Assembly: GCA_011033025.1 (NCBI GenBank) | Contig: WFMF01000014.1 | Span: 558,001 to 622,000 of the forward strand | Length of the DNA stretch: 64,000 bases | Source: Beroe forskalii | Taxonomy: Eukaryota > Ctenophora > Nuda > Beroida > Beroidae | Direction: 5' to 3' | Shown here: positions 1-64,000 of the stretch, one piece after another | Layout of the letters: every line of letters begins with the position of its first letter | Position numbering within the stretch: the first letter of the stretch is position 1 | Position numbers and translations under genes: made by a program | The notes under the pieces: model-generated | What the model was told of the DNA's origin: nothing | Database searches by the model: none | Seen by the model: only the letters and a program-made list of their open reading frames with translations

Positions 1-612
1 TAGTCATCATCCTCACCCGGGGTTTTTTTTTTGAAGGACCATGTTTTTAGGTCACAACTCACCTGAAATTGTGGGAAACCTTGTCAAAATCAAATTTGGT
101 TTTTTGGAAGACTATATTTAGGGGTGATCCATACAGTTTACGGGGGTCGTTAGCCCCCGGGGGTAAAAAATATTTAAGCATTGCCCGGTAAATAAAAAAA
201 TTTTTTAGGGACTAAAAATGGAGAAATGTAAAGGAAATTCATTCGGCCAAAAACCCATCCCAGAATTTGTTTTAAAAAAGAAAAAATGGACACTAAAAAG
301 GGGCCCGACACCCCCTTTCTTTCGGAGTTCCTATATAAAGTTGGTTTTTGATATTTCTGGTGGGGATTATTGGGTTCCATAGCCCGGGCCAGACCATAAA
401 CTTTCATAATGAACTCGGCATGCCTCGTCCATTATGCAATTTAAAAGTCTCGGCTTCCCCGCCATGTTGCGTAAAATAGTCACCTCTTCGCCACGTAGCC
501 GCTAATTTCTCGACCGCTTTCCCACTTTTGATCTATTATGGGCCCAGAGCTAAAAATGTAAGAATGTATTGTCACCCCAAACAACCGGGTTGAAGGTGTC
601 ATCATTAAGATG
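1..612. other. No gene seen; error-like sequence
   Basis: I recognise no exon, RNA gene or repeat family here. Homopolymer runs (T at 22-33, C and G runs near 150-165) and stop codons in every frame resemble unpolished long-read sequence. Upstream KDM5 exons (JmjN, ARID) would lie to the left of the window and are not visible here. Confidence 0.5.
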
Positions 613-1760
613 TGTTAGCATGACGAATTACTGACATCAAACTGTCTAATAATCTTTTGTATTGAAATAAAAAAAACCTTAGACTTTTGTATATTTGTCT
701 CAGAAGATAAGAAGGAGTTGTTGTACGAGAACTTGTTTGTAAGGTGTGGGGGGGGATACGCCTGTTGTTGTGTGACGAGTGTGATGAACCCTACCCATCT
801 ACTGCCTTAAACCCGCCCTCGAGAAAATACCCAAGGGGGTGGAGATGCCCTGTGCCTGGAAAGGTGAGTGGGGACTGTTTTCTTTTTGAGGTTAAAGCTT
901 TGATCAAATTAGGGGGATTTATCTCAATTTAAACTTGTTATTGATAGATTACAGAGGACAGTTTTAATCACTGGTTTAGGATGAAATTTTTATTACAAGA
1001 GCAGTAGTGACGTTAACCCTCAATACCCTATCAAACCAGGGATAAAACAGACATGGTTTCGAGAAGCCAAGGGAGTCATTGTGCAGTTCGGCCAGATGGC
1101 AGATAACTTTAAGTCGCACCAAGATGTCAGCAGCGGACGTGCCTATTGACAGGGTCAGGGGAGTTCTGGAGACTCGTTGTGGAGAGGACGAGTTTCCGGG
1201 CATCACTCTTAATTTGCTTTTAAACGTCCTTTTTTCCTGATTTAATGGGAATTGAATTTTGGGGTTTAATCTGCGGGGACATTCAGAATCAATTGAACCC
1301 CATTTTGAATCAGCCTAATCTAGTTTTAATTATAACAATATCTCTATCCAATGCCCAGGTAGCAGTTGAGTACGGTGCTGATCTGCTCTCCGAGCTGGAC
1401 AGCGGATTTCCCCCGGCAAAAACGCCAAGACAGACATTGAGAAGGAGCGCTGAGATCCCCGAACCGACCAAGTTCAGACCTCAAGGAATCCATACCAAAA
1501 CATCTACGAGCCTATCTCCGGGGTCAAGATCCCCCGGGTCAGTGGGCATGTGTTTCAGTAGCTTTTGTGGCACGTGGAGGGTATTGACCTATCCATTAAC
1601 TACCAGCACTGGTGAGTAACTAGTTTTGGGGTTGGTGAATTTGGGGTTTTAGAATTTTTGGCAATGGACTATCACTAATTTCAAAACGCCCTTTTAAATT
1701 TTATCCTCTAATTTTCATGAATTACCCTTTTATTTGTAACGGTTAGCAATCACCCTTTTC
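613..1760 (+). pseudogene. Damaged duplicate of KDM5 exons (PHD1 to JmjC start)
   Basis: This stretch aligns along its whole length with 2122-3375, including introns, but is about 100 bp shorter. PHD1 pieces are visible near 750-865 (LLLCDECDEPY, RCPVPGK). The JmjC-proximal exon is near 1360-1615 ([27 protein letters not shown]). Reading frames break repeatedly. Most differences from the second copy are one- to three-base losses or a base changed to match its neighbour. That pattern suits consensus error or a retained alternative haplotype better than an old pseudogene, where scattered substitutions would dominate. I cannot exclude a real tandem duplication. Confidence 0.6.
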
Positions 1761-2121
1761 CTTCCAAAGGGGGGTGTATCAGCCAAATTGTACTATACAA
1801 CAACATTGCACCCATGTTTGGTGAGTGACGAGTGTCCTGCTAACGATCAAATATCAAGTTGGTCGCATGATTTGACTTTGCAAATCTTACGTGACCAGTT
1901 CCCAGTCACGTGGTAGTCATTAGTCACATTTTTGATTAATGAGTAATTTTGAGTAACTTTACAAATTTTGTAGAATTATTCATATTCATGTTGATGATTT
2001 TGAATAGATTTTGGATTTTCTACAAGAATTTCTATATTCATTTTGATGATTTTGAGGTCCTCAAAAATGTCCCGATTACTCATATTCAAAATTATTCAAA
2101 ATTACTCATGTCACCCCCCCC
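1761..2121. other. Spacer between the two KDM5 exon copies; no gene
   Basis: AT-rich sequence with short internal reiterations of a TTGATGATTTTGA motif near 1990-2060. No coding signal is recognised. It contains the junction between the damaged and the clean copy of the duplicated KDM5 segment. Confidence 0.4.
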
Positions 2122-2221
2122 TGTTAGCATGACGAATTACTGACATCAAGCTGTCTAATAATCTTGTGTATTGTAACCAATAATTACACACACTTATGAC
2201 TTATGTGTCTATTTGTCTCAG

Positions 2222-2395
2222 AAGATAAGAAGGAGTTGTTGTACGAGAACTTGTTCTGTAAGGTGTGTAAAAGGGGACAGGGATGACGCCATGTTGTTGT
2301 GTGACGAGTGATGAACCCTACCATTTCACTGCCTTAACCTGCCCCTCGAGAAAATACCCAACGGCGAGTGGAGATGCCCTGTGTGCCTGGCAAAG
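2222..2395 (+). CDS. KDM5 exon: PHD finger 1
   Basis: Starts after the acceptor TTTGTCTCAG and ends at donor GTGAGT. It reads [19 protein letters not shown], then CDEC and later [17 protein letters not shown], which matches the first PHD finger of KDM5 (unmodified H3 tail reader). The exon is not open in one frame: about two bases are missing after KRG, about two after CDE and one in the YHFHC region. The damaged copy upstream retains TGTGATGAA at the second site, so at least that loss is probably a sequence error. Confidence 0.8.
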
Positions 2396-5300
2396 GTGAG
2401 TGGGACTGTGGTTTCCTGGTTTAGAGGTTAAAGCTTCTTGATCAAATTAGGGAGATTTATCTCAATTAATCTTTCGTTATTGATAGATTACAGAGGACAG
2501 TTTTAATCACTGGTTTAGGATGAATATTTTCATTACAAGAGCAGTAGTGACGTTACATTCCGCTCAATACCCTCTATCAAACCAGGAGATAGACAACAGA
2601 CAATTCGGTTTCGAGCAAGCCAAGAAGGAGTACACGTTGTCGCAGTTCGGCCAGATGGCAGATAACTTCAAGTCGCGGTACTTCAAGATGTCAGCAGCGG
2701 ACGTGCCTATTGACAGGGTCGAGGAGGAGTTCTGGAGACTCGTGTGCTGTGTGGACGAGGACGTGAGTTTCCGGGCATCACTCTTAATTCTGCTTTAATC
2801 GTCCTTATTTCCTGATTTAACGTGGAATTGCTTTAATTTAGGTTGAATCTGCGGTACATTCAGTAATCAATTGAACCTAATTTTAGAATCAGTACCTGCA
2901 ATCTAGCTTTATAATTATAACAATATCTCTATTCAATGCCCAGGTAGCAGTTGAGTACGGTGCTGATCTGCTCTCCTCCGAGCTGGACAGCGGATTTCCC
3001 ACGGCAGAGAACGCCAAGACAGACATTGAGAAGGAGTACGCTGACGATCCCTGGAACCTGACCAAGTTCGCAGACCTCAAGGAATCCATACTCAAGTACA
3101 TCTACGAGCCTATCTCCGGAGTCAAGATCCCCTGGGTCTATGTGGGCATGTGCTTCAGTAGCTTCTGTTGGCATGTGGAGGATCATTGGACCTACTCCAT
3201 TAACTACCAGCACTGGTGAGTAACAAGTTGGTTGATTGGTGAATGTGGAAGTTTTTAGAATTTAGGTTGGCAATGGACTATCACTAATTTCACAACCGCC
3301 TTCATACTTTTATCCTCTAATTTTCATGATATACCCTCTAATAAGTCATTACATTTGTAACGGTTAGCCATCACCTTATATCGCAGGGGTGAACCGAAGG
3401 TCTGGTACGGTGTCCCTGATTCAGGGGCCCAGGATTTCGAGGATCTGATAAAGACGGAGGCCCCAGAGCTTTTCACGAGGGAGCCGAGTCTCATGCATCA
3501 GCTGGTCACTACTCTCTCCCCCAAACTACTCTACGAGAAGGGAGTTCCGGTGGGTTTTGTGGTGCAGTTCCATTATCTAAATTATTTAAAAACACAGACT
3601 TGAGTTGATCGAATCACTGCGGCAAATGTAAAGTTCTGCGCAAGGCTTAACTGAGCGCAAATTTGCGCTCATTTGCGCTCGTAAGCGCTCGTTAGCGCTC
3701 AAATTAGGGAAATTTTGCGCTCGTTAGCGCTCGTTAGCGCTCATTTGCGCTCCGGAGCCTCGAAAATGACTGAGCGCTAATGAGCGCAAAATTTTGCGCT
3801 CATACGTGCTCGTCATCGCTCATATGTGCTCATTAACGCTCGTTAGCGTCCATTTTGCGCCCACTTTGCGCCCATTTTGCGCTCAGAGCGCTAACGAGCG
3901 CAAATGATCCCTGGAAAATGTCTTTTTTGCGCTCAGATGCGCTCATTTGCGCTCAGCCATACTGAGAGCAATTTTGCGCTCATTAGCGCTCATTAGCGCC
4001 CATAAGCCCGTTAGCGCTCAGTTGCGCTCAGTTGCGCTTATTGCCGATTTGCGCCCAGATGCGCTCAATTGCGCTCAGTTTCACCACACCTCAGCAATTT
4101 TGCGCCCATTTTGCGCCCATTTTGCGCTCAGCCTTTCTGAGCGCAAATGAGCGCTAACGAGCGCAAAAATTTTGCGCCCATTTGCGCTCGTATGTGCTCT
4201 TAAGTGCTCATTTGCGCTCATTTGCGCTCGAAAGCGCTCATTTGCGCTCGGAAGCGCTCATTTGCGCTCGGAAGCGCTCATTTGCGTTCGAAAGCGCTCA
4301 TTTGCGCTCGAAAGCGTTCATTTGCGCTCATTTGCGCCCAGTTATTAGAGGCTTACGTTTCTGAGCCGACATAGGTGTCTTGTACTAGCACATTGCGTGA
4401 AGGGCGCAGCTCACAAGCCACGAACCGTCGAAACATAGGTCTTGCTTGTTGTTTCACGTGCGAACAGAGAACTGCACACGTCACAGATGTTTGCAAGCAT
4501 GGGCATATAAATATGAAAGCCGAGGATTGTTATTGAGGAAGGCTGAAGGCAATCTGAATCAGTGTCACAATAAAAAGTCGCGGCTCACAGTGCAGACTAC
4601 CCTTCTCTGCCGTGGTTGCTAGGCAACATGAACAATGTCATGTCACGTGACTATATACTAATCCAGTGCCGACCACAGGTTCGAAGTAGACCACAGGTTC
4701 GAAGTAGTTTCCTACGAGTCGTGTTGCAAAAAATGTGCGTGCGGTGGAGGGTAGCCCTGACCCCTTATCTTCAAAACGCTAGATGCGATGCGCTTAATCA
4801 TATTTTCTGGGTGACGTCATAGATTATGAAGCCTTCCGTTTTCTCTAACCAGGGGCGTCGCGCCGCGCATTCTTTGCACAAAACCAGGGTTATGGTATTG
4901 GTTGCCTGGTGATAGGATTTTGGTACGTCTCCCATATAAACGGGAGCCTTCATTATCTATGACAATGACGTCACTCAGAAAAATATAATTAAGCGCACCT
5001 AGCGCTTTAAGGACTAGGGTTAGGGTCGGGATTAGGTCAGGATTTGTTAGGGTTAGGGTTAGGATTCAGGTTAGGGTTTTGGTTAGGGCAATGGTTAGGT
5101 TTAGGATACAGAAAAATTGACGTTTAGATCTGTGACGTCACTCAGAGCCGTTTATATGGGAGAGATACCAGGATTTTACCCTACCCTCCGCCGCGCGCCA
5201 TTTTTTTCTGCAACACGACCCTCCAAATTTCCGAGTGTTGCGCGCTAGGGATGGGTGAAATCCATCTAGGTGATACCAGACGTGCAGACCCGCTGATGCA

Positions 5301-8300
5301 GCCGCTGACTGAGCGGTGCGCGGCGCGTCGCTCAGAAGGGTCTTTCATCGATACTGATAGATAGAGACAAGGTCATGGTTAGGGCAAATGCAAGCGCCTC
5401 GACGGACGTTGCCCGTCCATTTCTTCTGACTGGATGGCTCCCGTTTATATGGGAGACTAGACCAAACTGAATATGGGCTAGTCTCCATAAAATTATAAAC
5501 GGGAGCTTGCCCTAACCATGACCCTGGTTTTGTGCAAAGAGTGCGCGGCGTGACGCCCCTGGTTTTGGGGAAACAGAAGCCTTCATTATCTAATTCCATG
5601 AGTAACACGTGTCAATGTCATGTCACCCGGAAAATAAAATTAAAATTAAGCGCATCGCATCTTAATCTTATACCCGCAACGTTCCACATTTGACTATTTG
5701 AGTTTGACCGATGGTCACATTTGCGCTTTCGCCATTTGACCAGTTGGCAACCCAGTCAGAATAAATAGATGGACAACGACCTTGTCCGATAACGTCCCGT
5801 TTATATGGGAGACTCGCCGGAAAAATATAGTTATTAATTAAGCGCATCTGCCATCCAACGCTTTAAAGGCCAGGGAGCCCTAACCAAAACCAGGACTCTG
5901 GTTTTGGGTTTTGCGCACAGCGTGCGTGGCAAGCGACTTAGCGACGCCCCTGGTTACTGGTTTGGGGAAGGCCAGGGTTAGGATCATGATTAGGGCCATG
6001 ATTTGTTAGGTTTAGGATAAGGGTGATATGAGAATCAGCGACCGACGCTGAATTCTCGTGATGCCGAGGGTCTGTCTACGGCCGACAAGGGGACTGGCAA
6101 CGCTTTGCCCTAACCTGCTAACCAGGACCCTGGTTTTGCGATGCCCCTGGTTAGGGGAAGGCAACGCCAGACATTCAGACAAATTGGGGTATTTGAAGTT
6201 AGTGCCGCGCATTAAAAATAATAAATATGAATCTATACCCAACTGCCGTTATCGGCACTGGATAGTCACGTGTCATGCATCAATCGACATTGTAAAAATT
6301 TCATACTCATAGCAACCACTGCAGAAAACGAATAGCCTGCACTTGGCACTGCGAGCCGCAATTCGTTATGTGATTGCCTAACTCTGCTTTCTAAACCTCT
6401 TGCAATTGCATAAGTTCTTTGACGTTTCGAGGAAGCAAAGAATGTTAATGTATAATTTAAACCCCTGAATCCCTGATTCGATGCTTCGTGGCATGTGAGC
6501 TCCGCAAGCCAGCTGCCAGCACCTGACACCTATTCCGGCTCAGGAAGTGGAACGTAAGTCTCTAATAACTGGGCGCAAATGAGCGCAATTGAGCGCTAAT
6601 GAGCGCAATTGAGCGCTAATGAGCGCAATTGAGCGCTAATGAGCGCAATTAAGCGCTAATGAGCGTAATTGAGCGCAATTGAGCGCTAATGAGCGCAATT
6701 AAGCGCAATTGAGCGCTAATGAGCGCACTTAAGCGCAACTGAGCGCAAATGAGTATAAGAAAGTTTTATTTTTTGTAAAATAGCTACAACTGAGCGCAGC
6801 TGAGCGGAATTGAGCGCAACTGAGCGCAAAATTGAAATTATTTGCGCTCAGCACAACTGAGCGCAAAATTGAAAATTTGCGCTCAGTTGTTCTGAGCGCA
6901 TATGAGCGCAAATGAGCGCAAAATAATTTGCGCTCAGTAAAACTGAGCGCAAAAAATTTGCGCTCGTTAGCGCTCGTTAGCGCTCATTTTCAAATTCTGT
7001 AAATTTTGCGCTCGTTAGCGCTCTGAGCGCAAAATGGGCGCAAAGTGGGCGCAAAATGGGCGCTAACGAGCGTTAATGAGCACATATGAGCGATGACGAG
7101 CATATATGAGCGCATAATTTTGCGCTCATTTGCGCTCAGTTATTTTCGAGGCTCTAGAGCGCTAATGGGCGCTAACGAGTAATGAGCGCTAACGAGCGCA
7201 AATTTTGCGCTCGTTAGCGCTCGTTAGCAATCATATGTGCTCAATTGTGCTCATTTGCGCTCAGTTAAGCCTTGCGCTATACTTTACATTTGCCATCACT
7301 GCAACTTGGAACTGTGTTTTGTAGATTGAAACACGTCAGTATTCAGTACATCCTATCTTTCGCGAAGTGTATCATTTCATACCAAGGCATGCAACTTCGC
7401 AACATCAGACTGGGTGGGTCTAAGATAAATAAGCTAAAAGATGTCAGCATGCAATACAACTGGGATGTTGGGATGACGTCATGTTGTAGTAGTGTCGATT
7501 TCATGAATTTTGGAGTATTTTCATAGGTCAATAGTTAGTGTTCCGATACACTTATTTCATCATAACCTCTTAACCAGACGATTGTAATTAAATAAGTATA
7601 TTGGCATCAGTAAACTCGTTACAGATAGCACTTCTCTCACTCATTGAATCGCCCTCCGGTTACAGATAGCACTAGGCCGTTACAGATAGCACTTTATCTC
7701 ACTCATTGAAAAGCCCTCTGGTTACAGATAGCACTTTATCTCACTCATTGAAAAGCCCTCTGGTTACAGATAGCACTTTGTCTCACTCATTTAATCACCC
7801 CCCTGTTACAGATAGCACTAGGTCGTTACAGATAGCACTAGATCGTTACAGATAGCACTTTTTCTCACTCCGGTTACAGATAGTACTCACTCATTGAATC
7901 ACCCCCCTTACAGATAGCACTAGGTCGGCAGTGTGTAGATCAGTACAAGGAGTTTGGAAGATACAACGTGTTTTCCCACGAGGAGCTGCTCATGCGGATG
8001 GTGGGTAAAGCAGAGGGTCTCCTTCTGGATGCAGCAGAGGCGCTAGCTATAGACCTCAAGGTGGGTTACCCTGACTATTTAATGTGCTTGATAAGGAGGG
8101 ATTTGAACTTTTAAAGAAATAACCACACTTTACTGTTCCGAGAACTTGACAAAGTCTTACTACTCCTCATCAATAACCTCTTAGCACCATCACCTTCTAA
8201 CCCCATCATCCCTAACCCCATCACGTTTGACCAAATCACCCTTATCCCCTTCACCCCATCACCCTCTGGCCTCTAATACAATCCCCCTTCGCTTCATGAC

Positions 8301-11300
8301 CTCATTCCCCTATAACCTCTAAACCCCATCCTCGCATCCCAGATCATGGTAGATCGAGAGGCAGCGCAGAGGAAGGGACTGAGTAAGCTGCCTACGGAGT
8401 ACCTGGAGTTTGAGTTGGTACCTGATGAGAAGCGGGTATGCAGGGTCTGCAACTCCACCATGTATCTGAGTGCCGTTGTCTGCTCCTGTCACCCAGGTAA
8501 CATCCTGTCACACAGGTAACATCCTGTCACCCAGGCAACATGGTCACCCCAGGTAACATCCTGTCACCCAGGTAACACGAGGTGTCGTTAACTCACCATT
8601 CTAGATTGTGATAATGACGTCATGAGTTCATGTATGAACAGATCAAGTACCTGCTGTGTGCTTTTTAAGTGCCTTTCAACTCTTAGCAGCTGATCACGCA
8701 TCTTTGCCTCCATAGTTCATTCAAATGATTTCTCGAAACATTGGGTGCCTGAAAACTGTGCCTGGTCCAATCGAATAATTGACAAGGTAGCGTGGGATAT
8801 TCAGGAAACGGAACTTATCGTGGTTATTAATCGTGGCATGATCAATGTTTATGATATATTACCGTCATCCTCCTTCCCCCACAGAGTTCATGTACTGCTT
8901 GCTGCACGCCAAGAACACATGTCCTGACAGGATGCTGACCCTCAAGTACCGCTACACCCCGGAGGAACTCCAGAACATTCCGCTAGCTGTCAACCAGCGG
9001 CTACCTGCCCTCAGAAGATGGACAAAGGATGTCCGGCACAAAAAGGAGGCCAAGGAGAAACCTTGTGAGTGAGGGAGTGATTTGCAGGATGAAGCTACTT
9101 TTGGGGCTATTTTTCACGCAACACATTCTAATCACGTGACACATTCTAATCACGTGACACATTCTAATCACGTGACCACCAACCAGGTGTTGAAGAGTTA
9201 GAGACGCTGGCTGAGGAGGCAGTGAGCAACAACTACACGGAGTCTGACGACTATATCGAGCTTAGGAGCGTCATTGACAAGGCGCACCAGTGCATCAAGG
9301 TTAGTGAGACCTCGTGAGACCTCATGAGACGTTATATAATATGTCGACAGCATAATAAACGAGGCGAAGTCGAGTTTATTATGTACAATTAACATCGAAA
9401 TGTGGGCCAAAATTGTTACATCAATCAGGTGAGCAAAAAATTATGTGGAAACTGAGGGAACCTATATTATAAGACTGAAATATTCCAACACATGTGATGT
9501 GCAGGTTACCAATCAGCTGGTGGCAATAAAGCGGCGGAGTAACCGGGCCCACAACACCTCGCCCGCCCTCAAGATCACCCCCGAAGAGCTGGACAACTTC
9601 CTCAAGCAGGTACTCTTTCCTTGGCCAAAAGTCAAACCGTTCGAAACCACTGACCACTGTGCTCCCAGCGCAGTTCTTACAGATTTGTTCATCCGTTTTA
9701 GTTTCCCAAATCCTTCCCTGAGTAGGTCCCCATAGGTCTACTAAAGCGAGTCCGCCTTAGGTCCGCCTAATGCCCTAAGGGCTCGCGGCCTCCGGCTTTC
9801 GCACTGTTAGGTGCGCGGTGCGCCGTCCAATGCTCGCCGTCAGACTAGCAAACCGCTGCGGGCTGGGGGGCTGGGCTTGCCAGCCCCTGATATAATAGTA
9901 ACTCTTTTTAACAAGAACAATGAACACCCTCCTCCCTCGATTTTGGCAGTTTACACGTTGTGATAACTGATCCATCTATCGACTTGAAATTTGTATCCTA
10001 CAACTCTACAAAATATTTTTGTAACTACTTGCTTTTATGCGTGGACAGATCAGAGAGATGGGTGTAATTCGTTTATATTCAGTTATGTACATCACTTCCT
10101 TATGGTATCTCATTGTTTATATTGATTCTAACATTCATATTCACTCGTGAACCGATGTATATTATATTACGCATAATTGGTGTTGTCTTTCTTATGGGAC
10201 AGTGGAGACTGGTTTGTTTGGTGTTGCTTTGTTCGGGCATCTTTTTGATTTCTTTCTATTCTCTTAATTATTTTTGTTCTATTTTAATATCCGGAAAGAT
10301 GGCTTTCGTTTGTCACTCGGCATACATTCATGAAATATGGGAGTGGCTTTAGTCCGCTCAATAATATGCAATGCATATTGGTGAGAGTGTGAGACCACGT
10401 TATATGCAACTATCCATTGCGCAGCTAATACAATCCGTAAAAAATACTGCTTCGTTACACTATGTAAAAGCAGTAAAAGGCTTTGATGATCTGTAGTCCT
10501 GTATCTTGAGAAATAGCATTGGTATCACGGGCCCTTCTCTCGCCCTTCCTACAGATTAACCTAAATATATTAAATCTTCGGATGTTTTGATTATTTTTCA
10601 CAATTGTCCGATGAGCTGATATCACTATCAGTCTCCAATCTCCATTGGTTAGGTATAGTAATCCCTCGATCCGAGTTTTGGGAACAGGAATTTGAAGCAT
10701 GCGGCTACCTGCCGGTACCTTCCGAAGAGCACAATGCCTCATCAGTACTTACACCCTTCTTTGTATCATTCTATTCACAGTCTTCTGGAGCAGAGAAGGT
10801 GATATTTCTATTGTCTCAGCTCCGAACACTCTGTTTCAATTCATCGAGGAAACACACGAATTCCGGATTCAGTTTTCGTCAGAAGGAACGTGTATTGGGG
10901 CTGATGAGAGGGGTTTAGGGCTGCAGGTGGTCTATTGTGACCCCACTGATCGCCAGGTTTTCAGGTTTCAGGATAACGGATCAGTGATCCATCGTGGATT
11001 CGGAAAGTGTATAACCGCTGGTGGTAGTTCGGACTCACATGCTCAGTTGAAGTTAGGCGACTGCAATGAACGTGCAATGCAACTGATAGTAAACGAGAAG
11101 ACTGCTATTCAAGTGGTGGGGGAAGACAGTTTGACGGAACTCGGCTCGCCGTTATGTGTGTCTCTCGTCAACGTGTCAAGCTCAGCAGGGCTCGTTGGTA
11201 GTGAGTTGGGTTTACATCCCTGTGAGGAGGAGTTACCCAAAGTGCGTCTTATCGAGGAGAATGAGTTCCGGAGTATGAGGAAAGCTCTGCTGGTACCCCG

Positions 11301-14300
11301 GCCTGCTAACCTCACCATTCCAAACTGTGATTTTGTGTCGTGTCCGCTCAACTTACGAGCTCCCTCCCCCAAACTCCTGCCAAAGTCAGAAATTGAGAGG
11401 TGTACCTACTTACCTTCCTGTATGACCATCGTCGTTAAAACAGGTCGGAGACCCCATCTTGTTATCAGAATGGCTCAATCATTCAGGGATACAAAAGGCT
11501 ATGATCTACCCATTGTGGTATACGACGACGGAGGGGACCCCTATCCTGAGAATATAACGAAACAGTTCGAAAACTTCCCACTGCTCACTTACGTAGTCGA
11601 TCCAAGACCCGATTTGGGTATTTCGTTAGGGAGGAACCTGGCACTTGCTCGAGTTAAAACTAAGTATATCTTACTGGTTGATGATGATTCTGTGTTCCAA
11701 GTGGATTTGGTGAATGATTTATTACTTATGACTGAGATCTTGGACACCACTGACTTATCACTGGTCGGTGGAAGGTTCTCTAACAGCGGTGGACTGAAAG
11801 GGATGATGTACTTTCAAAATATACAAGGAAGTAACAAACGTATCCTTTATGGCAAGAAACATTGCCATGAAAAGGTCATCAACTATCCTGACTGTGTCCG
11901 GTGCGACCTGACTTCCAATATATTTGTGGCTAAAGTGACTGATATTCGGGAAGTGGGTGGATGGACGGAAGAGTTGAAAGTCCGTGAACACAAGGATTTT
12001 TTCCTGAAATTAAAAGCCGCCGGAAAGAAGGTTGCGTATTGCCCTGAGGTTCTTCAAGTTCTCAATCAGCAGGAAACGTCAGAGGAGTATGATATTATTC
12101 GGAACAGCAGATCAGATCAAATGTATGAGTATTTCTTGAAAATGTGGAATGTGGATGAGTACATGAGCTTGAAGTCAGACAGTTTTCGGCATTATCTCAA
12201 AACGAAGAGATTAGTCTTACCACCTGGGGACACAGGGGCTTAGAATAAACCTCAGATCAGCTCCAACTTGATAAAATTGGGTTTAAAGAAAATTTGATAG
12301 TCATTAATTATTGAATACCGAAATCCAGAAGCTCTTGGATATGAGTTAGCAATTTCGTGTAACATTTTTAATAACTGCCTCTCCTTCTGATAGCTCGCAC
12401 CATTTCATCCCAGCTGAAGTGCAGTGAAATTGTGTAATGCCGCTTAATTATGGTACTTTCATCCCTGATGGGAATGAAATTGGCTTCAGAAGTAGTGAAT
12501 TTTTAGATTAGAATTTCAAATCAGAGCTGTCATTCAAAACTCAAATTTGGTGTGATTATTCTTAATGAGTAATTAGATTGTATTTTTTCCTTGTTCGATT
12601 TATAACTTCTGTTTCAATGAAGACGAAGCAAGTAACATGTCGTTAATATAACTTGTACAATATCCTGGTAAAAAGTCACGCCACATGTTTGTATACTTAT
12701 AGTACGCGAAATAAATGTATCAAAATTTCCTTGTCTATTAACTTTGGGGTTCATCAATTTGAAGTGAGTGATGGGTGACGGATACAATAATTCTACTTCT
12801 TATCTTAATTATCATTCACTATTGATTATTCACAGGTCAAGGAATTGCCGTGTAGAATCCCTGACTCTGAAAATCTACAAGAACACTACAGCAAAATCCT
12901 GGAATTTACTGAACGGTAATTGCAACTCTGACGATTTTCTACACTTTCACGATTGATAATCTCATATTCGAAATTGTATCACTCCAATTCAACTGTTCCT
13001 GCAATTGGGACTCCAATTCTTGTTTATCATCTGTCACCTCTGTGCAGGTGTGACAGAGCCCTCCAGAAGAACCTATCACGTGGTCAGTACGAGGATCTAC
13101 TGAAGGAAAGCAGGAAGTTGGAAATAGACCTGCCCCAGATACCTCTTCTTAGACAGGTATCATGCAGACTGCTCATGCCCTCGGTTATCAATCCAAATAT
13201 CATTTGGGTCAATAGATTGAGCCTTGAGGCTAAGCTCAACGTCAGAGTTAACAGATAATGAGATGAGGACAGGGAAAAGCTGTGACTGCTTTTTTAGATA
13301 AATGTGTACTATGCTTACGCCAGGTAGCTATCAATTCAGTTAGCTAACTGACTACAAAGTCCAATCTCCATCTACCTGTTCCTCCTCAGGAAGTAAAGAA
13401 AGTGCAGTGGGTGGAGGAGGTGGTGGAGCTGCTAAAGCGCCCCACCCTGACCTTCTCAGAGCTGCAGCAGGGCCTGTGTAGTGGGGCCAGCTTCCCAAAC
13501 ACCAAACAGGTGGAGGACCTCAGGGACAAGCTGGAGGACAAGCTGATGACGGGCCAGCGATGGGAGGAGAAGGCGCAGGGACTCCTAAATTCTAGGTAAA
13601 TACTAGTGTGCTATGTACTGCTACAAGGGACTCTTTCATTCTAGGTGAATAGTGTGCAGCTACAAGGGTGAGTAATGGAAGTCCGTTTTTTTTGTTTATG
13701 TCGATGAAAATAACGGTGAATTTTCTTTGAATATACTGGATATGATATTCTCTGGTTGTTCCCAACGTACATCATATAAATTGCTAACCATTTGCTATGA
13801 ACTCAGACCGCGGCCTACGCTACCGAAGTTACAAAAGCTGCTAAAAGAAGCGGACAAGTCAGGACTCTCTCTTCCCAGTGCCCCTGCCGTAAAGAACACC
13901 ATGGTAAAAGCCGTGGAGTGGGTCCGGGCTCTTTCGGACATGAAGCTAGAGCAGAGCAAGGGTCATTACACCAGTGTCAAGCAACTAGAGGCTGTTCTAG
14001 TCAAAGGTGAGCAGAGCAAGGTTCACTAGTCACTACGCTAGTGTCAAGCAGTTAGAGGCTGTTCTAGTCAAAGGTAAGCAGAGCAAGGGTCACTACACCA
14101 AAGGTAAGGAGAGCAAGGTTAACTAGTCACTACGCTAGTGTCAAGCAACTATAGGCTGTTCTAGTCAAAGGTAAGGAGAGCAAGTTTCACTAGTCACTAC
14201 ACCAGTGTCAAGCAGTTAGAGCCTGTTCTAGTCAAAGGTAAGGAGACAAAAATTTACTAAACTAGTGTCAAGCAACTAGAGGCTGTTCTAGTCAAAGGTA

Positions 14301-17300
14301 AGGAGACAAAAATTTACTAAACTTGTGTCAAGCAGTTAGAGGCTGTTCTAGTCAAAGGTAAGGACTCCATTAAAATTTTAGCTGATCAGTGATCATGTAC
14401 AATATCATTGCGTTGTATGACAGTGTATCTGTATGCTCCGCTCCGTACGTCTGACACAAGTTTCTTCTGAGAATGATACTGAAATTTCCTCCCTCCATAA
14501 GTCTTGTATAAGTCTGAGAATGATCCTGCTGTTTCCAGGTCAGATGCTGCCCGTCTCACTTCCTGATGTGGACAGGCTGGTGGTGAAAGTGGCAGCCGCT
14601 AAATCATGGCATGACAAGGCCTCCAAGGTCTTCGTCAGGAAAGGATTCTCTAAGCTGCTAGAGGTCAGAAAATACATAGTTCCTTACCATGATCATTATA
14701 CAGTGCTTTATGACCTAGTAGGCATAATAACCTTGGTTTATTACTTTTTAAATCATTGATAGTTTTATCAATCTGATCATTGCCTATTCAATATTCATTC
14801 TAACTTTAAAAAGTTTAAATGCTTGAATGGAAATCATTTTGCTTTCGTATTTACATTACGATATTCAATATCAACAAGTAACGTCACGACAGGTACTCTC
14901 GCCTCGTGGCTCGTTAGCGACCGACAACTCACGGCCCTTGGAGGAATGCTTACGGGAGAGCACAGCCAAGGAGTTCACGGAAATGAAGAAGCGAAGGGGC
15001 GCAAACATGCTCCGGACTGAACAGGAGGAACGGGGGGTCATTAGTGAGGACGACAACGTCTACTGCATCTGCAGGAGAGGTGAGATCCCGAGAGGGGGTG
15101 AGAGGCACTGCATGTGTACTGTGCAGGAGATGTGAGACATGGAGAGGTGGTGAGATACCGAGAGGTGGTGAGATACCGAGAGGGGGTGAGATACCGAGAT
15201 GGGGTAGATACCGAGAGGGGTGAGATACCGAGAGGAGGATGAGATACCGAGAGGGGGTGAGATACCGAGAGGGGTGATATCCGAGGGGGGTGAGATACCG
15301 AGAGGGGGTGAGATACCGAGGAGGGTGAGATACCGAGAGGGGGTGAGATACCGAGAGGGGTGAGATACCGAGAGGAGGATGAGATACCGAGAGGGGGTGA
15401 GATACCGAGAGGGGGTGAAATACCGAGAGGGGGAGATACCGAGAGGGGGTGAGATACCGAGAGGGGTGAGATACCGAGAGGAGGATGAGATACCGAGAGG
15501 GGGTGAGATACCGAGAGGGGGTGAAATACCGAGAGGGGGTGAGATACCGAGAGGGGGAGATACCTATACCGAGAGGGGGTGAGATACCGAGAGGGGGTGA
15601 GATACCGAGAGGAGGTGAGATACCGAGAGGGGTGAGATACCGAGATGGGGTGAGATACCGAGAGGGGTGAGATACCGAGAGGAGGATGAGATACCGAGAG
15701 GGGGTGAGATACCGAGAGGGGGTGAAATACCGAGAGGGGGTGAGATACCGAGAGGGGGAGATACCGAGAGGGGGTGAGATACCGAGAGGGGGTGAGATAC
15801 CGAGAGTGGGTGAGATACCGAGAGGGGGGTGAGATACCGAGAGGGGTGAGATACCGAGAGGGGGTGAGATACCGAGAGGGGTGATATCCGAGGGGGGTGA
15901 GATACCGAGAGGGGGTGAGATACCGAGAGGGGGTGAGATACCGAGAGGGGTGAGATACCGAGGGGGGTGAGATACCGAGAGGGGGTGAGATACCGAGGAG
16001 GGTGAGATACCGAGGGGGGCACTATCTCCTGTCTCTTGAGAGGGGGTGAGGGGTACTGCATCTGTAGGAGAGGCGAGACTCCGATAGGGTGTATTGGGAG
16101 GCACTCTCTCCTGAGTGGGGAATGAGACAAGATTATCCAGTGTTAGGGGAGATGGCGAGTTAGAAATTCGTACAGCTTGGGAAAGAATGAGTGGTGAGAA
16201 ATTTGGGAAAGTATATGTTTGGGAATTGAGAGAGTTGGGAGACTATAGACAACACTTGGAATGGGCTTGAGGATTCATGGAGGGCCCTTCTTACTTTTCC
16301 CAGACGCTTTCTGATTCTCAACCTCAGTTGTCAACTCTCAGCACACCCATTCACTGTAGTACATGATCTATCCGATTCATTGATAAGGTTTGTCTTTGAT
16401 AGAATCCTATTTGACGTTTTGATATTAAGCTGATAGTACTAGTAGTTGCACCACTCAAAGAACTGTTTTTGCAGGGTGGAGAACTAATAAAGGTAGGATT
16501 TGCTGGCCTCGTGTTACCGCTGCCATATTCTCTAATCTCTAATCTACACGTTTATTGTTGCTTAACAACCCACGTGTTAGTTGTGAGCAACTCGTATGTT
16601 AGGTGTTAGCAACGCACATGTTAGTTGTGAGCAACTCATTTGTTAGTTTTTTTTGCAACACGTATAGTTCTTGTTAGCAACATATGTTAGATGTTAGCAA
16701 TAAACATGTTGTTGTTAGCAACAAGCGTGGTAGTTGTTAACAGCACACATTTTCATTGTGAGCAACACTCATATTGTGTTACTTGTTAGCAATGCACATG
16801 TGTTAGTTTTTAACAACACGATCGTTGTCGGTATCAAGACACATGTTGGTTGTTAGTAACACACATTTTAGTTGTTAGCAACACACATATTGTGTTACTT
16901 GTTAGCAAGGCGCATGTTGTTAGCAACACGCACGTTGTTGTTAGCAACACACGTGCAAGTTGTTAGCAAAACACATGTTAGTTGTTAGCAACAAACGTGG
17001 TAGTTGTCAGGAAAACACATTTTAGTTGTTAGCAACACACATTTTAGTTGTTAGCAACACACATATTGTGTTACTTGTTAGCAAGGCGCATGTTGTTAGC
17101 AACACGCACGTTGTTGTTAGCAACACACGTGCAAGTTGTTAGCAAAACACATGTTAGTTGTTAGCAACACACATGTTGGTTGTTAGCAAAACACGTGCTA
17201 GTTGTTAGCAACAAGCGATGTAAACGTATTATGCTATCCAGCTCCGGTCACATTGTACCTGCATGCTCTGTGTTATGTTATGTCGGGTATACTCAAACAG

Positions 17301-20300
17301 ATCTTTGTGATTACGCTTTATGACAATGATGACTTGTCCATCTCTCTTCTTTTCCGAATGAGTTTTTCTTGAATCTTGGTGCGAGCATTATTTCCTTTCC
17401 TGGTTGGTATTTTGTAAGCTCTTTTGAATTCTCTTTCATTGCTCTTCTGTGCTCAATCGCCTGCCGTTTTATGATTCCAAGTTGCAACACGTGTTAATTA
17501 ATGATTTTATTAACGTCACTTGATTCGCCCACAAGCTGGTACCAGATGTAAAGCAGTTCAATCCATCAAGTGAGCGTTTCGACTCACTTCCCGTGTTCGT
17601 TTTTTATAAGTGTTGCTGAACATTGAACAATTTTAACGATTGATACACTGTAATTACAGTGCAGTCTGTGAGTATGAGGAAGCTACGATAATGAGATTTA
17701 CAGTCAACGTGCTGCCAATCCTACACTTCAATTTAAGTGAACTGTCTTCACACAGAACTAAGAAGTTAAAATATTAAATTTTACATCACTTACCATCATT
17801 GATCAAGTCATGATCTGAAGTGAGAAGTCCGTGCTCGCCCAATTCATGGTACTGTCAATCATTACCATGGCAACGTGCACTGTTCGCTTCATGGCATCTA
17901 CTGTTCACTTGATTATTGGCCTATTGAATGTTTTATCTCGTTCTTCATAAGGATGCAGTTTATCACAATTTATTTTCTAAATGGGCACTTTCTTACCAGG
18001 TATTTAGTAACATTTACTAAGCAGGTACTTTAAAGCCAGGTCTGCTATAACCAGACACCTCATTATAAGGTTATTTGGAACAAAATTGGGGTATTTCACA
18101 ATTTTGCACCCCATCATATAATTTCAATACGATGGCATCAATATCACGGGTAATATTGAAAAAATCCCCATATTCTCAAACTCCCAAAATTTCATATCTG
18201 GATTCCCTATCAGGCGTGGACGGTGCCATGACGCAGTGTGACCTGTGTTACGACTGGTTCCACAACAAATGTGTTTCCATTGCCAAGCATAAGGACCTAA
18301 AGAATAGTGAAGTTATGAAGGATGTAAAGGTACCCCATACAACACATTACTTTGATATCATATTATGATACATTAATTAGTCATAATATTTTAGTACTGA
18401 AGTTTTCATCTTTCACTTGCCATTCAGCACAGAGAATCATTTTGAGTCCCTTTTTACCCCCTTGACGATATTTGAACAGTCCCTTACAATAATTGCTGTT
18501 ACTTAGTTTGTCCTCTCCAAGTCTCTTAATCAAAGTTTTCTACCGTTTCATGAAAATACCGTTATTTCTGCACTCATTCACTGTTTCAGTACCTGTGTCC
18601 GGTGTGTCAGCGAACCAAGAGACCCTCAGTGGACCAGGCCCTGGGCCTGCTTATCAGCCTCCGACAATCAGGTACACTGGAATACATGATTATGACAATA
18701 CTCTTCCCTCTCCCTCTAGCATCATTAACCTTCCCTCTCCCTCTAGCATCATTAACCTTCCCTTTCTCCCCTAGCATCATTAACCTTCCCTCTCCCTCTA
18801 GCATCATTAACCTTCTCTCTCCCTCTAGCATCATTAACCTTCCCTCTCTCCTCTAGCATCATTGCCTTCCCTCCCCTAGCATCATTAACCTTCCCTCCCT
18901 CTAGCATCATTAACCTTCCCTCTCCCTCTAGCATCATTAACCTTCCCTCTCTCCTCTAGCATCATTAACCTTCCCTCTCCTCCAGCATCATTAACCTTCC
19001 TCTCCTCTAGCATCATTAACCTTCCCTCTCCTCTAGCATCATTAACCTTCCCTCTCCCTCTAGCATCATTAACCTTCCCTCTCCCTCTAGCATCATTAAC
19101 CTTCCCTCTCCTCTAGCATCATTAACCTTCCCTCTCTCCTCTAGCATCATTAACCTTCCCTCCCTAGCATCATTAACCTTCCCTCTCTCCTCTAGCATCA
19201 TTAACCTTCCCTCTCCCCTAGCATCATTAACCTTCCCTCTCTACATCATTAACCTCTCTCTCCCTCTAGCATCATTAACCTTCCCTCCCTCTAGCATCAT
19301 TAACCTTCCTCTCCCTCTAGCATCATTCCCCTCCTCTAGCATCATTAACCTTCCCTCTACCTCTAGCATCATTAACCTTCCCTCTCTCTCCTCTAGCATC
19401 ATTAACCTTCCCTCTCTCCTCTAGCATCATTAACCTTCCCTCTCCCTCTAGCATCATTAACCTTCCCTCTCCCTCTAGCATCATTAACCTTCCCTCTCTC
19501 CTCTAGCATCATTAACCTTCCCTCTCCTCTAGCATCATTAACCTTCCCTCTCCCTCTAGCATCATTAACCTTCCCTCTCTCCTCTAGCATCATTAACCTT
19601 CCCTCTCTCCTCTAGCATCATTAACCTTCCCTCTCTCCTCTAGCATCATTAACCTTCCCTCTCCTCTAGCATCATTAACCTTCCCTCTCCTCTAGCATCA
19701 TTAACCTTCCCTCTCCCTCTAGCATCATTAACCTTCCCTCTCTCCTCTAGCATCATTAACCTTCCCTCTCCCCTGCAGGTCTGGCCTTGCCGGAGGGAGT
19801 AGCACTAAGTTACTTGATAGAAAGGGCAATGGAGTGGCAGGAGAAAGTGAGGGGCTTGCTTACCAAACACCGCACCTTCGCCACTCACACCGACAAACAA
19901 GGTAAATGTACAATGGGTAAATGTACACTGATTAAATGAACATTATGCAATATGACGTGCGACCTGACGTGTTAGCAAGGTTACATTTTCACGACACACT
20001 TTTCACGACACACTTTTCACGACACACATTTCATTCCCTTTCAAACTAACTAAAACCCGTTCATTTTCATAGCGTACATAGACCAGCACGTGACAGTAAA
20101 GGATCGGAACCAGATAGAAGAGCTCATGATAAAGGGCGACCTCATTGAGCTGAACCTGGAGGAAACTACAGAGCTCTGGAACTTACTAAGTTAGTGAAAG
20201 CATCAGTGTACTATCATGTGGAGTTCTAATTCTATTTAAGTGTGATTCCTTGTGAGATCTGTTCTTAACTTACATCTCTGAATTTCACAGTAACCAAGTG

Positions 20301-21024
20301 GTACTCAAGTAATTTAATGGTTTGTTACTTCCACCAGACACGATAGACGAGTATGTTGTCCATGAGAAGAAGCGACCCAGTTCCAAGCGCTCCTCCCCTC
20401 ACTCTAAGGCGTCCTCCAAGCCACCAAGCCCCATGGCGGCCGTGGTGGTGGCCGCGGCGGCGTTGCCGACGAAGCGGAAGAAGACGCCGTCGGACGACCG
20501 GAGCACGGGAAGCGGGAGCTCCACTTCCACTGCCCGCAAGCGGCGGAAGGACAAGCAGAATACCGGCAGTGACGAACTGTGCAGTGCTGCGGTGAGTTGC
20601 GGCGGTTGCAGTGGTGTTGCAACTTCTTAAGTATTACGGTGGAAATGGGTGTGTTTAGCCGCGTGTGACAAAAAAAATTGTGCACGGCGAGTCAGACAAC
20701 ACTTGAGGTGTGACTCTCCCTGGCGTCCAATTCGTCACAAATTTTGGCATTTCAATTGCATATCAATAACTATTTTACTACTTAATATGCGTGTACATCA
20801 ACTTGCTTACTTGTATTGTGCTTACTGACGTAATATTGTAATTATTTGTTAGCTTCAACAGTCGCTCCACGCAGGACTGCGTGAGACCGGAGGGAGCTAA
20901 GGTCGGGTGGATCCAGTGCGACACCTGTGAGAAGTGGTACCACCTGGACTGCGTGGCGGTCTCTGACAAGGAGGCGGAGTCCATAGAGGACTACACCTGC
21001 CCCGTGTGCACAGGCGGCTCCTGA
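2222..21024 (+). CDS. KDM5-family (JARID1) H3K4 demethylase, C-terminal two thirds, 21 exons seen
   Basis: The spliced product is a nuclear Fe(II)/2-oxoglutarate-dependent lysine demethylase of the KDM5 family, which removes methyl groups from histone H3 lysine 4. Domains in order: PHD1 (2222-2395); the JmjC domain (2586-3549, incomplete); C5HC2 zinc finger (7924-9064); helical PLU-1 region (9187-14663); PHD2 (14893-18671); a Lys/Ser-rich linker (20338-20591); PHD3 and stop (20875-21024). The HxE iron-ligand pair is seen in WHVEDHW. Exon phases are mutually compatible from the second exon to the stop, except across the gap at 3550-7923. There the exon with the third iron ligand ([16 protein letters not shown] in relatives) was not found. 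JmjN and ARID lie outside the window. PHD1 has small frame errors. Many introns carry minisatellites that start at a splice site. Confidence 0.93.
2586..2762 (+). CDS. KDM5 exon: linker to JmjC
   Basis: 59 codons, phase 0 at both ends, starting [18 protein letters not shown] and ending [13 protein letters not shown]. The FGFEQA...YTL...F..MAD.FK pattern and the EEFWRLV segment are typical of the region just before the JmjC core in KDM5 proteins. Acceptor ACCAG, donor GTGAGT. Confidence 0.9.
2944..3215 (+). CDS. KDM5 exon: JmjC core, iron-binding HxE
   Basis: Starts [19 protein letters not shown] and ends [17 protein letters not shown], with the Trp codon split TG|G. WHVEDHW carries the His and Glu ligands of the active-site iron. 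The donor is GTGAGT. The frame is fully open, unlike the damaged copy at 1360-1615. Confidence 0.95.
3387..3549 (+). CDS. KDM5 exon: JmjC core, 2-oxoglutarate side
   Basis: Completes the split Trp and reads [16 protein letters not shown] through [20 protein letters not shown]. The GEPK..YGVP motif includes the lysine that contacts 2-oxoglutarate in KDM5 enzymes. It ends in phase 0 at donor GTGGGT. In relatives the next residues would be [20 protein letters not shown], and no such exon follows. Confidence 0.94.
3621..7294. mobile_element. Non-autonomous inverted-repeat transposon, 3.7 kb, with 8-bp target duplication
   Basis: The left end begins GGCAAATGTAAAG and the right end is its inverse (CTTTACATTTGCC with one changed position further in). 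Outside both ends lies the same octamer ATCACTGC (3613-3620 and 7295-7302), a target-site duplication. Inverted similarity runs about 285 bp in from each end. The arms continue as arrays of GCGCTC-based decamers (GCGCTCATTT, GCGCTCGTTA) to about 4350 on the left and, inverted, from about 6570 on the right. No transposase is seen. An 8-bp duplication suits hAT or P superfamilies, but the ends do not assign it firmly. It sits in the KDM5 intron from which an exon is missing. Confidence 0.85.
4829..5583. repeat. Nested inverted repeats in the transposon core
   Basis: A roughly 70-bp segment at 4829-4899 (with CAGGGGCGTCGCGCCGCGC) recurs inverted at 5512-5583. The motif CCCGTTTATATGGGAG or its complement also occurs near 4930, 5148, 5447, 5490 and 5783. 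Degenerate TTAGGG runs lie at about 5018-5100 and are not a telomere. No coding sequence is recognised in 4360-6560. Confidence 0.6.
7630..7923 (+). repeat. Minisatellite ending at a KDM5 splice acceptor
   Basis: Irregular copies of GTTACAGATAGCACT, with ACTAGGTCG or a CTCACTCATTGAATC spacer. The last copy reads CAGATAGCACTAG and then the exon base GT CGG at 7924. The preceding units contain the same ACTAGGTCG followed by TTACAG. The array unit therefore includes the acceptor and the first few exon bases. Confidence 0.75.
7924..8060 (+). CDS. KDM5 exon: end of JmjC region
   Basis: Reads (G)[20 protein letters not shown], then [37 protein letters not shown] is the standard KDM5 segment after the JmjC core. 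Acceptor ACTAG, donor GTGGGT. The start phase (two bases completing a Gly codon) needs a preceding exon ending in one base. The last exon seen ends in phase 0, which independently shows that an exon is missing. Confidence 0.92.
8343..8496 (+). CDS. KDM5 exon: C5HC2 zinc finger, first half
   Basis: Reads [20 protein letters not shown], then [20 protein letters not shown] and AVVCSCHP. The C-x2-C plus CSC pattern matches the zf-C5HC2 domain after JmjC in KDM5. It ends in phase 1 at donor GTAACA. The exon end TCCTGTCACCCAG|GTAACA is reiterated in the intron. Confidence 0.92.
8482..8580 (+). repeat. Donor-side tandem copies of a KDM5 exon end
   Basis: The last exon bases and donor (CCTGTCACCCAG|GTAACAT) are followed by four more imperfect copies of about 20 bp. 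Each retains CAG|GTAACA or a close variant, so several alternative donors are present in a row. Confidence 0.75.
8885..9064 (+). CDS. KDM5 exon: C5HC2 zinc finger, second half
   Basis: Reads (E)[20 protein letters not shown], then [19 protein letters not shown] and ends at KEKP plus one base. YC..H....C......L.YRYT.EEL is the conserved second half of the KDM5 C5HC2 finger. Acceptor CCCCACAG, donor GTGAGT. Confidence 0.93.
9120..9186 (+). repeat. Short acceptor-side repeat with CACGTG
   Basis: Three tandem copies of about 20 bp (ACACATTCTAATCACGTGAC), the last running into the acceptor CCAACCAG of the next KDM5 exon. Each copy contains CACGTG. Confidence 0.6.
9187..9299 (+). CDS. KDM5 exon: start of PLU-1 region
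   Basis: Completes a Cys codon and reads [20 protein letters not shown], ending [10 protein letters not shown] at donor GTTAGT. Position and helical character fit the start of the PLU-1-like region that follows the C5HC2 finger. The sequence alone is weakly conserved, but the phase fits both neighbours. Confidence 0.85.
9505..9609 (+). CDS. KDM5 exon: PLU-1 region
   Basis: 35 codons in phase 0, [20 protein letters not shown] through [14 protein letters not shown]. It corresponds to the KDM5 segment with a basic stretch followed by LT..EL..F. Acceptor GTGCAG, donor GTACTC. The next exon is 3.2 kb away because a complete gene lies in the intron. Confidence 0.85.
9720..10698. other. Intronic sequence upstream of the nested gene
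   Basis: Contains a GC-rich patch at 9750-9895 (CGGCCTCCGGCTTTCGC, GGGCTTGCCAGCCCCTG) that resembles the end of an interspersed repeat, then AT-rich sequence. No exon or clear promoter is seen. It must hold any promoter of the nested glycosyltransferase. Confidence 0.35.
10699..12243 (+). CDS. B4GALNT-like (GT12-type) Golgi glycosyltransferase with N-terminal ricin-B-like domain
   Basis: An intronless 514-residue ORF. Residues about 13-30 ([18 protein letters not shown]) form a single membrane anchor after a short basic N-terminus, the type II layout of Golgi enzymes. Residues about 50-170 resemble a ricin-B beta-trefoil ([32 protein letters not shown]). From about 230 the sequence follows beta-1,4-N-acetylgalactosaminyltransferases 1/2: [20 protein letters not shown] (DxD-type metal site), [26 protein letters not shown] and REVGGW. 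The likely reaction is transfer of GalNAc or a related sugar from a UDP-sugar to a glycan; donor and acceptor cannot be read from sequence. It lies on the same strand inside a KDM5 intron and, lacking introns, may be a retrocopy. A later Met is possible as the start but would lose the anchor. Confidence 0.85.
   Translation: MRLPAGTFRRAQCLISTYTLLCIILFTVFWSREGDISIVSAPNTLFQFIEETHEFRIQFSSEGTCIGADERGLGLQVVYCDPTDRQVFRFQDNGSVIHRGFGKCITAGGSSDSHAQLKLGDCNERAMQLIVNEKTAIQVVGEDSLTELGSPLCVSLVNVSSSAGLVGSELGLHPCEEELPKVRLIEENEFRSMRKALLVPRPANLTIPNCDFVSCPLNLRAPSPKLLPKSEIERCTYLPSCMTIVVKTGRRPHLVIRMAQSFRDTKGYDLPIVVYDDGGDPYPENITKQFENFPLLTYVVDPRPDLGISLGRNLALARVKTKYILLVDDDSVFQVDLVNDLLLMTEILDTTDLSLVGGRFSNSGGLKGMMYFQNIQGSNKRILYGKKHCHEKVINYPDCVRCDLTSNIFVAKVTDIREVGGWTEELKVREHKDFFLKLKAAGKKVAYCPEVLQVLNQQETSEEYDIIRNSRSDQMYEYFLKMWNVDEYMSLKSDSFRHYLKTKRLVLPPGDTGA
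12710..12715 (+). other. Candidate polyadenylation signal of nested gene
   Basis: AATAAA 467 bp past the stop. Another AATAAA lies at 12244-12249, immediately after the stop codon. Both fit 3' processing of the nested gene inside the KDM5 intron. No direct evidence of use. Confidence 0.35.
12836..12915 (+). CDS. KDM5 exon: PLU-1 region
   Basis: Reads [20 protein letters not shown] then ILEFTE plus two bases. LPC.I.......H...ILEF matches the KDM5 segment LPCVLSQTPLL..LL..VE.F. Acceptor TTCACAG, donor GTAATT. Confidence 0.88.
13048..13156 (+). CDS. KDM5 exon: PLU-1 region
   Basis: Completes Arg and reads [20 protein letters not shown] then [13 protein letters not shown]. The ...LL.....L.IDLP....L motif is the recurring helical unit of the PLU-1 region. 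Acceptor TGTGCAG, donor GTATCA. Confidence 0.88.
13390..13595 (+). CDS. KDM5 exon: PLU-1 region
   Basis: Reads [20 protein letters not shown], then [20 protein letters not shown] and [20 protein letters not shown]. It corresponds to the KDM5 segment W.EEV......L.L.ELR.L...G........V......L.......W..KA..LL. Acceptor CTCCTCAG; the exon end ATTCTAG and donor GTAAAT are duplicated about 50 bp into the intron. Confidence 0.92.
13589..13670 (+). repeat. Donor duplicated in tandem (2 copies)
   Basis: ATTCTAG|GTAAAT...CTACAAGGG at 13589-13629 is followed by ATTCTAG|GTGAAT...CTACAAGGG. The repeat includes the exon end and the splice donor. Confidence 0.65.
13807..14006 (+). CDS. KDM5 exon: PLU-1 region
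   Basis: Reads (R)[20 protein letters not shown], then [20 protein letters not shown] and [12 protein letters not shown] plus one base. It matches the KDM5 stretch around P.L..L...V..A..W. Acceptor ACTCAG, donor GTGAGC. The last 40-65 bases and the donor are reiterated downstream. Confidence 0.92.
13940..14365 (+). repeat. Donor-side array copied from an exon end
   Basis: Five or six imperfect copies of GCAAGGGTCACTACACCAGT-like sequence followed by GTGTCAAGCAACTAGAGGCT and GTTCTAGTCAAAG|GTAAGG. The first copy is the true exon end; the rest are intronic but keep both coding similarity ([11 protein letters not shown]) and a good donor. Confidence 0.85.
14539..14663 (+). CDS. KDM5 exon: end of PLU-1 region
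   Basis: Completes Gly and reads [20 protein letters not shown], then [20 protein letters not shown]. It matches the KDM5 segment RS.PV.L..L..L...V..A..W...A...FL...S...LLE. Acceptor TTTCCAG; donor GTCAGA is weak. Confidence 0.9.
14893..15079 (+). CDS. KDM5 exon: linker and start of PHD finger 2
   Basis: 62 codons plus one base, from [20 protein letters not shown] to [17 protein letters not shown] supplies the first two cysteines of PHD2. Acceptor CGACAG, donor AGAG|GTGAGA. This donor is the seed of the following minisatellite. Confidence 0.9.
15070..16018 (+). repeat. 18-bp minisatellite made of reiterated splice donors
   Basis: About 50 copies of GGTGAGATACCGAGAGGG with small length changes. 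The first copy is the exon end and donor GCAGGAGAG|GTGAGATCCCG. Almost every unit repeats GAG(G)G|GTGAGATAC, a donor consensus, so the intron opens with roughly fifty candidate 5' splice sites. A weak copy reappears at about 16055-16085. Open frames on either strand here follow from the unit being a multiple of three. Confidence 0.9.
16086..16540. other. Intronic; no gene seen
   Basis: Non-repetitive intron sequence between two minisatellites of the PHD2 intron. No exon-like match to KDM5 and no other gene is recognised. Confidence 0.4.
16541..17220 (+). repeat. GTTAGCAACACACATGTTAGTT minisatellite
   Basis: About 25 diverged copies of a 22-30 bp unit built on GTTGTTAGCAACACACATGT, with a higher-order duplication (about 16885-17010 resembles 17060-17180). 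The unit is partly self-complementary (GTTAGCAAC). It is mid-intron and not attached to a splice site. Confidence 0.75.
17221..18213. other. Intronic; no gene seen
   Basis: Ordinary-looking intron sequence, moderately AT-rich, between the minisatellite and the second PHD2 exon. I see no coding match, RNA gene or repeat family. Confidence 0.4.
18214..18329 (+). CDS. KDM5 exon: PHD finger 2, central part
   Basis: Reads (G)[20 protein letters not shown] then [30 protein letters not shown] is the C4HC3 core of KDM5 PHD2. Acceptor TATCAG, donor GTACCC. Confidence 0.95.
18590..18671 (+). CDS. KDM5 exon: end of PHD finger 2
   Basis: Reads [20 protein letters not shown] then LISLRQS plus one base. 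LCP.C.R..RP is the last Cys pair of PHD2 and what follows it in KDM5. Acceptor TTTCAG, donor GTACAC. Confidence 0.93.
18703..19778 (+). repeat. About 26-bp minisatellite filling the acceptor side of an intron
   Basis: About 42 copies of TCTAGCATCATTAACCTTCC plus a CTCTCCC tail of variable length. The last copy ends CCTCTCCCCTGCAG at 19778, so the pyrimidine tract of the true acceptor is itself the tail of a repeat unit. Many units also contain CTCTAG. Length changes are concentrated in the CT tract. Confidence 0.9.
19779..19901 (+). CDS. KDM5 exon: post-PHD2 helical region
   Basis: Completes Gly and reads [20 protein letters not shown] then [20 protein letters not shown]. It matches the KDM5 segment V.LPEG.AL.Y.IER...WQ..A..LL. 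Acceptor CCTGCAG, donor GTAAAT. Confidence 0.94.
20073..20189 (+). CDS. KDM5 exon: helical region
   Basis: Reads (A)[20 protein letters not shown] then [16 protein letters not shown] plus one base, matching the KDM5 stretch ..I.EL...G.LLEV.L.E...LW..L. Acceptor CATAG, donor GTTAGT. Three copies of a CACGACACACTTTT motif sit at about 19990-20025, not adjoining the acceptor. Confidence 0.9.
20338..20591 (+). CDS. KDM5 exon: basic, Ser-rich linker
   Basis: 84 codons from (N)[20 protein letters not shown] to [14 protein letters not shown]. It is low-complexity and basic, with possible nuclear localisation clusters (KRKK, RKRRKDK). It is richer in GC than its neighbours. The equivalent linker before PHD3 in other KDM5 proteins is also basic and poorly conserved. 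Acceptor CACCAG, donor GTGAGT. Confidence 0.85.
20875..21024 (+). CDS. KDM5 last exon: PHD finger 3 and stop
   Basis: 49 codons and [23 protein letters not shown], then [20 protein letters not shown] and [23 protein letters not shown] is the third KDM5 PHD finger, which in some family members reads methylated H3K4. The acceptor at CACGCAG is chosen because its phase fits the previous exon; the TTGTTAG 28 bp upstream would shift the frame. Confidence 0.92.
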   Translation, partial: DCVRPEGAKVGWIQCDTCEKWYHLDCVAVSDKEAESIEDYTCPVCTGGS

Positions 21025-21079
21025 GCCTGATACACTGCCCCAGCATATATACATACCCCCCGTTATTGCAGATCTAGAT

Positions 21080-21205
21080 CTACCACCCCGCGAAGCGCGT
21101 GAGCACGTGATATGTCACGCGAGACAATTCACGCGTGATATAATATCACGCGGTACAATCTGCAGTCCTCGCGTGATGCATCACGCGTGAATTAGGAGAA
21201 TCTGA
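21080..21205. repeat. Cluster of TCACGCG palindromes after the KDM5 stop
   Basis: TCACGCG or its complement occurs repeatedly in both orientations, e.g. TTCACGCGTGATATAATATC and CGCGTGATGCATCACGCG. Several pairs can fold into short hairpins. This is in or just past the KDM5 3' untranslated region. Confidence 0.6.
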
Positions 21206-22350
21206 TATCTCTCTCCTTTCGTATGACTATAAGAACAGTGGCCGTTCAGTATCTCAAAGTCAACCCGTGTACACACGTTTGCACTGTTTAATGGGGAGAC
21301 GTGTCTATACTGACACTAGCGCTAAAAGTAACTGTGACGTTAAATATGATATAATGTGACTCTTATTTGATTCCTATTCATTCATTTAATCATAGCAGTA
21401 TTCAGCTTTACTTAATGTGAAACAAATATATTCATTTAAATATCCGTCAGTAGTTATGACTTAACCTCAGTACCACGTTTAAATAGAGATGGTGATAAGT
21501 TCCATAATACTTAGCTGCTATTGTATTGTGATTTTTGTAAAAACAAGTACAAGTATTAGTGCTATAATTTTACTGGTTTACCATTCGAGTGTTGTGCTCT
21601 GTATGTATAGTGTAAACATTCCAATTACCAATTTAAGTATGTGCTTGACATTTTCTGTCCCGGCAGTATGCGCGTGTCTCAACAGACGATGTCCGGCACA
21701 GGCAATGAATTTATTGATCATGTTGTTACAACCATATCAGTATCACTTATCACTTTGAGCATTTCCAGTTCAACTCATTTGTACAGTTTTAGAATTTTAG
21801 ATTAAGATGCAGCTAAAAGGGTATGTTCGCTCGGCATCAATATGTCGAATTGGCCGCACGGTCAACGTCAAGATTAAAATTTTCTGGCTCTGATGTTGAG
21901 TTCTAAGATAATTTTAACTTTAAGTTTAGATTTAGAATTAATCCGCTTCTTTAGGTTGAAAATTGAATGCCATTAGTATCCGTATCCGTATAAGCTTATT
22001 TTATGATATGCAGGTTGAAATTACAGCAATTGATTGAAATGAAACTTTGGTCCTTCACTAAGAATCGATCAAATTCAATTTGCACAATGCACTTGCAGCG
22101 GCTTGCTGTAGCAATAGCATATTTTCACGGGATCGGGATTAAATTTTACTGCATCGATGTGAACCGATCCCGACCTCGTTTAAAAACTACTGTTCCACAT
22201 CAATTAAAAAATCTTAATTATATTTATAATGACCTTATTCATTTTTCAATTAAATCATAGTCATACTCAATCTCATCGCACAGCAGCTGTTAACATAGCT
22301 CTGTTAGTATTTATATAATCACTATTTATGAGTACCTTATAAATATAAAT
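21206..22350. other. No gene seen
   Basis: AT-rich intergenic sequence or KDM5 3' UTR. No recognised coding match; short open frames lack any family signature. Confidence 0.45.
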
Positions 22351-22860
22351 CTGTAACAGTGACACTGACAGTTCGAACTGCAGTTTGCGCGTCTTTAACT
22401 GCAGTTTGCGCGTCTTTGGCTTTGCGCAAAAGATCTTTCGTGTGCGCGGCGTACAGACAGACAAATGCAAATATAATGACAATGACATGGCATATGTCAT
22501 GTTGTCTATACGCCGCGCAAACTTTCTGTGCACAACATGAATCAGTTTCGACCGAAAGTGCTTCATCCGAAAATGAACAAGATATTGCAGAATTAAAATA
22601 GCGTCAGTTTCGGCCGAAACTGACAATAAAATTCTGTTATAGCTTGGTCATTTTTGAATGAAAATGCTTGAAATTTTCACAGACGCTGTCTCATGCCATA
22701 AACTGTGTCCATGCAAATTTGGGTATCGATTGGACTTTCACAAATGATTTTATGAGTGAAATGGTAAAAATTTGCGCGCAGCACTTTCGGTCCAAAACTG
22801 ATTCATGGTGTGCACAGTTCCGCCGCGGACAGTGTGCAGTTCGACTGCCCCTGTAACCAA
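22351..22860. repeat. Inverted-repeat patch with a perfect palindrome
   Basis: Contains a perfect 22-bp palindrome at 22603-22624 centred on CGGCCG (TCAGTTTCGGCCGAAACTGA). It also has inverted partners GAATCAGTTTCGACCGAAAG (about 22540) and CTTTCGGTCCAAAACTGATT (about 22785), and GCGCGGCGTA at about 22446 paired with TACGCCGCGC at about 22508. It resembles a decayed foldback or MITE. No coding signal. Confidence 0.5.
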
Positions 22861-23430
22861 GACATAAGTTACACGAATACGGTTTATCACACGGATTTAC
22901 TTTTAGTGTACTTGTATTGGTGGTAGTACTGGTGTTGCTTCAATTAATTGAAAATATCCTTCTCGTGGTAATGTTTCTCTAATACTTATGTGATTGTGAC
23001 GGGTATAAACAATTGAAGTCCGAGAAAGCAACGCTTTTCATTTTGTCTTTGATTTTGACCTGAAATATCAATTCATAGTAACGCTTGTGTGCTGCCTCTG
23101 CTAGTGCTAGTGCTTAGATGAAGCGGAAGGCTCAACAGTAGATTCAAATATAACTGCGAGCAGAAATTTGCGATCAGTCACATCAGAACGTGAATACTCG
23201 TCCAGTCGAAATTATGATCGGTCAGGGAACTAACTCAGAACTTAGGGTGCTTTTCTGGCCAATTCTTGACCTTCGTATTATGAGGTCAGAGCTAAAACAG
23301 ACCCAAGCAAACGAAACACTACAAAAATACGGGTGACAGTACAGTGCTTGTTTAAACACAAGGAAATATTTCAATAGTTCAATATATGTGTGACCTCGTT
23401 AAAGGGGATTTTTTTGAGAGGGTGAGCATT
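22861..23430. other. No gene seen
   Basis: Intergenic sequence without recognised features. Confidence 0.4.
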
Positions 23431-24273
23431 TTTTTCAAGCTCTTTTTACACTTAATTCGCCAGTTTTCCTTTGTTTTCCTGTAAAATCGAAAAAACCCTA
23501 TTTGTACCTCTCAAAACAGTGATCCAGGATGTTCTTCATTTCTGAGGCAACCAAGATCCGAAATCGAAAAACTTTGGCCGATTGAGCTGAAAATTTGCAC
23601 GCCATCCATGGACGACCTAAGAAAGACATACCATACTTCAGAATCCCGAAATCAGCTATTTTCTGTCTGTTATGGGGGGTTGAAATCGCGTTTTTAGCTT
23701 AAAACTGCCTTTTCGCCCCTTATTGGGCGTAGATGTCTCATGGGTGGTCAAATAAAGTGTATCTGGTCATAAATTATGCGCCAAAGAAACCACTGAACCA
23801 ATGATATTCGCCAGTTTTCTTTGTTTTCTGTAAAATCGAAAAACCTATTTGTACCTCTCAAAACAGTGATCCAGGATATTTCTTCATTTCTAGGGCAACC
23901 AAGATCCGAAATCGAAAAACTTTGAGGAGGGTGAGCATTTTTTCAAGCTCTTTTATAATTCATGAGTTTTCCTTTGTTTTCCTGTAAATCGAAAACCCTA
24001 TTTGTACCCTCTCAAAACAGTGATCCAGGATGTTCTTCATTTCTGAGGCAACCAAGATCCGAAATCGAAAAACTTTGGCCGATTGAGCTGAAAATTTGCA
24101 CGCCATCCATGGACGACCTAAGAAAGACATACCATACTTCAGAATCGAAATCAGCTATTTTCTGTCTGTTATGGGGGTTGAAATCGCGTTTTTGGCTTAA
24201 AAACCTTTTTCGCCTTATTGGGCGTAGATGTCTCATGGGTGGTCAAATAGAAGTGTATCTGGTCATAAATTAT
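23431..24273 (+). repeat. About 350-bp direct repeat, two full copies and one partial
   Basis: Copies at about 23457-23790, 23808-23925 (partial) and 23926-24273 share GATCCAGGATGTTCTTCATT, the motif CATCCATGGACGACCTAAGA and an end near GGTCATAAATTATG. Differences are mostly one-base indels. Function unknown. Confidence 0.75.
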
Positions 24274-24560
24274 GAAGGGTAACGCCACAAGAAGGGGTTA
24301 CGCCACAAGAAGGGGTTACGCCACAAGAAGGGTTGCGCCACAGAAGAGGTTACACGCCACAGCAAAGGGTTACGCCGCGGAAGGGGTTACACGCCACAGA
24401 AGGGTTACGCCACTTGAAGAAGGGGTTACGCCACTTTACGCCACAGAAGGGTTACGCCACTTGAAGAAGGGGTTAAGCCACAGAGGGGTAACACAACAAG
24501 AAGGTAACACAAAGAGGGGTTACGCCACAAAGTTACGCCATTTAGAAGAAATTTTAGCCG
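24274..24560 (+). repeat. GGGTTACGCCACAGAA minisatellite
   Basis: About 17 irregular copies of a 14-18 bp unit GGGTTACGCCACAAGAA, starting directly after the preceding direct repeat. It lies just downstream (on the - strand) of the caprin RGG exon. Confidence 0.75.
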
Positions 24561-24642
24561 ATAAAGCCACAGAATTTGAAAACAGGCCGAATTGAAAACG
24601 ATTTCATGAACCCATCAATATGAAGAATCTATATTTCCTTAC

Positions 24643-24838
24643 CTTGCCCGCCCCTCTGACCCCCTCTATCTCCCCCTCGGCTGCTATACCCGCCCCTATC
24701 GCTGTATCCGCCGCCGCGAAAATTTGCCTCCGCGGCGCGCAGAGGTTGTCTCGGGGCCCGCCTCGGTCTCCACCGCGCCGCGCGAGCATCCCGCTACCAC
24801 GCTGGTAACTGCCTCCGCTGCCTCCTCGGGAATTATAC
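24643..24838 (-). CDS. Caprin exon: RGG box (inverted copy), frameshifted
   Basis: On the - strand, acceptor CCTCGCAG then (R)YNSRGGSGGSYQRGSG, RRGGDRGGP and, in a shifted frame, FRGGGYSDRGGGYSSRGGDR, then donor GTAAGG. RGG/RG repeats with interspersed Tyr are the RNA-binding C-terminus of caprins. The frame changes between 24700 and 24760, so one or more bases are missing or extra there. The start phase fits the exon at 25286-25419. Confidence 0.7.
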
Positions 24839-25285
24839 CTGCGAGGAAGGTGGTATCATTACACCGTATTAGTTTACCACAGGTCCGCTTGTCCATTGAC
24901 CAATCAGCTCGCGAGTTGACAGGAAAATCACCTTATTGCTTAATACTATATGTCAATAGCCAGGTTTCACAACACGAGACACACGAGCTGATTGAGCTCA
25001 GCTCATTGTTTAATACCAAAGTACTTTCAGAACATCTTCAGTGCTACAATCATATTGGAGGCACCCATTACCTCAGTAAGTTAATATGACGTGTTGTAAT
25101 TGCTTAATTACAAGATAAGTATGGGATCTAACATGTAAGCTAATACCGGTGTGAAAAGGTCACTAACAATTCACAGGCTAAAAATCAAAATCTTCGCGAT
25201 GACGATATCCATAGTTTAAAATGAATGACTGAGCACAAATGGCGGTGAAGTTCCTTGTGACATCTACATGAGTAGGGAATTATAC

Positions 25286-25419
25286 CTGTTGTTAGGTCCG
25301 CCCCTGGAGTTCCTGTAAGATCCCCTCTCCCCGGGGGCGCCACCGCGCTGGTAGCCCCTCCCCCTGCCACCACGCCGCCTTTCAGCCACCTCTGTGAAGC
25401 CGTCATCATCCACCTTTTG
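25286..25419 (-). CDS. Caprin exon: DGFTEV and RGG region (inverted copy)
   Basis: On the - strand: QKVDDDGFTEVAERRRGGRG then RGYQRGGAPGERGSYRNSRG, ending in a split Arg codon. Acidic DDDGFTEV followed by RGG repeats is typical of RGG RNA-binding proteins. Acceptor CGCCCCAG, donor GTATAA. It joins in phase to 24643-24838. Confidence 0.75.
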
Positions 25420-25599
25420 CTGGGGCGAGGGGATGTTTCATATTCTTGTAATGAAAATGATGATCACATTAAAATTGAAACCAGCTTGAAAATCAATTGA
25501 CCTATAAATAGATCATAGGCCTGTTAGTGGCCATTCAAGATCATTGTCCCAGTCAAAACCACATCAGCAATGTTTTGTGACAAAAAAAGGTGTTCTGAA

Positions 25600-26100
25600 A
25601 GGAAATCTCAGAAATTTACCATCGATACTCAAAGCAGGAACCACCCGTACCCACCGAAATCGACCAAACCCACCTGATTTGGCCTCAAAACCCTGAAACA
25701 ACCCAAAACCCACCTGAAACTTTCCGAACCCAAAACAACCAAAACCCACCTGAATCCCCGAACCCACTTGAAACGAGCACAAACTTTCTTCAAATGTGAA
25801 ACACGCCAATTTAAGTATTTGGTTGGCCCCCTTCCCCAACCCTAACCCAGTTAGAGTTATGGTTATGGTAAGTTGGTTAGGGTGGGTTCGGTTGGAGCCT
25901 ACCGAAACCACCTAAAAACACACGAAACAAGCGGATTCAGGCGGAGTCCGAACCCACTCAAAGTATGAGTTTTGGGTGGTTTCTGGGTTAGTTTGGTGGT
26001 TTTAGGTGGGTTCGAGTGGTTTCGAGGCGAAATCTGATGGGTTCGGGTACTCGGGTAGGTTTGGGGTAGGTCAGATTGGTACGTACGGGTGGAATACAGT
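25600..26100. repeat. Inverted low-complexity repeat in the caprin intron
   Basis: ACCCACCTGAAA-type units at about 25630-25790 face TTTCGGGTGGGTT-type units at about 25870-26100, so the two arms can pair. Degenerate TTAGGG/CCCTAA lies between. No coding assignment; open frames here are by-products of the repeat. Confidence 0.55.
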
Positions 26101-26128
26101 GGTTCTTTTAGTATCAACGTGTAATCTA

Positions 26129-26374
26129 CTCAGTTTGAGATGCTAGCAATGACAACATTGTCAGTTCATGAGTCCTGTCCTTTTGCGTGGTCTGGTCCCG
26201 CATCTCGACCTGGACAGGGGGCGGCTCCTCACTGCTCACTTCACTGTGAGGGAAGGGTACCTCACTCGGTTCACTGGCTGCTGCAGGGGGTGCGCCCCAC
26301 TGCGGCTCCTCCACAGGGAGCGAGCTGTTGCCCCAGTCAATCGTGCTTTTCTTTGACCACGGGTTCACTGGTTC
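26129..26374 (-). CDS. Caprin exon (inverted copy), Pro/Glu-rich with NPW motif
   Basis: On the - strand, acceptor CTCCCTCCCCAG then EPVNPWSKKSTIDWGNSSLP, followed by VEEPQWGAPPAAASEPSEVP and ending SLLASQTE. The next bases are TAGATT: either a stop, or a donor that has lost one G (GAG|GTAGATT would restore phase with the next exon). The upstream exon cassette ends the same way (QTE|GTAGGT). Placement between the cassette array and RGG exons supports caprin; the segment itself I recognise only weakly. Confidence 0.6.
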
Positions 26375-26384
26375 CTGGGGAGGG

Positions 26385-26746
26385 ACTTCTCATAGACATT
26401 GTCAAACATTAAAACGGCATTATCACCCTCCCATCACAGCCCGAGCAGTAAAGTAGCAAAACCAAGTCTCAGCGGGAAACAATCATCCCGAAATCACATG
26501 GATGCAGAAAAACTAAAAACTAAATTTATTATTTCCAATGCATTATCACACATTTAAACGGTATAATCACACATTCAAACGGCATTATCACACATTCGAA
26601 TGGATATCGGATAAATATCGATTTAGAAACTACTGAAATCAAACAATTGCGAAAAAGAGGCGTTCAATTCGGACGAGGGTCTCAGAACTGTCACGGCCGA
26701 GTTTGGGGGGTTGAAAAGATAACACCCACTGATTCCTACCTCCTGT
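26385..26746 (-). other. Intron of inverted caprin copy, homologous to 61660-62040
   Basis: The reverse complement matches 61660-62040 closely (AATTGTTTGATTTCAGTAGT, GTGTGATAATGCCGTTT). Adjoining the acceptor at 26375 it carries only one copy of the 40-bp unit (GACAATGTCTATGAGAAGTC) that is amplified about 50-fold at 61990-64000. Confidence 0.8.
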
Positions 26747-28311
26747 ATGGGAGGGGTGGGGGACCTACCTCCAGTTTGTTCGGGCTGTAGTATCTCCAGC
26801 TGGATGTGCTGGATGTCCTGTATGGGGGGGGTGGGGGACCTACCTCAGTTTGTTCGGGCTGTATCTCCAGCTGGATGTGCTGCTCCTGTATGGGAGGGGT
26901 GGGGGACCTACCTCAGTTTGTTCGGGCTGTATCTCCAGCTGGATGTGCTGCTCCTGTATGGGAGGGGTGGGGGGACCTACCTCAGTTTGTTGGGCTGTAT
27001 CTCCAGCTGGATGTTTTGCTGCTCCTGTATGGGGAGGGGTGGGGGACCTACCTCAGTTTGTTCGGGCTGTATCTCCAGCTGGATGTGCTGCTCCTGTATG
27101 GGAGGGGTGGGGGGACCTACCTCAGTTTGTTCGGGCTGTATCTCCAGCTGGATGTGCTGCTCCTGTATTGGAGGGGTGGGGGGACCTACCTCAGTTTGTT
27201 CGGGCTGTATCTCCAGCTGGATGTGCTGCTCCTGTATTGGAGGGGTGGGGGGACCTACCTCAGCTGGGCTGTATCTCCAGCTGGATGTGCTGCTCCTGTA
27301 TGGGAGGGGTGGGGGGACCTACCTCAGTTTGTTCGGGCTGTATCTCCAGCTGGATGTGCTGCTCCTGTATTGGAGGGGGTGGGGGGACCTACCTCAGTTT
27401 GTTCGGGCTGTATCTCCAGCTGGATGTGCTGCTCCTGTATGGGAGGGTGGGGGGACCTACCTCAGTTTGTTCGGGCTGTATCTCCAGCTGGATGTGCTGC
27501 TCCTGTACTGGAGGGGTGGGGGACCTACCTCAGTTTGTTCGGGCTGTATCTCCAGCTGGATGTGCTGCTCCTGTATGGGAGGGTGGGGGGACCTACCTCA
27601 GTTTGTTCAGGCTGTATCTCCAGCTGGATGTGCTGCTCCTGTATGGAGGGTGGGGGACCTACCTCAGTTTGTTCGGGCTGTATCTCCAGCTGGATGTGCT
27701 GCTCCTGTATGGGAGGGGGGGGGACCTACCTCAGTTTGTTCGGGCTGTATCTCCAGCTGGATGTGCTGCTCCTGTATGGGAGGGGTGGGGGGGACCTACC
27801 TCAGTTTGTTCGGGCTGTATCTCCAGCTGGATGTGCTGCTCCTGTATGGGAGGGGTGGGGGACCTACCTCAGTTTGTTCGGGCTGTATCTCCAGCTGGAT
27901 GTGCTGCTCCTGTATGGGAGGGGTGAGGGACCTACCTCAGTTTGTTCGGGCTGTATCTCCAGCTGGATGTGCTGCTCCTGTAGCTGGGTGGGGCTGTATC
28001 TCCAGCTGGATGTGCTGCTCCTGTATGGGAGGGGTGGGGGACCTACCTCAGTTTGTTCGGGCTGTATCTCCAGCTGGATGTGCTGCTCCTGTATGGGAGG
28101 GGGGGGGGACCTACCTCAGTTTGTTCGGGCTGTATCTCCAGCTGGATGTGCTGCTCCTGTATGGGGGGGGGGGGGGACCTACCTCAGTTTGTTCGGGCTG
28201 TATCTCCAGCTGGATGTGCTGCTCCTGTATGGGAGGGTGGGGGGACCTACCTCAGTTTGTTTGGGCTGTATCTCCAGCTGGATGTGCTGCTCCTGTATGG
28301 GAGGAGGTTAA
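26747..28311 (-). repeat. Exon-cassette array, inverted copy, about 23 units
   Basis: Reverse complement of the 68-bp unit described at 55380-61665: CCTCCCATACAG|GAGCAGC...ACTGAG|GTAGGT. About 23 units, some shortened. The - strand 5' end is at 28311 and the 3' end has a truncated unit where the cassette is reduced to GAG before GTAGGAA, as in the + strand array. Open frames on the + strand are artefacts of a unit without stop codons on that strand. Confidence 0.9.
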
Positions 28312-28655
28312 AGGTCATACATATCTTAGTGAAATTCATTCCGTCACAAATGATGAAATGAAACGTCTATTTCCGAAAATCGATATTAGCAGAAGCCTAG
28401 CCTGGTGAATTCAGTGAAGGTCCTTGCTGAACGGCATATTAAACAAGGAACTGAAGCTGAGAGGTTCCGTTCAGTCCCAACAGCTTCTGTGTCAAATGTT
28501 GGTTTCTACAAAGTGTGTTTCTCAACACATCCAGATATCATTGTGGGGAGGCCGTTATTTTAGGCACTTTCCACATTGGGTCGAGGAATATGACCTCTAG
28601 TAGTGTTCCCAATTAATTCAAATTGAGTCTTTGTCTAAAAAGCTGATACCCTCAG
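28312..28655 (+). other. Breakpoint region between inverted and direct caprin parts
   Basis: An open stretch of 50-odd codons (about 28404-28563) reads VNSVKVLAERHIKQGTEAER then FRSVPTASVSNVGFYKVCF and ends in TAG. I do not recognise it; it could be a fragment of a mobile element protein. There is no trace of the upstream caprin HR1 exons that should precede 28656. Confidence 0.35.
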
Positions 28656-28811
28656 TACGACAAAGCAAAGAAGAAAGCAACACGAAGGGAGGAGGCTAAG
28701 CGAAACGACTCCGAGCACAAGAGGAGCAAAGGAGTTCTCTCCACTCTGCACTACCTTTCTCTCCTCACTCTAGAGTTGAAGGAGAAACTACTGACTGGAA
28801 TCAACGGACTG
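28656..28811 (+). CDS. Caprin exon A: HR1 domain
   Basis: 52 codons in phase 0: YDKAKKKATRREEAKRNDSE, then HKRSKGVLSTLHYLSLLTLE and LKEKLLTGINGL. It matches the caprin HR1 stretch IKKTARRE...REEAE.KR.K.VL.L.Y.L......V...L..G.NG. Acceptor CCTCAG, donor GTAAGA. Confidence 0.88.
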
Positions 28812-31800
28812 GTAAGAGCTCATCCCAAAATTATCTCTTCAATCCTTCCAAGTTTTAGTAGAAACATTTTGGTGGCAATCACTTTCGTTCCTTATTATCA
28901 ACAACAAACATCATACCAAGGTCAATACGTTCTAATTATGTATACGCAATTAGAAGCATTTGTTAGTTGGCAGTATGTTGGAGTATACTAATGGGATGTG
29001 GTGTTATGGTATACACTATACATGATTACATTCTAATTATGTATACGCGATTAGAAGCATTTGTTAGTTGGCAGTATGTTGGAGTATACTAATGGGATGT
29101 GGTGTTATGGTATACACTATACATGATTACATTCTAATTATGTATACACCATAAAATGGTGTGAGGACATTGGATAAGAATGTGTTGAAGAGTTTCAATA
29201 GCGAGATTACACTTCAGGCAGTTTGAGCTATTAGTAACAATAATCATTTCAAATATACTATACCTACAAGTTGAGATTCTCAATAGAAGTTTGTACTGAA
29301 ACTGGATGAGCTTGTAATTGTTGGTTAATGTATACAGATTATCAAAAACTGACACCCAGTTTATAGAACTCGTATTGAGATCTCTACACCATTCCTGGAG
29401 GGGCGCCAAGGTCTCGGGGTCAATGTACGGCATCATTAATCTTCTCAGCTCCCTTGCTTTGATTGGTGAACCTGAGTTTTCTGCTTAAATAGTTGAAATA
29501 TTGACCCGTTCATCGATCTAGCAATACTGGTTACCGACGCCTATGCCCTCACAATAGTGTTTGATTGCAATACGAATCATAGAAAATTCAGTTTCCGACA
29601 TTTCCCGCACATCAATGTCCCATCTAGTACAGAATTGACTATGGGACAGTAAGGAATCAGAATCACTGAAGAGGAATTTATGCGAAATATATAAAATACC
29701 CTTGCTAATGAGGCTGTCCTCCCAGAGTTTCCTACCCCATAACCTTGTTATGTCTGTGCTGCCCCACACGCACTTATCAACAAAACCAGCATACCTCATT
29801 GCTGCCCTATTTACCATTCCGCGTAGCAGTCTAGCAGGTCACATCCCTTCACACCCGCGATCTATGGAGAATATTATTGGGGTAGTTAAGCTGTTGTAAG
29901 AGAATATCTTTCCAAGAGTGATGATAGTTGGCATAGAAGATCTTGCGGAGAAGGGTTAACTTGAGACCAATTATGAAATCTGTAGGATAAATCATATCTA
30001 GACCTCCTTCTTCCTTGGACCTCGTAACTATGTCCCTTTTAATTTTGTCTCTCTTACAGCCCCAAAGGAAGTGGAAAACAGGAGTGTTAAGACGCTGGAT
30101 AACCAGATAGCTAGGTATAGCTATATAAGTAAATTGCGAAAGAATTAACGTCTTAATAATATTTACTTTCCCGAGTAATGTGAAGTCCCGCTTGCTCCAA
30201 ATATCGTTGATATTCTTTGCCTTTTCCAGCTTAGACTCATAGTTAAGGCGACTTATGTCAGTCAAAGACATGTTGTTATTAAACTCCACGCCCAGGGCAG
30301 TGAAGGAATGCTTAACAAAATCAGAGCCATACTTATTAGTAATACATTCAAGCAGCTCCTGGTTATGTCTAGCCCTACCAAGTGGGGTACACCGTGTCTT
30401 AGTAACGTTAGCCCTACACCCCGAGTGCACCCCGAACTCCGTGAGTTCCTGTAATATCGCGTCAATACACTGAATGCTAGCCTGGGTAAAAATATCCGTA
30501 TCATCTGCAAACAGGCTGAGGAAGATATCAGCACCATGGATGTTTATGCCCATTATGTCGGGCTTAAAGATAACTTGGAGGAGCACATTTGAGCCACCAA
30601 AAGAAATAGGATTGGGGATAGAGGACTGCCCTGATGCAGCCCACGAAAGATATAAATAGGAGCACTTAAATAGCCATTCACATTTGCGAAACTCATACAA
30701 CCAAAGAACGCTACTTTAACCAACTTAATTATATAACTGCCAAAACCTAAGTTTTCCATTGTTTTAATCAAGAATCTGTGCTCCACAGAATCGAAAGCCT
30801 TTTCCAGATCCACTTGCAGGAGAAAACTCTCATCCTCCGGGTTTTTGTTGAAGTACTCAAGCGTAAGAGTCATGAGAATAAGGTTATCACATGTATTCTT
30901 ACCAGCCTGAAACCCAGTTTGAACCTTGCTGATATTAGAGGGTAGAGCTTTGATAATTCTATTTTTGATGATATGAGTAAACATTTTATAATCAACGTTT
31001 AATAGCGTAATCGGCCTCCAATTCTTTATATAAGAAAGCTCCATTGGATTCTTGGGTTTAGGGAGAAGAAGAATAATACCAATACGCTGGGAAGGTGACA
31101 TACAGTTCGTCTGTATTGCTTCTAAGAATGTATTGAACAATATCGGACGAACCTCTTCCCAGAATTCTTTGTAAAACTCCGCAGATAACCCGTCCCATCC
31201 TGGGGACTTGTTGTTCTTCAGTTTAGTCACTACTGCATCCATCTCAGAGATAGAAATCTCCTCGTCAAGCTCATCTGATAGGGCGCTATCTAGTCTATTA
31301 GAACAACAGTTAATCAAATAGTTATCAATGCCTTCATTAGTAGGGTTGGTCGAACGGTAAAGAGTTTGATAAAACTCAACTATACGTGGTTAGAAATCTC
31401 GTTCTGATCATGCAGAATCTAGCTGTTATCATTAATTATTGGTAGCTTTCTTCTTACCATTAAACTTCTCTAAACCATAGAAATAGTGGAGCGCTGGAGA
31501 AAGATAGAACTTGCCAAGTGACCTTACGTCATGCTAATGACGTCAGTAATTCACTATAAACCCTATGATAATGACGTCATAAATTCACTAAATACCCTAT
31601 GATAATGACGTCATCAATTCACTAAATACCCTAAAATAATGACGTCATCAATTCACTAAATACCCTATGATAATGACGTCATCAATTTACTAAATACCCT
31701 ATGATAATGACGTCATCAATTCACTAAATACCCTATGATAATGAAGTCATCAATTTACTAAATACCCTATGATAATGACGTCATCGATTCACTAAAATAC

Positions 31801-34800
31801 CCTATGATAATGACGTCATCAATTTACTAAATACCCTATGATAATGACGTCATCAATTCACTAAATACCCTATGATAATGACGTCATCAATTTACTAAAT
31901 ACCCTATGATAATGACGTCATCAATTCACTAAATACCCTATGATAATGATGTCATCAATTCACTAAATACCCTATGATAATGATGTCATCAATTCACTAA
32001 ATACCCTATAATAATGACGTCACTTCAGACTCTCACCGAGGAAGAACTGAAGACTCTGGATGGTTTCTACGCCCTCACAGACACCTCTACCGCGAGGTTT
32101 AGTGAGTTGGAGGAACAGTTAGAGTCAGCCACAAACCACGTTACAGGTTAGTTTACTCTAACTTACTGTTACTGATTTAGAGTCAGCCACAAACCACGTT
32201 ACAGGTTAGTTAACTCCAACTTACTGTTACTGATTTAGAGTTAGCCACAAACCACGTTACAGGTTAGTTTACTCTAACTTACTGTTACTGATTTAGAGTT
32301 AGCCACAAACCACGTTACAGGTTAGTTAACTCCAACTTACTGTTACTGATTTAGAGTTAGCCACAAACCACGTTACAGGTTAGTTAACTCTAACTTACTG
32401 TTACTGATTTGGAGTCAGCCACAAACCACGTTACAGGTTAGTTTACTCTAACTTACTGTTACTGATTTAGAGTTAGCCACAAACCACGTTACAGGTTAGT
32501 TAACTCTAACTTACTGTTACTGATTTAGAGTTAGCCACAAACCACGTTACAGGTTAGTTAACTCTAACTTACTGTTACTGATTTAGAGTCAGCCACAAAC
32601 CACGTTACAGGTTAGTTAACTCTAACTTGCTGTTACTGATTTGGAGTCAGCCACAAACCACGTTACAGGTTAGTTAACTCTAACTTAATGTTACTGATTT
32701 AGAGACAGCCACAAACCACGTTACAGGTTAGTTAACTCTAACTTAATGTTACTGATTTAGAGACAGCCACAAACCACGTTACAGGTTAGTTTACTCTAAC
32801 TTACTGTTACTGATTTAGAGTCAGCCACAAACCACGTTACAGGTTAGTTAACTCTAACTTACTGTTACTGATTTAGTGTCAGCCACAAACCACGTTACAG
32901 GTTAGTTAACTCTAACTTACTGTTACTGATTTAGAGACAGCCACAAACCACGTTACAGGTTAGTTTACTCTAACTTACTGTTACTGATTTGGAGCCAGCC
33001 ACAAACCACATTACAAATTTTAATTATATCCCCGGCAGTGTGGCCCCTACTAATTATATCCCCGGCAGTGTGGCCCCTTCTAATTATATCCCCCGGCAGT
33101 GGCCCTTCTAATTATATCCCCGGCAGTGTGGCCCTTCTAATTATATCCCCGGCAGTGTGGCCCCTTCTAATTATATCCCCGGAAGTTTGGCCCCTACTAA
33201 TTATGTCCCCGGCAGTGTGGCCCCTTCTAATTATATCCCCGGCAGTGTGGCCCCTTCTAATTATATCCCCGGCAGTGTGGCCCCTTCTAATTATATCCCC
33301 GGCAGTGTGGCCCCTTCTAATTATTATCCCCGGCAGTGTGGCCCCTTCTAATTATATCCCCGGCAGTGTGGCCCCTTCTAATGATATCCCCGGCAGTGTG
33401 GCCCCTACTAATTATATCCCCGGCAGTGTGGCCCCTAATTATATCCCCGGCAGTGTGGCCCCTTCTAATTATATCCCCGGCAGTGTGGCCCTTCTAATTA
33501 TATCCCCGGCAGTGTGGCCCTTCTAATTATATCCCCGGCAGTGTGGCCCTTCTAATTACATCCCCCGGCAGTGTGGCCCCTACTAATTATATCCCCGGCA
33601 GTGTGGCCCTTCTTATTATCCCCGGCAGTTTGGCCCCTTCTAATTATATCCCCCGGCAGTGTGGCCCCTTCTAATTATATCCCCGGCAGTGTGGCCCTTC
33701 TAATTATATCCCCGGCATTGTGGCCCCTACTAATTACATGTGTGGCCCCTACTAATTATATCCCCGGCAGTGTGGCCCCTACTAATTATATCCCCGGCAG
33801 TGTGGCCCCTACTAATTATATCCCCGGCAGTGTGGCCCCTTCTAATTATATCCCCGGCAGTGTGGCCCCTACTAATTATATCCCCGGCAGTGTGGCCCCT
33901 ACTAATTATATCCCCGGCAGTGTGGCCCCATCTAATTATATCCCCGGCAGTTTGGCCCCTACTAATTACATCCCCGGCATTTTGGCCCCTACTAATTATA
34001 TCCCCGGCAGTGTGGCCCCTTCTAATTATATCCCCGGCAGTGTGGCCCTTCTAATTATATCCCCGGCAGTGTATTTCTAATTATATCCCCGGCAGTGTGG
34101 CCCCTACTAATTATATCCCCGGCAGTGTGGCCCTTCTAATTATATCCCCGGCAGTGGCCCCTACTAATTATATCCCCGGCAGTGTGGCCTTCTAATTACA
34201 TCCCCGGCCCTTCTAATTATATCCCCGGTGTGGCTAATTATATCCCCGGCAGTGTGGCCCTTCTAATTATATCCCCGGCAGTGTGGCCCCTTCTAATTAT
34301 ATCCCCGGCAGTGTGGCCCCTTCTAATTACATCCCCGGCAGTGTGGCCCCTTCTAATTATATCCCCGGCAGTGTGGCCCTTCTAATTATATCCCCGGCAG
34401 TGTGGCCCCTTCTAATCACATATCCCCGGCAGCCTGGCCCTTGTGCCACTAATTATATCCCCGGCAGTGTGGCCCCTTCTAATCACATCCCCGGCAGTGT
34501 ATTTCTAATTATATCCCCCCGGTGTGGCCCCTACTAATTATATCCCCGGCAGTGTGGCCCCTTCTAATTCTAATTATATCCCCGGCAGTGTGGCCCTTCT
34601 AATTACAATTATATCCCCGGCAGTGTGGCCCCTTCTAATCACATCCCCGGCAGTGTGGCCCTACTAATTATATCCCCGGCAGTGTGGCCCTTCTAATTAT
34701 ATCCCCGGCAGGCAATTATGGCCCTACTAATATATCCCCTAATTATATCCCCGGCAGTGTGGCCCCTTCTAATTATATCCCCGGCAGTGTGGCCCCTTCT

Positions 34801-37800
34801 AATTATATCCCCGGCAGTGTGGCCCTTCTAATTATATCCCCGGCAGTGTGGCCTTCTAATTATATCCCCGGCAGTGTGGCCCTTCTAATTATATCCCCGG
34901 CAGTGTGGCCCTTCTAATTATATCCCCGGCAGTGTGGCCCACTAATTATATCCCTGACGGTGTGGCCCCTACTAATTATGGCCTTCTAATTATATCCCCG
35001 GTGGCCCCTTCTAATTATATCCCCCGGCTTCTAATTACATCCCCGGCAGTGTGGCCCCTTCTAATTACATCCCCGGCAGTGTGGCCCCTTCTAATTATAT
35101 CCCCGGCAGTGTGGCCCCTTCTAATTATATCCCCGGCAGTGTGGCCCCTTCTAATTATATCCCCGGCAGTTTGGCCCCTACTAAGTATATCCCCGGCAGT
35201 GTGGCCCCTACTAATTATATCCCCGGCAGTGTGGCCCCTTCTAATTACATCCCCGGCAGTGTGGCCCCTTCTAATTATATCCCCGGCAGTGTGGCCCCTA
35301 CTAATTATATCCCCGGCAGTGTGGCCCCTTCTAATTATATCCCCGGCAGTGTGGCCCTTCTAATTATATCCCCGGCAGTGTGGCCCCTTCTAATGATATC
35401 CCCGGCAGTGTGGCCCTTCTAATTACATCCCCGGCAGTGTGGCCCTTCTAATTATATCCCCGGCAGTGTGGCCCTTCTAATTATATCCCCGGCAGTGTAT
35501 CCCCGGCAGTGTGGCCCCTTCTAATTATATCCCCGGCAGTGTGGCCCTTCTACTAATTATATCCCCGGCAGTGGCCCCCTTCTAATTATATCCCCGGCAG
35601 TGTGGCCCCTTCTAATTATATCCCCGGCAGTGTGGCCCCTTCTAATTATATCCCCGGCAGTGTGGCCCCTTCTAATTATATCCCCGGCAGTGTGGCCCCT
35701 TCTAATTATATCCCCGGCAGTGTGGCCCTTACTAATTATATCCCCGGCAGTGTATTTCTAATTATATCCCCGGCAGTGTGGCCTTCTAATTATATTTGGC
35801 TTTCTAATTATATCCCCGGCAGTGTGGCCCCTTCTAATTATATCCCCGGCAGTGTGGCCCCTTCTAATTATATCCCCGGCAGTGTGGCCCCTTACTTCTA
35901 ATTATATCCCCGGCAGTGTGGCCCCTTCTAATTATATCCCCGGCAGTGTGGCCCTTCTAATTATATCCCCGGCAGTGTGGCCCTTCTAATTATATCCCCG
36001 GCAGTGTGGCCCCTTCTAATTATATCCCCGGCAGTGTGGCCCTTCTAATTATTAATTATATCCCCGGCAGTGTGGCCCCTACTTCTAATTATATCCCCGG
36101 CAGTGTGGCCCTTCTAATTATATCCCCGGCAGTGTGGCCCTTCTAATTATATCCCCGGCAGTGTGGCCCTTCTAATTAATTATATCCCCGGCAGTGTGTG
36201 GCCCCTTCTAATTATATCCCCGGCAGTGTGGCCCCTTCTAATTATATCCCCCGGCAGTGTGGCCCCTTCTAATTATATCCCCGGCAGTGTGGCCCTTCCC
36301 CGGCAGTGTGGCCTTCTAATTATATCCCCCGGCAGTGTGGCCTTCTAATTATATCCTTCAATTATATCCCCGGGCCTTCTAATTATATCCCCGGCAGTGT
36401 GACTACTAATTATATCCCCCGGCAGTGTGGCCCTTCTAATTATATCCCCGGCAGTGTGGCCCTTCTAATTATATCCCCGGCAGTGTGGCCCCCTAATTAT
36501 ATGTCCCCCGGCAGTGGCCCCTTCTAATTATATCCCCGGCAGTGTGGCCTTCTAATTATATCCCCGGCAGTGTGGCCCCTACTAATTATATCCCCGGCAG
36601 TGTGGCCCCTACTAATTATATCCCCGGCAGTGTGGCCCTTCTAATTATATCCCCGGCAGTGTGGCCCTTCTAATTATATCCCCGGCGGTCCCCGGCAGTG
36701 TGGCCCCCTTCTAATTATATCCCCGGCAGTGTGTGGCCCTTCTAATTATATCCCCCGGCTAATTATATCCCCGGTGTGGCCCCTTCTAATTATATCCCCG
36801 GCAGTGTGGCCCCTTCTAATTATATCCCCGGCAGTGTGGCCCTTCTAATTATATCCCCGGCAGTGGCCCCTTCTAATTATATCCCCGGCAGTGTGGCCCC
36901 TACTAATTATATCCCCGGCAGTGGCCCTTCTAATTATATCCCCGGCAGTGTGGCCTCTAATTATATCCCCGGCAGTTCTAATTATATCCCCGGCAGTGTG
37001 GCCCTTCTAATTATATCCCCGGCAGTGTGGCTAATTATATCCCCCGGCTAGTGGCCCCTTCTAATTATATCCCCGGCAGTGTGGCCCCTTCTAATTATAT
37101 CCCCGGCAGTGTGGCCTTCTAATTATATCCCCCCCGGCAGTGTGGCCCCTACTAATTATATCCCCGACAATTATGTGGCCCTTCTAATTATATCCCCGGC
37201 AGTGTGGCCCCTTCTAATTACATCCCCGGCAGTGTGGCTAATTATATCCCTAATAATTATATCCCCGGCAGTGTGGCCCTTCTAATTATATCCCCGGCAG
37301 TGTGGCCCCTACTAATTATATCCCCGGCAGTGTGGCCCTTCTAATTATATCCCCGGCAGTGGCCCTTCTAATTATATCCCCCGGCAGTGTGGCCCCTTCT
37401 AATTATATCCCCGGCAGTGTGGCCCTTCTAATTATATCCCCGGCAGTGTGGCCCTTCTAATTATATCCCCGGCAGTGTGGCCCCTTCTAATTACATCCCC
37501 GGCAGTGTGGCCCCTACTAATTATAGTATATCCCCGGCAGTGTGGCCCCTTCTAATTATATCCCCGGCAGTGTGGCCCTTCTAATTATATCCCCGGCAGT
37601 GTGGCCCTTCTAATTATATCCCCGGCAGTGTGGCCCCTTCTAATTATATCCCCGGCAGTGTGGCCCCTACTAATTATATCCCCGGCAGTGTGGCCCTTCT
37701 AATTATATCCCCGGCAGTGTGGCCCCTACTAATTAATTATATCCCCGGCAGTGTGGCCCCTTCTAATTATATCCCCGGCAGTGTCCCCGGCAGTGTGGCC

Positions 37801-40800
37801 CTACTAATTATATCCCCGGCAGTGTGGCCCCTTCTAATTATATCCCCGGCAGTGTGGCCCTTCTAATTATATCCCCGGCAGTGTGGCCCCTACTAATTAT
37901 ATCCCCGGCAGTGTGGCCCCTTCTAATTATATCCCCGGCAGTGTGGCCCCTTCTAATTATATCCCCGGCAGTGTGGCCCCTTCTAATTATATCCCCGGCA
38001 GTGTGGCCCTTCTAATTATATCCCCGGCAGTGTGGCCCTTCTAATTATATCCCCGGCAGTGTGGCTAATTATATCCCCTGGCAGTGGCCCCCTTCTAATT
38101 ACATCCCCGGCAGTGTGGCCCTTCTAATTATATCCCCGGCAGTGTGGCCCTTCTAATTATATCCCCGGCAGTGTGGCCTTCTAATTATATCCCCGGTGTG
38201 GCCCCTAATTATATCCCCGGCAGTGTGGCCCCTTCTAATCACATCCCCGGCAGTGTGGCCCCTTCTAATTATATCCCCGGCAGTGTGGCCCCTACTTATC
38301 ACATCCTAATCACAGCGTTCCTGGATTGCAAGGACAAGGAGGCCTGGGAAGGCACCAAGTACTCTGATATCTGCGGGATATTCGAGAAGCTTCACGAGCA
38401 CCACGTCTTCGACCCGGACTACTCGCCCCCTCTTGTGGTGAGGTTACAGCAAATCAGTCTGTTAAACTACTGTCCCAATATTACTGTCCCAAAGTTCATG
38501 ATATTTGGTATTCTTTCTGAAACTATTTCCGAATAGATGTGCACGGAAATTGTCCTACCCAGATCTTTTAGAACGTAATCTTTGAATTTGGGATTGCGTT
38601 GGTGCCTGTATAACACATGTGTCGCCACTTCGAGGAATGAGATTCATTCTGAAATTTCCGATCGCTTGCCTCCATAAACCTACATGGTGGTTTTGTGGAA
38701 ATTTCAGACACCAATCTCAGATGCGGCGACAATTTAGTGATAACCTCGGCTTAGAGAAAATATTGGCTATTAGGACATCTACATCTCTGCTGAACTGACG
38801 GCTGATGAAAGGAAGAAACGGAAGGCGGTTGTTGCTGTTCTCAGGTTGTTGCTGTTCTCAAGGAACAAATACGCATTCTGAAACCTGATGAGGGATTCCC
38901 GGGGACACAGTGATTGAGGGTGGGCCATTCATCTGTACCAGAAACAAATCCCAAGCTGAAGTAATACAAGAGGAAGGCAAGGAGGAAGTGGACACTGATG
39001 CTGGCTCAGTGGATAGCTTTTTTTCGCAGAAATTAAAGTTTCGAATTTCCCTTCCAAATTCGCACGGTCAAATCACTGTCAAAGAGACATGTGGCCGTTA
39101 GCTCATGCGGCTGCCATCATTCGCCGTCCGTAGGACGGGAACCGACTAGTTGTTGTTGTTGTTGTTGTTTTTTTTTTTTTTTTTAACCTCAGTGTCCCAA
39201 AATCACTATCAGATCTCAGATGGCCACAAACTGACCGCACAGAAGCACAACCCCTGTCAGCAACTAAGAGTGCTCTAGCATCAGAGGTTATGCTCCCCGC
39301 GGAGCAGCGTGGGAATGGCCAGGAGCCACCCATCTCAAAAGTGGTGATTTTTGAATAACGGATTTTTTGCATCGAAATTAAAATCGAAAATAACAAGCTG
39401 ATTTCACTTGGACGAGTTCCTATTGGTTCCTGAGGTCACAAAAAAAGTTTACTAAAATCTGAGTGGGGCAAATATGATTTTTCAAATTCCCCTCAGGCGG
39501 CGTAGGCGCATATGTTCAAAATAGGATATCTCAGCTTCTGAATGAGATACAGACCTCCATGAGCACCTCAAAATGACCGCAATAGTCGAATTATGTTGGG
39601 CGGATGAGGTTTCCAGGGTCCCAAAACCTTTAGTTTCTGAGATATTGTCGGAAAAACAAAACGCGGCTAGTGTATTTGAGCGATGCAAGTGAAAATGTGC
39701 ATTTCAGTCCTAGAGATTGTTACCTTTACTCCCAAGAATAGAAAATAACAAGCTGATTCCACATTTATAAGTAACAATGGCCTCTGAGGCCTTAAAAAGT
39801 TAAACAATCAACCAAGTGAGGTAAAATGTGTTTTTACAATTTTCCCTAGAGCACAACCATGCAATGCCACGTAAGTCCAAAGTGTGGAAAACTTGTATTT
39901 TAGCTTAGTAAGATCATGCAGAATTCATTATTGCAGCTCAAATTTTTTGCTATGACCATGATTTATTCAAATTGAGAAGCCATCACATCTATTACCTCAG
40001 CAGCAGAGGATTTAAGGGGTTTCCAAATACTGACAGTAGCTGACAGGAGGAAGGGGGTCAAGGTTATGTCAGCAAAAATTTTGGGATTTTTGTGGCAGTT
40101 GGTACACACTGATTGTGAAATAAAATCAAAGGTAGAAGATATGATAGAGATAGATATTTGCTTTTATGAAGTTGTGATGCTCATTATCCCAATCATAATA
40201 TATAACTGGGATACCATGCTTCAATTCTGCAACAGAACTGGATCATATTCAATATTCATCATCCATGAATGCATGAATGGTTACAGGTGATTAAACTATT
40301 TCAAGAAAATTGCTCACTATCCATGACCCATTTGGGCTGGGAAATCATATATTATAGCATCATCGAAGATCACTGCTCTCATACTCTTATTATTTCATTT
40401 GAATGCCAGAGTTGCTTTAATATTAATCAACCTAGCCAGTGGCCTTCACGGCGACTTCCCTAGACAGAAGCAATCAAGTGACTGAGATGCTTGCACAATT
40501 CAAGACTTTCACCATTCAAGCCAGCCATGAGCCACACAGATTTCGCAAACCACAAATGAGCATGTGCATCATGATTTCAATCAGACTGTTGAACAAGTGT
40601 AGGCTTTTTAGCAGATTAGTCAAAAATGGGCCAAAGATGGCTATGGGCCATCTCCCAAATTGCCAGGCTATTTCACTCAGCAAACTACTGACTCATCCCA
40701 GTTAAACGTTATAAACATGTTCATATTGATTGAGGTTCAGCTGGACTTAATGGGCAAAGCCCAGAAAGTATAAGCCGTTATAAGTTGTAAATGATTACTG

Positions 40801-43800
40801 TGCAGCTAGATCTATACCAGCTTGGATAAGTTTATTCAATGAGTAGGTTACAGATTGGTATCCGTGAGCTCAGCACTTTTCAGTTGCAAGTGTTATGATC
40901 AGTTTCATACAGTAATCAGTATTCTGCACTCCTAAAATTCCTATACACCATCAAGAGCCTGAGCAAACTCCAAATGAACTTTAGATGCTTAGATGTCACA
41001 TTCGCAGAAATGATGCCTACATCAACATGAACACCCCAATCTAAGAGTTTATCAAGGCTGTGACTACCATGAATCTATCTCTTCACTCCTGATTCTCATT
41101 AGTATTGATGACCTATTCAAGCTTTCAAGGCTATTATTAAGGTTTTGGTTATTGAAGGGTTGAAGAGTCCTTTCCAAGATAAGAGTACACAACGTGGTTA
41201 TTCATGTTGTGCAACTGGGCAAGTGCAGCACGTTTTACTAAGAGTGCACAATAAGTTGGATAAAGTTTCATAGTTTCAAAGAGTGCACTACCATAAGATA
41301 AGATACCATATCCAGTACAAAAGGGTAGCTCAAATTTTTTGGCTTTATTCTGCATCCAAAAACAGTTTCTGGTTCATGAGTTATAATTCACTAGTTCACT
41401 GAATGCTTGCGTTCATATGCTGATTAATCTGGGAGTTGTCATATACTCACATATTGTTCAAGTAATTGTTTACCACCCAATTTTCCTCTGTCAGCATTGG
41501 GTTTTGACTAGCCTCCCTCCCCTACCCCCAGACCAAAAATGTACTAGCATTGGGTTTTAACTAGCCTGGTACAGTATAATGCAGTACCTGGCTTACCCCC
41601 CCCAGACCAAAAATGTACTACTTGGGTTAGAAATATAGTAGATGAAAAATCTCAAAATTTTTGCTGACATAACCTTGACCCCCTTCCTCCTGTCAGCTAC
41701 TGTCAGTATTTGGAAACCCCTTAAATCCTCTGCTGCTGAGGTAATAGATGTGATGGCTTCTCAATTTGAATAAATCATGGTCATAGCAAAATATTTGAGC
41801 TGCAATAATGAATTCTGCATGATCCCACTAAGCTGAAATACAAGTTTTCCACACTTTGGACTTATGTGGCATTGCATGGTTGTGCTCTAGGGAAAATTGT
41901 AAAAACACATTTTACCTCACTTGGTTGATTGTTAAACTTTTTAAGGCCTCAGAGGCCATTGTTACTTATAAATGTGGAATCAGCTTGTTATTTTCTATTC
42001 TTGGGAGTAAAGGTAACAATCTCTAGGACTGAAATGCACATTTTCACCTGCATTGCTCAAATACGCTAGCCGCGTTTTGTTTTTTCGACAATATCTCAGA
42101 AACGAAAGGTCTAGAGACCCTGGAAACCTCGTCCGCCCAACATAATTCGACTATTGCGGTCATTTTGAGGTGCTCATGGAGGTCTGTATCTCATTCAGAA
42201 GCTGAGATATCCTATTTTAAACATATGCGCCTACGCGCCTGAGGGGAATTTGAAAAAAAATCATATTTGCCCCACTCAGATTTTAGTAAACTTTTTTTTG
42301 TGACCTCAGGGGACCCAATGGGAACTTATCCAGGTGAAATCAGCTTGTTATTTTCGATTTTAATTTCAGCCCATACCATGTGAGCCTGTGAGTTGACCCC
42401 AGCCCGTCTGATACAATCCTACGTGCTTAACTTGGACACTTCGTCTGGAAATGAACTGGTTATGGTTTCTTGACTCAATATACGTGTGACAAGGTTCAAG
42501 CTGTTGTGCAATCCCTCAGTACCCTTGTCAATCCATTACATGCTGACCCTTATTATATCTCTATGTGCCTGCACCCTATCAGGTTCCTGAAGAAGAGACC
42601 GCCCTGCTAAATGGAGACATCTCCGCTCCCACCGCTACCAGTCCGAACCCTCCCACCCCCCAAGAGGACGCCCTGGTGAACTTCATGCACGACTCCCAGC
42701 TGGACAGGTCGGAGAGTCAGCTGTCTCCCCACGCACCAGAGTTCCAGCCTGCATCTAGTCCTGATCTTCTCACTGACAAGGGTATGTGACTCTTCATTTC
42801 AAAAGCTTTCTAATACTTAACAATGGCGAGTGAGCAATGGACATGCGAGAGAAAAGCTTTTCAAATAAGTGATATTGTATAGATTTGTATCTATCCCTAG
42901 CCAAAGTTGAGTAGGCCTTTCGAGGTTCATAAAATTTCTCATCGGAATTTGTTAGTTCCGGTGATAACAATCAAATTTATTAGGGGGGGGAGGGGGAAGA
43001 AAATATGTTCAAATAGTGGTGAACAGCACCCCTTCACAAAAGTTGCAAACTTTTCCCCATAGGGAAGATGGGAGGATAAGGCCCAGAGTGAGGATAAATT
43101 TCTTTTTAACAGCAAAAATTTTCAAAAATTTTGAGTAGGTAGTGATGGGATTTTGAATTGTCATCTCTTTTTGAGATGTTCTATGTGACTTGAAAACAAA
43201 ACTAGGAAATCATTCACTTTTCTGAGATTATCTTCTCTTCTCCAGAAGCAGTTCAAAAGTTTACCGTCGTGTTCTTATCATGGGTAAAGAATGCCTTAAA
43301 ACCACTGCGGACTATCACACCTTTTTAGTTTTTGGAAAAAGTGAACTATTTTAACATTCACGAATATACACAAATAACCAGTGACAAAATCTGATGCAAA
43401 ATGTATCAACAAAATGGCGCGAAATCTACAGTGAAGTGAGACCAGCAACTTGGTGCGAAATGGCACGTGCCAATGTGCATTCCCCTTGGTTCTGTGTACA
43501 GCATCTAAGCAATATTTATACTCTTACTAGGACCGCGTGATGTACCAGTACGCTAAGGTAACATCAAGCACCGTGGGGGGGGGGGGGGGAGGAGGGTAAT
43601 TAAGCACCTGCATACGGGAACAACAGATAAACAAGACTTGTGCCGGCATTGTACCTGGCTTGCTGAGGTCGTGCACAAATGGAGGTGTGAATGTGTCAAG
43701 CTTCACACTGTAGCGCAGAAGTCACCTGAGAACACCTGAAATTTACACATGACTATCTCGGGTATTTGTGAATGATTTTCATTCCTCGACCTCGAGATAT

Positions 43801-46800
43801 CTGTTTAGTAACCCCTCCCCCTCCTCAGCAACGTTCGGTGAATTCTCACAGGAGGAGGCAGATGACAACGCTTCAGAGGAAGATGCCGAACAGGTTAACA
43901 ACTGAGCACCACAACTTTAGATAAATTATTATTAGTACAGCTCTCATTTTTGTGCCTTTTGATTTCTCCTCTGGTCATGCTCAAATGGGCGGGGGCGCCA
44001 GCTGTTTCTTTTGTTATATAGTAAATGTATTGTGTGCTATTATACTCAGTGTATTAGAAATTGGCGGATTTTCGACAGCCTATTACATATCATGTGATCT
44101 CTTCACATGTGATACTAAATGGACCAATCAGATGGTTGCATCTGACATAGGTGATATTTTATACAATCAACTGATTTGTCCATTTGGTATCACACGCTAA
44201 GGAGATCACGTTGGAAATCCGCCAATTTCTAATACGCGGAGTATAATATTATATTTCTGCACATTGCCAGCCCCACCATGGGTTTCACAACAACAGCTGC
44301 TTTTCAAAAAATTAAAAACATAAAATTAAAAAATGCAACATAAAAATCAGCATAAAAAACCAAAAAATACGAAATAAATGTAAACAAACAAAAGAGGAAA
44401 TTAAATATAGATATAATTCAACTTTTTTTCTTGAGGTGAGGTGAGTTGCACACTTATTTCCCTGGGCTGTGAAAAAGTCCCAGGTACTTCTTTTGGTTTA
44501 AGGGGATCTGAGTGGTTTGTGACCCTCCAAGTGCCCCCTGACGTAACCACACCAGGTCACCGACTCCCAGCATACCATTCCCGACCTGGCCAGGGCAGTA
44601 ATCCCTTGCGGAATTAAAAAAAATAGAAAGTCAGGATCTATCTAGAGTAGTTCGTCTAGAGTAGTTTTAGATCTAGGTCAACTGTTCTTATTCTCTTAAA
44701 TTGATACGCATTTACAGAGACATAAGTGGCCTGGTAGGTTGGAAAATTCGACAAATGGCCACATAGGGGCCTGGGGGATGAAGCTCAGAAAAACCAACTT
44801 TTCCGATTATTGGGCTAGTTTTTTTTGTTTGTTTTTTTGGGTTACATTTCGGTAATTTCTCTAACACCTTTCCTTTTTAGGTTAAAATTAATTCAAATTC
44901 AATTTGAACAAATTAAGACATTTTTGGGCTGCGCAACAGCAGAATGCTGGCCAACAGGTTATCTGATATCGGTATATGCTACCACCGTTCAGCAGTTATT
45001 CAGCCTGCATACTTGGAGATAAAAGATTTCTTAAGTTTAGTCTTGAAGGACACCTTCGTTGGACACATTTTTAAGAAATTACTACTTATTATTATATTAT
45101 GTAGATTGCTAACTTATAGTACACTAGCAGGTCCGTTGGGCCTGCAAATGCACAGCTCACTTGACGCTGCTATGCAACACCTTGCTGGCACATTTCAAAC
45201 CCAACAATTCAAATTAATTATTTTTTACCGCATCAAAATCCCAATCAGATCAATAGTTATATTGAGCAGCGAAATCAAAACAGCATGAAACAGAAATGAA
45301 CACACACGCAATTAATCTGCACGTGCATTTTTCCCATGGCGCGCATTGCTCTGGGGCGGGACGTACAAAAACACAATTTGCGACTTTATGAGTACTACTA
45401 GAAGGGGGATGGGCCAGCGAGGGCCCAGGCGGCGCCCAGGAGAGGAAGCAACTGGCCGACTTTATGAGTAAGAAACCTTACAAGACAAAATAACTTGGGA
45501 CAATAATTCCGGGGATCGAAATTTTGGGGGTTCGAAAATATGGGAATTTTTTTTCAAAAATCCCCAAATTTCGCACCCCAAATTAAATTAGGGGACTTTC
45601 GCCATTTTACAATTTCGAAAAAATAAGGTTACTTTTGGGAATAAATCAGAACTTCAGAAAGGCCAATATCACTGAGGTGATTGATATAATAGAATTTCCA
45701 GTACAGGATCCCTTTTATCGAGTCGAGTGAAGTAGGTTTTATTTGGAATGACTGCATATTAGATATTTTGAACTCTTCTGCACTAATATACTTATTGAAA
45801 TTTGTCTGGTAATTCCTCGCCTGGTGATGCCTGGCACGTCGCTTGGAAGGGTCTATCATCGATAGACAAGGAATTTCATACGTTATGCCCTGTTAGTCAA
45901 ACCCGCAATTAACTAATTTGGGGAAATAATTTTGGTGATCGAAATTTTGGGGGTACAAAAATATGGGGATTTTTTTCGAAAGATCCCCTAATTTCGTATC
46001 TTTTAAATATGTCTCGTAAGGTACATGTTTTATGAACAGTTTTAAGCCGTAGTAACGGTGCGCACCTTCTGCAAAGTTATAATATTTACTGTCAAGGCTT
46101 TGAAGGCATTATTAACAGTAGGTGTGTACCCGTCCTACGGATGGTAACTGATGGAATGCGCATTGGTATGCAAGTGATAATTTTAACGGTTGGATTATGC
46201 AGGTCCCTGCTGCTCCCACTGCAGTTGTTGATGAAGGAGTCGAGAAGGATCCTGCCGTCATGGCGTGGTCTGCTGGTCCCCCCACCCCTCCCATACAGGA
46301 GCAGCACATCCAGCTGGAGATACAGCCCGAACAAACTGAGGTAGGTCCCCCCTCCCATACAGGAGCAGCACATCCAGCTGGAGATACAGCTTGAACAAAC
46401 TGATGGGTCCCCCACCCCTCCCATACAGGAGCAGCACATCCAGCTGGAGATACAGCCCGAACAAACTGAGGTAGGTCCCCCCACCCTCCAGTACAGGAGC
46501 AGCACATCCAGCTGGAGATACAGCCCGAACAAACTGAGGTAGGTCCCCACCCTCCCATACAGGAACAGCAAATTGAGGTAGGTCCCCCACCTCCCATACA
46601 GGAGCAGCACATCCAGCTGGAGATACAGCCCGAACAAACTGAGGTAGGTCCCCCACCCTCCAATACAGGAGCAGCACATCCAGCTGGAGATACAGCCTCG
46701 AACAAACTGAGGTAGGTCCCCACCCTCCCATACAGGAGCAGCACATCCAGCTGGAGATACAGCCCGAACAAACTGAGGTAGGTCCCCCACCCTCCAATAC

Positions 46801-49800
46801 AGAGCAGCCTGTGAGCTCCATCATACTACGCTAGGGTCATAATTGCGGGCAATCCCGTGTGTAGGAGGCTCTGCGGTCTGCCTATATAAGCATCTCAATA
46901 TTTAGTTTTTAGCCCGTGTATCCAAAATAGAAACAATATGTGCTCCCTTAATTTACCTGCCCCAGTGATAGAATGCTACACTAATACCTATCCTTAATCC
47001 TACTACTTCAAGGTTTTGGTATTTTGTGCCCAAAAAGTTTTATCAAGCTTACCTACATCAAAAATCACTAACTTGTGTGAAGTTAAGTTTTTCTTGCAAT
47101 CCAGATAATTTCATATGAAAATGACACAAGATCATTGGGCAAAGCCACAAACAGAGATATGGCCTCTTTTTATGGGCTAAAATGGTTAGATTACATATCC
47201 AATTCACTTGCACGGGGAAATGTTGCATGGTCTATAATGCTATAATGGACTCAAGGCCACCCTCAAATTGTAGTACCTGTTATTGGAGCTCAACAACAAT
47301 AATAAAATCAATTAAAAAACAATTCTAATTTTATTGAATCCACAGTTCACACTCACTCTTTATAATTGATAATTGGCATAAATTGGGTATAAATCACTGA
47401 TAATCAGTGATTTATTATCGTTGTTGAACTCCAATTGATAGTTCATGGAGTGGGATATTGCATTTGCAGATCTTTTTTCTTGCAAACATCTTATGTCCAT
47501 GGAAATACGACTTGAACTTCGGCCATTTTCAGAACTTTGCCTGCGGCCAAAATTTCTGAAGCCTAAATCAATCCCAGTTTATTTCATAGCGCTGTCCTTG
47601 TTGACTTAAATTGGTTTGCAGTCGCCAAAATTTCAACCAACTGTCAAGTTAAAAAATTGTTAGAATTCAAAAAAATTAATGAATTATAAATCCTGAAAAT
47701 TGAAATTTGGCAATTTTCTACCGTTTCTGAAGTTTTTTAGTTATTATTTCAAGAATATGAATTTAATCATGATTTTGAACTATCATTCAGATTTCGGACA
47801 ATATGTTTTGCAATCAGACTTCGGCCTATCAACTGCCGAAGTTAAATTGCTGAAAATTTGTCCAACTTTCATGATCAAATTCATCATCAAAGCCGAATTT
47901 GCCTTTTCATGACCGAAGCCGATGTCAGGACCTAATAAAGTAATAGCTTCGGCTTGATCTTCAAGTGGCCAAAATATTAATTTCGGTCGTTTCATACCTT
48001 CAATGTTTTTTTTCCAATATTTTGATTTTTGGATGTAGAAAGATACTGTAGCTTAAATAGAATGATTCCCAAATTTTAAATCCTCTTGTAGGAGACTTAA
48101 TTAACCAAAATCGTGTTTTTGGACTATAAAAAAACAAAATATTTACACGATATATAACGGGCCTGATTAATTGTTTTTGATGCTGATTATGATTTTATTA
48201 TTAGTGTATTATTTTGACGAGGATCTTGGCAATGAAAGGATGACTCTTATAAACATTATATAAGAATTATGTTTTTTTGTATTTTTTTGTATTTTTTTGT
48301 ATTTTTATGTCCAAAGTGTACCCTATTTTTCAAAATTGGACAAAAAATTGTTGGACAAAAAAATACAAAAAAATACAAATAAAACATGATCCCCCCCCTA
48401 AATATCCCCGGCAGTGTGGCCCCTACTAATTATATCCCCGGCAGTGTGGCCCCTTCTAATTACATCCCCGGCAGTGTGGCCCCTACTAATTATATCCCCG
48501 GCAGTGTGGCCCCTTCTAATTATATCCCCGGCAGTGTGGCCCCTTCTAATTACATCCCCGGCAGTGTGGCCCTTCTAATTACATCCCCGGCAGTGTGGCC
48601 CCTTCTAATTATATCCCCGGCAGTGTGGCCCCTACTAATTATATCCCCGGCAGTGTGGCCCCTACTAATTATATCCCCGGCAGTGTGGCCCCTTCTAATT
48701 ATATCCCCGGCAGTGTGGCCCCTACTAATTATATCCCCGGCAGTGTGGCCCTTCTAATTATATATATCCCCGGCAGTGTGGCCCCTTCTAATTATATCCC
48801 CGGCAGTGTGGCCCCTTCTAATTACATCCCCGGCAGTGTGGCCCCTTCTAATTACATCCCCGGCAGTGTGGCCCCTACTAATTACATCCCCGGCAGTGTG
48901 GCCCCTACTAATTATATCCCCGGCAGTGTGGCCCCTTCTAATTATATCCCCGGTAGTGTGGCCCCTTCTAATTACATCCCCGGCAGTGTGGCCCTTCTAA
49001 TTATATCCCCGGCAGTGTGGCCCTTCTAATTATATCCCCGGCAGTGTGGCCCCTGCTAATTATATCCCCGGCAGTGTGGCCCCTTCTAATTATATCCCCG
49101 GCAGTGTGGCCCCTTCTAATTAAATCCCCGGCAGTGTGGCCCCTTCTAATTACATCCCCGGCAGTGTGGCCCCTTCTAATTATATCCCCGGCAGTGTGGC
49201 CCCTACTAATTATATCCCCGGCAGTGTGGCCCCTTCTAATGATATCCCCCGGCAGTGTGGCCCCTTCAATTATATCCCCGGCAGTGTGGCCCCTACTAAT
49301 TACATCCCCGGCAGTGTGGCCCTACTAATTATATCCCCGGCAGTGTGGCCCCTACTAATTATATCCCCGGGCAGTGTGGCCCTTCTAATTATATCCCCGG
49401 CAGTGTGGCCCCTACTAATTATATCCCCGGCAGTGTGGCCCCTACTAATTATATCCCCGGCAGTGGCCCCTTCTAATTACATCCCCCGGCAGTGTGGCCC
49501 CTTCTAATTATATCCCCGGCAGTGTGGCCCCTTCTAATTATATCCCCGGCAGTGTGGCCCCTACTAATTATATCCCCGGCAGTGTGGCCCCTACTAATTA
49601 TATCCCCGGCAGTGTGGCCCCTTCTAATTATATCCCCGGCAGTGTGGCCCCTTCTAATTACATCCCCGGCAGTGTGGCCCCTTCTAATTATATCCCCGGC
49701 AGTGTGGCCCCTTCTAATTATATCCCCGGCAGTGTGGCCCCTACTAATTACATCCCCGGCAGTGTGGCCCCTTCTAATTACATCCCCGGCAGTGTGGCCC

Positions 49801-52800
49801 CTTCTAATTATATCCCCGGCAGTGTGGCTCCTTCTAATTATATCCCCGGCAGTGTGGCCCCTACTAATTATATCACCGGCAGTGTGGCCCCTACTAATTA
49901 CATCCCCGGCAGTGTGGCCCCTTCTAATCACATCCTAATCACAGCGTTCCTGGATTGCAAGGACAAGGAGGCATGGGAAGGCACCAAGTACTCTGATATC
50001 TGCGGAATATTCGAGAAGCTTCACGAGCACCACGTCTTCGACCCGGACTACTCGCCCCCACTTGTGGTAAGGTTACAGCAAATCAGTCTGTTAAACTACT
50101 GTCCCAATACTGCACACACAATCAGTTAATCATCGGTTCATGATAAGTTTATGATATTTGGTATTCTTTCTGAAACTATTTCCGAATATATTATGTGCAT
50201 GGAAATTGTCCTACCCAGATCTTTTAGAACGTAATCTTTGAATTTGGGATTGCGTTGGTGCCTGTATAACACATGTGTCGCCACTTCGAGGAATGAGATT
50301 CATTCTGAAATTTCCGATCGCTTGCCTCCATAAACCTACATGGTGGTTTTGTGGAAATTTCAGACACCAATCTCAGATGCGGCGACAATTTAGTGAAAAC
50401 CTCGGCTTAGAGAAAATATTGGCTATTAGGACATCTACATCTCTGCTGAACTGACGGCTGATGAAAGGAAGAAACGGAAGGCGGTTGTTGCTGTTCTCAG
50501 GTTGTTGCTGTTCTCAAGGAACAAATACGCATTCTGAAACCTGATGAGGGATTCCCGGGGACACAGTGATTGAGGGTGGGCATCTGTACCAGAAACGAGG
50601 TTGTGGATAACAAATCCCAAGCTGAAGTAATACAAGGAAGGCAAGGAGGAAGTGGACACTGATGCTGGCTCAGTGGATAACTTTTTTTTCGCAGAAATTA
50701 AAGTTTCGAATTTCCCCTCCAAATTCGCACGGTCAAATCACTGTCAAAGAGACATGTGGCCGTTAGCTCATGCGGCTGCCATCATTCGCCGTCCGTAGGA
50801 CGGGAACCGACTAGTTGTTGTTGTTGTTGTTTTTTTTTTTGTTTTGTTTTTTTTAACCTCAGTGTCCCAAAATCACTATCAGATCTCAGATGGCCACAAA
50901 CTGACCGCACAGAAGCACAACCCCTGTCAGCAACTAAGAGTGCTCTAGCATCAGAGGTTATGCTCCCCGCGGAGCAGCGTGGGAATGGCCAGGAGCCACC
51001 CATCTCAAAAGTGGTGATTTTTGAATAGGACAAAGAGTATTCCATGCTACCACCACACTCGAGGCCCGGGCTGGGGCCATGTCATCAAGACTAAGTCTAG
51101 TTAACACGGTGTTAGCGGCACTGCAAGAACAGAGGTGGGCAACCTGCATGGAGATACTCTTGCAACATAAAATATAAGAGAACTCACCCAGAAAAATGGA
51201 ATCAAAAAGAAAATGAATAATGTATTAATGTACTAGTTGTTTTAATAGGAATTAACAAAACGGCTCAATGTTTTAGGAGGAAGAGCCCGAGGAAGAAGAA
51301 GTAGAGGAGGAGGAGGAGGAGGAGGAGGTCCCTGAAACTGCACCGGAGACTGGCATATTGGAGGCTCCCACCAGCGAGAATGAAGTGGACGAACCATGTG
51401 AGCCTGTGAGTTGACCCCAGCCCGTCTGATACAATCCTATGTGCTTAACTTGGACACTTCGTCTGGAAATGAACTGGTTATGGTTTCTTGACTCAATATA
51501 CGTGTGACAAGGTTCAAGCTGTTGTGCAATCCCTCAGTACCCTTGTCAATCCATTACATGCTGACCCTTATTATATCTCTATGTGCCTGCACCCTATCAG
51601 GTTCCTGAAGAAGAGACCGCCCTGCTAAATGGAGACATCTCCGCTCCCACCGCTACCAGTCCCAACCCTCCCACCCCCCAAGAGGACGCCCTGGTGAACT
51701 TCATGCACGACTCCCAGCTGGACAGGTCGGAGAGTCAGCTGTCTCCCCACGCACCAGAGTTCCAGCCTGCATCTAGTCCTGATCTTCTCACTGACAAGGG
51801 TATGTGACTCTTCATTTCAAAAGCTTTCTAATTCTTAACAATGGGGAGTGAGCAATGGACATGCGAGAGAAAAGCTTTTCAAATAAGTGATATTGTATCG
51901 ATTTGTATCTATCCCTAGCCAAAGTTGAGTAGGCCTTTCGAGGTTCATAAAATTTCTCATCGGAATTTGTTAGTTCCAGTGATAACAATCAAATTTATTA
52001 GGGGGGGAGGGGGAAGAAAATATGTTCAAATAGTGGTGAACAGCACCCCTTCACAAAAGTTGCAAACTATTCCCCATAGGGAAGATGGGAGGATAAGGCC
52101 CAGAGTGAGAATAAATTTCTTTTTACCAGCAAAAATTTTCAAAAATTTTGAGTAGTGATGGGATTTTGAATTGTCATCTCTTTTTGAGATGTTCTATGTG
52201 ACTTGAAAACAAAACTAGGAAATCATTCACTTTTCTGAGATTATCTTCTCTTCTCCAGAAGCAGTTCAAAAGTTTACCTAAAGAGCAGTTTTAACCGTCG
52301 TGTTCATATCATGGGTCTTACAGTAAAGAATGCCTTAAAACCACTGCGGACCATCACACCTTTTAAGTTTTTGGAAAAAGTGAACTATTTTAACATTCAC
52401 AACTTAACAACAAAATCAAACGAGTTGATTGCTGAATGATACCAATGCTCCATTACACATTAAGATGTTAGATCCTTCGACGTTCTGTCATATATACATC
52501 CTGTATAATGAAATAGAAATATAAAATGTAGGGTGAAAAACTAGAATAGGGTGGTTTCAACTGCTTAATCTCGACGAAAAATCAGTCTTTATACCTATTA
52601 AACTGCTACAAATTAACGAAAAATAACTAAAAATGTGTAAAAGTACCCTATCATAAATAATTACTGATTACAAAATTACGAAATATAAATTATCATTAAA
52701 TTTTAATTTTAACATTCACGAATATATACAAATAACCAGTGACAAAATCTGATGCAAAATGTATCAACAAAATGGCGTGAAATCTACAGTGAAGTGAGAC

Positions 52801-55449
52801 CAGCAACTTGGTGCGAAATGGCACGTGCCAAATGCCAATGTGCATTCCCCTTGGTTCTGTGCACAGCATCTAAGCAATATTTATACTCTTACTAGGACCG
52901 CGTGATGTACCAGTATGTAACATCAAGCACCGTGGGGAGGGTAATTAAGCACCTGCATACGGGAACAACAGATAAACAAGAATTGTGCCGGCATTGTACC
53001 TGGCTTGCTGAGGTCGTGCACAAATGGAGGTGTGAATGTGTCACTATCAAGCTTCACACTGTAGCGCAGATGTCACCTGAGAACACCTTCTGAAATTTCC
53101 ACATGACTATCTCGGGTATTTGTGAATGATTTTCATTCCTCGACCTCGAGATATCTGTTTAGTAACCCCTCCCCCTCCTCAGCAACGTTCGGTGAATTCT
53201 CGCAGGAGGATGCAGATGACAACGCTTCAGAGGAAGATGCCGATCAGGTTAACAACTGAGCTCCACAACTTCAGATAAATTATTATTAGTACAACTCTCA
53301 TTTTTGTGTCTTTTGATTACTCCTCTGGTCATGCTCAAATGGGCGGGGGCGCCATCTGTTTCTTTTGTTATATAGTAAATGTATTGTGTGCTATTATACT
53401 CAGTGTATTAGAAATTGGTGGATTGCTCGGATTTTCGACAGCCTATTACATATCATGTGATCTCTTCACATGTGATACTAAATGGACCAATCAGATGGTT
53501 GCATCTGACATAGGTGATATTTTATACAATCAACTGATTTGTCCATTTGGTATCACACTAAGGAGATCACGTTGGAAATCCGGGCAATCCGCCAATTTCT
53601 AATACGCGGAGTATAAAATTATATTTCTGCACATTGCCAGCCCCACCGTGGGTTTCACAACAACAGCTGCTTTTGAAAAAATTAAAAACATAAAATTAAA
53701 AAATGCCACATAAAAATCAGCATAAAAAACCAAAAAATACGAAATAAATGTAAACAAACAAAAGAGGAAATTAAATATAGATATAATTCAACTTTCTTTT
53801 TCTTGAGGTGAGGTGAGTTGCACACTTATTTCCCTGGGCTGTGAAAAGTCCCTGGGACTTCTTGGAGGTTTAAGGAGGGGATCTGAGTGGTTTGTGACCC
53901 TCCAAGTGCCCCCTGACGTGTAACCACACCAGGTCACCGACTCCCAGCATACCATTCCCGACCTGGCCAGGGCAGTAATCCCTTGCGGAATTAAAAAAAA
54001 TAGAAAGTCAGGATCTATCTAAAGTAGTTCGTCGAAAAATTTTAGGTCTAAGTCAACTGTTCTTATTCTCTTATTGATACGCATTTACAGAGACATGAGT
54101 GGCCTGGTAGGTTGTAAAATTCGACAAATGGCCACATAGGGGCCTGGGGGATGAAGCTCAGAAAAACCAACTTTTCCGATTATTGGGCTAGTTTTTTTTG
54201 TTTGTTTTTTTGGGTTACATTTCGGTAATTTCTCTAACACCTTTCCTTTTTAGGTTAAAATTAATTCAAATTCAAATTCAAACTGATTTATTTCATAGTT
54301 TATAATCAGCATTTGTTCAAATATATCATGTGCCTCATTCCGTAAAGATGCATTTTAAACAACAAAAAGGAACGTTTAGTAATGAGGGGTGGGAGGTGAA
54401 TGGACGCAATTTGAACAAATTAAGACATTTTTGGGCTGCGCAACAGCAGAATGCTGGCCAACAGGTTACCTGATATCGGTATATGCTACCATCGTTCAGC
54501 AGTTATTCAGCCTGCATACTTGGAGATAAAAGATTTCTTAAGTTTAGTCTGGAACGACACCTTCGTTGGACACATTTTTAAGAAATTACTGCTTATGTAG
54601 ATTGCTAACTTATAGTACACTAGCAGGTCCGTTGGGCCTGCAAATACACAGCTCACTTGACGCTGCTATGCAACACCTTGCTGGCACATTTCAAACCCAA
54701 CAATTCAAATTAATTATTTTTTACCGCATCAAAAATTCCATTCAGATCAATAGTTATACCGAGCAACGTCATCAAAACAGCATTAAACAGAAATGGACAC
54801 GCCCGCAATTAATCTGCACGTGCATTTTTCCCATGGCGCGCATTGCTCTGGGGCGGGACGTACAAAAACACAATTTGCGACTTTATGAGTACTACTAGAA
54901 GGGGGATGGGCCAGCGAGGGCCCAGGCGGCGCCCAGGAGAGGAAGCAACTGGCCGACTTTATGAGTAAGAAACCTTACAAGACAAAATAACATCGGACAA
55001 TAATTCCGGGGATCGAAATTTTGGGGGTTCGAAAATAAGGGAATTTTTTTCCCAAATTTTTCCCCCATTAAATTTTCGTATCTTTTAAATATGTTTTAAG
55101 CCGTTTAAGGTTCAAAATATTTATTTAAACAGTTTTAAGCCGTAAACCTTCTGCAAAGGAATGCTTTAATAATATTTACATATCTGCTGTCAAGGCTTTG
55201 AAGGCATTATTAACAGTAGGTGTGTACCCGTCCTACTAAAAAATATAACTGATGGAATGCGCATTGGTATGCAAGTGATAATTTTAACGGTTGGATTATG
55301 CAGGTCCCCCCTGAGGTAGGTTCTATACTGCAGTTGTTGATGAAGGAGTCGAGAAGGATCCTGCCGTCATGGCGTGGTCTGCTGGTCCCCCCACCCCTCC
55401 CATACAGGAGCAGCACATCCAGCTGGAGATACAGCCCGAACAAACTGAG
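28656..55449 (+). CDS. Caprin-family RNA-binding protein, internal part, with duplicated exons
   Basis: Exons in order: HR1 pieces (28656-28811, 32029-32146, 38316-38437 or its copy 49945-50066), an acidic exon (51277-51405), an exon with the conserved NFMHDSQLD motif (compare NFIQDSMLD of vertebrate caprin-1), a short acidic exon, and an exon ending in EQHIQLEIQPEQTE. Caprins are cytoplasmic proteins of ribonucleoprotein granules that bind RNA through RGG repeats and dimerise through HR1. All exon phases fit. The 5' HR1 exons are absent, and the 3' NPW and RGG exons are seen only on the - strand at 24643-26374. Exons C, E, F and H occur twice. Copy 1 lacks the acidic exon; copy 2 has an altered start of the last exon. 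The full transcript structure is therefore uncertain. Confidence 0.85.
28920..29145 (+). repeat. About 103-bp tandem duplication
   Basis: The block from TTCTAATTATGTATACGC to ACACTATACATGATTACA occurs twice in a row (from about 28929 and about 29032), and a third partial start follows at about 29135. It ends where the LINE 3' end begins. Confidence 0.75.
29134..31510 (-). mobile_element. LINE (L1/Tx1-like) fragment, reverse transcriptase and C-terminus, broken
   Basis: On the - strand the reverse transcriptase core reads KLKNNKSPGWDGLSAEFYKE, LLPKPKNP...IKNWRPITLLN, LLQVDLEKAFDSVEHRFL, GLHQGSPLSP and, after a frame change near 30600, FADDTDIF (the catalytic YADD-type box). A C-terminal CLKCN...ETLQHILIQCPHT knuckle is at about 29150-29240. 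The endonuclease and ORF1 are missing, so the copy is 5' truncated at about 31510. It has a frame change near 30600 and further breaks. It sits in a caprin intron, antisense to the gene. No clear target duplication was found. Confidence 0.88.
31520..32028 (+). repeat. 34-bp acceptor-side minisatellite with CRE palindromes
   Basis: 15 units of ACCCTATGATAATGACGTCA then TCAATTCACTAAAT. Twelve keep the full palindrome TGACGTCA, the binding site of CREB/ATF factors in animals. The last unit runs AATGACGTCACTTCAG into caprin exon B, so the splice acceptor lies inside a repeat unit. Confidence 0.9.
32029..32146 (+). CDS. Caprin exon B: HR1 domain
   Basis: Reads TLTEEELKTLDGFYALTDTS then ARFSELEEQLESATNHVT plus one base. 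It matches the caprin segment LSEEEL.LLD.FY.L........L..Q...A..H. Acceptor CTTCAG, donor CAG|GTTAGT. The exon end is the seed of the next array. Confidence 0.88.
32117..33015 (+). repeat. 58-bp donor-side minisatellite copied from the exon B end
   Basis: Fifteen intronic units each contain GAGTCAGCCACAAACCACGT TACAG|GTTAGTT, i.e. the last 25 or so bases of exon B (ESATNHVT) with an intact donor, plus about 30 bp of intron (CTAACTTACTGTTACTGATT). Units are over 90 percent alike by eye. The last unit degrades to CATTACAAATT and passes straight into the next array. Confidence 0.92.
33016..38315 (+). repeat. 30-bp minisatellite on the acceptor side of caprin exon C, about 180 units
   Basis: Unit TCTAATTATATCCCCGGCAG TGTGGCCCCT with 29-bp and shorter variants. 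The array ends ...CTTATCACATCCTAATCACAG|CG, the exon C acceptor, so the terminal unit grades into the splice site. Each unit also carries a pyrimidine tract plus GGCAG, a weak acceptor. Shortened units are much commoner in the middle (about 34150-37100) than at the ends. Open frames with NYIPGSVAPS repeats reflect the 30-bp period and are not taken as genes. Confidence 0.92.
38316..38437 (+). CDS. Caprin exon C, copy 1: end of HR1
   Basis: Completes Ala and reads FLDCKDKEAWEGTKYSDICG then IFEKLHEHHVFDPDYSPPLV. It corresponds to the caprin segment LL.GK.K...GTTY..L.EI.E.......FD. Acceptor ATCACAG, donor GTGAGG. Confidence 0.87.
38438..39373. other. Caprin intron, copy 1, with SINE-like tail
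   Basis: Matches 50067-51025 in copy 2. Around 39090-39185 a short palindrome CCGTCCGTAGGACGG is followed by (TTG)n and a T run, which resembles a SINE end. The open frames here are unrecognised. No exon is assigned. Confidence 0.45.
39374..42367. mobile_element. 3.0-kb foldback element with about 720-bp inverted arms
   Basis: The left arm (39374-40092, starting GAAATTAAAATCGAAAATAA) and right arm (41646-42367, ending TTATTTTCGATTTTAATTTC) are inverted copies of each other with scattered differences. The 1.55-kb centre (40093-41645) has no recognised gene. No clear target duplication was found. Compared with copy 2 the element occupies the place of the acidic caprin exon and its upstream intron. 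Confidence 0.8.
42583..42781 (+). CDS. Caprin exon E, copy 1
   Basis: Reads VPEEETALLNGDISAPTATS, then PNPPTPQEDALVNFMHDSQL and SSPDLLTDK plus one base. ALVNFMHDSQLD corresponds to the conserved caprin YNFIQDSMLD motif. Acceptor CTATCAG, donor GTATGT. Nearly identical to 51601-51799. Confidence 0.85.
42782..43828. other. Caprin intron E-F, copy 1
   Basis: No gene seen. It matches 51800-53182 in copy 2 except for a long G run at about 43575-43590 (short in copy 2) and the absence of a 319-bp insertion. Confidence 0.5.
43829..43893 (+). CDS. Caprin exon F, copy 1
   Basis: Short acidic exon: (A)TFGEFSQEEADDNASEEDAE Q, phase 0 at its end. Acceptor CTCCTCAG, donor GTTAAC. The second copy differs at a few residues (EDAD for EEAD, ADQ for AEQ). 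Confidence 0.8.
44041..44245. mobile_element. MITE-like hairpin, copy 1
   Basis: Ends TATACTC...GAGTATA with inverted arms GTATTAGAAATTGGCGGATT and AATCCGCCAATTTCTAATAC. 205 bp. The ends are compatible with a TA-targeting element. Copy 2 at 53395-53615 is 221 bp. Confidence 0.75.
44246..46202. other. Caprin intron, copy 1; possible tiny exon
   Basis: Matches 53616-55333 with indels. A Gln-rich reading ending at 44957 (AAQQQNAGQQ before GTTATC) is preserved in copy 2 (before 54465) and could be a short exon, but I cannot place its acceptor. Two similar blocks (GGGATCGAAATTTTGGGGGT) at about 45513 and 45928 bracket sequence that is absent from copy 2. Confidence 0.35.
46203..46340 (+). CDS. 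Caprin exon H, copy 1, source of the cassette array
   Basis: 46 codons in phase 0: VPAAPTAVVDEGVEKDPAVM, AWSAGPPTPPIQ, then EQHIQLEIQPEQTE, donor GTAGGT. The proline stretch GPPTPPIQ is encoded by the same pyrimidine-rich bases (ending CCCATACAG) that form an acceptor-like site in the repeats. In this exon they are probably coding; in every later unit they could be a 3' splice site. Confidence 0.8.
46263..46830 (+). repeat. Exon-cassette array, copy 1, about 8 units
   Basis: Seven units with a full cassette plus one internally deleted unit (about 46548-46586). Same 68-bp unit as at 55380-61665. The array ends in a partial GAGCAGCCTGTGAGCTCC. Confidence 0.88.
46831..48390. other. Spacer between the two caprin segment copies; no gene
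   Basis: AT-rich and present once. At about 48270-48385 a GTATTTTTTT-rich arm and its complement AAAAAAATAC can form a long A/T hairpin just before the next minisatellite. No coding match. Confidence 0.5.
48400..49944 (+). repeat. 30-bp minisatellite before caprin exon C, copy 2, about 51 units
   Basis: Same unit as 33016-38315, but far more regular: long stretches hold exact 30-bp spacing. It ends TAATCACATCCTAATCACAG at the exon C acceptor. Copy number is roughly 3.5 times lower than in copy 1. Confidence 0.92.
49945..50066 (+). CDS. Caprin exon C, copy 2
   Basis: Encodes the same 41 residues as 38316-38437 with only silent changes seen (e.g. GCA for GCC as the final base differs in the Lys-Glu-Ala-Trp stretch). 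Donor GTAAGG instead of GTGAGG, slightly stronger. Confidence 0.87.
50067..51276. other. Caprin intron C-D, copy 2
   Basis: Matches copy 1 up to about 51025, including the palindrome CCGTCCGTAGGACGG and a TTG/T-rich tail at 50814-50854. From about 51030 to the exon D acceptor the sequence has no counterpart in copy 1, where the foldback element lies. No other gene. Confidence 0.5.
51277..51405 (+). CDS. Caprin exon D: acidic, copy 2 only
   Basis: 43 codons in phase 0, starting EEEPEEEEVEEEEEEEE and then VPETAPETGILEAP...EPCEP. Caprin-1 also has an acidic run after HR1. Acceptor TGTTTTAG, donor GTGAGT. In copy 1 only the final ACCATGTGAGCCT|GTGAGT survives (from about 42375). Confidence 0.85.
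51601..51799 (+). CDS. Caprin exon E, copy 2
   Basis: Same 66 codons plus one base as 42583-42781, including ALVNFMHDSQLD. Phase and splice sites are intact. Confidence 0.86.
51800..53182. other. Caprin intron E-F, copy 2
   Basis: No gene. It contains a 319-bp block absent from copy 1 (see separate entry). Otherwise it is close to 42782-43828. Confidence 0.5.
52401..52719. mobile_element. 319-bp insertion with 14-bp direct repeats
   Basis: ATTTTAACATTCAC occurs at 52387-52400 and again at 52706-52719, and only once at the matching place in copy 1. The block between is AT-rich with no coding match. This is the signature of a SINE- or MITE-like insertion, or of a deletion between direct repeats in copy 1. 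Confidence 0.65.
53183..53247 (+). CDS. Caprin exon F, copy 2
   Basis: Acidic exon (A)TFGEFSQEDADDNASEEDAD Q. Acceptor CTCCTCAG, donor GTTAAC. Compatible in phase with exon E of either copy. Confidence 0.8.
53395..53615. mobile_element. MITE-like hairpin, copy 2
   Basis: Same element as 44041-44245 but with an extra 9 bases in each arm (GCTCGGATT on the left, GGGCAATCC on the right). The two extra pieces are near-complementary, so the hairpin is longer but still paired. Confidence 0.75.
53616..55333. other. Caprin intron, copy 2
   Basis: No gene. It has about 140 bp (roughly 54270-54415) not found in copy 1 and lacks the block at about 45560-45990 of copy 1. The sequence just before exon H (from GTCCCCCTGAGGTAGGT) looks like a piece of the cassette repeat. 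Confidence 0.45.
55334..55449 (+). CDS. Caprin exon H, copy 2, altered start
   Basis: Reads VDEGVEKDPAVMAWSAGPPT then PPIQEQHIQLEIQPEQTE, donor GTAGGT. The first 22 bases seen in copy 1 are replaced by a fragment containing TGAGGTAGGT. The nearest acceptor (ATACTGCAG at 55333) would enter in a different phase from copy 1, so the frame to exon F is broken unless another exon intervenes. Confidence 0.65.
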
Positions 55450-58400
55450 GTAGGTCCCCACCCCCCTCCAATACAGGAGCAGCACATCCAGCTGGAGATA
55501 CAGCCCGAACAAACTGAGGTAGGTCCCCCACCCCTCCCATACAGGAGCAGCACATCCAGCTGGAGATACAGCCCGAACAAACTGAGGTAGGTCCCCCACC
55601 CCTCCCATACAGGAGCAGCACATCCAGCTGGAGATACAGCCCGAACAAACTGAGGTAGGTCCCCCACCCCTCCAATACAGGAGCAGCACATCCAGCTGGA
55701 GATACAGCCCGAACAAACTGAGGTAGGTCCCCCACCCCTCCCATACAGGAGCAGCACATCCAGCTGGAGATACAGCCCGAACAAACTGAGGTAGGTCCCC
55801 CACCCCTCCAATACAGGAGCAGCACATCCAGCTGGAGATACAGCCCGAACAAACTGAGGTAGGTCCCCACCCCAGCTGGAGACATACAGCCCGAACAAAC
55901 TGAGGTAGGTCCCCCACCCCCTCCCATACAGGAGCAGCACATCCAGCTGGAGATACAGCCCGAACAAACTGAGGTAGGTCCCCCCACCCCTCCCATACAG
56001 GAGCAGCACATCCAGCTGGAGATACAGCCCGAACAAACTGAGGTAGGTCCCCCACCCCTCCCATACAGGAGCAGCACATCCAGCTGGAGATACAGCCCGA
56101 ACAAACTGAGGTAGGTCCCCCCACCCCTCCCATACAGGAGCAGCACATCCAGCTGGAGATACAGCCCGAACAAACTGAGGTAGGTCCCCCACCCCTCCCA
56201 TACAGGAGCAGCACATCCAGCTGGAGATACAGCCCGAACAAACTGAGGTAGGTCCCCCCACCCCTCCCATACAGGAGCAGCACATCCAGCTGGAGATACA
56301 GCCCGAACAAACTGAGGTAGGTCCCCCACCCCTCCCATACAGGAGCAGCACATCCAGCTGGAGATACAGCCCGAACAAACTGAGGTAGGTCCCCCACCCC
56401 TCCCATACAGGAGCAGCACATCCAGCTGGAGATACAGCCCGAACAAACTGAGGTAGGTCCCCCACCCCTCCCATACAGGAGCAGCACATCCAGCTGGAGA
56501 TACAGCCCGAACAAACTGAGGTAGGTCCCCCACCCCTCCCATACAGGAGCAGCACATCCAGCTGGAGATACAGCCCGAACAAACTGAGGTAGGTCCCCCA
56601 CCCCTCCCATACAGGAGCAGCACATCCAGCTGGAGATACAGCCCGAACAAACTGAGGTAGGTCCCCCACCCCTCCCATACAGGAGCAGCACATCCAGCTG
56701 GAGATACAGCCCGAACAAACTGAGGTAGGTCCCCCACCCCCTCCCATACAGGAGCAGCACATCCAGCTGGAGATACAGCCCGAACAAACTGAGGTAGGTC
56801 CCCCACCCCTCCCATACAGGAGCAGCACATCCAGCTGGAGATACAGCCCGAACAAACTGAGGTAGGTCCCCCACCCCTCCCCATACAGGAGCAGCACATC
56901 CAGCTGGAGATACAGCCCGAACAAACTGAGGTAGGTCCCCCCACCCCTCCCATACAGGAGCAGCACATCCAGCTGGAGATACAGCCCGAACAAACTGAGG
57001 TAGGTCCCCCCACCCTCCCATACAGGAGCAGCACATCCAGCTGGAGATACAGCCCGAACAAACTGAGGTAGGTCCCCCCACCCCTCCCATACAGGAGCAG
57101 CACATCCAGCTGGAGATACAGCCCGAACAAACTGAGGTAGGTCCCTTCACCCCTCCCATACAGGAGCAGCACATCCAGCTGGAGATACAGCCCGAACAAA
57201 CTGAGGTAGGTCCCCCACCCCTCCCATACAGGAGCAGCACATCCAGCTGGAGATACAGCCCGAACAAACTGAGGTAGGTCCCCCACCCCTCCCATACAGG
57301 AGCAGCACATCCAGCTGGAGATACAGCCCGAACAAACTGAGGTAGGTCCCCCACCCCTCCCATACAGGAGCAGCACATCCAGCTGGAGATACAGCCCGAA
57401 CAAACTGAGGTAGGTCCCCCACCCCTCCAATACAGGAGCAGCACATCCAGCTGGAGATACAGCCCGAACAAACTGAGGTAGGTCCCCCACCCCTCCCATA
57501 CAGGAGCAGCACATCCAGCTGGAGATACAGCCCGAACAAACTGAGGTAGGTCCCCCACCCCTCCCATACAGGAGCAGCACATCCAGCTGGAGATACAGCC
57601 CGAACAAACTGAGGTAGGTCCCCCACCCCTCCAATACAGGAGCAGCACATCCAGCTGGAGATACACATCCAACTGGAGATACAGCCCGAACAAACTGAGG
57701 TAGGTCCCCCACCCCTCCCATACAGGAGCAGCACATCCAGCTGGAGATACAGCCCGAACAAACTGAGGTAGGTCCCCCACCCCTCCCATACAGGAGCAGC
57801 ACATCCAGCTGGAGATACAGCCCGAATAAACTGAGGTAGGTCCCCCACCCTCCCATACAGGAGCAGCATCCAGCTGGAGATACAGCCCGAACAAACTGAG
57901 GTAGGTCCCCCACCCCTCCCATACAGGAGCAGCACATCCAGCTGGAGATACAGCCCGAACAAACTGAGGTAGGTCCCCCCACCCCTCCCATACAGGAGCA
58001 GCACATCCAGCTGGAGATACAGCCCGAACAAACTGAGGTAGGTCCCCCACCCCTCCCATACAGGAGCAGCACATCCAGCTGGAGATACAGCCCGAACAAA
58101 CTGAGGTAGGTCCCCCACCCCTCCCATACAGGAGCAGCACATCCAGCTGGAGATACAGCCCGAACAAACTGAGGTAGGTCCCCCACCCCTCCCATACAGG
58201 AGCAGCACATCCAGCTGGAGATACAGCCCGAACAAACTGAGGTAGGTCCCCCACCCCTCCCATACAGGAGCAGCACATCAGCTGGAGATACAGCCCGAAC
58301 AAACTGAGGTAGGTCCCCCACCCCTCCCATACAGGAGCAGCACATCCAGCTGGAGATACATCCAACAAACTGGAGGTCCCCCACCCTCCCATACAGGAGC

Positions 58401-61400
58401 AGCACATCCAGCTGGAGATACAGCCCGAACAAACTGAGGTAGGTCCCCCACCCCTCCAATACAGGAGCAGCACATCCAGCTGGAGATACAGCCCGAACAA
58501 ACTGAGGTAGGTCCCCCACCCCTCCCATACAGGAGCAGCACATCCAGCTGGAGATACAGCCCGAACAAACTGAGGTAGGTCCCCCACCCCTCCCATACAG
58601 GAGCAGCACATCCAGCTGGAGATACAGCCCGAACAAACTGAGGTAGGTCCCCCCACCCCTCCAATACAGGAGCAGCACATCCAGCTGGAGATACAGCCCG
58701 AACAAACTGAGGTAGGTCCCCCACCCCTCCAATACAGGAGCAGCACATCCAGCTGGAGATACAGCCCGAACAAACTGAGGTAGGTCCCCCACCCCTCCAA
58801 TACAGGAGCAGCACATCCAGCTGGAGATACAGCCCGAACAAACTGAGGTAGGTCCCCCACCCCTCCCATACAGGAGCAGCACATCCAGCTGGAGATACAG
58901 CCCGAACAAACTGAGGTAGGTCCCCCACCCCTCCCATACAGGAGCAGCACATCCAGCTGGAGATACAGCCCGAACAAACTGAGGTAGGTCCCCCACCCCT
59001 CCCATACAGGAGCAGCACATCCAGCTGGAGATACAGCCCGAACAAACTGAGGTAGGTCCCCCACCCCTCCAGTACAGGAGCAGCACATCCAGCTGGAGAT
59101 ACAGCCCGAACAAACTGAGTGTAGGTCCCCCACCCCTCCAATACAGGAGCAGCACATCCAGCTGGAGATACAGCCCGAACAAACTGAGGTAGGTCCCCCC
59201 ACCCCTCCAATACAGGAGCAGCACATCCAGCTGGAGATACAGCCCGAACAAACTGAGGTAGGTCCCCCACCCCTCCCATACAGGAGCAGCACATCCAGCT
59301 GGAGATACAGCCCGAACAAACTGAGGTAGGTCCCCCACCCCTCCCATACAGGAGCAGCACATCCAGCTGGAGATACAGCCCGAACAAACTGAGGTAGGTC
59401 CCCCACCCCTCCCATACAGGAGCAGCACATCCAGCTGGAGATACAGCCCGAACAAACTGAGGTAGGTCCCCCACCCCTCCCATACAGGAGCAGCACATCC
59501 AGCTGGAGATACAGCCCGAACAAACTGAGGTAGGTCCCCCACCCCTCCCATACAGGAGCAGCACATCCAGCTGGAGATACAGCCCGAACAAACTGAGGTA
59601 GGTCCCCCACCCCTCCCATACAGGAGCAGCACATCCAGCTGGAGATACAGCCCGAACAAACTGAGGTAGGTCCCCCACCCCTCCCATACAGGAGCAGCAC
59701 ATCCAGCTGGAGATACAGCCCGAACAAACTGAGGTAGGTCCCCACACCCCTCCCATACAGGAGCAGCACATCCAGCTGGAGATACAGCCCGAACAAACTG
59801 AGGTAGATCCCCCCTCCAATACAGGAGCAGCACATCCAGCTGGAGATACAGCCCGAACAAACTGAGGTAGGTCCCCCACCCCTCCAGTAGAGAAGCAGCA
59901 CATCCAGCTGGAGATACAGCCCGAACAAACTGAGGTAGGTCCCCCACCCCTCCAATACAGGAGCAGCACATCCAGCTGGAGATACAGCCCGAACAAACTG
60001 AGGTAGGTCCCCCACCCCTCCCATACAGGAGCAGCACATCCAGCTGGAGATACAGCCCGAACAAACTGAGGTAGGTCCCCCACCCCTCCCATACAGGAGC
60101 AGCACATCCAGCTGGAGATACAGCCCGAACAAACTGAGGTAGGTCCCCCACCCCTCCCATACAGGAGCAGCACATCCAGCTGGAGATACAGCCCGAACAA
60201 ACTGAGGTAGGTCCCCCACCCCTCCCATACAGGAGCAGCACATCCAGCTGGAGATACAGCCCGAACAAACTGAGGTAGGTCCCCCACCCTCCCATACAGG
60301 AGCAGCACATCCAGCTGGAGATACAGCCCGAACAAACTGAGGTAGGTCCCCCACCCCTCCCATACAGGAGCAGCACATCCAGCTGGAGATACAGCCCGAA
60401 CAAACTGAGGTAGGTCCCCCCACCCCTCCCATACAGGAGCAGCACATCCAGCTGGAGATACAGCCCGAACAAACTGAGGTAGGTCCCCCACCCCTCCAGT
60501 ACAGGAGCAGCACATCCAGCTGGAGATACAGCCCGAACAAACTGAGGTAGGTCCCCCCACCCCTCCCATACAGGAGCAGCACATCCAGCTGGAGATACAG
60601 CCCGAACAAACTGAGGTAGGTCCCCCACCCCTCCCATACAGGAGCAGCACATCCAGCTGGAGATACAGCCCGAACAAACTGAGGTAGGTCCCCCACCCCT
60701 CCCATACAGGAGCAGCACATCCAGCTGGAGATACAGCCCGAACAAACTGAGGTAGGTCCCCCACCCCTCCCATACAGGAGCAGCACATCCAGCTGGAGAT
60801 ACAGCCCGAACAAACTGAGGTAGGTCCCCCACCCCTCCCATACAGGAGCAGCACATCCAGCTGGAGATACAGCCCGAACAAACTGAGGTAGGTCCCCCCA
60901 CCCCTCCCATACAGGAGCAGCACATCCAGCTGGAGATACAGCCCGAACAAACTGAGGTAGGTCCCCCCACCCCTCCCATACAGGAGCAGCACATCCAGCT
61001 GGAGATACAGCCCGAACAAACTGAGGTAGGTCCCCCACCCCTCCCATACAGGAGCAGCACATCCAGCTGGAGATACAGCCCGAACAAACTGAGGTAGGTC
61101 CCCCACCCCTCCCATACAGGAGCAGCACATCCAGCTGGAGATACAGCCCGAACAAACTGAGGTAGGTCCCCCACCCCTCCCATACAGGAGCAGCACATCC
61201 AGCTGGAGATACAGCCCGAACAAACTGAGGTAGGTCCCCCACCCCTCCAATACAGGAGCAGCACATCCAGCTGGAGATACAGCCCGAACAAACTGAGGTA
61301 GGTCCCCCACCCCTCCCATACAGGAGCAGCACATCCAGCTGGAGATACAGCCCGAACAAACTGAGGTAGGTCCCCCACCCCTCCCATACAGGAGCAGCAC

Positions 61401-61665
61401 ATCCAGCTGGAGATACAGCCCGAACAAACTGAGGTAGGTCCCCCCACCCCTCCCATACAGGAGCAGCACATCCAGCTGGAGATACAGCCCGAACAAACTG
61501 AGGTAGGTCCCCCACCCCTCCCATACAGGAGCAGCACATCCAGCTGGAGATACAGCCCGAACAAACTGAGGTAGGTCCCCCCCTCCCATACAGGAGCAGC
61601 ACATCCAGCTGGAGATACAGCCCGAACAAACTGAGGTAGGTCCCCCCACCCCTCCAATACAGGAG
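55380..61665 (+). repeat. Giant exon-cassette array: about 92 units of 68 bp
   Basis: Each unit holds a 42-bp cassette (GAGCAGCACATCCAGCTGGA to AACAAACTGAG; 14 codons EQHIQLEIQPEQTE) followed by 26 bp that begins GTAGGT and ends CCCTCCCATACAG. The cassette is flanked by a pyrimidine-rich acceptor and a consensus donor, and is an exact multiple of three. Most units are 68 bp (five Cs after GGT); some have six Cs (69 bp). Read unspliced, a 68-bp unit shifts frame and meets TAG in the second unit. The - strand lacks stops in all frames, giving huge spurious ORFs. It ends with a truncated unit (cassette reduced to GAG) at about 61660. Confidence 0.93.
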
Positions 61666-61989
61666 GTAGGAATGAGTGGGTGTTATCTTCTCAATCCCCC
61701 AAACTCGGGTGACAATTCTGACGACCCTCGTCCGAATTGAACGCCTCTTTTTCGCAATTGTTTGATTTCAGTAGTTTCTATATCGATATTTATCCGATAT
61801 CCATTCGAATGTGTGATAATGCCGTTTGAATGTGTGATTATACCGTTTAAATGTGTGATAATGCATTGGAAATAATAAATTTAGTTTTTAGTTTTTCTGC
61901 ATCCATGTGATTTCGGGATGATTGTTTCCCGCTGAGACTTGGTTACTTTACTGCTCCGGCTATGATGGGGGGTGATAATGCCGTTTTAA
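61666..61989 (+). other. Caprin intron after the array; no gene
   Basis: Unique sequence matching the reverse complement of 26430-26746. It includes three short copies of GTGTGATAATGCCGTTTGAA-like sequence at about 61810-61870. Confidence 0.6.
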
Positions 61990-64000
61990 TGTTTGACAAT
62001 GTCTATGAGAAGTCCCCCTCCCGTTTTAATGTTTGACAATGTCTATGAGAAGTCCCCTCCCGTTTTAATGTTTGACAATGTCTATGAGAAGTCCCCTCCC
62101 GTTTTAATGTTTGACAATGTCTATGAGAAGTCCCCCTCCCGTTTTAATGTTTGACAATGTCTATGAGAAGTCCCCCTCCCGTTTTAAAGTTTGACAATGT
62201 CTATGAGAAGTCCCCCTCCCGTTTTAATGTTTGACAATGTCTATGAGAAGTCCCCCTCCCGTTTTAATGTTTGACAATGTCTATGAGAAGTCCCTCTCCC
62301 GTTTTAATGTTTGACAATGTCTATGAGAAGTCCCTCTCCCGTTTTAATGTTTGACAATGTCTATGAGAAGTCCCCCTCCCGTTTTAATGTTTGACAATGT
62401 CTATGAGAAGTCCCCCTCCCGTTTTAATGTTTGACAATGTCTATGAGAAGTCCCCTCCCGTTTTAATGTTTGACAATGTCTATGAGAAGTCCCCTCCCGT
62501 TTTAATGTTTGACAATGTTTGAAATGTCTATGAGAAGTCCCCTCCCGTTTTAATGTTTGACAATGTCTATGAGAAGTCCCCCTCCCGTTTTAATGTTTGA
62601 CAATGTCTATGAGAAGTCCCCCTCCCGTTTTAATGTTTGACAATGTCTATGAGAAGTCCCCTCCCGTTTTAATGTTTGACAATGTCTATGAGAAGTCCCC
62701 TCCCGTTTTAATGTTTGACAATGTCTATGAGAAGTCCCCTCCCATGAAGTTTGACAATGTCTATGAGAAGTCCCTCTCCCGTTTTAATGTTTGACAATGT
62801 CTATGAGAAGTCCCCTCCCGTTTTAATGTTTGACAATGTCTATGAGAAGTCCCCTCCCGTTTTAATGTTTGACAATGTCTATGAGAAGTCCCCCCTCCCG
62901 TTTTAATGTTTGACAATGTCTATGAGAAGTCCCCTCCCGTTTTAATGTTTGACAATGTCTATGAGAAGTCCCCCTCCCGTTTTAATGTTTGACAATGTCT
63001 ATGAGAAGTCCCCTCCCGTTTTAATGTTTGACAATGTCTATGAGAAGTCCCCTCCCGTTTTAATGTTTGACAATGTCTATGAGAAGTCCCCTCCCGTTTT
63101 AATGTTTGACAATGTCTATGAGAAGTCCCCTCCCGTTTTAATGTTTGACAATGTCTATGAGAAGTCCCTCTCCCGTTTTAATGTTTGACAATGTCTATGA
63201 GAAGTCCCTCCCCTTTTTAATGTTTGACAATGTCTATGAAGTCCCTCCCGTTTTAATGTTTGACAATGTCTATGAGAAGTCCTCTCCCGTTTTAATGTTT
63301 GACAATGTCTATGAGAAGTCCCTCTCCCGTTTTAATGTTTTGACAATGTCTATGAGAAGTCCCCCTCCCGTTTTAATGTTTGACAATGTCTATGAGAAGT
63401 CCCTCCCGTTTTAATGTTTGACAATGTCTATGAGAAGTTTGACAATGTCTATGAAGTCCCCTCCCGTTTTAATGTTTGACAATGTCTATGAAGTCCCCCT
63501 CCCCGTTTTAATGTTTGACAATGTCTATGAGAAGTCCCCTCCGTTTTAATGTTTGACAATGTCTATGAGAAGTCCCTCCCGTTTTAATGTTTGACAATGT
63601 CTATGAGAAGTCCCCTCCCGTTTTAATGTTTGACAATGTCTATGAGAAGTCCCCCTCCTGTTTTAATGGTTTGACAATGTCTATGAGAAGTCCCCTCCCG
63701 TTTTAATGTTTGACAATGTCTATGAGAAGTCCCCCTCCCGTTTTAATGTTTGACAATGTCTATGAGAAGTCCCTCTGAATGTTTTTAATGTTTGACAATG
63801 TCTATGAGAAGTCCCCCTCCCGTTTTAATGTTTGACAATGTCTATGAGAAGTCCCTCTCCCGTTTTAATGTTTGACAATGTCTATGAAGTCCCCTCCCGT
63901 TTTAATGTTTGACAATGTCCCCCCTCCCGTTTTAATGTTTGACAATGTCTATGAGAAGTCCCTCTCCCGTTTTAATGTTTGACAATGTCTATGAGAAGTC
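61990..64000 (+). repeat. 40-bp minisatellite, about 50 units, running off the window
   Basis: Unit CGTTTTAATGTTTGACAATG TCTATGAGAAGTCCCCTCC with C-tract length changes. In the inverted copy a single unit lies directly against the acceptor (TCCCTCCCCAG) of the NPW exon, so here the array most probably fills the acceptor side of the same intron and the exon should lie beyond 64000. Open frames with FDNVYEKS repeats are by-products. Confidence 0.88.

Follow-up and report, generated by a model that had tools for sequence, protein, structure and literature searches.

The window, the 64,000-nucleotide stretch of DNA analysed here, holds a tandem array whose 68-bp units look like small exons with their own splice sites. 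This raises the question of whether its ~92 units form a store of coding cassettes or intronic material that is discarded. We consider it quite probable that the array is an extreme "mirage", a minisatellite at an exon–intron boundary, in a Caprin-like gene, and that splicing of the first donor to the exon that follows would discard it as a whole.

TRF places the array at 55388-61665, with ~92 copies over ~6.3 kb, and 93 unit lengths fit in a consensus alignment of the array of this gene copy (copy C). An anchor search located 91 unit starts, with units of 68 bp in 62 cases and 69 bp in 19. By pattern counts, donors of the form GAG/GTAGGTCC number 89, acceptor-like sites 92 and intact CAG/42 nt/GT cassettes 84, unit 1 included; there are 85 exact 42-mers of the cassette, which encodes EQHIQLEIQPEQTE when read in phase with the upstream exon. 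The array is internally coherent, with non-repeat DNA flanking both ends, and the uniformity of its units may have been exaggerated by polishing. TRF, alignment and pattern counts thus agree with the original prediction of about 92 tandem 68-bp units with a phase-0, 42-nt cassette. Its description of them as complete mini-exons stands in part: the sites look strong and the cassette is in phase 0, but unit 1 does not stand alone, being the terminal part of a 116-nt exon.

Table 1. Features of the host gene copies and of splice-junction arrays in the window (a slash marks a splice junction).
Feature	Position	Strand	Description	Basis
116-nt coding exon, copy C	55334..55449	+	VVDEGVEKDPAVMAWSAGPPTPPIQEQHIQLEIQPEQTE	Open frame; in phase with adjacent exons; matches copy B at 116/116 positions
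Array of ~92 units of 68 bp, copy C	55450..61665	+	From the predicted 5′ splice site of the exon, GAG/GTAGGT, to CAG/GAG/GTAGGAATGAG	TRF, consensus alignment, pattern counts
116-nt exon, tandem gene copy B	46225..46340	+		Sequence identical to copy C exon
Short array of ~8 68-bp units, copy B	46275..46808	+		TRF, alignment
Array of ~23 68-bp units, inverted copy A	26740..28304	-		TRF, alignment
Next host-gene exon, copy A	26186..26374	-	EPVNPWSKKSTIDWGNSS..., acceptor CCCTCCCCAG/GAACCAGTG	
Preceding exon, copy B	42583..42781	+	VPEEETALLNGD...SSPDLLTDK, ends AAGG/GTATGT	Phase 1, in-frame join to 116-nt exon
Exon, copy B	38316..38437	+	AFLDCKDKEAWEGTKYSDICGIFEKLHEHHVFDPDYSPPLV	Caprin-like by weak local match
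40-bp array	61981..64000	+	Unit corresponds to the sequence immediately preceding the next-exon acceptor in copies A and D	
30-bp array	33021..38293	+	Ends 22 nt before 3′ splice site of exon at 38316	
KDM5-like gene array	7617..7913	+	Units TTACAG/ATAGCACTAGGTC (3′ splice site and exon start)	TRF to 7859, last copies by eye
Boundary array	8484..8577	+	TCCTGTCACCCAG/GTAACA x5 (exon end and 5′ splice site)	
Boundary array	13962..14364	+	Units ~60-97 bp, exon end and GTGAGC/GTAAGC donor (here the slash separates two variants)	
Boundary array by unit likeness	15080..16019	+	18-bp GAGAGGGG/GTGAGATACC, resembling 5′ splice site GAGAG/GTGAGATCCC	TRF from 15142
Boundary array by unit likeness	18703..19778	+	27-bp CTTCCCTCTCCCTCTAG..., resembling 3′ splice site CTTCCCTCTCCCCTGCAG	TRF to 19772
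Boundary array	19901..19942	+	15-bp units starting at 5′ splice site	

The first copy of the cassette (55408-55449) is the last 42 nt of the copy C exon, and a unit is made up of those 42 nt, GTAGGT and the C-rich stretch that precedes the 42 nt in the exon. Since the repeats begin at the predicted true 5′ splice site of this exon, the remaining units would be intronic. Phases fit when unit 1 is read straight through: the preceding exon, whose copy C counterpart lies inside the ORF 51565-51804, ends in phase 1, the 116-nt exon runs from phase 1 to 0, and the next exon (CAG/GAA) is in phase 0. This next exon is present in copies A and D; it was not found in copy C of the assembly, where the 40-bp array occupies its expected place, and this counts against the mirage reading. 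The 116-nt upstream exon was not found adjoining the copy A array. Between copies B and C the 116-nt exon is identical and the adjoining intron differs. Array length varies by gene copy, from ~8 units in B and ~23 in A to 92-93 in C, and a further array of the 68-bp unit lies at C181:654050-657481.

The host gene may be Caprin-like, a name resting on two weak, collinear local BLASTP matches to a piece of human CAPRIN1 (E 0.043 and 0.086). A search of the genome with the Pfam Caprin-1_dimer profile gave no match, its control being silent too, and neither a PDB search with one exon nor a Pfam search with three exon pieces returned a Caprin match.

On the mirage reading, a 68/69-bp piece comprising the 3′ part of the 116-nt exon together with the adjoining 5′ splice site would have been duplicated in tandem, and unequal exchange or slippage would have raised the copy number to ~92. 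Unit 1 would remain the working end of the exon, with the later copies beyond the true donor, within the intron. The acceptor-like sequence of the cassette is pyrimidine-rich coding sequence of that exon (PPTPPIQ), and its likeness to a splice site, once copied into the intron, would be accidental. Use of the first donor with the acceptor of the next exon would remove the whole array, an outcome listed among the alternatives of the original prediction and the one that fits best. The splice sites used, the outcome of splicing and the mechanism of growth are what we infer from these features. Intron birth from an exonic AGGT, also proposed there, is not supported: the predicted 5′ splice site of the exon was already part of the duplicated piece, and because this predicted donor bounds the exon in B and C and the next exon is in phase in A and D, no intron birth is needed.

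The cassettes nevertheless carry good splice sites, as had been predicted. A scoring matrix was built from the annotated junctions of the neighbouring gene (19 donors, 19 acceptors). On it the cassette donor scores 8.6, within the 1.9-9.4 range of that gene's donors, and the cassette acceptor 11.1, against a maximum of 11.9 for that gene's acceptors; none of 908 intronic AGs attains 11.1. As the cassette acceptor beats 18 of the 19 real acceptors in this local sample, the intron would contain more than 80 good pseudo-exons, which weighs against the mirage reading. It favours instead a bank from which distant cassettes are picked, at least two units being skipped each time, so that transcripts would differ in their in-frame, 14-residue Glu/Gln-rich repeats. 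There are 83 intact cassettes after the first exon end. Introns of 118 nt or longer would allow as many as 29 of them to be joined, and introns of 94 nt or longer as many as 41; intact cassettes keep the frame.

The later cassettes show no clear coding constraint, and the idea that they are selected coding exons is not borne out. Among 10 changed codons 2 are synonymous, where chance predicts 22%. One of the 83 intact later cassettes has a stop codon, several other units of the copy C array have frame-breaking indels, and indels starting in cassette columns show no clear in-frame excess (multiples of three in 0/6 for C, 5/8 for A and 2/4 for B). Pooled over the A, B and C arrays, there are 10 substitution types in the 42 cassette columns and 10 in the 26 intron columns (Fisher P=0.33). 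Variation is small overall, and raw substitutions number 11 in cassette columns and 51 in intron columns, a difference in favour of a bank; a single shared variant makes up 25 of the 51, and others fall within the C-run. We read this skew as slippage and variant spread, but constraint could also account for it. The assembly has no spliced cassette–cassette or first-donor-to-next-exon copy at up to one mismatch, a missing retrocopy saying little, and amphioxus mirages with AG/GT in many repeats are, in the cases described, seemingly spliced normally (PMC3087553, PMC3902484). We regard such a bank as unlikely. If anything harder to credit is its bolder form, in which every third or later cassette of a 92-unit bank of mini-exons is sampled at random and each transcript has its own Glu/Gln-rich repeat length, in a genome where recurrent splice-junction amplification multiplies splice sites in many genes.

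It is improbable that the array length and copies A to D are partly haplotypes placed in tandem by the assembly. Similarity between copies B and C is mostly 92-96%, copy D is bordered by a gap of 100 Ns (653081-653180) and by sequence that looks erroneous, and two CCT gene copies on contig C558 have arrays of unequal length; against this, the copy C array is coherent between its non-repeat flanks, and 68-bp-unit arrays occur in three other places of the contig.

Splicing of adjacent 26-nt introns into one long repeat domain is very hard to entertain. The gaps do have GT...AG ends with an open 42-nt frame in most units, but 26 nt is far below the smallest of the 41 introns or gaps counted locally (118 nt among 23 gaps between neighbouring profile matches in CCT genes; 122 nt among 18 introns of the KDM5-like gene), which makes adjacent-unit splicing unlikely, as had been anticipated; it is for ciliates that introns of ~25 nt are reported (PMC5014332). 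Equally remote is a long protein encoded by the minus strand: the reverse-complement unit is stop-free in every frame and the ORF (55213-61767, minus) is open for 2185 codons, but 7% of shuffled units are also stop-free and changes in C-run length freely shift the frame.

Mirages are familiar from amphioxus, for which Canestro 2002 is reportedly a reference. Those described in Adh3, the globins BflGb6 and BflGb9, PGBD5 and TnC are exon–intron-boundary minisatellites on 5′ or 3′ splice sites, and their duplicated splice sites reportedly leave regular splicing undisturbed (PMC3087553, PMC3902484). The 68-bp array shares with them, as described, a unit that spans the (here predicted) boundary, AG/GT within the repeats, an authentic boundary at the array edge with intronic repeats beyond it (the next exon being taken from copies A and D) and unstable length, seen here among copies A, B and C and between the C558 CCT sisters. 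It differs in scale: ~92 copies span 6.3 kb here, whereas BflGb6 haplotypes have 3 and 6 units and PGBD5 has 2-7 (amphioxus units, 10-160 bp). It differs too in that every unit flanks a phase-0 cassette with both a donor and an acceptor-like site, unlike the amphioxus mirages in these accounts. It is most likely an extreme case of a repeat kind already described in amphioxus.

Five of seven AGA/AGG codons in COX1 on contig C1134 lie at arginines of PDB chain 7o37_a, aligned by eye. Cephalochordate mitochondria read AGA/AGG otherwise than as arginine. Because these codons stand at conserved arginines, the host is probably not an amphioxus, and mirages as a trait of cephalochordate hosts do not fit its COX1.

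The human 6-16/G1P3 minisatellite is said to have a unit of ~12 bp with a donor only. According to its title, a 1995 report in NAR describes multiple splice donor sites of this minisatellite used in transcripts (cited in PMC2572611); the 5′ splice site is multiplied by tandem repeats there as here. Boundary internal tandem repeats of human duplicated genes average four 30-bp units, with transcript evidence, segmental duplications and possible novel introns (PMC2812944); they too are described as boundary minisatellites in duplicated genes, whereas the array here has far more copies. In potato RdRp, a tandem duplication crosses an intron–exon boundary (PMC4974935), and as in that account and a review (PMC3443670), tandem duplication here put splice-site pairs into a coding gene. 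Unlike the cases given there, an existing donor was apparently duplicated into an existing intron, with no new intron position needed.

Ten further arrays lie on splice junctions of coding or coding-looking exons, several of them in Table 1. The sister CCT copies on C558 have four TTTCAG units versus one, an array with an almost unexpanded sister, and so give a before-and-after view of array origin. Together, these arrays suggest that a further animal genome, probably a non-bilaterian one, has recurrent boundary minisatellites of the kind described for amphioxus and for duplicated genes in humans, and that they occupy 5′ as well as 3′ splice sites. The 68-bp array itself is a natural test of spliceosomal choice where ~90 donors, nearly identical, and 90 acceptor-like sites follow one another at intervals of a few dozen bases.

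The array of 68-bp units in copy C, one of four occurrences (A to D) of a Caprin-like host gene or its unit on contig C181, is real and close to the roughly 92 copies first noted: a consensus alignment fits 93 lengths of 68 bp. Of 91 anchored units, 62 measure 68 bp and 19 measure 69 bp. The 42-nt cassette stands intact between CAG and GT in 84 units of this array, and copy C holds 85 exact 42-mers. Across the whole genome, allowing up to three mismatches, the 42-mer was found 96 times forward and 19 times in reverse, always on C181 among the matches listed, and a similarity search with the unit returned 50 places, all on C181. Neither 27 exact bases of the cassette in viral contigs nor its 42 back-translated bases in GTDB genomes gave a match. 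On the minus strand an open frame of 2185 codons (55213-61767) spans the array because the unit is stop-free in all frames, a property expected of 7% of shuffled units.

The gene bodies of copies B and C are mostly 92-96% alike. Join phases agree on both sides of a 116-nt exon which, read straight through as VVDEGVEKDPAVMAWSAGPPTPPIQEQHIQLEIQPEQTE, is in phase with both neighbours. This phase-matched reading indicates that the first cassette copy is the end of the 116-nt exon, and that the supposed acceptor of the cassette, CCCCTCCCATACAG, would there be coding sequence (PPTPPIQ). The repeats begin at the exon's donor, GAG/GTAGGT, and all sequence beyond 55449 is predicted to be intron. The view of the cassette as a complete mini-exon with its own splice sites is therefore only half right: the sites score strongly, but the first copy is predicted to be an exon end whose "acceptor" encodes protein. 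Calling the gene Caprin-like is no more than a lead, suggested by two collinear weak matches to an approximate human sequence; neither Pfam nor PDB supported it. The EPVNPWSKK... exon that follows the 116-nt exon was looked for in copy C and not found, a 40-bp array occupying its place, so copy C may be a non-working gene. Copy A has CGCAAAAGG at the position of the copy D donor CG/GTAAGG. Outside the window, a gap of 100 N (C181:653081-653180) lies amid many homopolymer-type oddities, and the region suggests an unpolished assembly near copy D.

On the sequence evidence, the most likely fate of the array is to be spliced out whole. The alternative is a cassette bank, in which distant cassettes are included in transcripts. 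Neighbouring cassettes lie 26 nt apart, a distance rightly suspected to be too short for adjacent splicing: the smallest gap between neighbouring exon matches in CCT genes, a comparison set from other loci, is 118 nt (n=23), and the smallest trusted intron of the KDM5-like gene in the window is 122 nt (n=18, leaving out the 3550-7913 stretch because exons there seem to be missing). The 23 CCT gaps join neighbouring matches with touching profile positions, the introns of two sister copies on contig C558 being counted separately; outside them stand four more such pairs: two on C691 (155 and 190 nt), one on C447 (3808 nt) and one on C826 whose matches overlap, either an assembly error or a different kind of gene. 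Skipping to the unit after next would span 94 nt and to the third unit 162 nt, and if introns need at least 118 nt, no more than 29 of the 83 intact later cassettes are joinable. Scored with a matrix derived from the KDM5-like gene (19 donors, 19 acceptors), the cassette donor reaches 8.6 and the cassette acceptor 11.1, on par with real sites; all 908 intronic AGs score below that acceptor. Given these skip distances and scores, cassette inclusion would be possible in principle. A whole-genome search for spliced copies (cassette to cassette, or first donor to next exon) gave no match with up to one mismatch; with up to two it gave 102 forward and 17 reverse, which among the matches listed were the genomic arrays.

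The cassettes show no clear coding constraint, which counts against inclusion; power is low throughout because most units are identical. Pooled over copies A, B and C, 10 substitution types fall in the 42 cassette columns and 10 in the 26 intron columns (P=0.33). Two of 10 changed codons are synonymous against 22% expected (the binomial took 9 codons), and one cassette contains a stop codon. Of the indels that start within the cassette, 0/6 in C, 5/8 in A and 2/4 in B have a length divisible by three. Raw substitutions, 11 in cassette versus 51 in intron columns, would speak for constraint, but 25 of the 51 are one shared C-to-A variant and some others lie within the C-run. The cassette bank is the less likely reading. 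A spliced-leader ("mini-exon") gene array was rejected, the array being the continuation of a coding exon and a 68-bp unit probably too short for an SL RNA with its Sm site.

Minisatellite-like duplications of exon-intron boundaries, termed mirages, are described in amphioxus, with units of 10-160 bp, AG/GT in many, the globin mirage having 3 and 6 units; RT-PCR of an amphioxus mirage suggested undisturbed regular splicing (PMC3087553). Other cases are PGBD5, Adh and TnC (PMC3902484), and duplicated human genes have boundary minisatellites able to form novel introns (PMC2812944). In the open-access literature searched, we found neither a boundary array holding tens of complete cassettes nor any mirage reported from a non-bilaterian. 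The 68-bp array would be an extreme mirage, of a variant not found in that literature.

Ten further arrays lie on splice junctions (see table). In the KDM5-like gene, with JmjC by Pfam and other domains presumably of KDM5 type, 20 exons were placed, of which 19 have an open frame and the last ends in a stop; its arrays at 15079 and 19779 were assigned by unit likeness because the TRF arrays end 6-62 nt away. Nested in one intron of this gene is a glycosyltransferase gene (10696-12240) that lacks introns and bears a stretch resembling a ricin-type lectin. The arrays at 9121-9176 and 33021-38293 each precede a 3' splice site by 10-22 nt and repeat a TTCTAAT motif, which we take to resemble a branch point. 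Two junction arrays came from a blind sample of six 8-kb pieces, L031, with an exon that presumably resembles SLC22 transporters, and L032, whose next exon we take to be EGF-like. The L032 unit ends CTCAG/GTGAG, a motif with 93 exact copies (704-6917), and its array starts in error-like sequence adjoining a gap. Tandem repeats make up 38% of the window and 1-87% of the blind pieces.

Features located in this analysis (window coordinates unless a contig, C, or a piece of genome read outside the window, L, is named)
Feature	Position	Strand	Remark
Window	C181:558001-622000		Part of 216-Mb assembly
Unit, copy A	26740-28304	minus	In window
Unit, copy B	46275-46808		In window
Unit, copy D	C181:654050-657481		Adjoins 100-N gap; sequence error-like
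Host exon	38316-38437		Copy B gene body
Host exon	42583-42781		Before 116-nt exon
116-nt exon	46225-46340 (B); 55334-55449 (C)		Identical in both
EPVNPWSKK... exon	26186-26374 (A); C181:657844-658034 (D)	minus in A	After 116-nt exon
RGG-rich exon			After EPVNPWSKK... exon
Last host exon			Reads GFDALPLFQARPSSRGPPPW then stop, provided one G is carried over
40-bp array of intron end, copy C	61981-64000 and C181:622000-622066		Where A and D keep next exon
KDM5-like gene	2400-21025	+	JmjC by Pfam; six tandem arrays on or at splice junctions
KDM5-like array, 3' splice site	before 7914		TRF end 7859, further copies by eye
KDM5-like array, 3' splice site	before 19779		Likeness of unit to site
KDM5-like array, 5' splice site	after 8496
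KDM5-like array, 5' splice site	after 14006
KDM5-like array, 5' splice site	after 15079		Likeness of unit to site
KDM5-like array, 5' splice site	after 19901
Caprin-like gene, 38-bp array	L009 3184-3751		Runs into last exon's acceptor
CCT gene on C558, 31-bp units	L050 2594-2717		Four units at 3' splice site
23-bp array	L031		3' splice site; blind piece
55-bp array	L032 (C236:600001-608000) ~450-6925		Blind piece
Overlapping CCT profile matches	C826:5263-6373	minus	Frame change, no intron or gap

Two further observations concern other loci. Piece L053 (contig C1134) carries a divergent, AT-rich COX1 of mitochondrial type, in which five of seven AGA/AGG codons lie at arginines of PDB chain 7o37_a, arginine is written by AGA/AGG only (the 500 codons read contain no CGN) and TGA is read through as a sense codon; AGA/AGG as arginine with TGA as sense is the mitochondrial code of non-bilaterian animals, which makes the host probably not an amphioxus. 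A CCT beta exon aligns well with solved CCT beta chains, though the match is far from perfect.

Of the 15 arrays counted in trusted introns, 8 overlap a junction, where uniform seeding would give 3.1 (P=0.0026), in a post hoc test with intron lengths and overlaps chosen by the analyst; the figures are 7/14 (P=0.007) without the 68-bp array of copy C and 6/15 (P=0.057) by strict TRF coordinates. The test omits the uncertain stretch 3550-7913 with its 22 TRF rows, among them the array at 7617. It also omits L031 and L032, the degenerate duplication at 13596-13660, three rows of two copies each in CCT introns, and the 30-bp array, for lack of a placed upstream exon. Part of the excess is explained by short introns and by the purging of arrays inside exons. 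A general tendency of minisatellites in this genome to carry splice motifs was not supported when 59 TRF rows were tested on motifs alone, most of them being without one: P was at most 0.1 for the donor in 12 rows, several of which belong to one 68-bp or 55-bp family, and for the acceptor in 3. Only one array in the CCT loci scanned lies on a junction. With most rows motif-free and a single CCT case, tandem arrays on splice junctions are thus a recurrent, not universal, habit of this genome. That CCT array has four units, whereas its near-identical sister copy on C558 (the L050/L052 pair) has one and a gap of 123 nt instead of 237 nt, and the pair offers a before-and-after view of the birth of an array.
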